This document shows, one piece after another, positions 1 to 34,455 of a stretch of 34,455 bases of DNA; the stretch's first letter is position 1; each line of letters starts with the position of its first letter. Source of the stretch: Acinetobacter towneri (lineage in GTDB: Bacteria > Pseudomonadota > Gammaproteobacteria > Pseudomonadales > Moraxellaceae); NCBI RefSeq assembly GCF_001758345.1, contig NZ_MKQS01000021.1, forward strand, positions 1 through 34,455, written 5' to 3'. Below the pieces are notes generated by a model that made no database searches, was not told where the DNA came from, and saw only the letters and a list, made by a program, of their open reading frames with translations. Made by a program: the position numbers and the translations under genes.

Positions 1-982
1 CAGCACCGTACTAGTAATGAATTACGCAAGAAGGGTGTATTCGTTTCAGGGAGTGGGGTTCGCTCTATATGGCTTCGTCATGATTTAGAAAACTTTAAGA
101 AGCGTTTAAAAGCACTTGAGGCTAAAGTGGCACAGGATGGTATTGAATTAAATGATCAGCAGATTGCGGCACTTGAACGTAAGCATGAGGATGACGTTGC
201 TTGTGGTGAAATCGAAACAGCTCATCCAGGCTATTTAGGCGCGCAAGACACCTTTTATGTCGGGAATCTCAAAGGTGTTGGACGAATCTACCAACAAACA
301 TTCATCGACACTTATAGTAAGGTCGTTCATTGCAAGCTCTATACAACAAAAACACCGATTACAGCGGCTGATTTACTCAATGATCGTGTGTTGCCATTCT
401 ATCAATCTCAGGACTTACCAATGCTTCGCATCCTCACAGACAGAGGTACTGAGTATTGCGGTAAGGTAGAACAACATGACTATGAGTTGTATCTGGCAGT
501 TAATGATATTGATCACACGAAGACAAAAGCAGCTTCCCCGCAAACAAATGGTATATGTGAGCGTTTCCATAAGACGATTTTGCAGGAGTTCTATCAAATT
601 ACGTTTAGGAAGAAGCTTTATAGCTCATTGGAAGAATTACAAGTTGATCTAGACGATTGGCTGAAATTCTATAATACTGAACGGACTCATCAAGGAAAAA
701 TGTGCTGTGGTCGTACACCACTTGAAACTTTACTTGATGCCGCAAACAAATGGTATATGTGAGCGTTTCCATAAGACGATTTTGCAGGAGTTCTATCAAA
801 TTACGTTTAGGAAGAAGCTTTATAGCTCATTGGAAGAATTACAAGTTGATCTAGACGATTGGCTGAAATTCTATAATACTGAACGGACTCATCAAGGAAA
901 AATGTGCTGTGGTCGTACACCACTTGAAACTTTACTTGATGGAAAACGGATTTGGGCTGAGAAAAATTTAGCTCAAATTTAA
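1..982 (+). pseudogene. DDE transposase (rve integrase core), frameshifted by an internal duplication; 5' end outside window
   Basis: The frame is open from base 1, so the first in-frame GTG at 127 is not the true start. The visible part has the integrase core: a first Asp in AQDTFYVG, a second in LTDRGTEYCG, and the Glu in SPQTNGICERFH, 39 residues after the second Asp, followed by the usual YNTERTHQG. The frame should continue through TPLETLLDGKRIWAEK to a stop at 980-982. Instead a perfect 202-bp tandem duplication (538-739 and 740-941) shifts the frame: the first copy runs into a TGA at 760-762 after the foreign tail AANKWYM, and the true C-terminus is left in another frame. The Asp and Glu residues precede the shift, so the product lacks only the last dozen residues. 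IS481 fits the domain style; IS3-like is the alternative. Confidence 0.85.
538..941 (+). repeat. Perfect 202-bp direct tandem duplication inside the transposase gene
   Basis: Bases 538-739 recur without a difference at 740-941. Both copies begin CCGCAAACAAATGG and end AAACTTTACTTGATG. The bases just outside (537 against 739, and 740 against 942) do not match, so the junction shows no microhomology. Since 202 is not a multiple of three, the duplication shifts the frame. The absence of any difference between copies suggests a recent event or an assembly error. Confidence 0.97.
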
Positions 983-1013
983 CCTGACAGGCACAATAAA
1001 AAATGGGTAACTG

Positions 1014-2786
1014 TCAGATCAGGTTTGAGCTAGTACAAATTAAAGACCCATTTCTTGCTCTTTGAGTAAGTTCAGGCGCAATTTCTTGCATGGCTAAATA
1101 ATGTGACAAATAAACTTTTCCATTTAAATGCTGTAAAAGTTTTGAATGCTGTAATTTGTCCATTACAGGGCCTTTAATTTCTGAAAAATGCAGACAGATA
1201 TTTAATTTTTCGAGTTCAAGATTTAAATCTTCCAGCATTTCGAGTGCGCTTAAATCAATACTGCTAATACTCGAACAATTCACCACAACATGCTTTAACT
1301 CAGGGTTTTGACTGACTTGATTAATAAAAAAGCCTTTTAAAGTATTGGCATTTAAAAAAGTTAGATTTTCGTCAATTCGCATAGAAAGCACATGTGGCGC
1401 GGTACGTACTTGATGTCGCTCAATATTACGAAAATGTTGTGTGCCTTCAAGTAAACCGATTACTGCTATATGTGGTCGGCTAATACGCCACAACATTAGA
1501 ATAAAGGTAGAAATTATACCCATAATTAAACCTGTCGAAATATCAATTAACACAACACTAAAGAACGTAACCCACATGGCTAGACCATCGGCTTTGGAAT
1601 AACGCCAAGTTTCTATAAAAGATTGGAACTCAACCAGTTTCCAAATTGAAACAATAATGGTTGCAGCCAAAACAGCCAGTGGTAAGTCCTGGAAAAATCC
1701 CGTGAAGTATAAACTGACAATAACAATCAGGATGGAGGTGAATATACCTGCCATTGGTGTTTTTGCACCTGCATCGGCATTGACAACGGTACGTGACAAA
1801 CTACCCGTGACGGGAAAAGAGGAACTGACACCTGCACCAAGATTGGCTAATCCGAGTGCAATGAGTTCCTGATTGCTATTTAAGTGACTGCGTTGCTGTA
1901 AGGCAGTGGCTTGCGCAATAGACAATGACTCTACAAAACTAATCATCGAAATCATGGCTGCGCCTGGCATAAGTTGGAGAACGAGTTGTGTATTCCATTC
2001 AGGGAGTTGAATAGGCGGGAATCCTGAAGGAATTTCTCCTACTGTTTTAATGCCGACCTGTTGCAAATGCAGTGAATAAACCAAAGCAATTGAACCGATC
2101 ACCAATACCAATGGCAAGGCTTTTAAGAGAAAACCACTACCTCGAACACGTTCACGAATGGCATTACTGTTGATGATTTTAGGCGCACAAATTAGAAATA
2201 AAATGGCAGCAACACCCAAGAGCACGCTATAAAGATGGGTTTTTCCCACATATTGCCAAAAGCTGTGTAAGAATTCAGGTAAGTTATTGGCTTTAAGGGG
2301 GATGTCTAAAACAAATTTAAGCTGTCCAATGGCAATCATTAATGCAGAGGCAATAATGAAGCTTTTAATGACAGGATGGCTAATGAGTTGAATTAAAAAA
2401 CCGAAACGAAAAACACCTAAAAGTAGTGAAATAATGCCGACCAACAGGGCAAGTAAACAGGCTGCTTGAATATAAGCCGCCGAACCAACTTCAAACAATG
2501 GATTGAGCGTCGCAAAGGTCATCATGGAAATAATGGCGACTGGGCCAATGGACAAGGTTGGGCTGCCACCAAACAAGGCGTACATGATCATGGGGATCAC
2601 GCTTGCATATAAACCCATGACAGGAGGTAAACCTGCAAGCATTGCATAAGCCATTCCTTGAGGTACCAATATGGCTATGACGATAAACGCAGACAACAGG
2701 TCAGTTTTAAATGTTTCTGCATTGTATTTTCGCAGCCATTGCCAAGCAGGTAGCACCCGTGCCAATAGTGAATTGAAATCTGACAT
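1014..2786 (-). CDS. SulP-family inorganic anion transporter with STAS domain
   Basis: This 590-residue inner-membrane protein has the SulP layout. After a short N-terminus come about a dozen hydrophobic segments (residues ~25-430), including the signature region VPQGMAYAMLAGLPPVMGLY and SIGPVAIISMMT. A cytoplasmic STAS domain follows (~450-560), with the VNCSSISSIDLSALEML core. SulP proteins move sulfate, bicarbonate or other anions by symport or exchange; the substrate cannot be read here. The start ATG has no strong ribosome site, and a 21-bp palindrome sits 6 bp upstream. The last residues, CTSSNLI, are coded by what looks like the end of the adjacent insertion sequence, so the native C-terminus may have been replaced. 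The ArsR-type gene upstream on the same strand may control it. Confidence 0.9.
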   Translation of the reverse strand: MSDFNSLLARVLPAWQWLRKYNAETFKTDLLSAFIVIAILVPQGMAYAMLAGLPPVMGLYASVIPMIMYALFGGSPTLSIGPVAIISMMTFATLNPLFEVGSAAYIQAACLLALLVGIISLLLGVFRFGFLIQLISHPVIKSFIIASALMIAIGQLKFVLDIPLKANNLPEFLHSFWQYVGKTHLYSVLLGVAAILFLICAPKIINSNAIRERVRGSGFLLKALPLVLVIGSIALVYSLHLQQVGIKTVGEIPSGFPPIQLPEWNTQLVLQLMPGAAMISMISFVESLSIAQATALQQRSHLNSNQELIALGLANLGAGVSSSFPVTGSLSRTVVNADAGAKTPMAGIFTSILIVIVSLYFTGFFQDLPLAVLAATIIVSIWKLVEFQSFIETWRYSKADGLAMWVTFFSVVLIDISTGLIMGIISTFILMLWRISRPHIAVIGLLEGTQHFRNIERHQVRTAPHVLSMRIDENLTFLNANTLKGFFINQVSQNPELKHVVVNCSSISSIDLSALEMLEDLNLELEKLNICLHFSEIKGPVMDKLQHSKLLQHLNGKVYLSHYLAMQEIAPELTQRARNGSLICTSSNLI

Positions 2787-2792
2787 AGTAAA

Positions 2793-2813
2793 ATCTAAAT
2801 CATAAATTTAGAT
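2793..2813 (-). promoter_or_regulatory. Perfect palindrome before the SulP gene, candidate ArsR operator
   Basis: Two 8-bp arms, ATCTAAAT and ATTTAGAT, are separated by CATAA. The site ends 6 bp before the SulP start codon, and on the minus strand it directly follows an AT-rich stretch (CATAATATATC) that could be a -10 region. Symmetry and position fit an operator for the ArsR-family protein encoded upstream. This is inference. Confidence 0.5.
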
Positions 2814-2876
2814 ATATTATGAACAAAAAATGCTAAGAAGTCTTTGAGATAGGAGGGGGAATTAAATTTTATGGAT

Positions 2877-2895
2877 ATGCCTGATATATAGGCAT
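2877..2895. repeat. Inverted repeat between the arsR-type gene and the SulP gene
   Basis: ATGCCT and AGGCAT are separated by 7 bp, just downstream of the regulator's stop codon. No T-tract follows on the minus strand, so it does not look like a standard terminator. It could be a second operator or a weak mRNA hairpin. Confidence 0.35.
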
Positions 2896-2901
2896 CATTA
2901 T

Positions 2902-3213
2902 TTAGTCCTGTGGGCAATAAAGTGAGTATAGGATATTAAGAATCTGCACCATTTTGTCATCTTTAATTGAATAAAAAATTTGCTTGCCATCACGACGGGT
3001 ATTCACTACATCACTTTTACGCAGCATCATTAATTGTTGCGATAACGTAGGTTGATGAATTTGGGTTAACTCTTCAATTTGAGAAACATTTAATTCTTGC
3101 TGAGATAAATGACAAAGAATTAAAAGGCGGTCAGTATTCGCCAAAGATTTTAAAATTCCAACAACCGTATCCGCAGATTCGCGCATTGATGTGATTTCAA
3201 GCCCATCGTTCAT
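2902..3213 (-). CDS. ArsR/SmtB-family repressor, BigR/SqrR-like (probable persulfide sensor)
   Basis: This 103-residue winged-helix protein carries the ArsR recognition region HQPTLSQQLMMLRKSDVVNTRR (~53-74) and wing GKQIFYSI. It lacks the metal-binding CxC of ArsR/SmtB. It has exactly two cysteines: Cys34 in RLLILCHL and Cys100 in the C-terminal LYCPQD. These are the positions used by BigR/SqrR proteins, which form a tetrasulfide bridge with reactive sulfur species and release DNA. I infer it senses sulfide or persulfide and represses itself and the SulP gene 115 bp downstream. The start ATG has AGAGAA at suitable spacing. Family is sure; the sensing chemistry is inferred from cysteine placement. 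Confidence 0.82.
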   Translation of the reverse strand: MNDGLEITSMRESADTVVGILKSLANTDRLLILCHLSQQELNVSQIEELTQIHQPTLSQQLMMLRKSDVVNTRRDGKQIFYSIKDDKMVQILNILYSLYCPQD

Positions 3214-3268
3214 TGTTTATTCTCTTAATTTACAGCTAACCCAATATATTAGGCGGGAGTGGAAGATA

Positions 3269-3289
3269 AATGATATAACATAAATCATT
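3269..3289. promoter_or_regulatory. Imperfect dyad upstream of the ArsR-type gene
   Basis: AATGAT and ATCATT are separated by 9 bp, about 60 bp upstream of the regulator's start. On the minus strand its centre reads ATTTATG, as does the stronger palindrome before the SulP gene. It may be an autoregulatory site; the symmetry is short and could be chance. Confidence 0.25.
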
Positions 3290-3401
3290 GGTTATATATG
3301 AGAACAATTATGCTTTTTTAAATCATATCAGCCCATCATAAATATAGGGCTGATATTCTAATAAAAAAGTTGATCAAAATGTGGTTGAGTTACAATTAAA
3401 C

Positions 3402-5906
3402 CTATTTTTTTATCTGTTCAAAATTTTTTAATTCTTTCTCACTAAATTCACTAGACGCAGTTAACAATTCCTGAATTTCTGGGTTGTACCAAGCAAAACA
3501 TTCTGACATTTTGGTTCTAAAAGTATCATCTAGGATTATATGTGTAGCATTGTGTTGTAAGATGCCTTGTTGATCTAAACTGCTAACAAAACTTTTTAAG
3601 GTTGCACTATCAAAATAATAACCAGACTTAAATTGTGCAGAATCTGCAGCGCGTTGTAATACTGTTTTGGCCATTTTTTCCAAAACTTTTAGATTTAAAG
3701 GAATGTGTTGGCTATAATGCAGCAAAAGTCCTTGAATCAATACGAAATTATTTAAACTTGGTTTTGCCAGTTCCGCTAAGGCATAGAATTCATGCTGGGT
3801 AATTAGGTTCGGCAGTAGTTGTTGATTTGTTTCTGTCATCCAGTTTTGTTGGATAAAATACGCCACAATTTTTTCTATTTCTTGAGCAAGGTCCTGTGGT
3901 GCCCATGCCAAGAAAAACTCTTGTTTCAAATATGGATAAATCGCCTGCATTTTTTGCATTAATTCTGCGCGGGATAATACTAAGTTTTGTTCATTAAACT
4001 GCTGCACAATTAATGCGACACACGCCGGTAAAATAAAGCAATGTAAAATATTATTGCTAAAATAGCTCAATAAGATTTTTTGGCTTTCAGCGACTCGAAT
4101 TCGTTCTATATCATCTTCTTTAAAATGCTGCACTTGTTTAAGTTTTAGTGCATATTCAATAATTTCTTGTGGATTTAATTCCGTAATAATCATACGGGGG
4201 TCATAACATAATTGTTTGAGCAAATAGCGATATTGTTCAATTCGTCTGAGTAGCTCATCTTGTGTCAAGGCATGCTGATCGACATTTAATAAAATCAGTG
4301 AGATGAGTGCAATTGGATTAATCACTACGGCTTTATTGATATTTTCCAAAATCGCATGCGCAGTATGATCTACCGTATGAATTACAGAGCTCGGTAGTTC
4401 GTCATTGATATTCAGTTTTACATTGTGTGCTTGGTTGGCTACTAAAACATCATCTAAAAATACAGGTTCACCAAAGTTGACATAGACCTTACCAAAGACT
4501 TTTTCAATTTTACGGGCAGAGTTTAAAATGCCCCATAAAGATTCGGCTTCTTTGGGTTTGCCGTTTAATTCATTTAAATAAGATGTACCCTCAATCAGTT
4601 TTTCATAACCAAAATACGTCGGAATAAATGCAATAGGTTTGGTTGCTCCGCGTAAATGACTTTGAATAGTCATCGACAACATGCCTTTTTTCGGTGGTAA
4701 CAATAAACCTGTGCGTGATCGTCCACCTTCAATAAAGTATTCAAGTGGGGTGTTGCGTGACAATAAGCTGTGTAAATATTCTTTAAATACTGAGGTGTAT
4801 AATTCATTGCCGCTAAAAGTACGGCGAATAAAATACGCACCACCACCACGCATGAGTTGACCTACAATCGGTAAATTTAAATTAATACCTGCTGCAATAT
4901 GCGGTACCATCAATCCACGATTGAAAATTACATAAGACAGCAATAAATAGTCGATGTGGCTACGATGACAAGGGGTATAGACAATTTCATAATCTTTGGC
5001 GAGTTCACGTACTGTGTCAAAGTGATGCACTTCAATGCCATCATAGAGCTGTGTCCAAAGCTTGGTCAGTGCCAATTCAGCAAAACGCAAAGTCGAATAA
5101 GAAAAGTCCGATACAATTTCAGTTAAATAGTTTTTAGCGCGCTTTTCTGCCTCAAACATACTCACTTTTTGTTCGATACTTTCTTTGCGAATAGCTTGTT
5201 GTACAGCTTCAGTTTTCATCAAAGTATGAATTAGATTACGGCGGTCAGATAAGTCTGGACCCAAAATTGCTTCTTTGTATTGATTAAAATTATGTTCTAG
5301 ATGTTTCTCAATAAAGTGTGCAGGAGATAAGTGTGGCTGTTGTAGCGTGGCTTGTGTAATGAGCTGACGTAAAGAAATCGCTTTATGAAACTCGATATAG
5401 TTATCACGTGAATAGAGTGAAATATTAAGAATTTGTTTGAGCTTGTTTGGCGTAGACCACGCATCGGCAAATAATGCTTTAAACCAAGAGTCTTCGTATT
5501 CGGGTGAGCGCCCCCAAAGTACTGTCACGGGAACGAACAGCACATCATGTTCAGGATGTTGCTTTAGGGTTTCAATTAAACGAATCAATTTGGCAGAGTA
5601 GTGATAAGCACTGTGCTGTGGGTTTTTCTCATGCAAGACCAAAATGGAATCATCTTCCTGGTGCCCTGCAATGATCAAAGGCGCATATACGGAAGGTAAA
5701 CCCCGAGATTGCGTCTGCTGATCAATCAAGGCGATATTGCTGAGAGAGGCATCTTGCAGCACATAACAAAATTGTGTTTTTTCAGAGCTTTGAGCAATAC
5801 GATGTTCTAATTCTGCAGTCGTGCCTAATACTTGTGGCGTCACAATCTTATTTAAGATTTTTTTAGTGAAATTACGATAAAGCTGACTGTAACGTTTATT
5901 AGACAT
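3402..5906 (-). CDS. plsB: Glycerol-3-phosphate 1-O-acyltransferase PlsB
   Basis: This 834-residue protein matches the size of the long membrane-associated PlsB type. It transfers an acyl group from acyl-CoA or acyl-ACP to the 1-position of sn-glycerol-3-phosphate, the first step of phospholipid synthesis. The acyltransferase motif HX4D is seen as CHRSHID (His314, Asp319). It is followed by the GGGAYFIRR block (~354-362) and the substrate-binding block FIEGGRSRTG (391-400). The start ATG is preceded by TAGGGAATGCA, which supplies a ribosome site. It is transcribed alone, divergently from cysK across a 241-bp gap. No unusual features were seen. Confidence 0.95.
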   Translation of the reverse strand: MSNKRYSQLYRNFTKKILNKIVTPQVLGTTAELEHRIAQSSEKTQFCYVLQDASLSNIALIDQQTQSRGLPSVYAPLIIAGHQEDDSILVLHEKNPQHSAYHYSAKLIRLIETLKQHPEHDVLFVPVTVLWGRSPEYEDSWFKALFADAWSTPNKLKQILNISLYSRDNYIEFHKAISLRQLITQATLQQPHLSPAHFIEKHLEHNFNQYKEAILGPDLSDRRNLIHTLMKTEAVQQAIRKESIEQKVSMFEAEKRAKNYLTEIVSDFSYSTLRFAELALTKLWTQLYDGIEVHHFDTVRELAKDYEIVYTPCHRSHIDYLLLSYVIFNRGLMVPHIAAGINLNLPIVGQLMRGGGAYFIRRTFSGNELYTSVFKEYLHSLLSRNTPLEYFIEGGRSRTGLLLPPKKGMLSMTIQSHLRGATKPIAFIPTYFGYEKLIEGTSYLNELNGKPKEAESLWGILNSARKIEKVFGKVYVNFGEPVFLDDVLVANQAHNVKLNINDELPSSVIHTVDHTAHAILENINKAVVINPIALISLILLNVDQHALTQDELLRRIEQYRYLLKQLCYDPRMIITELNPQEIIEYALKLKQVQHFKEDDIERIRVAESQKILLSYFSNNILHCFILPACVALIVQQFNEQNLVLSRAELMQKMQAIYPYLKQEFFLAWAPQDLAQEIEKIVAYFIQQNWMTETNQQLLPNLITQHEFYALAELAKPSLNNFVLIQGLLLHYSQHIPLNLKVLEKMAKTVLQRAADSAQFKSGYYFDSATLKSFVSSLDQQGILQHNATHIILDDTFRTKMSECFAWYNPEIQELLTASSEFSEKELKNFEQIKK

Positions 5907-6147
5907 TGCATTCCCTACATTTTGTTATGTGTTGCTATTGTCAAAAAATAAATAGCGAATTTCAAACCCAAGTGCCGATAAAATCGACAGTTAAACTGAG
6001 GTTGTCATTGCTTTATTCTAATTCGTGTTTTGTTGAAAGCTAATCATATTTTGTATAAAACAATTTTAACGAAACATCGGCAACAAAATTATAAAAAGGT
6101 ATGATAATTTAAAATTTGTTTATATAGATATAACGTAGGAAATTATC

Positions 6148-7146
6148 ATGACCACAGATGCAGCTTTTCCAACACCAGCAAACTTAGGCATTGCCGTATA
6201 TAGTAATAACGCCGAAGCGATTGGTAACACGCCATTGGTACGCATTAACCGTTTAATTTCTGGCGGTGCAACGGTTTTAGCCAAGGTGGAAAGCCGCAAC
6301 CCTGCATTTTCTGTGAAATGCCGTATTGGAGCAGCTTTAATTGCCGATGCAGAAAAACGTGGCGTGTTAAAAGCGGGCATGCATATTGTCGAACCGACCA
6401 GCGGTAATACAGGAATCGCTTTGGCATTTGTAGCTGCAGCAAAAGGTTATGAAATTACACTAACTATGCCTGCAAGCATGAGTATCGAGCGCCGTAAGGT
6501 TTTGAAAGCTTTGGGTGCAAATTTGGTGTTGACTGAGCCTGCAAAAGGCATGAAAGGCGCGGTGGATGAAGCAGAGCGTTTAGCAACTGAACATCCAGAA
6601 ACTTATTTTTTGCCGCAGCAGTTTAATAACCCTGCCAATCCACAAATTCATGAAGAAACCACAGGTCCCGAAATTTGGGCAGCAACAGGTGGGAAGGTAG
6701 ATATTCTTGTTGCCGGTGTAGGTACAGGCGGTACCATTTCTGGTATTTCACGTTATTTCAAAAAGGTAAAAGGTCAGGCATTGCATAGTGTTGCAGTTGA
6801 GCCTGCAGAATCTCCAATTATTGGTCAAACAAAGCGTGGCGAAGCCCTTACACCTGCACCACATAAAATTCAGGGGATTGGCGCCAACTTTATTCCAAAA
6901 AATCTAGATTTAGATTTGGTGGATGAAGTGATTAGCATTGAAAGTGCTGAAGCAATTGATTGGGCGCGTAGAACAGCAACTCATGAAGGTATTTTAGTCG
7001 GTATTTCTAGTGGTGCAGCAATGGCTGCAGCAGCTAAATTGGCTGCACGTCCTGAAAATGCAGGTAAAAATATTGTGGTGATTTTACCTGATAGTGGTGA
7101 GCGTTATTTATCATCAGTGTTGTTTGAAGATATTAGTGCAGAATAA
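6148..7146 (+). CDS. cysK: Cysteine synthase A (O-acetylserine sulfhydrylase)
   Basis: This 332-residue PLP enzyme makes L-cysteine from O-acetyl-L-serine and sulfide in the cytoplasm. The PLP lysine is Lys57 in [11 protein letters not shown]. The substrate loop PTSGNTG is at 83-89, and the phosphate-binding glycine loop is [10 protein letters not shown] (~191-200). The C-terminal GISSGAA and PDSGERYLS motifs favour CysK over CysM. The start ATG follows TAGGAAATTATC, a reasonable ribosome site. It has its own terminator at 7174-7207. The gene is monocistronic and divergent from plsB. No T-box, S-box or other leader was recognised upstream. Confidence 0.93.
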
Positions 7147-7173
7147 TGTGTCTTCAGATTGACAGAATCCTTT

Positions 7174-7207
7174 AAAAAATCCCAAAGTTATGACTTTGGG
7201 ATTTTTT
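7174..7207 (+). terminator. Rho-independent terminator of cysK
   Basis: A long stem is formed by AAAAATCCCAAAGT and ACTTTGGGATTTTT around a TATG loop, and it runs into a T-tract. It begins about 27 bp after the cysK stop. Confidence 0.92.
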
Positions 7208-7577
7208 TGGAGAATAAATTGATGAGGTGGATAAAGAGACATTCTGCAAATCAACTTTCTTTGTACTGAGACTCTAATCTTTAGTAGGTTCAGCAATGAA
7301 TCAAACTCAAATAATGGAAGATACTTTATCTAGCATCATCAGAGCTACCATTATTATATAACTTGATTAATCGTTCACGTCATCCATGGCTTTTTGAGAA
7401 TTTATGGAGTGGAGTAATAATGAGGCACAATAATTCACTTTGTAAATATAATATAGATAATTACTCATCGACATGGTGCTGTAAATCATGACTACTTTAT
7501 GTATAGGTGGGGTGAAGTAACCGCAATTGCTGTGGAGCGAATTTAAGCCCAGTTTGATTCATTGTTGATTCATCTAT
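7208..7577. other. Intergenic stretch with no recognisable gene
   Basis: About 370 bp lie between two terminators. A 21-codon frame at 7296-7361 starts with ATG but has no good ribosome site. An open stretch in another frame (about 7313-7490) has no start near its beginning. Neither resembles a protein I know. The region may be a decayed gene or plain spacer. Confidence 0.5.
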
Positions 7578-7608
7578 AAAAAAGAGCTCTCGAAAGAGCT
7601 CTTTTTTT
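7578..7608 (-). terminator. Terminator at the end of the cat-ben-cat operon (bidirectional form)
   Basis: A 13-bp stem (AAAAAAGAGCTCT with AGAGCTCTTTTTT) around a CGAA loop is flanked by A-runs on one side and T-runs on the other, so it can act on both strands. It lies about 20 bp past the catD stop and is the first strong terminator seen downstream of catB. Confidence 0.9.
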
Positions 7609-7629
7609 AACTTTTTTAACAATAAAGTT

Positions 7630-8409
7630 TTATGCTTGGATAAATTGCTTCACCGCTTGGTTAAATTCGTTTGACAATTCTACGTTAGAAATGTGCGATG
7701 CATTGATTTCAAACAATTGGCTATTGGCAATACGTTCAACCATAAATTGAGCATCGGCAACAGTTGTTATAGGGTCTTGCTGACCTGCAACTACTAAAAC
7801 AGGCACACTGATGTCTTTAAGTTGTTCACGTACATCCGCTTTAGCCAAAGCTTCGCAACAGCTCGCATAACCTTCGGCGCTGCCAGCTGCCAAGTCGTTT
7901 TGAAGATTGTTGACCACTGTCGCGTTGCTCTGGATAAAGGGTTCAGTAAACCAGCGTGATGCTGCAGTCGAAGCAATCGGCTGTAAACCTTGTTCGCGTA
8001 CCAATGCGGCACGGTCATTCCAAGCCTGTTCTTGACCAATTTTTGCTGCGGTATTACATACCACCACCTGATTAAAACGTTCAGGGCGATGAATCGCTAA
8101 CCATTGACCTGTTAAACCACCCATAGAAATACCACAGAATGCCGCTTTTTCAACATTCAAGTGATCGAGTAGATTTACAAGATCTTGACCCAATTGATCA
8201 ATGCTATATGGGCCTTGCGGAGCTGATGATGCACCGTGACCACGTGTGTCGTAGCAAATGACAAAAAAATCTTGCTGGAAAAAATCAATCTGTGCTTGCC
8301 ACATTTTGAAATTTGTACCAAGCGAGTTTGAAAAAATCAGTGCAGGTTTTGCAGCATCACCAAAAGTTTGGTAATTGATTTGCGCATCATTTGAGGTAAA
8401 AGTTGGCAT
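7630..8409 (-). CDS. catD: 3-oxoadipate enol-lactonase (alpha/beta hydrolase)
   Basis: This 259-residue hydrolase opens 3-oxoadipate enol-lactone (4-oxo-4,5-dihydrofuran-2-acetate) to 3-oxoadipate, the last ring-derived step of the catechol branch. The alpha/beta-hydrolase triad is visible: Ser95 in CGISMGG, Asp212 in AGQQDPIT and His239 in NASHISN. The oxyanion region FSNSLGTNFKMW is near residue 26. It is the last gene of the operon, 68 bp after catF, with a degenerate palindromic repeat in the gap. The name catD rather than pcaD rests on its cat context; the two families are nearly identical. Confidence 0.92.
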   Translation of the reverse strand: MPTFTSNDAQINYQTFGDAAKPALIFSNSLGTNFKMWQAQIDFFQQDFFVICYDTRGHGASSAPQGPYSIDQLGQDLVNLLDHLNVEKAAFCGISMGGLTGQWLAIHRPERFNQVVVCNTAAKIGQEQAWNDRAALVREQGLQPIASTAASRWFTEPFIQSNATVVNNLQNDLAAGSAEGYASCCEALAKADVREQLKDISVPVLVVAGQQDPITTVADAQFMVERIANSQLFEINASHISNVELSNEFNQAVKQFIQA

Positions 8410-8433
8410 TTTTTTAAAATCCTTAATCTTATA

Positions 8434-8465
8434 GATCCACCTAAATCCCTCTTATGAAAGGGGGC
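8434..8465. repeat. Dispersed palindromic repeat copy between catF and catD
   Basis: The plus strand reads ATCCACCTAAATCCCTCTT then ATGAAAGGGGG. It closely matches, in opposite orientation, the element at 9768-9800 on the other side of catF. From memory, such sequences are common in Acinetobacter intergenic DNA; their copy number here was not checked. Confidence 0.6.
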
Positions 8466-8477
8466 TTTTAATGAGGA

Positions 8478-9683
8478 TTAAACACGTTCAATGATCAAAG
8501 CAATACCTTGACCGACACCAATACACATTGAACATAAACCGTATTTTCCGCCAGTTTGTTCAAGTTGGTTCAGTGCTGTAGTGACTAAACGTGCACCAGA
8601 TGCACCAAGTGGGTGACCCAAAGCAATTGCACCACCGTTTGGATTGACTTTCTCTGAACCATCTTCGATGCCTAAGTCGCGAGTACATGCTAACGCTTGA
8701 GCAGCAAAGGCTTCGTTCAGTTCAATCACGTCCATTTGTTCAATGGTTAAACCTGTTTGTGCCAACAATTTTTTGATCGCAGGCGCAGGACCAAAGCCCA
8801 TAATACGTGGTTCAACACCAACAACAGTTGAAGCAATGATTTTGGCACGTGGTTTTAAGCCGTGTTGTGCAACCGCTTCTTCAGAAGCAATCAGTAGGGC
8901 AGCCGCACCATCGTTAATACCTGACGCGTTACCTGCAGTCACAGTACCGTCTGCTTTTACCACTGGCTTTAATTTTGCCAATGCTTCTGCTGTGGTTGAT
9001 GCACGTGGATGTTCGTCTGCAGCAACAACGACAGGCTCGCCTTTACGTTGTGGAATTTCCACTGCAATAATTTCTTTGTCAAAGAAACCGCGTGCTTGTG
9101 CAGCAGCAGTACGTTGTTGGCTGGTTAGAGCAAACAAGTCTTGATCGGCGCGGTTAATATTGAACTGTTCCGCTACATTTTCAGCAGTTTGCGGCATAGT
9201 TTCTACGCCGTACATTTCTTTGAGTTTCGGGTTAATGAAACGCCAGCCCATTGTGGTGTCTTCAATTTTTTGACTACGACCATAAGCAGATTCTGATTTA
9301 CCCATCACAAATGGAGCGCGGCTCATTGATTCAACACCACCTGCAATAATCAGGTTTGCTTCACCTGCTTTAATTGCACGTGCGGCCATTGCAATTGCGT
9401 CTAGCGATGAACCACATAAACGGTTTACAGTGGTTGCTGGCACTTGGTACGGTAAACCTGCTAAAAGTGCAGACATACGACCCACGTTACGGTTGTCTTC
9501 ACCTGCTTGGTTGGCACAGCCGTAAATCACGTCATCAACTTGTTCCCAGTTTACAGATGGATTGCGTTGCATAAGTGCTTTGATCGGTAATGCGCCTAAG
9601 TCATCAGCACGGACTGGAGCTAAACCACCTGCATAACGACCAAATGGGGTACGGATGGCATCGACGATATATGCGTTTTTCAT
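8478..9683 (-). CDS. catF: 3-oxoadipyl-CoA thiolase
   Basis: This 401-residue thiolase splits 3-oxoadipyl-CoA with CoA into succinyl-CoA and acetyl-CoA, feeding the TCA cycle. The three thiolase signatures are present: nucleophile Cys90 in NRLCGSSLDA, His357 in GHPLGASG, and Cys387 in CSMCIGVGQG. The length fits the PcaF/CatF family. It sits between catJ and catD in the order known for the ADP1 catBCIJFD operon. The gaps on both sides (68 and 138 bp) are wider than elsewhere in the block and hold related palindromic repeats. Confidence 0.95.
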   Translation of the reverse strand: MKNAYIVDAIRTPFGRYAGGLAPVRADDLGALPIKALMQRNPSVNWEQVDDVIYGCANQAGEDNRNVGRMSALLAGLPYQVPATTVNRLCGSSLDAIAMAARAIKAGEANLIIAGGVESMSRAPFVMGKSESAYGRSQKIEDTTMGWRFINPKLKEMYGVETMPQTAENVAEQFNINRADQDLFALTSQQRTAAAQARGFFDKEIIAVEIPQRKGEPVVVAADEHPRASTTAEALAKLKPVVKADGTVTAGNASGINDGAAALLIASEEAVAQHGLKPRAKIIASTVVGVEPRIMGFGPAPAIKKLLAQTGLTIEQMDVIELNEAFAAQALACTRDLGIEDGSEKVNPNGGAIALGHPLGASGARLVTTALNQLEQTGGKYGLCSMCIGVGQGIALIIERV

Positions 9684-9710
9684 ATTTTATTTTCCAAATA
9701 TCTTAATCTC

Positions 9711-9801
9711 TCCCAACCTCCCTTTAAAAAAGGGAGGAGATTCCCACCTAAAATTACTTGATGGAAGTCCCCCTTTGAAAAAGGGGGATTTAGGGGGATT
9801 A
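9711..9801. repeat. Two G/C-rich palindromes between catJ and catF
   Basis: The first stem is CCTCCCTTT (9717-9725) with AAAGGGAGG (9729-9737) around AAA. The second is TCCCCCTTT (9768-9776) with AAAGGGGGA (9780-9788) around GAA, followed by TTTAGGGGGATT. The second is the inverted counterpart of the copy at 8434-8465. Neither is followed by a T-tract on the minus strand, so they more likely affect mRNA processing or decay than termination. Confidence 0.75.
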
Positions 9802-9821
9802 AAAATTATATTTAAAGACGA

Positions 9822-10475
9822 TTAAGCCTGAGTCGCATCAATCAGCTTTGCACCAGTCAATGACTGTAATTCTTCAAAGCTCAAGCCTTCAACTTTTTCA
9901 AGAACTTTCATACCTTCAGGAGTGACATCAATCACACACAAGTCTGTGTAAATGCGATCTACACACTTTAAGCCTGTAGCGGGATAAGTCAGTTCAGCTA
10001 CAATTTTAGCTTCGCCTTTTTTGGTGACGTGATCGGTTGTAATAAAGACTTTTTTTGCACCCACGGCCAAGTCCATTGCACCACCAACCGCAGGAATCGC
10101 GTCAGGAGCGCCAGTATGCCAATTTGCCAAGTCACCATTTTCAGCCACTTGGAAAGCACCCAATACTGCGATGTCTAAGTGACCGCCACGCATCATGGCA
10201 AATGAGTCACCATGGTGGAAGAATGAACCGCCTGTAAGCATGGTTACGAACTCTTTACCGGCATTGATTAATTCAGGGTCTTCTTCTCCTGCAGAAGGTG
10301 GTGGGCCAAAAGCCAATAAACCATTTTCAGAATGTAAGAATACGTCTTTTTCTGAAGACAGGTAGTTAGAAATTTTAGTTGGTAAGCCTATGCCAAGGTT
10401 AACATAAGCACCGTCTGGAATGTCTTGTGCCACACGTTCAGCGATTTGATCACGTGTTAATTTGGTATAGCGCAT
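9822..10475 (-). CDS. catJ: 3-oxoadipate CoA-transferase subunit B
   Basis: This 217-residue beta subunit of the succinyl-CoA:3-oxoadipate CoA-transferase works with CatI to activate 3-oxoadipate. The catalytic glutamate is Glu50 in the family motif SENGLLAFGP, and GLPTKISNYL lies before it. I chose the ATG at 10475 because GGAGAAC lies 3 bp before it and the protein then begins MRYTKLTRDQIA, as in the family. The longer frame from 10538 would overlap catI and adds unrelated residues. The gap to catI is 22 bp, so the two subunits are probably co-translated. Confidence 0.93.
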   Translation of the reverse strand: MRYTKLTRDQIAERVAQDIPDGAYVNLGIGLPTKISNYLSSEKDVFLHSENGLLAFGPPPSAGEEDPELINAGKEFVTMLTGGSFFHHGDSFAMMRGGHLDIAVLGAFQVAENGDLANWHTGAPDAIPAVGGAMDLAVGAKKVFITTDHVTKKGEAKIVAELTYPATGLKCVDRIYTDLCVIDVTPEGMKVLEKVEGLSFEELQSLTGAKLIDATQA

Positions 10476-10497
10476 GATGTTCTCCTTCATGTGACAG

Positions 10498-11184
10498 TTA
10501 TGCAGATTGTTCAGGTTGTTTTGCGCCAACGGCAACAACGTGCTGAACGAAAATACCCGGAGTGATGATGTGTTCAGGATCTAACGCGCCTAACTCAACC
10601 ACTTCAGAAACCTGTGCAATCGTCACATCGGCAGCCATCGCCATGATTGGTCCAAAGTTACGTGCAGATTTACGGTACACCAAGTTACCCCAACGATCAC
10701 CTTGCTGTGCTTTAATTAAAGCAAAGTCTGCGCGGATTGGATTTTCAAGTACGTAGTCTTTACCTTCATACTTTAGGGTGGGTTTGCCTTCAGCAAGCAA
10801 AGTACCAAAACCTGTAGGGGTATAGATTGGACCGAGACCCATACCTGCAGCCTGAATACGGCATGCCAAGTTACCTTGTGGCACAAGTTCAAGCTCGATT
10901 TTGCCTGCGCGGTAAAGTTCATCAAATACCCAAGAGTCAGACTGACGTGGGAATGAACAGATGATTTTACGTACTGCGCCAGCTTTTAATAGCTTTGCTA
11001 AACCGTAGTCACCATTACCTGCGTTGTTGTTTACAATAATTAAATCTTTGATGCCAAGTTCAATCAAACCATCAATGAGTTCCGCTGGCTGACCTGCGGT
11101 ACCAAAACCACCAATCATGATGGTTGAACCATCTTTAATTTGCGAAAGGACTTCTGTTAAAGAAGTTTGACTTTTATCAATCAT
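10498..11184 (-). CDS. catI: 3-oxoadipate CoA-transferase subunit A
   Basis: This 228-residue alpha subunit of the 3-oxoadipate CoA-transferase shows the N-terminal glycine loop MIGGFGTAGQP (23-33) and the CoA-transferase core with NNNAGNGDYGLAKLL and PTGFGTLLAEG. Its ATG lies inside the end of benE, giving an 8-bp overlap (11177-11184). Its ribosome site, AGGA, is within benE's coding tail. That layout couples catI translation to benE and ties the second cat block to the ben block. In ADP1, by contrast, catI follows catC. Confidence 0.94.
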   Translation of the reverse strand: MIDKSQTSLTEVLSQIKDGSTIMIGGFGTAGQPAELIDGLIELGIKDLIIVNNNAGNGDYGLAKLLKAGAVRKIICSFPRQSDSWVFDELYRAGKIELELVPQGNLACRIQAAGMGLGPIYTPTGFGTLLAEGKPTLKYEGKDYVLENPIRADFALIKAQQGDRWGNLVYRKSARNFGPIMAMAADVTIAQVSEVVELGALDPEHIITPGIFVQHVVAVGAKQPEQSA

Positions 11185-12433
11185 AATGTGTCCTAGACAA
11201 TTGCCTGTCCATTAACTTTTGGAACTTTGAGTTGAAGGTAGGGGGGGCGGTTGAGCTGTTACGTTTGGTTAATACCCAATGTGCGATCAAACCAATACAG
11301 ATACCCCAAAATACAGAACTTAGCCCTAAAAACTGCATACCAGAGGCGGTTGCTAAAAAGGTGATGAGGGCCGCATCACGCTGTGATTCTTTACTCATTG
11401 CCACTGAAATATTGGTAGCAATTGCACCCAAAAGTGCAAGTCCAGCTAAAGCTGCAATCAGTTCTTTAGGCAATAGGCTAAATAGCATGACAATGCTACC
11501 CGCAAATAACCCACCTAAAATATAGAAAATACCGTTGGCAACACCTGCAATGTATCGCTTTTCTTTCAGTTCGTGCGCATCTTTACCTAAGCACAATGCC
11601 GCGGTAATAGAGGCTAGTACAATGGTAATGCCTCCCACACATGCAACGGCAAGAGAAGCCATACTGGTCGCACTAATAATAGGCTTAGCAGGCATGTCAT
11701 AACCGCTAATTTTAATAATTGCCATACCGGGTAAAAACTGCCCAGACAAGCTGACTAAAATTAAAGGTAATGCCAAGTTTAAGGTTGAACTCCACGTCCA
11801 TTCAGGAGCAATAAACTGTGGAATTGCTAAAGTAAAATTGGTGGTCACTGGGTTAATTTGACCGAGCATTAAGCTCAGTATAATGCCTGCAGCAAGCACC
11901 CAAATCATGGCATAACGTGGACTAAAACGCTTTGCCAATAAAAATACCGCCAGCATCCCAAATACAATGTATGGCAGAGTATTGGTTGCACTAAATAGGC
12001 CTAAACCAAATTGAACCAAGATACCTGCCATCATGCCTGCTGCGACTTCTTGCGGAATCCACGACAGGAGTTTGTCAAAATATCCTGTGATTCCAACCAA
12101 GAAAATCACCACAGCAGAGGTAATGTAGGCTGCAACAGCTTCATTCAGGCTAATATCGGGAAACAGAGTGACCAGCAATGCGGTACCAGGTGCTGACCAA
12201 GCGGTAACCACAGGCACTTTGTATTTAATGGATAAAAAGATACCTGCGACAGCAGCACCAATAGAAATTCCCCAAATCCATGAAATCATCATGTCTGGGG
12301 AAACGTGGGCTTGCTGTGCTGCTTGGAAAAAGATGATCAATGGTCCTGAATAAGAGATCAGCACTGCTAAAAACCCTGCAACAGTGGCTGAAATTGACCA
12401 GTCATTTTTTAAAGTTTGGAACAGGTGACTCAT
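11177..12433 (-). CDS. benE: Benzoate transporter BenE (inner membrane)
   Basis: This 418-residue integral membrane protein of the BenE family has about 12 hydrophobic segments, beginning MSHLFQTLKNDWSISATVAG. It includes the family stretch WSAPGTALLVTLFPDISLNEA and VSLSGQFLPGMAIIK. BenE proteins are proposed benzoate:H+ symporters. I chose the ATG at 12433 because AGGAGG lies 10 bp before it; the upstream TTG at 12457 would place that site inside the gene. It follows benD by 59 bp and overlaps catI by 8 bp. It gives the operon a second uptake route besides BenK. Confidence 0.93.
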   Translation of the reverse strand: MSHLFQTLKNDWSISATVAGFLAVLISYSGPLIIFFQAAQQAHVSPDMMISWIWGISIGAAVAGIFLSIKYKVPVVTAWSAPGTALLVTLFPDISLNEAVAAYITSAVVIFLVGITGYFDKLLSWIPQEVAAGMMAGILVQFGLGLFSATNTLPYIVFGMLAVFLLAKRFSPRYAMIWVLAAGIILSLMLGQINPVTTNFTLAIPQFIAPEWTWSSTLNLALPLILVSLSGQFLPGMAIIKISGYDMPAKPIISATSMASLAVACVGGITIVLASITAALCLGKDAHELKEKRYIAGVANGIFYILGGLFAGSIVMLFSLLPKELIAALAGLALLGAIATNISVAMSKESQRDAALITFLATASGMQFLGLSSVFWGICIGLIAHWVLTKRNSSTAPPTFNSKFQKLMDRQLSRTHYD

Positions 12434-12492
12434 TGACGATTTGCCTCCTTGCGTCAAGCAATGATCCTGTAGAAGTTGGTCATGATCTTGGC

Positions 12493-13278
12493 TTAACCCT
12501 GATCACCACCACCTACAGGTACAACAGTGCCTGTGATGTACGATGATTCATCAGAAGCAAGGAATAGAATCGCATTCACTTGTTCCTGAATGGTGCCGTA
12601 GCGACCCATGAATGTACGATCAATTGTTTGATCGACCACTTGCTGCATCCACGCTTTTTCATTTTCAGACAATGGATTGGCATTGCGAGGCACTTTACGT
12701 GGTGGTGCTTCTGTACCACCAGTTGCAATGGCATTGACACGAATACCATCTTTGGCATGTTCAAAGGCGAGGGAAGCAGTTAAAGCGTTCACACCACCTT
12801 TAGACGCTGAATATGGCACGCGGTGAATACCACGAGTTGCAATAGAAGATACGTTTACGATTGTACCTTTTTGATTTTTAATCATTTCTGGAAGTACTGC
12901 ACGGCAGCACCACATCGTCGGAAATAATGAGCGGTTCACTTCCTTAATGATTTCTTCTTCAGAAAATTCTTCAAAAGGTTTCATCCAAATTGCACCGCCT
13001 ACGTTGTTAATCAGCACATCAACACGACCGTAGATTTCAAGTGCTTTAGCAACCACAGATTCTGCATCTGCAAAAGTTTCAAGGTTGGCTTTTACGGTTA
13101 CTGCATCGCCACCATGTTCTTCAATTTCAGCCAACACTTCTTCTACATAGGGAGAAAGGTCAGCCATAACGACTTGGGCACCTTCACTCGCCACTTGTAA
13201 AGCCACACCGCGACCAATGCCTTGAGCGGCACCAGTCACGATTACAACTTTCTTTTCAAATCTTTTTGCACGGTTCAT
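12493..13278 (-). CDS. benD: 1,6-dihydroxycyclohexa-2,4-diene-1-carboxylate dehydrogenase
   Basis: This 261-residue short-chain dehydrogenase oxidises and decarboxylates the cis-diol made by BenABC to catechol, with NAD+. The cofactor loop TGAAQGIG is at 15-22 and NNVGG at 91-95. The catalytic Ser is in NVSSIATRG (~144-145), with Tyr156 and Lys160 in the YSASK motif. AGGAGCATCAA before the ATG gives a strong ribosome site. It lies 24 bp after benC and 59 bp before benE, in the usual ben order. Confidence 0.94.
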   Translation of the reverse strand: MNRAKRFEKKVVIVTGAAQGIGRGVALQVASEGAQVVMADLSPYVEEVLAEIEEHGGDAVTVKANLETFADAESVVAKALEIYGRVDVLINNVGGAIWMKPFEEFSEEEIIKEVNRSLFPTMWCCRAVLPEMIKNQKGTIVNVSSIATRGIHRVPYSASKGGVNALTASLAFEHAKDGIRVNAIATGGTEAPPRKVPRNANPLSENEKAWMQQVVDQTIDRTFMGRYGTIQEQVNAILFLASDESSYITGTVVPVGGGDQG

Positions 13279-13302
13279 TTGATGCTCCTACAGCGGGTCA
13301 AC

Positions 13303-14358
<1,056 letters not shown>

Positions 14359-14381
14359 TCAGCCAAATTCCATCTGGCTGA
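14359..14381 (-). other. Intercistronic hairpin between benB and benC
   Basis: TCAGCCA and TGGCTGA form a 7-bp stem around a 9-base loop. The transcript continues into purine-rich sequence, not a U-tract, so a terminator is unlikely. It may mark an RNase processing or mRNA-stability site that adjusts oxygenase to reductase levels. Confidence 0.5.
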
Positions 14382-14413
14382 AAGGTTTTACCTAGCTGTA
14401 AATCTATACAGTC

Positions 14414-14905
14414 TTAGAGGTGATAAATATCGATTACTTGGTTGATATAATCGTTTTTCAGCACCACGTACTTGCTTAAAATTTGTGGTTTGTCGCCAGA
14501 AAAATCGATTTCATAGCGTGACATCCCAAAATAGCTGTAGTTAGTTTTGTAACGGAAACTTAAAGTGTTCCAGTTAAAACGTACAGTGACTTTATCGCCT
14601 TCACGTTCCACAATTTCAATATTGCTAATGTTGTGGCTGGTACGTGTATCAGGCATGGTCGCAGATGAGCGTTCAGTCTTGATACGGAATACACGGTCTT
14701 CTAAACCTTGACGGTCTGGATAGTAAATCAAGGAAATTTCGGACTGTGGATCTTCAGTTAAAGTGTCATTGTCATCCCATGCAGGCATCCAGAAAGATGC
14801 ATTAGGGGCATAGCACTGTAGCCAGTCATCCCATTGCTCATCATCTAAAAAGCGGGCTTCCTGATACAGGAACTGTGCAATGTTTTCTAAAGTGATGTCG
14901 CTCAT
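14414..14905 (-). CDS. benB: Benzoate 1,2-dioxygenase small (beta) subunit
   Basis: This 163-residue structural beta subunit belongs to the ring-hydroxylating dioxygenase family (NTF2-like fold), with the typical N-terminus [16 protein letters not shown] and W(D)DWLQCYA. The beta subunit supports the alpha3beta3 oxygenase and carries no metal site. Its ATG overlaps the benA stop in an ATGA arrangement (14902-14905), with GGAGAAACC just upstream inside benA. That is the sign of translational coupling for a 1:1 complex. Confidence 0.94.
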
Positions 14906-16290
14906 GCGGTTTCTCCTTCAGTGTTTGCAGCAATTTCTTTTTCAGTCGCAATACCTTTTTTGATTAGATCTAACCAATGTTGGTGCTGTGAAAGATATAA
15001 ACCTTCGTCTTCAGTTTTAATACCTGAAAGTTTTGGTTTTAAACCGATTTCGTTTGCAGCATCGTCTGGACCTTGGATCCAATGCTTAGAACCACGGCAC
15101 ATATCGTTCCACTCAAGTGCGATACCTGCGTAGCCAACTTGACATGCACGGAATTCTTCAAGATCGTCTGGTGTAGCCATACCTGATGCGTTAAAGAAGT
15201 CTTCGTACTGACGAATACGGCGTGCGCGTGCTTCTGGCTCTTCACCGACTGGACCGATACAGTAAATCGTCACTTCAGTCTTATCGACAGAAAGAGGACG
15301 TAACACACGAATTTGTGAACCGAACTGATCCATGAAGTACACGTTTGGATAGATACACAAGTTACGTGAACGCTCGATCATCCATTTCGCCATTGCTTCA
15401 CCGAATTGCTCGGTGTATTCGTTTTTCTTGGCAAAGTTAGGACGGTCTTCTGGGTTAGCCCATTGCGTCCAAAGGAGCATGTGACCATTTTCAAAGCCGT
15501 AAGAACCACCGCCTTGTTTGCCCCATGAACCTGCGCTCATAGCACGAATATTGTCGCCAGCTTCTTTTTCTTTACGTTGCTGAGTCGTTGCAGCGTAGTT
15601 CCAGTGTACTGCAGACACGTGGTAACCATCGGCACCGTTTTCAGCAGTTAACTTCCAGTTACCTTCATAAGTGTAAGTAGAAGAACCACGTAAAACTTCA
15701 AGACCTTGTTGTGATTGCCCCACAATCATGTCAATGATTTTAGTTGCTTCACCTAAGTATTCTTCTAAAGAAGGAACATCTGGGTTCAAGCTACCAAACA
15801 AGAAACCTTTATAGCTTTCAAAACGGGCAACTTTTTTCAAGTCGTGTGAACCGTCTTTGTTGAAGCAATCTGAATAACCTGCATCTGCTGGGTCTTTCAC
15901 TTTTAACAACTTACCAGAGTTGTTAAAAGTCCAACCGTGGAATGGGCAAGTATAAGTTGCTTTGTTACCACGCTTGTAACGACATAACTGTGCACCACGG
16001 TGTGAACACGCATTGATCATGGCATTCAATTCTCCATTGCGGTTACGCGCAATGATGATTGGCTGACGACCAATATAAGTGGTGTAGTAGTCATTGTTGT
16101 TTGGAATTTGGCTTTCGTGTGCCAAATAAACCCAGTTGCCTTCAAAAATGTATTTCATTTCTAGGTCAAACAAGGCTTGGTCTGTGAATACTGAGCGGTG
16201 TAGTTTAAATTCACCAGATTCAAAATCATCAACCAATAGCTCATCAATGCGGTCTAAGTGGCTGGTGTTAATTACAGGAATACGAGGCAT
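14902..16290 (-). CDS. benA: Benzoate 1,2-dioxygenase large (alpha) subunit
   Basis: This 462-residue catalytic alpha subunit of the Rieske dioxygenase turns benzoate into the cis-1,2-dihydrodiol carboxylate. The Rieske 2Fe-2S ligands are Cys95 and His97 (ACSHRGA) and Cys115 and His118 (CPFHGW). The mononuclear iron site lies in [12 protein letters not shown]: His224 and His229, with Asp221 as the bridging aspartate. I chose the ATG at 16290 ([16 protein letters not shown]) because GGAGAAAGGAC precedes it and the N-terminus matches BenA of ADP1 as I remember it. A longer frame to 16311 has no such site. It follows catA by 88 bp with no promoter or BenM box seen. Confidence 0.96.
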
Positions 16291-16378
16291 GTCCTTTCTC
16301 CGGCTGTCCAATGAGGGGCAGTCAATCGGGAAGTGCCTGATTTATATTCAAGACACGTCCCGCTTTCCTTTTTGGGAA

Positions 16379-17299
16379 TTAAGCGCTTGCGCGACGACGG
16401 TCGACTTCAGTGCTAGGCGCGTTTTCTTTTTCTTTCACAAGTTCAATATTGAACTGGATGTGTTTGAAAGGACCCTTTAGGCCACGGCGTGCAATTTCAG
16501 CTTCATCAGTTACATCAACAGCGGTTGCAACAAGGCCTTCTCGTGTAGCGAATGCAAAGTCATCCCACAGGTATTTATCACCCTCAATGTTGAATTGAGT
16601 AGTCAGTTTGCGGTAACCCGGTGCAGATACGAAATAGTGCACATGAGATGGGCGGTTACCATGACGGCCTAATTTGTCCAATACGAACTGAGTAGTACCT
16701 TCTGGTGGGCATCCATAACCAACTGGCATTGTAGTCAGTGCAACATATTTACCATCTTGGTCAGTGAAAATAGAGCGACGCAGATTGAAGTCAGACTGTG
16801 ACTTATCAAAGAATGAGTAGTTACCCAAGCTGTTGGCGTGCCAAACTTCAACTTTAGCGCCTTCAATAATATTGCCTTCGGTATCAGTTACAGTACCTTC
16901 GATGATTAGAGTCGGGATTTTACCTTCTTCAGAACCATCATCCATACGTGCAAAGCCAACTGATTCAGGTGCGCCTGCTACATAAAGTGGACCTTCAATA
17001 GTCCGTGGTGTGCCACCGGTGATACCTGCTTTAGCATCAGCTTCATCTGCACGCAAGTCCAAGTAGTGCTCTAGCCCTAAGCCTGCAGCTAATAGACCTA
17101 ACTCATTTGCTTGGCCCGCATCCGTAAAGTATTCCAAACCTTTCCAAAGCTCAGTTTGAGAAATATCAAGATCTTCAATCGCCTGGAACAGGTCACCTAA
17201 CAAGCGCACAACAATCTGTTGTACTCGCTCATCTACAGGACCAGTCGCAGTATCGACGTTAATTTTCTTAACTAATACATCAATTTCTTGGCGGTTCAT
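16379..17299 (-). CDS. catA: Catechol 1,2-dioxygenase (intradiol)
   Basis: This 306-residue Fe(III) enzyme cleaves catechol between its hydroxyls to cis,cis-muconate, the co-inducer of the pathway. The four iron ligands are visible: Tyr161 in GNYSFFD, Tyr195 in VGYGCP, and His219 and His221 in RPSHVHYF. An N-terminal helical dimerisation domain (~1-100) precedes TIEGPLYVAGAP. AGGAGCAATAGT gives the ribosome site. It sits between catC and benA, 152 bp after catC. In ADP1 catA is apart from catBCIJFD and from ben, so its place here is unusual. Confidence 0.96.
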   Translation of the reverse strand: MNRQEIDVLVKKINVDTATGPVDERVQQIVVRLLGDLFQAIEDLDISQTELWKGLEYFTDAGQANELGLLAAGLGLEHYLDLRADEADAKAGITGGTPRTIEGPLYVAGAPESVGFARMDDGSEEGKIPTLIIEGTVTDTEGNIIEGAKVEVWHANSLGNYSFFDKSQSDFNLRRSIFTDQDGKYVALTTMPVGYGCPPEGTTQFVLDKLGRHGNRPSHVHYFVSAPGYRKLTTQFNIEGDKYLWDDFAFATREGLVATAVDVTDEAEIARRGLKGPFKHIQFNIELVKEKENAPSTEVDRRRASA

Positions 17300-17414
17300 A
17301 CTATTGCTCCTAAAACTATGTTTTTCATATTTTAGTGGCGCATCTTTAGCTTTATTAGCTGGCTAAATTTGGCTGGCCACAATCCCTTGTTGCAGTACTT
17401 TCTGTTTGGCTTTT

Positions 17415-17442
17415 GGATGAGAAATCTTGCGATTCCTCATCC
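17415..17442 (-). other. 12-bp hairpin with GCAA tetraloop between catC and catA
   Basis: On the minus-strand RNA, GGAUGAGGAAUC pairs with GAUUUCUCAUCC (one G-U pair) around the stable GNRA loop GCAA. It lies 10-37 bp past the catC stop. What follows in the transcript is AAAAGCCAAACAG, not a U-run, so it is more likely a processing or stability element than a terminator. Confidence 0.65.
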
Positions 17443-17451
17443 GGTAATCAA

Positions 17452-17742
17452 TTAACTGTCATCCTCTCGAACTGAAGATGGATGACGGTTTAATGGCATC
17501 ACTTCAATATTCATGTATGGGTAGAGCGGTAGACCTTGTAAAATGTTGTGAAGTTCTTCGTTGCTCTCAACATCAAAAATACTGATGTTTGAATACTGGC
17601 CAGTAATACGCCAAATATGACGCCATTTACCTTGACGCTGTAATTCCTGTGAATATGCTTTTTCAACGACTTTAATTTCGTTTGCAGTTTCTGCTGGCAT
17701 ATCCAATGGAATGTTTACATCCATACGTACATGGAAAAGCAT
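17452..17742 (-). CDS. catC: Muconolactone delta-isomerase
   Basis: This 96-residue cytoplasmic enzyme shifts the double bond of muconolactone to give 3-oxoadipate enol-lactone. Length and sequence (MLFHVRMDVNIPLDMP at the start, RQGKWRHIWRITGQYSN in the middle, LPLYPYMNIEVMPLNRHPSS near the end) are typical of the family, which forms a ferredoxin-like decamer. AGGAGAAACTT before the ATG gives a strong ribosome site. It is 13 bp after catB, so they are co-transcribed. Confidence 0.95.
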   Translation of the reverse strand: MLFHVRMDVNIPLDMPAETANEIKVVEKAYSQELQRQGKWRHIWRITGQYSNISIFDVESNEELHNILQGLPLYPYMNIEVMPLNRHPSSVREDDS

Positions 17743-17755
17743 AAGTTTCTCCTAA

Positions 17756-18865
17756 TTACTGACGACGCAAGTTGTCAATTTTGTCTTCATCCAACTCAAC
17801 GCCTAAACCCGCACCTGATGGAAGGTGTAACTCAAAGTCTTGGTATTGAAGTGGGGTTTTTAAAATTTCTTCGGTCAGTAGTAATGGACCAAATAATTCT
17901 GTGCCATAAGTTAAATTCTGGAAGGTCGAGAACACATGCGCAGATGCAATCGTGCCTACAGGACCCTCAAGCATGGTGCCGCCATAAAGGTCAATACCTG
18001 CCAATTGTGCAACTGTGGCTACTTCACAGCCTTCAAGCAGACCAGCAGATTGGGCAACTTTGACTGCAAATACAGATGCAGCATGACGTTTTGCCAACTG
18101 ATAAGCACTTTGTGGGCCTGTTAACGATTCATCTGCCATGATGGCAATATCAAATTTGCGCGTTAGACGCTCCATGGCATCAATGTTGTCAATTGCGCAT
18201 GGTTGTTCAATTAAGTCGACACCGCCATCTTGTAAAAGCTGGATGCCTTTAATTGCGTCAAGCTCTGACCAAGCACGGTTTACGTCTACACGAATAGAAA
18301 CGTCTTTACCTAAAGCTTGTTTAATAGCTAATACGTGTTCTACATCTTGCTCTACTGGGCGTGAACCGATTTTGAGCTTGAAGGTGTGGTGACGTTTTGC
18401 TGTAATCATTTTTTGTGCTTCAGCAATGTCTTTTTCTGTATCGCCAGATGCAAGTACCCATAAAACAGGAACCGAGTTGCGTAAGCGACCACCTAAAATT
18501 TCGCTTAAAGGTTGGTTTAAGCGCTGTGCTTGAATATCTAATAAAGCAGTTTGAATGGCACACTTCGCGAAACGGTTACCATTAATATTCTTTTTAATGA
18601 CCTGTAAAGTTTGCGCAACATTTAAGCCAGCTAAAGTTTTTAGCAATGGTGCGAAATATGTTTCAATATTGGTTTTCACACTTTCTGGGCTTTCTTCACC
18701 ATAGCCCAAGCCACCAATCGTGGTTGCTTCGCCCCAGCCAACAAAACCATCTTCAGTGGTGATTTTGACTAATACCAGAGTTTGGGTTTGCATGGTTGCA
18801 ACAGCCATCTTGTGTGGACGGATGGTTGGTATTTCCAGCAGCAAAGTTTCTACTGACTTATACAT
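17756..18865 (-). CDS. catB: Muconate cycloisomerase I
   Basis: This 369-residue enolase-superfamily enzyme cyclises cis,cis-muconate to muconolactone using Mn2+ or Mg2+. The active-site lysines are Lys163 and Lys165 in TFKLKIG and Lys269 in FAVKVAQ. The metal ligands are Asp194 (RVDVNRAW), Glu220 (LIEQP) and Asp245 (MADES). The lid loop GGLGYGEES is at 51-59. It is the first gene of the twelve-gene operon, and its promoter region is shared with the divergent regulator. AAGGGC precedes the ATG. Confidence 0.96.
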   Translation of the reverse strand: MYKSVETLLLEIPTIRPHKMAVATMQTQTLVLVKITTEDGFVGWGEATTIGGLGYGEESPESVKTNIETYFAPLLKTLAGLNVAQTLQVIKKNINGNRFAKCAIQTALLDIQAQRLNQPLSEILGGRLRNSVPVLWVLASGDTEKDIAEAQKMITAKRHHTFKLKIGSRPVEQDVEHVLAIKQALGKDVSIRVDVNRAWSELDAIKGIQLLQDGGVDLIEQPCAIDNIDAMERLTRKFDIAIMADESLTGPQSAYQLAKRHAASVFAVKVAQSAGLLEGCEVATVAQLAGIDLYGGTMLEGPVGTIASAHVFSTFQNLTYGTELFGPLLLTEEILKTPLQYQDFELHLPSGAGLGVELDEDKIDNLRRQ

Positions 18866-18905
18866 GGTTTGCCCTTCATGTCATTGCTTTATTACATCTT
18901 GTGAT

Positions 18906-18920
18906 ATACCTTAAAAGAAT
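18906..18920 (-). promoter_or_regulatory. Secondary BenM/CatM box (ATTC-N7-GTAT) at the catB promoter
   Basis: In the catB direction the site reads ATTC-TTTTAAG-GTAT, the degenerate form I recall for the promoter-proximal site of ADP1 ben/cat promoters. Its centre is 52 bp, about five helical turns, from the perfect box. A possible catB -10 (TATTCT, 16 bp after TTGATC) overlaps it, which fits repression without inducer. Confidence 0.7.
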
Positions 18921-18957
18921 AAATTGAATTGGTCTAAGATCAAATTTGCATTTTTTT

Positions 18958-18972
18958 ATACTTTAAAGGTAT
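18958..18972. promoter_or_regulatory. Primary BenM/CatM box (ATAC-N7-GTAT)
   Basis: ATAC-TTTAAAG-GTAT is an exact match to the LysR-type recognition site of BenM and CatM. It ends 8 bp before the regulator's ATG and covers the AAAGG that serves as its ribosome site. Binding here would therefore both anchor activation of catB and limit the regulator's own expression. Confidence 0.85.
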
Positions 18973-18980
18973 TCTTAGCC

Positions 18981-19895
18981 ATGGAACTCAGACATTTACG
19001 TTATTTTGTTGCTGTTGTAGAAGAGCAAAGTTTCACCAAGGCAGCAGAAAAACTCTTTATTGCTCAACCACCTTTGAGCAGACAGATTCAAAATTTAGAA
19101 CAAGAGCTTGGAATTCAACTATTCGAGCGTGGAAGCAGGCCGCTTAAGACCACTGAGGCAGGGCAATTCTTTTATCAACATGCCGTTAAACTTTTGTCTA
19201 ATGCGGAAGAAATTAAGTCGATGACAAAACGAGTCGGTATGACCGATCGTACCGTGACTATTGGCTTTGTTGGTTCTTTATTGTTCGGATTATTATCAAG
19301 AATTGTGTATTTGTTTAAGCAGCAGCACCCGCATTTAAAAATAGAAATGGTGGAAATGAGCACCAATGACCAAATTCAAGCACTTAAAGAAGGGCGTATA
19401 GATGTTGGTTTTGGACGTTTAAGAATTTCTGATCCTGCAATTAAACGTATTTTATTACGTGAGGAACGCTTGATGGTTGCAGTCCATTCTAGCCACCCGT
19501 TCGCGACACAAAAAGAAGGTGTATATTTAGCAGATGTTGTTGATCAACATCTATTTTTATATCCAAACCACACTAAGCCAAATTTTTCTACTCAAATTCG
19601 TGGCGTGTTTTCTGAGCATGGTTTAGAACCTCGAAAAATTCGTGAAGTACGTGAATTACAATTGGCATTGGGTTTTGTTGCTGCAGGAGAGGGTGTGTGT
19701 ATCGTGCCAGAAAGCGCTCAAAACATTCATTTGGCGCATTTGCATTTTATACCTTTATTAGATAACACGGCTGTAAGTCCTATATTTATGGCAATCCGTA
19801 ATATGGATGAAAGTGAAGATATTCGATCTTTGTTTGACTGTATTTATCAAGTCTATGATTTGGAAGCTGTCACTTATGACCGCAATGTATTCTAG
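18981..19895 (+). CDS. benM: BenM-like LysR-type regulator of benzoate/catechol degradation
   Basis: This 304-residue LysR protein has an N-terminal winged HTH (residues 1-60, SFTKAAEKLFIAQPPLSRQI) and a periplasmic-binding-type effector domain. I chose the ATG at 18981, where MELRHLRYFVAVVEEQS matches BenM/CatM. The frame from 18924 would run through the operator. Muconate-site residues Ser99 and Thr128 are kept. The secondary benzoate site, Arg160 and Tyr292 (Tyr293 in ADP1 BenM), is also kept, whereas CatM has His160 and Phe293. So it should respond to both muconate and benzoate. It sits divergently from catB, the position of catM in ADP1, but its sequence is BenM type. Residue comparisons are from memory of the ADP1 proteins. 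Confidence 0.92.
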   Translation: MELRHLRYFVAVVEEQSFTKAAEKLFIAQPPLSRQIQNLEQELGIQLFERGSRPLKTTEAGQFFYQHAVKLLSNAEEIKSMTKRVGMTDRTVTIGFVGSLLFGLLSRIVYLFKQQHPHLKIEMVEMSTNDQIQALKEGRIDVGFGRLRISDPAIKRILLREERLMVAVHSSHPFATQKEGVYLADVVDQHLFLYPNHTKPNFSTQIRGVFSEHGLEPRKIREVRELQLALGFVAAGEGVCIVPESAQNIHLAHLHFIPLLDNTAVSPIFMAIRNMDESEDIRSLFDCIYQVYDLEAVTYDRNVF

Positions 19896-19954
19896 TAAAA
19901 CTATATAAAACAAACATTTATAAATATTTTTCTTGAGAAGAGCACAGATATTTT

Positions 19955-20020
19955 AAAAAAATACTGTTGTGTGAATTGCCCTGAAAAACTTGTTTAAGCA
20001 TCACATCGCAGTATTTTTTT
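19955..20020 (+). terminator. Long stem-loop, probable terminator of benM
   Basis: AAAAAAATACTG (19955-19966) and CAGTATTTTTTT (20009-20020) form a perfect 12-bp stem. The second arm ends in a T-tract. Inside the 42-base loop, GTGTGA can pair with TCACAT. The long loop is unusual for a terminator, but the A-run/T-run form is convincing. Confidence 0.6.
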
Positions 20021-20069
20021 TCGCCTTATTATTTTTATTCAATTAAAAATCAATATATTACAATGTTGT

Positions 20070-20084
20070 AGACTTTTTAGGTAT
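20070..20084 (+). promoter_or_regulatory. Candidate BenM box upstream of benK
   Basis: AGAC-TTTTTAG-GTAT differs from the ATAC-N7-GTAT consensus at one position and shares a T-rich spacer with the perfect site upstream of catB. It lies 100 bp before the benK ATG. One mismatch in AT-rich DNA could be chance. Confidence 0.4.
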
Positions 20085-20183
20085 GTATTCATGCCTATTC
20101 AGTTTTGGACAAATTTTAACTTTTTATCCATTGTGTGCATCTGAGTTGGAGTAACGGACTTCACAATTAGGAGGTGGAGCAAG

Positions 20184-21557
20184 ATGCAAAGCAATAAAAT
20201 TAATATTAATACCTTGATTGACGAGGCCAAGTTCACGCCATTTCATTGGGGTGTATTGTTTTGGTGTCTGATGATCATTATTTTTGACGGTTATGATTTG
20301 GTCATTTATGGGGTTGCATTGCCGCTGCTCATGCAAGAGTGGGGTTTAAGTGCAGTTCAAGCTGGCTTACTGGCCAGTACCGCATTATTTGGAATGATGT
20401 TTGGTGCCATGACCTTTGGTACGTTATCGGACAAGTTAGGCCGAAAAAAAACCATTATGATTTGTGTGGCTATTTTCAGTGGCTTTACATTCTTAGGTGC
20501 ATTTGCAAGCAATCCAGTGGAATTTGGTATTTTACGTTTCCTTGCAGGGCTTGGTATTGGTGGTGTCATGCCAAACGTTGTGGCATTAATGACTGAATAT
20601 GCACCAAAACGTATTCGTAGTACTTTGGTTGCGCTCATGTTTAGTGGTTATGCAATTGGCGGTATGACATCAGCATTATTGGGAGCATGGTTAGTGCCAC
20701 AATTTGGGTGGAAAATCATGTTCTACATCGCGATTATTCCTTTAGTCGCTTTACCGCTCATTTGGAAATTCTTGCCTGAGTCACTCATGTATTTGACCAA
20801 CAAGAAAGAAATTGAGCAAACCCGTACAATCGTGCAAAAAATTTCACCAAGCCATCAATTAAATGGTGACACTGAGTTTGTACTAAATGAGGTGACTAAA
20901 GGCGATGAAGCACCTGTAAAAGCATTGTTCCAACAAGGTCGTATGTTCAGTACTTTCATGTTCTGGATCGCATTTTTCATGTGCTTGTTGATGGTGTATG
21001 CATTGGGCAGTTGGTTACCAAAATTAATGATCCAAGCGGGTTACTCACTTGGTGCAAGTATGATCTTCTTATTTGCCTTGAACATTGGCGGCATGATTGG
21101 CGCAATTGGAGGGGGTGCATTGGCTGACCGCTTCCATATCAAAAAAGTAGTGACCATTATGTTTATCTGTGGTGCAGCAGCATTAATTTTGCTTGGCTTT
21201 AACAGTCCACAAATTGTGTTGTATACCTTAATTGCAGTTGCAGGTGCAGCAACCATTGGTTCACAAATCCTGCTTTATACTTTTGTCGCACAATATTACC
21301 CATCTACTGTACGTTCTACAGGTATGGGCTGGGCGTCAGGTATTGGTCGCATCGGTGCAATCGTTGGGCCAGTACTCACAGGTGCACTATTAACCATGAA
21401 TTTACCGCACCAAATGAACTTCTTTGCTATTGCGATTCCAGGTGTAATTGCTGCCTTAGCAATCTTCATGGTGAATTTAAAAACATCTGTAGAAGCTAAA
21501 GCCGCTGTGGAACCTGTTTTAAACAGCAATCCAGTCACACAAAAAGCAACCCAATAA
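20184..21557 (+). CDS. benK: Benzoate:H+ symporter of the major facilitator superfamily
   Basis: This 457-residue protein of the aromatic acid:H+ symporter family has 12 predicted membrane segments. The first segment carries the family DGxD motif (FDGYD, Asp35 and Asp38). The loop between helices 2 and 3 has GTLSDKLGRKK (79-89), and the later repeat has GGALADRFHIKK. BenK imports benzoate with a proton. AGGAGG lies 9-14 bp before the ATG. It sits between the regulator and a porin gene, all on the same strand, and so shares the benzoate theme. PcaK- or MucK-like substrates cannot be excluded by sequence alone. Confidence 0.88.
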   Translation: MQSNKININTLIDEAKFTPFHWGVLFWCLMIIIFDGYDLVIYGVALPLLMQEWGLSAVQAGLLASTALFGMMFGAMTFGTLSDKLGRKKTIMICVAIFSGFTFLGAFASNPVEFGILRFLAGLGIGGVMPNVVALMTEYAPKRIRSTLVALMFSGYAIGGMTSALLGAWLVPQFGWKIMFYIAIIPLVALPLIWKFLPESLMYLTNKKEIEQTRTIVQKISPSHQLNGDTEFVLNEVTKGDEAPVKALFQQGRMFSTFMFWIAFFMCLLMVYALGSWLPKLMIQAGYSLGASMIFLFALNIGGMIGAIGGGALADRFHIKKVVTIMFICGAAALILLGFNSPQIVLYTLIAVAGAATIGSQILLYTFVAQYYPSTVRSTGMGWASGIGRIGAIVGPVLTGALLTMNLPHQMNFFAIAIPGVIAALAIFMVNLKTSVEAKAAVEPVLNSNPVTQKATQ

Positions 21558-21596
21558 TTTTTTATCTTTTCTTTAATCTCAAGTCATCAACGATAT

Positions 21597-21624
21597 AGAT
21601 CGCCATCGTAAGCGATGGTGATCT
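21597..21624 (+). other. Hairpin between benK and the porin gene
   Basis: AGATCGCCATCG pairs with CGATGGTGATCT (one G-U pair) around TAAG, 40 bp after benK. No T-tract follows, so it is more likely an mRNA stability or processing element than a terminator, and the porin is probably co-transcribed at a different level. Confidence 0.55.
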
Positions 21625-21664
21625 GTTGCTAGATTTTGATGGCACAATAATAAGTGAGTTTAGG

Positions 21665-22993
21665 ATGAACACGAAAACATTAACCCAATCCACACATTTT
21701 CAACCTACAACGGTTCGACCAACAATGCAGCGCACGCTCATGATGAGCATGATTGCATTGAGCATGGGCGGTATAAGTGTTGTAGCACAAGCGCAAACTG
21801 ATCAGCAAAAAGAAATTGAACAACTTAGACAAGAAGTTCAGGCTTTACGTGGTTTGATTGAGCAGCAAAAAGTACAAAATGCACAAACAGCAACGGCAAT
21901 TGCCAATGTTCAACGTACTGCAGCAGCACCAGTTGCTAATCCTGTGTTAAAAACTGCCAAAGGTGCCGAATTTAATTTATATGGTAACGTGCGTTTAGAT
22001 GCTTCTTATCAGGTAGAAGGCGGCGCTAAAGATATGCCGTATAACCAAATTAACGGTGTACCACTTGAAGGAAATAATGAACAAAGTGATCGTTTAAGAT
22101 CAACACTTTCAGCAACCCGTATAGGTTTAGATTTTAAAAGCCCAGTGGGTGATCAAGACGTAAAAGGTAAAATCGAAGTTGACTTCTTAGGTGGAGCAAA
22201 CCTTGATAATTTACGTATTCGCCATGCTTATTTGAACTACGGAAATTGGTTGATTGGTCAAACTTGGTCAAACTTTGCGATTCCAGACTATATGCCTGAA
22301 ACCATTGATGCTTTGGCGTATGTTGGTGGCGCGGTAAAACGTACACCTCAAGTACGTTATACAACAAAGTTTAGCCCACAAACCAATTTAGTGGTTGCAG
22401 CTGAAGACCCTAAAGACAGTTCAATCAACCAGCGTTTACCTGCATTAACTGCGCGTTTAAATCATCAGTTTGCAGATAATTTAAATGTCAGCCTACGTGC
22501 GATGGGACATGAAAAACGTGTCAATTCTGATGAAGAAATGGCTTGGGGCGTCGGTGTCGGTGCAAAATATGATGTTGTACCAGGCACGACTTTAAAAGCC
22601 GATTATTACCATGTAAAAGGGGATAGCAGCTTTGTGTCATTCACGAATAAAGGCGTGGTTGCTCAGACAAATGGTAGTCTTATTCAAAGCGAGTTTGACT
22701 CAATCATGGTTGGTATTACACAAAAGTTTGGTGACAACGTGCATGGTACTTTAGGTTATGGTTATATGAATTTTGACAAAGACCCTAACTATATTGCAGC
22801 TACACCAGACAAAACTACGATTAACAAAGATTTATGGCAAACTTGGGCAAACGTATTCTATAGCCCTCGTAAACCGTTAAGCTTTGGTCTTGAATATGTT
22901 TATGGTGAGCGTGAAGCATTCGGTGAAGCTGCGAATGGCAATAAAACAGGTGAAGATAATCGTTTAAATCTCGTGGCGATTTATAACTTCTAA
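21665..22993 (+). CDS. benP: DcaP-type outer-membrane porin, probable BenP
   Basis: This roughly 442-residue porin of the DcaP family is found in Acinetobacter outer membranes. A signal peptide ends near SVVAQAQTD. A coiled-coil stretch (KEIEQLRQEVQALRGLIEQQ) follows, as in trimeric DcaP proteins, then a beta-barrel ending in the aromatic C-terminus LNLVAIYNF. The start is uncertain. The ATG at 21665 gives a long N-region before the hydrophobic core, and an ATG at 21725 would give a conventional signal peptide but has no ribosome site. Its place after benK suggests entry of benzoate or related acids. The name benP rests on context. Confidence 0.75.
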   Translation: MNTKTLTQSTHFQPTTVRPTMQRTLMMSMIALSMGGISVVAQAQTDQQKEIEQLRQEVQALRGLIEQQKVQNAQTATAIANVQRTAAAPVANPVLKTAKGAEFNLYGNVRLDASYQVEGGAKDMPYNQINGVPLEGNNEQSDRLRSTLSATRIGLDFKSPVGDQDVKGKIEVDFLGGANLDNLRIRHAYLNYGNWLIGQTWSNFAIPDYMPETIDALAYVGGAVKRTPQVRYTTKFSPQTNLVVAAEDPKDSSINQRLPALTARLNHQFADNLNVSLRAMGHEKRVNSDEEMAWGVGVGAKYDVVPGTTLKADYYHVKGDSSFVSFTNKGVVAQTNGSLIQSEFDSIMVGITQKFGDNVHGTLGYGYMNFDKDPNYIAATPDKTTINKDLWQTWANVFYSPRKPLSFGLEYVYGEREAFGEAANGNKTGEDNRLNLVAIYNF

Positions 22994-23011
22994 AAATGCA
23001 CTTTAAACTAC

Positions 23012-23043
23012 AAAAGAGCTGAGTCAAAAACTCAGCTTTTTTT
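23012..23043 (+). terminator. Terminator after the porin gene
   Basis: AGCTGAGT (23017-23024) and ACTCAGCT (23030-23037) form an 8-bp stem around CAAAA, followed by TTTTTT and preceded by AAAAG, so it could also serve the convergent gene ending at 23070. Confidence 0.92.
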
Positions 23044-23069
23044 ATTGTCGGGTGATCGGCTCTGTAATT

Positions 23070-24494
23070 CTAGGCATGAGTATATTGCGTGATGTGCTGT
23101 TGTATCACCTCAGACAAAACATCTAGTGCAGCAGCAATATTACTGTTCCAAGCAAAAGAGCAATTTAAACGAATAAAGTTTTGGCTGACTTGTTCAGAAC
23201 GGAACAGTTGGCTTGGCGCAATGCCAATATTATTTTGAATCAATTGCTCATAAATTGTATAGCCATCTAAATATGCAGGCAGTTCAATCCATAAAAAATA
23301 ACCACTAGAATAGTAGTGAATTTTGCAAGCTGGATTTAAGCGCTTTTTCAACTGCTGATAAAACACTTTCTTATGTTTTTCCAGTTCTTTGCGTAATTGG
23401 CGCAAATGTTTTTCGTAATGATGGTGTGAAAGAAAATCGACCAAAGTATTTTGGAGTAATGGGCTTGCCGAAACCGTGCTCATTAGCTGAAAATGCTGAA
23501 TAGCATGGGAAAATTGTCCTGCATAAACCCAACCGACCCGCACAGCAGAACCCAATGTTTTAGAAAAAGAAGCGCAATGCAGTACGCGTTGTTGTCGGTC
23601 AAAATACTTCATGGGTAGCGGTTTTTGCGTACCGTAATACAATTCTTGATAGACATCATCTTCAATTAAATACACTTGATATTCTTCAAGCAAACTTGCA
23701 ATACGTTGCTTAATTTCATCTCTGACACTAAAGCCAATAGGGTTATGAATATTCAACATCAACCAGCAGACTTTAATCGGGTATTGTTTTAAGGCTTGTT
23801 CAAATGACTCTAAATCGAAACCTGAAACAGGGTGTTCTGGAATGGTAATCACCTGTAAACCAAGACGTTCAGCTGCTTGCCATGCACCATAGAAAATAGT
23901 TTCTTGTAATAAAATAAAATCTCCAGGTTTGGTCAACGCCTGTAATGACAAATTGAGCGCATCTAAAGCACCTGATGTGATGACAATATCATTTGCATGG
24001 GTGGGTATGCCTTGCAAACAGTAGCGATTTGCAATGATAGTTCTTAATTCATAATTGCCTGGTGGCATGTGGTCATGGCTCATATAACTGGCTTTTCGCT
24101 TGGCATGCTGAGCTAAAATTTGCATGAATTTGGGGTTAAACAGCAATTCTGCATTGGGGAAGGCAGAACCCAAAGGGCTGACATCTGCAGGCTGAATTGA
24201 TTTTAAATAGCCAAAGACCAAAGAGTTCATTTGAATATGTGCATTTAAACTCAAGCTACTTGGTACAGGTAGCTCCGTTTGATTGAGACGTTCTGCAACA
24301 TAAAAACCTGACTTTTGTTTGGTATATACCAATCCCTGCGCTTCAAGTTCTTGATAAGCGTTCAGTACGGTCATTAAGCTATAACCACTGATTTGTGATT
24401 GTTCTCTTAACGAAGGCAACTTACTATGTGCTTTCCATGCGCCATTTTCAATGAGTTGCCGAATGTTTAACGCCAATTGTTCAGATTTATACAT
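23070..24494 (-). CDS. MocR-type regulator: GntR winged helix fused to an aminotransferase-like domain
   Basis: This 474-residue protein has an N-terminal GntR-type winged helix (~1-70, LPSLREQSQISGYSLMTVLNAYQELEAQGLV). It is joined to a fold-type I aminotransferase domain with ITSGALDALNL, NIHNPIGF and the PLP lysine in CASFSKTLGSAVRVGW (Lys312). MocR proteins use PLP or an amino-acid adduct as a signal rather than for catalysis. The ATG at 24494 begins MYKSEQLALNIRQLIENG as in the family; an in-frame ATG at 24509 is possible, and neither has a strong ribosome site. It is divergent from a small membrane gene and an EamA exporter, its likely targets. The ligand is unknown. Confidence 0.88.
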   Translation of the reverse strand: MYKSEQLALNIRQLIENGAWKAHSKLPSLREQSQISGYSLMTVLNAYQELEAQGLVYTKQKSGFYVAERLNQTELPVPSSLSLNAHIQMNSLVFGYLKSIQPADVSPLGSAFPNAELLFNPKFMQILAQHAKRKASYMSHDHMPPGNYELRTIIANRYCLQGIPTHANDIVITSGALDALNLSLQALTKPGDFILLQETIFYGAWQAAERLGLQVITIPEHPVSGFDLESFEQALKQYPIKVCWLMLNIHNPIGFSVRDEIKQRIASLLEEYQVYLIEDDVYQELYYGTQKPLPMKYFDRQQRVLHCASFSKTLGSAVRVGWVYAGQFSHAIQHFQLMSTVSASPLLQNTLVDFLSHHHYEKHLRQLRKELEKHKKVFYQQLKKRLNPACKIHYYSSGYFLWIELPAYLDGYTIYEQLIQNNIGIAPSQLFRSEQVSQNFIRLNCSFAWNSNIAAALDVLSEVIQQHITQYTHA

Positions 24495-24572
24495 GGTACG
24501 ACCAATCATTTTTGCATCTGTTAATTATTTTGATCTATTTTTGGATTTAAAACATTAAATAAATGTTATTTT

Positions 24573-24610
24573 TATAACAGATGAGTATGAATCTAAAATA
24601 ATCTGTTATA
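24573..24610. promoter_or_regulatory. Inverted repeat, candidate MocR-type operator
   Basis: TATAACAGAT and ATCTGTTATA form a perfect 10-bp inverted pair separated by 18 bp. A third copy of the core, ATCTGTTA, is at 24516-24523, next to the regulator's start. A further dyad, ATCTAT-AGTA-ATAGAT, is at 24631-24646. Repeated cores in a divergent gap are typical of MocR binding regions. Confidence 0.6.
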
Positions 24611-24700
24611 GTTTTTAATGAATATTTTGTATCTATAGTAATAGATTAAAATTTTGCATAATCGCTATATTCCCCAAAATCTGGTTAGATTGGAGTTGAT

Positions 24701-24850
24701 ATGCAAGAAGATAACTCACGCAAACCTCAGAAATATGCCGATAGCAGTATTTCAGATAAAGCATTTAAGCACATGATTATTTGGTTTACCGTGTACGTGG
24801 CTTTATTTTGTATTGGCGTAGCTGTAGTGATAAATTTAGATAAGTTATAA
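24701..24850 (+). CDS. Small single-span membrane protein (49 residues), unknown function
   Basis: This short gene begins MQEDNSRKPQKYADSSISDK and ends in a single hydrophobic helix (about residues 27-44, WFTVYVALFCIGVAVVI) with the tail NLDKL. GGAG lies 5-6 bp before the ATG, and a clear terminator follows at 24894. So it appears to be a complete transcription unit in the gap between the MocR regulator and the EamA gene. The charged N-terminus suggests an N-in, C-out inner-membrane protein. I do not recognise a family. Correct spacing of ribosome site, start, membrane helix and terminator makes it more likely real than chance. Confidence 0.7.
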   Translation: MQEDNSRKPQKYADSSISDKAFKHMIIWFTVYVALFCIGVAVVINLDKL

Positions 24851-24893
24851 CAGTCTCTTGAATAACAGCATCTCTAAATCGGCTCAAGATATG

Positions 24894-24928
24894 AAAGCAT
24901 TCATTTGAATTTTAATGAATGCTTTTTT
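24894..24928 (+). terminator. Terminator after the small membrane gene
   Basis: AAAGCATTCATT (24894-24905) pairs with AATGAATGCTTT (24914-24925) around an 8-base loop and runs into Ts. It isolates the 49-codon gene from the EamA gene. Confidence 0.88.
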
Positions 24929-25033
24929 GTTGATAAAACGATCATAAAGGTATATCTGAAAAGCAATAAAGATCGCAAAAATAATAGAATAGGCGTAAAT
25001 TAAAGCTTTATTTGTAACGCATTTGTGGTTGTA

Positions 25034-25921
25034 ATGATTTCGAGTTGGGTGCTCTTTACCTTAATGGCTGCATTTATGCAGGCATGGCGCAACGCCTTTC
25101 AAAAACAACTCAGCACAAGTGTCGATATTTATGGCGTGACTCTGGCGCGTTTTATTTTTGCCTTGCCTTTTGCACTGGTGTATTTAAGCATTTTACAATG
25201 GCAGCAGCCTGTTCAAGCCGAACTACATTTTAGTTCGATGTTTTGGCTGTATATCATCATTGCAGCAGTGTGTCAGATTTTAGCCACGGCTTTAATGGTA
25301 AAACTGTTTCAACAAAAAAATTATGCAGTAGGTGTCGGGCTTGCCAAAAGTGAGGCAGTTTTAGCTGCAATTGTAGGCGTGATTTTCCTACAAGAACATT
25401 TAAGCGCATTGGCTTGGTTAGGTGTTGCGATTGGTGGGATTGCAGTATTTCTGTTGAGTAAAGGCAGCCAACGTAGTGATTTTTCATTCACGACTTTAGC
25501 CATTGGAATCGGAAGTGGATTCAGTTTTGCTGTTACGTCACTTTTAGTACGAGAGGCCAGTTTAGAACTCGATTTCTTACCGTTTATTCACCGCGCTGCA
25601 TGGGTTTTGGTTTGGGTCATTGGTTTACAATGCTGTATTTTATTGGTGTATTTAGGTATGTTTAGACGACATACCTTGTATGCCATGTGGCAGCGGGTGG
25701 GATTAACTTTTAAAGTGAGCGTCTGCAGTTTTTTAGCATCATTAGGTTGGTTTAGTGCCATGAGTATGCAAACTGTAGCGATTGTGAAAACACTCGGACA
25801 AATTGAAATATTATTCAGCTTACTAATTTCAGCCTATTTCTTTAAAGAAAAACTTGCTCGTACCGATCATTGGGGATTGGGATTGGTCGTACTTGCGGCA
25901 ATGTTGGTGATTTGGGCGTAG
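25034..25921 (+). CDS. EamA/DMT-family transporter
   Basis: This inner-membrane protein of about 295 residues has ten hydrophobic segments in two EamA repeats, each ending in the family style (FLQEHLSALAWLGVAIGGIAVFLLS near the middle, FFKEKLARTDHWGLGLVVLAAMLVIW at the end). Such proteins export amino acids, metabolites or drugs; the substrate is not readable. The start is uncertain: ATG at 25034 is preferred, but GTG at 25025 is in frame, and neither has a good ribosome site. Its nearness to a MocR regulator suggests control by an amino acid- or vitamin B6-related signal. This is inference. Confidence 0.85.
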   Translation: MISSWVLFTLMAAFMQAWRNAFQKQLSTSVDIYGVTLARFIFALPFALVYLSILQWQQPVQAELHFSSMFWLYIIIAAVCQILATALMVKLFQQKNYAVGVGLAKSEAVLAAIVGVIFLQEHLSALAWLGVAIGGIAVFLLSKGSQRSDFSFTTLAIGIGSGFSFAVTSLLVREASLELDFLPFIHRAAWVLVWVIGLQCCILLVYLGMFRRHTLYAMWQRVGLTFKVSVCSFLASLGWFSAMSMQTVAIVKTLGQIEILFSLLISAYFFKEKLARTDHWGLGLVVLAAMLVIWA

Positions 25922-26062
25922 GGTTATATTTCAAAGCTATGTAATTTCAAATTCATGTTATATCCTTTGCATTTGATTTAAGAATCTCAGAAATATAAAA
26001 ATAAAGATTCTCTATCCGTACAATCTCGTTAGAATACTCACAGCTTATCTTAGAGAATTGTC

Positions 26063-26440
26063 ATGTCTAAACCACAGCAAAAGCAAAAAAACTCAGCCTT
26101 AGCAGAATTGATAGAAGAACAAAAACTGCTCTGTGAAGAGTTTGGTTCAGCCTATATTGCAGTGAGTGGCGATGATGTTGTCGCAATTGCAGTCCAGACC
26201 TTAAATAAAGACCCAATTGTGGGATTGCGTAAAGCGCCAGAAGGGGAAGAAAAAGTTGCGTGGTATATTTATGGCGGTGAACTGGGTGAAGATGAAGTGA
26301 GCTTTGAAACCATGCCTGTGCGTGAGCTACAAGATATTTTGCCTGATGTGCTTCCATACTTGGCTTTAGAGCAAGGCTACCGCTTTATGATTGATGCAGA
26401 TGACTATGAAGATGTCTGGAAAGAAGGCGATGCGTCTTAA
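26063..26440 (+). CDS. Acidic 125-residue protein, unknown (possibly Imm33/DUF2185-like)
   Basis: A strongly acidic protein without membrane segments. It has VAWYIYGGELGEDE in the middle and LPYLALEQGYRFMIDADDYEDVW near the C-terminus. The latter reminds me of the end of Imm33/DUF2185-type domains, but I could not compare it, and there is no toxin gene beside it. It runs directly into the next gene (5-bp gap), so the two are probably co-transcribed. The start ATG is weakly supported by TTAGAGAATTGTC. Confidence 0.65.
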   Translation: MSKPQQKQKNSALAELIEEQKLLCEEFGSAYIAVSGDDVVAIAVQTLNKDPIVGLRKAPEGEEKVAWYIYGGELGEDEVSFETMPVRELQDILPDVLPYLALEQGYRFMIDADDYEDVWKEGDAS

Positions 26441-26444
26441 GTTT

Positions 26445-26888
26445 ATGCGTATGCCAATCATGGCAAAAATATTGGTGAGGATGATGCTTGGACTGCAAAG
26501 TCTGAGCGTAATGGCACAAGGTATCCAAGCGCAGCAGTTGGCGCTTGAAGCATCCTATACACCAATTACAATCCAACACGCAGTCAATGGATTGACTCAA
26601 ACGCAATATCAAGACTTATTAAATCAATACACGCAAATTGTGAATGACAGCAAAAAAGTATTGGATGATCCTGCTAGCCAAGCAACGGCAGAACAACAAA
26701 AACAGGCATTTTGTGCACGCTATCACGCCTATAAAAATATTGCTGAAATTTCCGAGCACAATCCAAGTTTGTATCCTGCACCTATGATGTTAATGGTGGC
26801 AAAGCGATATCTAGAACAGCAGCACAACAGTTTTACGGCATCAGGGATGACCGAACAAGTTTTTTGTGCGGGTTCTACATCTAAATAG
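26445..26888 (+). CDS. Exported protein of unknown function
   Basis: This protein of about 147 residues begins with a signal peptide (MRMPIMAKILVRMMLGLQSL... with likely cleavage after MAQGIQA). The mature part is hydrophilic and helical, with two cysteines (AFCARYHAY and QVFCAGSTSK) that could form a disulfide in the periplasm. The start is uncertain: the ATG at 26445 follows the upstream stop by 5 bp, while one at 26430 would overlap it and has AGAAGG close by. I do not recognise a family. Confidence 0.65.
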   Translation: MRMPIMAKILVRMMLGLQSLSVMAQGIQAQQLALEASYTPITIQHAVNGLTQTQYQDLLNQYTQIVNDSKKVLDDPASQATAEQQKQAFCARYHAYKNIAEISEHNPSLYPAPMMLMVAKRYLEQQHNSFTASGMTEQVFCAGSTSK

Positions 26889-27074
26889 TAATCTGCCTTA
26901 TAAGTAAATAATAAATCTGAAGATGCCAACATATAAGACTCAAAATTGAGGATTACTTTTATGCAGATTGTCAAGTCATGCATCATTTTTATTCATTTTC
27001 ATGTAAAACTGACTTTGCAAAGCCTGTAGAATCTTTTAACTTGCATGTAGTGGACTGCGGGATAGGCGACATAC

Positions 27075-27563
27075 ATGAAATGGGATGAAATTGGTGAGCA
27101 GCCTTGTTCGATTGCACGAACTTTGTCGGTGATTGGTGACCGTTGGACGATGCTGATTATTCGTAATGCCTTTATGGGCATGCATCGTTTTGATGATTTT
27201 CAACAACATTTGGGCGTAACGCGGCATGTATTGTCGGATCGTTTAAAGCGTCTGGTGGAACATGAAATTTTAGTCAAAGTGCCTTATGTAGAACGCCAAG
27301 AACGTTTTGAATATAAATTGACTGAAAAAGGCTTGGAGCTTTATCCCTTAATGCTGTCTATGGCAAATTGGGCAGATAAATGGATGGATCAAGGTTTAGG
27401 TAAGCCTGTGGAATACATCCATAAAAATTGTGCTAAAACGTTTCAGCCTGTCGTGGTATGTTCAGAATGTGGCGAAGAACTTCATGCCAAACAGGTGAAG
27501 CCACAATTTACCTCAGTGTATTATCAGTACATCCAAGCACAGCAGAATTTAAAACAAGTCTAA
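27075..27563 (+). CDS. HxlR-family transcriptional regulator
   Basis: This 162-residue winged-helix protein has the HxlR signature: an N-terminal cysteine in QPCSIARTLSVIGDRWTMLIIRN (Cys11), then the recognition part LGVTRHVLSDRLKRLVEHEIL and wing YVERQERFEYKLTEKG. The C-terminus has a CxxC (VCSECGEEL), which may bind metal or respond to thiol stress. The target is unknown. It is convergent with the tus operon and has a poor ribosome site. No operator was identified. Confidence 0.85.
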   Translation: MKWDEIGEQPCSIARTLSVIGDRWTMLIIRNAFMGMHRFDDFQQHLGVTRHVLSDRLKRLVEHEILVKVPYVERQERFEYKLTEKGLELYPLMLSMANWADKWMDQGLGKPVEYIHKNCAKTFQPVVVCSECGEELHAKQVKPQFTSVYYQYIQAQQNLKQV

Positions 27564-27593
27564 ATCAGTGTCGTATTCATCAGGAGCAATTTT

Positions 27594-27917
27594 TTATAAG
27601 CAGTTCGCTGGTTTAGGAATACCCGCTAAACGGCTTAAATGACGCGCCACTAAACCTGTATTAAATTTATCCTGCAAAACAGCATTGTTAATTTCTGGGC
27701 TTACAGTTTTCATTAAAAATTTGATTAAAGGGCGGGTTGCAGGTGAGTGTCCAAATTGCTGATAAAATTGGCGTACCGCATGCAGAACTTCAAAATGCCA
27801 AGCCGTGAGTTCGAGCGCTAAACTTTGCGCCAGTTCTTGTGCTACTTGTTCATTCCAGACAGTGTAATCCAGCAAATGTCCATCTTGATCTAATTCTAGT
27901 GTCATCTCTTGTTTCAT
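27594..27917 (-). CDS. tusE: Sulfur carrier protein TusE (DsrC family)
   Basis: This 107-residue DsrC/TusE protein takes persulfide sulfur from TusBCD and passes it to MnmA for 2-thiouridine at the tRNA wobble position. The C-terminus is PANCL, with the required penultimate cysteine (Cys106). The motif WNEQVAQELAQ and the FYQQFGHSPATRPLIK region are typical. It is the last gene of tusDCBE, 42 bp after tusB. The conserved Cys shows it is the TusE/DsrC type and not an inactive homologue. Confidence 0.9.
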   Translation of the reverse strand: MKQEMTLELDQDGHLLDYTVWNEQVAQELAQSLALELTAWHFEVLHAVRQFYQQFGHSPATRPLIKFLMKTVSPEINNAVLQDKFNTGLVARHLSRLAGIPKPANCL

Positions 27918-27959
27918 TTACCATTAAAATTGCTTTGAGTTTTGTATCATTACGGCGTG

Positions 27960-28244
27960 TTATTTTAAGCTAATACAGCGCTGATGTGCTAAACACAGCG
28001 TTGCAAAAGCTGCATAATCAATCGGATGTACGTTTTTTGCCAAATGACCATTCAATATTTCTGCATCATTTTCCAGTACATATATTTTGTCTAGCTGGGC
28101 ACAAAGCGGATGGTGTTGATGCAATACCGCATCACCCATCAGTACAACGCTATCTTGCGGAGCGTACATGGCATTTAGCTGGGCTAAACTTGTCGTAGTA
28201 CTATCAAAACTTGCCTGGATTAAATATAAATTTGCGTCAGTCAT
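27960..28244 (-). CDS. tusB: Sulfur relay protein TusB (DsrH-like)
   Basis: This 94-residue small subunit of the TusBCD hexamer belongs to the DsrE/F/H superfamily. The N-terminus MTDANLYLIQASFDST and the SVVLMGDAVL segment fit DsrH/TusB. It has no clear active-site role of its own; TusD carries the catalytic cysteine. It lies 65 bp after tusC. The assignment depends partly on position between tusC and tusE, because TusB is poorly conserved. Confidence 0.82.
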   Translation of the reverse strand: MTDANLYLIQASFDSTTTSLAQLNAMYAPQDSVVLMGDAVLHQHHPLCAQLDKIYVLENDAEILNGHLAKNVHPIDYAAFATLCLAHQRCISLK

Positions 28245-28309
28245 GCTTTTCTCTATAGATGTTTAGATGTGGTCAAATGATCAATCAAACTGTTAAAGCG
28301 CCGATCAAT

Positions 28310-28660
28310 CTACCAATATAAAACCCGATCAAAGGTTTGAATCAGCTCCCGATTCAGTTCCACCCATTCAATCTCATGTATCGTATTTTTAATAAACGGT
28401 GAGTGAGCATGTTTATGTTCAATCAAAATTGGGCTGAGGTCATAAAACTCAAAGCTATCGACCAAGTTGGATGCCACTTTAAAGGCGTGTTTAAATGAAT
28501 CAAAAGCCAGTTCCGACTGTAATAGGCTTAATGCCGCATCTTGTAATAATACTTTGACTTCACAACCAAAAGTTGCCAGTACCATTGTTGCTGACAAGCT
28601 TTCATGTACTTGTAAGCTGTTTAAATTGGCCTGACGTAAAACCACGAGTACAGTTTTCAC
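28310..28660 (-). CDS. tusC: Sulfur relay protein TusC (DsrF-like)
   Basis: This 116-residue DsrE/F-fold protein begins MKTVLVVLRQANLNSLQVHESLSATMVLATFG and has the KVLLQDAAL segment of the family. The start codon is GTG (28658-28660), with AAAGG 8 bp upstream. It forms the TusBCD complex with TusD and TusB and lies 43 bp after tusD. Confidence 0.85.
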   Translation of the reverse strand: MKTVLVVLRQANLNSLQVHESLSATMVLATFGCEVKVLLQDAALSLLQSELAFDSFKHAFKVASNLVDSFEFYDLSPILIEHKHAHSPFIKNTIHEIEWVELNRELIQTFDRVLYW

Positions 28661-28703
28661 ACAATTTACCTTTTTAATGCAACAGATTTACAAAATGAAT
28701 CGC

Positions 28704-29072
28704 TTAAAATTGAATCAGGCGTTCTGTGGTTTGCACTGCATCGGCCAGTTCGCCCAAGCCAACCAATTCAAAGCCTGCAGCTAAATTGTGTTGGCTTAGT
28801 TGATGGCGTTTAGCATTGTCTGCATCGCTAATACCACGTGCCAGTGCTGCACTTACACATACCGGTAAACGAATAGACAATTTTTGCCATTCTGTTTTGA
28901 GGTTGCGTTGATCATCGGGTACCCATTGCAACTCATTCGCTACAGCAACGCCATCTTGATAAAAAAACACACGAAAAGCCTCATTTTTCTGTTGTAAGGC
29001 TTGAGCAAGACCAAGTGCATGCCATGCATGAATAGAGGTTGGTGCGGAGGTTATTAGTAATAAGGTGCTCAT
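28704..29072 (-). CDS. tusD: Sulfur relay protein TusD (DsrE-like)
   Basis: This 122-residue subunit of TusBCD has the sulfur-accepting cysteine in LPVCVSAALARG (Cys72), followed by the NLAAGFELVGLGEL region typical of TusD. It receives persulfide from TusA and passes it to TusE. I chose the ATG at 29072; the frame also opens three bases earlier at a TTG. It is the first gene of the operon and is divergent from the GalE-like gene across about 60 bp. No tusA gene is in the window. Confidence 0.87.
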   Translation of the reverse strand: MSTLLLITSAPTSIHAWHALGLAQALQQKNEAFRVFFYQDGVAVANELQWVPDDQRNLKTEWQKLSIRLPVCVSAALARGISDADNAKRHQLSQHNLAAGFELVGLGELADAVQTTERLIQF

Positions 29073-29132
29073 CAAAATTCACTAATGCAATGTGCTAAGG
29101 CGCATTCAGACTTTGTAAAAAAGGTAGTATAA

Positions 29133-30137
29133 ATGATTTTAGTGACTGGTGGTTTAGGCTTTATAGGCTCACACATTGCATTAAGCCTCATGGCTCAAGG
29201 GCAAGAGGTCATTATTGTAGATAATTTATCCAATTCAAGTATGCAGACCTTAGAGCGACTTGAATATATTACAGGACGTTATGTGCCTTTTGCCAAACTA
29301 GATGTTAGAAATACGCCCGCGCTGAACAAAGTTTTTGAACAATATTCAATTACTGCAGTGGTGCATTGTGCAGGGTTTAAATCTTTAGAAGAATCAGTAC
29401 TCAAACCGCTCGAATATTATAACGATAATGTCAGTTCTATTATGAGTTTATTGCGTTCTATGCAACGTACAGGCGTGCGTAGTTTGGTGCATCTTTCAAG
29501 TATAGCGGTCTATGGAAAGTCTGGATTAAATCTAGAAGAAAGCCAGAGCTTTAATTACAGCTACGCCAATCCCTATGTAAAATCTCAACAGATGGTTGAA
29601 GAAATCATCCGCGATACTTTTAGAACTGATGATGAATGGAACATTGCTATTTTGCGCTTGAGTAATATAGCAGGCGCATTTGAACACGGTATTTTAGGCG
29701 AAGTCGTTGCACCATTACCTAAAAATATTGTTCCTTTGGCGATGCAAGTTGCAGTAAAACAGCGTGAAGCAATTGAATTACGTCAGCAAGCCAATACTGC
29801 AGATCAAACCGTAGAACGCAGCTTTCTGCATGTACTAGATGTCTGTGAGGCTGTCATCGCAAGCCTGCATTGGTTATTCGAACAAACACATAGCTGCGAA
29901 GCCTTTAATATTGCAGGAGAAGTCGTCTCAATTCAGCAGTTACTTGCACGTATCGCTGAAGTCACCGATGCGGAAATTGCTACAGTCCCTGCAATTCATT
30001 ATGAATATCCTGAGTTAGATCAGTTAGGTGCAGTTATAGATAAGGCACAACAGTATTTACACTGGCAGCCAAAACGTAGTTTAGAAAAAATGCTAGAGGA
30101 TGAGTGGCGTTTTTATCAAAATACGCTCAAGCATTAA
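29133..30137 (+). CDS. GalE-like UDP-sugar 4-epimerase homologue with altered YxxxK motif
   Basis: This 334-residue protein has the extended short-chain dehydrogenase fold of UDP-glucose 4-epimerase: NAD loop GGLGFIG (6-12), DNLSNSS (30-36), LSSIAVYG (121-128) with the catalytic serine, and SFLHVLDVCEA. The tyrosine of YxxxK is Tyr148 in NPYVKSQQMVEE, but the lysine four residues on is Gln152 (GalE usually reads YGRTK or YGKTK). That lysine binds the NAD ribose and lowers the tyrosine pKa. So the protein may be a slow epimerase, may use Lys150 instead, or may do something else. The start ATG has AAGG 8 bp upstream. The name galE is withheld. Confidence 0.8.
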   Translation: MILVTGGLGFIGSHIALSLMAQGQEVIIVDNLSNSSMQTLERLEYITGRYVPFAKLDVRNTPALNKVFEQYSITAVVHCAGFKSLEESVLKPLEYYNDNVSSIMSLLRSMQRTGVRSLVHLSSIAVYGKSGLNLEESQSFNYSYANPYVKSQQMVEEIIRDTFRTDDEWNIAILRLSNIAGAFEHGILGEVVAPLPKNIVPLAMQVAVKQREAIELRQQANTADQTVERSFLHVLDVCEAVIASLHWLFEQTHSCEAFNIAGEVVSIQQLLARIAEVTDAEIATVPAIHYEYPELDQLGAVIDKAQQYLHWQPKRSLEKMLEDEWRFYQNTLKH

Positions 30138-30213
30138 AACTAGTGCTATACAACTCTTTGAAAGTTTATTACGAAGCCTTATAGCTGAAACAAATACAAC
30201 GCAACGGAACTAT

Positions 30214-30228
30214 TGATAATAATTATCA
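30214..30228. promoter_or_regulatory. Perfect 7-1-7 Fur box upstream of fumC
   Basis: TGATAAT-A-ATTATCA is an exact match to the symmetric 7-1-7 core used to describe Fur binding sites. It lies 82 bp before the fumC ATG and just upstream of TTGACC, a possible -35 element. It would make fumC respond to iron. Confidence 0.75.
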
Positions 30229-30310
30229 TTTACTTGACCAGCTGGTTTTTATAAGATCAATATATGAATACTTGACATCATAATCTATTCACGAAGGAAT
30301 GAGGCTGAAC

Positions 30311-31705
30311 ATGCAAACACGTATTGAACATGACACCATGGGTGAGGTTCAAGTCCCGAATGATGCACTTTGGGGCGCGCAAACTCAGCGCAGCTTACAA
30401 AATTTTAAAATAGGTAATGAGCGTTTACCACGCGCCATGATTCGCGCGATGGGCTTAGTTAAAAAAGCGGCGGCAATCACTAATGCAAACTTAAGGCAAA
30501 TCCCTCAAGAACTGGCGCAGTACATTGTTGGTGCAGCAGATGAAGTCATTGCAGGGCAGTGGGATAGTCAATTTCCTTTGGTGGTGTGGCAAACCGGTTC
30601 GGGGACGCAAAGTAACATGAACTGTAATGAAGTGATTGCCAATATTGCCAATCAGAAACTAGGTCATCCGTTAGGTGCACAGAATCCTGTACATCCGAAT
30701 GATCATGTCAACCGTGCCCAATCAACCAATGATTCTTTTCCAACTGCAATTCATGTGGCAGCGAGTTTGCAAATTAATGAACTGCTCATTCCTGCAGTAA
30801 AGAGTTTGCGCGATACGTTGCATGCGAAAAGTGAAGAATTTTCTGAAATTGTCAAAATTGGACGTACACATTTACAAGATGCGACACCATTAACTTTAGG
30901 GCAGGAATTTAGTGGCTATGTATCGCAGCTAGATCATGGTTTAAAACGTCTAGAACAGGCTTTAACAGGCTTGTATGAGTTGCCATTGGGCGGTACAGCA
31001 GTCGGTACAGGCTTAAATGCACACCCTGATTATGCGGTAGAAGTAGCTGAAAAATTGGCACAGCTTACAGGCTTAGCTTTTGTGACTGCACCCAATAAGT
31101 TTGAGGCTTTGGCTGGGCGTGATGCTGCGGTATTTGCTTCAGGTGCATTAAAAACTTTGGCGGTGAGTTTAAATAAAATTGCCAATGATATTCGTTGGTT
31201 AGCCAGCGGCCCCCGTTGTGGTTTGGGTGAATTGCGAATTCCAGAAAATGAACCAGGTTCAAGTATTATGCCGGGCAAGGTTAATCCAACACAAAGCGAA
31301 GCAATGACCATGGTAGTTGCACAAGTGTTGGGTAATGACACCACAATTAACGTGGCAGGTGCGTCGGGCAATTTTGAGCTCAATGTATTTATGCCAGTGA
31401 TCGCATATAACTTATTGCAATCTATTCAACTCTTGGGGGATGCTTGCAATAGCTTTAATGAACATTGCGCCGTGGGCATTCAAGCAAACCGTGAAAAAAT
31501 AGATCACTTTTTGCATGATTCACTCATGTTAGTCACTGCTTTGAATCCTGTAATTGGTTATGAGAATGCAGCGAAGGTAGCTAAAACGGCTTATAAGGAA
31601 AATAAAACCTTAAAGCAAGTTGCAGTAGAGCTGAATTTGGTCACAGCAGAGCAGTTTGATGAAGTGGTACGTCCAGAACAGATGATTGCACCAAACACCA
31701 AATAG
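30311..31705 (+). CDS. fumC: Class II fumarate hydratase (iron-independent)
   Basis: This 464-residue tetrameric enzyme converts fumarate and malate in the TCA cycle without an iron-sulfur cluster. The superfamily signature [11 protein letters not shown] (starting at residue 316) contains the catalytic serine in its mobile loop. Other conserved regions are [24 protein letters not shown] (His187) and [12 protein letters not shown] chose the ATG at 30311 because GAGG lies 6 bp upstream; an ATG at 30299 lacks room for a ribosome site. A Fur-type box lies upstream and a terminator follows. Replacing iron-sulfur fumarase with FumC under iron limitation is known in several bacteria. Confidence 0.95.
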
Positions 31706-31726
31706 TCAGTTTAAGCATAGTTAAAG

Positions 31727-31775
31727 GTCTGTGTTTGTCTGCTTATGATGCGAGATAAACACAGACTTTGTTTAT
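31727..31775 (+). terminator. Stem-loop terminator after fumC
   Basis: GTCTGTGTTTGTCT (31727-31740) pairs with AGATAAACACAGAC (31753-31766; one G-U pair) around a 12-base loop, followed by TTTGTTTAT. The T-tract is interrupted, so efficiency may be moderate. Confidence 0.7.
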
Positions 31776-31884
31776 AAAAATCAGCGAAATTGTTGCAGAT
31801 TAGTAAGGAGTAACCCGAACATTATTGATGTTAAGTCAAATTCATTTTATTTATAAACAGATATCATGAAATAAGGAAATTAAT

Positions 31885-32031
31885 ATGAGCAATATCAATT
31901 CATCTAATCAAGAATCTAACCCTCAAAAAGAGTCCAATGAGGATAAGGGTAAGCACGATCTTTATAAAAATACCGAGCCACAGAAAAAGCCAAATACAGA
32001 ACCAGACCATCCGCTTAAGGAGCAAAAGTAA
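31885..32031 (+). CDS. Small hydrophilic, probably disordered protein (48 residues)
   Basis: The 48-codon frame begins MSNINSSNQESNPQKESNED and ends DHPLKEQK. It is rich in Asn, Glu, Lys, Pro and Ser and has no hydrophobic segment, so it is probably unfolded alone. AAGGA lies 8 bp before the ATG. It stands alone in the 529-bp gap between fumC and the next gene. It resembles the short stress-type hydrophilic proteins common in Acinetobacter, but I cannot name a family. Confidence 0.65.
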   Translation: MSNINSSNQESNPQKESNEDKGKHDLYKNTEPQKKPNTEPDHPLKEQK

Positions 32032-32234
32032 GTAGTTTGGTCTGAGATTTAAAACCAAATGGTAAGATAGTCGCAATTTGGCGGCTCTCTTCTTTGTGGG
32101 ACTTTAGCTGAAGTACAAGCAACAATACAGCATTGAATAAATTATGATTGTTGATAAAATGCATCTCTCTTGTTGTTTAGGTGTTTGTGTATTACGCCGT
32201 AAATAACAATTTTTAGAATTTAAGGTTTTATTCA

Positions 32235-32726
32235 ATGCTCTCAATTTATTTAACAGATGTTCAGCAACACGTGCAATTTAAAGATTACCCTGGTGAGCAG
32301 CCTGTTAAATTCATCTTGAATTTTAAAAAGATTTTTCCAAGTGTAATGGAGCTTTTACTCCCTGTATTGCCTGAAAACGAAAATCTGGAAGAAATGACGT
32401 GGGAATCGACCACTGCGGATTTAGAATTGTTTAAATTGCTGCTCAGTGGGTGGGGTGTGATTGAATTACGTTTAAATGCGCTCAGTCAGTTCAAGGGCAA
32501 GACATTTGCAGATCAGTTAGTGAAACAAGCCCAACAAAAACGTAAAGACTTCGCCAAAGCACAGCAACAATTACAAACTGTAGAGCTAGATTACTTATTT
32601 ATGCATGAAACACATACTTTAATTGATGCTGAATTGGTAGAAGTAGGTGAGAAATTCTATTTGCAAATTTTGCGTGATTTATGGAAAGGTAAAGTATCTA
32701 CAAAGGTATTGGAAGCGAAGTTTTAA
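32235..32726 (+). CDS. Conserved-looking hypothetical protein, 163 residues
   Basis: A soluble mixed alpha/beta protein with a helical stretch rich in Gln and Lys (FADQLVKQAQQKRKDFAKAQQQLQ, ~residues 90-113) that may form a short coiled coil. It has no signal peptide or catalytic motif I recognise. AAGG lies about 10 bp before the ATG, and a strong terminator follows, so it is probably a single-gene unit. Function unknown. Confidence 0.75.
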   Translation: MLSIYLTDVQQHVQFKDYPGEQPVKFILNFKKIFPSVMELLLPVLPENENLEEMTWESTTADLELFKLLLSGWGVIELRLNALSQFKGKTFADQLVKQAQQKRKDFAKAQQQLQTVELDYLFMHETHTLIDAELVEVGEKFYLQILRDLWKGKVSTKVLEAKF

Positions 32727-32742
32727 GAACAATCCCTAATTA

Positions 32743-32770
32743 AAAAGCTGCCTCGGCAGCTTTTATTTTA
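32743..32770 (+). terminator. Terminator after the 163-residue gene
   Basis: AAAAGCTGCC (32743-32752) pairs with GGCAGCTTTT (32755-32764), effectively closing on a CTCG loop, followed by ATTTTA. It may also serve the convergent LysR gene that ends at 32824. Confidence 0.9.
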
Positions 32771-32823
32771 TAGAGCTTATACAATTAGCAACCATTGCGA
32801 ATTTAAGATTAACTCAAAATAGC

Positions 32824-33741
32824 CTAAGCAAAAATTTTAGAAATTTCCTCTCTTAAAAAATAATGCCTTGAATTTTCCTGTAAATCTTTATGCCAAAACA
32901 TCCCCATATTAATCAAAGGCAGATTTACAGGGACTTGAAAAATATTCAATTTTTGGCTCATATTTAAATGCTTTAAAATCATTTCAGGTATGGTCAATAT
33001 TGCTTGAGGATACTGCTGTAAAATCTGTAAGGCCGTAGAATAATGCTGACAACGCATAAAAACCTGCCGTGATAATTGCTTTTGATGCAAATAAATATCT
33101 TCTAGCAACATACCTGTACGCCGTGATGAAACCCCAATATGTGCAGAAGATAAATACAGTGCGGTATTCATTTCTTGTTGTGAGCTACAAACTACAAAAT
33201 GGTCTTGCACTAAGGGTTGAAACTGAATTTTATCACCAAAATTTTGTTCTAAATCAATTACAAAATCAATTTGTTGTGCCGCCAAATCTGCCACAACCAT
33301 TTTACGGTCTAATTTGTGGCTCAGAAATTGAATATCCAAATTCAGCTTTTGAAAATGTGCCACCAATTTAGGAAAAATAATCGGTTCAATTTCATCATGG
33401 ATGGCAATTTTAAGCGATTGCAACATATTCGGCTCAAATTGCTGCTTCTGTATTGCAATACTCTGAATCGCCAACAGGGCATTTTTAATCGTCGGATAAA
33501 TTTGCTCGGCAAAAGGCGTAGGCAGCATTTGATTGCCACTTCGTACCAGTAAATCATCTTGTAAATGTTGTCTTAAACGTTGCAAAGCGTGACTGGCAGC
33601 AGATTGGCTAATACACAAAATTTGTGCAGCTTTGGAAATACTGCGCTGCTCATAAATTGCAACAAACATCGGGTATAAATTGATGTCTAAACGATGAAAA
33701 ACGGCAAGATCAACTTTTGCATTGTTATGAACATGATTCAT
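32824..33741 (-). CDS. LysR-family transcriptional regulator
   Basis: This 305-residue protein has an N-terminal LysR winged helix (residues ~18-78: LYPMFVAIYEQRSISKAAQILCISQSAASHALQRLRQHLQDDLLVRSG) and a substrate-binding domain. The N-terminus resembles the NodD/LeuO-like LysR branch (DINLYPMFVAIYEQRSISKAA). It is divergent from an acyl-CoA dehydrogenase gene across 93 bp, so that gene is the likely target. The effector is unknown. No clear palindromic T-N11-A box was pinned down in the gap. Confidence 0.88.
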   Translation of the reverse strand: MNHVHNNAKVDLAVFHRLDINLYPMFVAIYEQRSISKAAQILCISQSAASHALQRLRQHLQDDLLVRSGNQMLPTPFAEQIYPTIKNALLAIQSIAIQKQQFEPNMLQSLKIAIHDEIEPIIFPKLVAHFQKLNLDIQFLSHKLDRKMVVADLAAQQIDFVIDLEQNFGDKIQFQPLVQDHFVVCSSQQEMNTALYLSSAHIGVSSRRTGMLLEDIYLHQKQLSRQVFMRCQHYSTALQILQQYPQAILTIPEMILKHLNMSQKLNIFQVPVNLPLINMGMFWHKDLQENSRHYFLREEISKIFA

Positions 33742-33834
33742 AGTGTTTTATTGAATTAAATCATTTTGTTCATATTAGTTTTCAAGTTAAGGTGTTGTAA
33801 AGCATTGAATACAATATTTTAAGGGATTTGAACC

Positions 33835-34455
33835 ATGTTTGAGCTATCTGCACGCGCCAAAGACTATATAGAACGTGCCAAAGCCTTTATTACCAAAGAA
33901 ATTGAGCCGATTGAAGCTGAATTCTGGCCAGAAGTTCACGAATCAAATCAGGGCGGTGACTGGACAAAATGGCAATGGCCGGCAGAGCTTGAAATATTGA
34001 AAGATAAAGCCAAAGCGGCAGGTCTCTGGAATATGTTTTTGCCTTGTCCAGAATTAGGTCAGGGATTATCCGTTCAGGAATATGCACATATCGCTGAACT
34101 TTCTGGACGAAGCCTGATTGCACCTACCGTCTTTAACTGTAATGCGCCAGATAGCGGTAATATGGAAGTATTGTGGCGCTATGGTTCTGAAGAACAAAAA
34201 CAGCAATGGTTGATGCCACTTCTGGAAGGGAAAATCCGTTCAGTGTTCTGTATGACTGAACCTGCTGTGGCTTCAAGTGATGCTACCAATATGCAGGCGA
34301 CGGCGGTAGTTGAAGGTGATGAAATTGTTTTGAATGGTCGTAAATGGTGGTCTTCAGGTTTGGGTGATCCAAATGCCAAAATCATCATCTTTATGGCACA
34401 TACACCGGATGAATCCAAAGACCGTCATCATCAGCATTCCATGGTTTTAGTTCCA
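33835..34455 (+). CDS. Acyl-CoA dehydrogenase, N-terminal 207 codons (runs off the window)
   Basis: The frame from the ATG at 33835 stays open to the last base, giving 207 residues. It shows the N-terminal helical domain (YIERAKAFITKEIEPIEAEFW) and the FAD/substrate segment VFCMTEPAVASSDATNM (around residues 138-154) with LNGRKWWSSGLGDP. These are signatures of flavin acyl-CoA dehydrogenases, which make the 2,3-enoyl-CoA. The style, with an insertion around SNQGGDWTKWQWPAEL, resembles the ACAD10/11-like group. The catalytic glutamate lies outside the window. AAGGGATTTGAACC supplies a ribosome site. The divergent LysR gene is its probable regulator. Confidence 0.9.
   Translation, partial: MFELSARAKDYIERAKAFITKEIEPIEAEFWPEVHESNQGGDWTKWQWPAELEILKDKAKAAGLWNMFLPCPELGQGLSVQEYAHIAELSGRSLIAPTVFNCNAPDSGNMEVLWRYGSEEQKQQWLMPLLEGKIRSVFCMTEPAVASSDATNMQATAVVEGDEIVLNGRKWWSSGLGDPNAKIIIFMAHTPDESKDRHHQHSMVLVP

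Follow-up and report, generated by a model that had tools for sequence, protein, structure and literature searches.

Acinetobacter baylyi ADP1 is a reference for the control of benzoate breakdown, and it is easy to take its design, in which the units are separate and the regulators two, as the starting point. In ADP1, catA and catBCIJFD form separate units and the benABCDE operon has its own promoter (PMC9997567). Contiguous arrangements have been described elsewhere. Ralstonia pickettii 12J, of another bacterial class, carries a catBCA-benABCDKE operon under a single CatM/BenM regulator (PMC6449761), and catRBCA adjoins benAB in Halomonas organivorans and in relatives named alongside it, benA and benB being the only ben genes reported and catIJFD not appearing in the passages concerned (PMC3112211). 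Within the genus, A. radioresistens DD78 has consecutive locus tags for catB-catC-catA-benA-E; the passage is a gene listing in which order, catIJFD, regulator and origin are not discussed (PMC6696643). Thus catBCA-ben under one CatM/BenM is already known from R. pickettii and the order is visible in the A. radioresistens annotation, while in the parts of the open-licence literature that were searched we found no description of the twelve-gene order, of deletion scars or of hairpins.

We analysed a 34,455-nucleotide stretch of Acinetobacter towneri DNA (the window; all coordinates refer to it), which holds catBCA-benABCDE-catIJFD as twelve genes on the minus strand from 18865 to 7630. The block starts at the promoter with catB, encoding muconate cycloisomerase (17756–18865, TIGR02534), followed by catC, muconolactone isomerase (17452–17742, TIGR03221), and catA, catechol 1,2-dioxygenase (16379–17299, TIGR02439). 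The ben genes comprise benA and benB for the large and small subunits of benzoate 1,2-dioxygenase (14902–16290, TIGR03229; 14414–14905, TIGR03232), benC for the reductase (13303–14319, NF040810), benD for the diol dehydrogenase (12493–13278, NF040811) and benE for the benzoate transporter (11177–12433, TIGR00843). The lower pathway is encoded by catI and catJ for 3-oxoadipate CoA-transferase A and B (10498–11184, TIGR02429; 9822–10475, TIGR02428), catF for 3-oxoadipyl-CoA thiolase (8478–9683, TIGR02430) and, as the last gene, catD for 3-oxoadipate enol-lactonase (7630–8409, TIGR02427). All twelve genes are complete without internal stops, and every product scores above its curated NCBIfam cut-off. 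The first-pass annotation had read the same order on one strand and had contrasted it with ADP1; the family assignments bear out the former, and the latter agrees with PMC9997567. The largest gap, between catC and catA, measures 152 bp, and benA/benB as well as benE/catI overlap. The enzymes encoded make up the catechol branch of the beta-ketoadipate pathway with benzoate entry, complete from benzoate down to the reaction of the 3-oxoadipyl-CoA thiolase. The protocatechuate branch was not found, as a TIGR02422 search of the genome matches the catA region only, below cut-off; a separate pcaI is likewise absent, catI being the single catI/pcaI copy found in the genome.

A BenM-type LysR regulator gene is divergent from catB (18981–19895, plus strand). 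Downstream of it on the plus strand lie genes for an aromatic acid/H+ symport MFS transporter (20184–21557, TIGR00895) and an adjoining DcaP-family outer-membrane protein (21626–22993, PF19577). A single LysR regulator of the CatM/BenM type, transcribed divergently from catB, and ben genes directly after catBCA are features shared with R. pickettii 12J; unlike there, catIJFD follows benE, which brings the lower pathway into the block. Consecutive catBCA and benABCDE are shared with A. radioresistens DD78 of the same genus, and contiguous cat and ben genes with a LysR regulator divergent from catB are shared with H. organivorans, where the regulator is named catR. ADP1 (loci L134/L135; PMC9997567, PMC6628147) has the same genes, a BenM-type regulator, a LysR-type site and a similar benA leader, but it differs in having separate units and two regulators, in the absence of cat genes from the benM-benA interval, and in that catIJFD does not directly follow benE.

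The synteny survey covered 175 Acinetobacter genomes, 130 of them with benA. The complete twelve-gene order occurs in 60 of these 130, the window included, and its recurrence in 59 of the 129 others shows that it is no chance order; no other layout is as frequent in Acinetobacter. Fifteen further genomes were classed as fused, of which 14 match until the contig ends and one (G046) has no catF in place. Many fused loci also have common flanks, namely the MFS transporter, the outer-membrane protein and a PdxR-type regulator. Outside the genus, nine genomes from two other genera of the same family had benA above cut-off, and these are known from coordinates only. Eight of the nine have a catI-family gene on the benA strand and collinear with benA, at a distance of 3.9–8.0 kb, which in six of the eight is 1.3–4.2 kb longer than in the window; in all three genomes for which its position is listed, catC precedes benA on that strand. 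One of the eight, G214, has a stop interrupting its catI match.

For the window regulator we found no second close BenM/CatM relative in its genome, the next best showing 28% identity. The regulator scores 481 bits with the NCBIfam BenM model and 425 with the CatM model, both below the exception cut-offs; because 481 bits falls short of the curated 600-bit BenM cut-off (NF040709), we call it BenM-type rather than BenM. Four residues of BenM were taken for comparison from PMC6628147 (R160, Y293, F18, and N38), and all are present in the alignment as F18, N38, R160, and Y292 aligned to BenM Y293, while the ADP1 CatM residues I18, K38, H160, and F293 are not found in it. Among the 74 fused loci the residues were readable in 55 regulators, with F18, R160, and Y293 in 55/55, N38 in 53/55 and all four in 53/55. 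R160 is also present in 11 of 14 regulators adjoining cat-only loci, so R160 alone is no marker of BenM. Exactly one BenM/CatM-type regulator is found in 48 of 75 fused genomes versus none of the 40 genomes in which benM and benA adjoin in a split layout (benM|benA). Before catB, a motif scan found a perfect ATAC-N7-GTAT LysR-type site (18958–18972, minus strand) and a second, imperfect one, ATTC-N7-GTAT, with one mismatch (18906–18920, minus strand). Across fused loci the stretch upstream of catB holds a perfect site in 31/72 and a site with at most one mismatch in 72/72. Over the whole window the motif with one mismatch shows no excess (11 found versus 12.4 expected), and its weight rests only on the conserved position before catB. 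In ADP1, BenM at PcatB gives high expression, yet no enhancement by benzoate (PMC6628147), so benzoate sensing at the catB promoter of the window is not assured.

The first-pass annotation had placed no terminator before position 7608 and had proposed a single transcript, which might curb the accumulation of toxic catechol. Indeed, the scan lists no terminator-like site in the block gaps on the minus strand, and, judged from the sequence, one transcript is plausible given one strand, small gaps and gaps free of such sites. The five minus-strand terminator-like sites inside the block are all intragenic, with 5–8 pairs and 3 G-C pairs. A 13-pair palindrome followed by a T run on the minus-strand reading lies after catD (7578–7607) and is the likely block end; the scan lists this palindrome for the plus strand only. 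Several gaps contain hairpins on the minus strand: a 12-pair stem between catC and catA (17415–17442), where hairpins are less regular across loci; one between catA and benA (16327–16362), followed by a conserved benA leader; one between benB and benC (14355–14385); and strong stems in the catJ-catF gap (9684–9821). In the alignments, 94.7% of cells are paired for the catA-benA hairpin and 91.9% for the benB-benC hairpin, with covariation of 0.700 and 0.576, respectively, each reached by 0/500 shuffles. The count of pairs changed on both sides was reached by 63/500 shuffles for catA-benA and 1/500 for benB-benC.

The mechanism with most support would be a single transcript driven by BenM and divided into segments by hairpins. 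We consider it unlikely that the conserved order is instead read as several transcription units from internal promoters, whether these lay between catC and catA, ahead of benA or between catJ and catF. The gaps are long enough for promoters (catC-catA spans 110–202 bp across loci) and the benA leader is highly conserved, but its conserved bases, GGAG among them, all lie at most 21 nt from the start of benA and so do not have to reflect a promoter. LysR-type sites with at most one mismatch occur in 11/74 catC-catA gaps and in at most 11/74 for any of the eight internal gaps scanned, which is rare compared with the catB promoter, and sigma-70-like sites are not in excess between 7000 and 20300, promoter-like matches there numbering 14 versus 27.8 in shuffles, i.e., fewer than in shuffled sequence. 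We also doubt that the hairpins act as partial terminators or attenuators rather than as processing or stabilising elements. Strong stems exceed shuffles in five gaps across fused loci, which would suit such a role, but no U-tract follows the catA-benA or benB-benC stem in the window or in the alignments, so neither covarying hairpin qualifies as an intrinsic terminator, and Rfam gives no match at the hairpins up to E 1. The two Rfam matches up to E 1 between 7000 and 19500 both lie at 7570–7667 and are far below gathering scores.

Remnants of the block were found in non-fused loci, using a search in which reversed sequences gave no matches at E 1e-3. Between benM and benA, G030 retains catB nt 1–87 and catA nt 775–921, and G135 retains catB nt 1–86 and catA nt 768–921. 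In G138, catB nt 1–59 abuts catC nt 221–291 with catA intact, and pieces of catI, catF and catD follow benE, while G150 has catB nt 1–46 and catC nt 240–291 before an intact catA. In G112 the benM-benA interval still holds catC in full, with catB and catA not found there. The carriers of the catB–catA stubs, G030 and G135, are two relatives of A. baylyi; G138 and G150 represent two further lineages. A first scar test, by local alignment versus dinucleotide shuffles in 40 loci, gave scores of 45 for L136 and 36 for L140, with 0/60 shuffles as high; L187 also had 0/60, but its score was low (21) and no remnant was confirmed later, and for the other 37 loci at least 2/60 shuffles scored as high. 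Significant scars are present in only 2 of 40 split benM|benA loci. The largest split class (28 loci) has no significant scar between benM and benA, and no catI or catD remnant between benE and the MFS gene above the reversed control.

The stubs indicate that in the scarred lineages the split layouts are deletion derivatives of the block. Insertion of ben into cat is ruled out there. The first-pass annotation had read the locus as a ben operon placed within an ADP1-like cat operon, and the general form of that idea, a derived fusion in which benABCDE and catA entered an ADP1-like catBCIJFD in this lineage, now seems highly improbable. ADP1, the described reference, does have separate units (PMC9997567), and parsimony with equal costs does not by itself decide between the two root states, which score 8 and 8 on the ben tree and 5 and 5 on an rpoB tree; the latter is partial, without the largest split class, G030 or G135, and its outgroup rows are not monophyletic as rooted. 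However, the stubs in G030, G135, G138, and G150, which sit either in the benM-benA interval or ahead of catA, contradict insertion for the scarred lineages, the ben-catI linkage in two other genera speaks against it, and the survey finds the order to be the commonest. As to whether the order is an already described standard, it is the commonest in the genus but has been described only in part (PMC6696643, PMC6449761). Horizontal spread of a ready-made block, instead of descent, is quite improbable as the source of the wide distribution. CatA types are mixed within fused blocks, and cat-only copies occur on Acinetobacter plasmids, both of which would fit such spread. Against it, the two annotated plasmid records (L003, L004), among three opened of 78 matched by a catBCA search, have no ben beside cat, the flanks are common to many fused loci, and fused loci span the ben tree. 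The third record opened is a 3.97 Mb A. baumannii sequence with almost no annotation.

We therefore favour as probable that the block represents an old benzoate operon confined to one locus and still intact here, BenM-switched, hairpin-segmented and ancestral for the genus, from which split layouts arose by repeated deletion. One BenM-type LysR activator, acting at the catB promoter, would respond to benzoate and muconate by turning on a single unit of ~11 kb, which would provide uptake, conversion of benzoate through catechol to muconate, and the onward steps to acetyl-CoA and succinyl-CoA. Processing or stabilisation of the transcript probably takes place at the conserved hairpins that follow catA and benB, which would let the amounts of its segments differ. 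Split layouts such as that of ADP1 would stem from repeated deletion of cat genes from the block, presumably also in the scar-free loci, the 28 of the largest class included, in genomes also holding a second, CatM-type cat locus. If the block is ancestral, the ADP1 design is a deletion product, and the two-effector logic of BenM fits control of a whole pathway. A more specific version, to which we give even chances, takes ADP1 benM-benABCDE, the model for LysR synergy, as a relic: BenM and its promoter would once have been the sole switch of the twelve-gene operon, a CatM-controlled second cat locus would have been acquired, and those cat genes that separated benM from benA would then have been lost by repeated, independent deletions, making PbenA the former PcatB; the covarying, unnamed, ratio-setting intercistronic RNA elements would persist in split loci. 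An ancestral block would also offer a natural experiment in operon break-up with surviving intermediates (catA only, catC only, stubs), and an RNA element open to testing as a setter of enzyme ratios in long catabolic transcripts. The gene order of ADP1 should not be transferred to other Acinetobacter. Identity to the BenM of ADP1 is 99–100% in G007 and G090, where CatM is equally close, and 87% in the stub carriers G030 and G135.

The twelve benzoate and catechol genes are all minus-strand and follow one another as catB, catC, catA, benA, benB, benC, benD, benE, catI, catJ, catF, and catD (18865-7630), and all 12 products pass curated NCBIfam cut-offs. The gaps within the block measure 152 bp at most and two junctions overlap, confirming the compact collinear arrangement described in the first-pass annotation; catD is followed by a palindrome that, on the minus strand, has a T run. 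The neighbours are ordinary, namely a sulfate permease (1014-2786), a glycerol-3-phosphate acyltransferase (3402-5906), and a fumarase/lyase family protein (30299-31705). In this 2.95 Mb Acinetobacter genome, we found a single copy each of catB, catC, benA, and catI/pcaI and no protocatechuate 3,4-dioxygenase over cut-off, and the window locus is therefore the only complete beta-ketoadipate route found there. Among the named loci, its closest relatives are those of MAG UBA801 and A. towneri DSM 14962.

Over the genus, benA (TIGR03229) scored above cut-off in 130 of 175 genomes. The benA surroundings were taken from 129 genomes besides the window, giving 130 loci (G031 has two), and architectures were read by tblastn with the window's own proteins as queries. 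The full order is present in 59 of the 130 loci, or 60 genomes including the window, and the named species include A. schindleri, A. lwoffii, A. variabilis, A. towneri, A. bouvetii, A. gandensis, A. terrestris, A. tandoii, A. venetianus, A. modestus, and A. gerneri. A further 11 loci classed as fused are interrupted inside catIJFD, 10 of which stop at a contig end, while one (G046) carries catI, catJ, and catD with catF absent from its place; 4 loci have a fused left side and a cut right side. Fused loci thus number 74 without and 75 with the window. In 40 loci benM adjoins benA, and benE is followed by an MFS gene (28), no known neighbour (7), a cut (3), or catA about 0.7 kb on (2). The rest comprise 8 benM-catA-ben loci without catI directly after benE, including one that is cut and that of G064, where a complete CatM-type cat locus follows benE; 5 catA-carrying loci that are left-cut (G098, G001, G113, G158) or decaying (G138); and 3 odd layouts (G081, G112, and the second G031 locus). 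Two loci with the split layout, L134 and L135, encode BenM and CatM 99-100% identical to those of A. baylyi ADP1. The order that had been singled out by comparison with ADP1 is real, but it is ordinary for the genus Acinetobacter rather than unusual.

Several loci show individual features. In both L075 (A. piscicola) and L208 (G064), benM-catA-benABCDE leads, without change of strand, into a complete CatM-type cat locus; the benA match of L041 is split in two. The assemblies of L234, L119, L142, and L236 break right after benE or within catI, as would be expected if those genomes had another, near-identical catI/pcaI gene at a different place. Additionally, CatA is less than 80% identical to that of the window, despite BenA identity of at least 88%, in 13 of the 74 fused loci (L183, L190, L199, L154, L216, L130, L131, L132, L184, L170, L242, L239, and L240), 12 of which form one clade with support 1.0. 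Judged from these sequences, it seems that catA was exchanged within the block, and L184 is no exception although its other pathway genes are 94-100% like those of the window.

Related arrangements are known. Ralstonia pickettii 12J is described in part of PMC6449761 with one CatM/BenM regulator and a divergent catBCA-benABCDKE operon, excerpts of PMC6696643 give catBCA and benABCDE of A. radioresistens DD78 with consecutive tags, and a portion of PMC3112211 reports adjacent cat and ben genes in a halophile and names further cases. The block order is not discussed in the excerpts of PMC5505149, PMC5501837, and PMC7326120, and neither the complete twelve-gene order nor its decay or hairpins turned up in the searched portions of the open-licence literature. 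The combination appears to be a new version of a known arrangement, and the main interest lies in the reversed view of ADP1.

The fused loci are scattered across the BenABCD tree. Equal-cost parsimony requires 8 changes under either root state, or 10 losses when gains are excluded, and a partial rpoB tree gives 5 versus 5 changes; these counts leave the direction of change undecided. It is decided by two results, the linkage of ben and catI in other genera and the scars left by cat genes. Specifically, in 8 of the 9 genomes with benA over cut-off from two other genera of the family, compared by coordinates only, a catI-family gene lies on the same strand 3.9-8.0 kb downstream of benA; the distance in the window is 3.8 kb. 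In all three with a listed catC place, catC is upstream of benA on the same strand (1.2 kb in two, 2.3 kb in one). The catI match of G214 is broken by a stop.

For the scars, fused-locus cat genes were compared with two stretches of the loci outside the fused class, from benM to benA and after benE, and reversed sequences gave 0 matches at E 1e-3. The benM-benA stretch retains catB nt 1-87 and then catA nt 775-921 in G030, and catB nt 1-86 and then catA nt 768-921 in G135 (catB extents over all matches; E 1e-8 and 1e-14 for catA, 1e-4 for catB). The catB stub starts 104 nt beyond the regulator match, a spacing close to that in fused loci (107-131 nt), and the catA end is followed by the usual hairpin and benA leader. 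BenM of both genomes is 87% identical to that of ADP1, and they cluster with ADP1-like loci with support 1.0. G138 has catB nt 1-59 (98% identity) joined directly to catC nt 221-291, an intact catA, and, 3' of benE, pieces of catI, catF, and catD; Acinetobacter sp. A7.4 has this layout (L057, by tblastn) together with a second cat locus (L111). G150 retains catB nt 1-46 and catC nt 240-291 followed by intact catA, and in G112 catC is the only cat gene kept between benM and benA. Counting against this direction of change, the largest split class (28 loci) has a significant scar in neither the benM-benA nor the post-benE stretch, so its derivation from the fused block is an inference. Two plasmids, L003 (Acinetobacter sp. 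NCu2D-2) and L004 (YH12138), carry catBCA and catIJ without ben, adjoining other aromatic ring-hydroxylating genes; L003 also has pcaF, pcaD, and an annotated IacB protein. The second cat locus may have come from such plasmid copies.

The LysR proteins of the window genome include a single close relative of BenM/CatM (28% identity for the next best). This divergent regulator has F18, N38, R146, R160, E162, and a Tyr at the BenM Y293 position (counted on the alignment). Excerpts of PMC6628147 describe BenM residues R160 and Y293 as critical to its response to benzoate, report that CatM altered at 18, 38, 160, and 293 gained such a response, and state that in ADP1 BenM activation at PcatB is not raised by benzoate. 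F18, R160, and Y293 occur in all 55 readable regulators from the 74 fused loci, and N38 in 53. Regulators by cat-only or separate cat loci carry K38 (14/14), I18 (11/14), F293 (10/14), and R160 (11/14), a set in which L075 and L208 are probably one locus counted twice; R160 is therefore not BenM-specific. An ATAC-N7-GTAT site with at most one mismatch is present in the regulator-catB gap of 72/72 fused loci (31 perfect), and such a site also lies between benM and benA in 40/40 split loci. At the same threshold, internal gaps carry it in 11/74 (catC-catA), 3/74 (catA-benA, two perfect), 7/74 (benB-benC), 2/72 (benC-benD), 0/72 (benD-benE), 0/64 (benE-catI), 3/60 (catJ-catF), and 4/59 (catF-catD) loci. 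At E 1e-85, 48 of the 75 fused genomes encode exactly one BenM/CatM-type regulator, 26 more than one, and G040 none, while all 40 split genomes encode at least two. A single BenM-type protein probably controls the block, although the ADP1 result at PcatB calls for caution. In G040 (L152), the fused block is complete and its divergent regulator was matched as two partial pieces.

Hairpins of at least 8 pairs, counted with the window, occur at catA-benA in 70 of 75 loci (24 in one shuffle) and at benB-benC in 74 of 75 (26 in one shuffle), in contrast to 8 of 72 (19 shuffled) at benD-benE. We aligned 40 of 74 catA-benA and 31 of 74 benB-benC gaps, dropping near-identical ones and excluding the window's own. 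RNAalifold predicts 8 and 10 pairs, respectively, each with some change on both sides, and 94.7% and 91.9% of cells are paired. Covariation reaches 0.700 and 0.576, equalled by 0/500 shuffles, versus at most 0.23 for slid versions, over which the structures are favoured by having been predicted from the alignments on which they were scored. The number of pairs changed on both sides, a less telling measure, was equalled by 63/500 and 1/500 shuffles. The alignments contain no U run after either stem, and Rfam has no match at either hairpin. The benA leader is common to fused and split loci; without controls, 52 of 55 loci outside the fused class likewise have the benB-benC hairpin, and the best hairpin in catA-catI gaps (n = 32) has at least 9 pairs. 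The catA-benA and benB-benC stems may protect or separate transcript segments, which could for instance give more oxygenase (BenAB) than reductase (BenC).

The catJ-catF (9684-9821) and catF-catD (8410-8477) gaps of the window contain CCCCCTTT...AAAGGGGG-type inverted repeats. With at most 3 mismatches, 5 overlapping matches fall at 3 places, versus 0.02 expected in the window, and this is perhaps a dispersed repeat; exact matches occur in only 3 of 303 loci.
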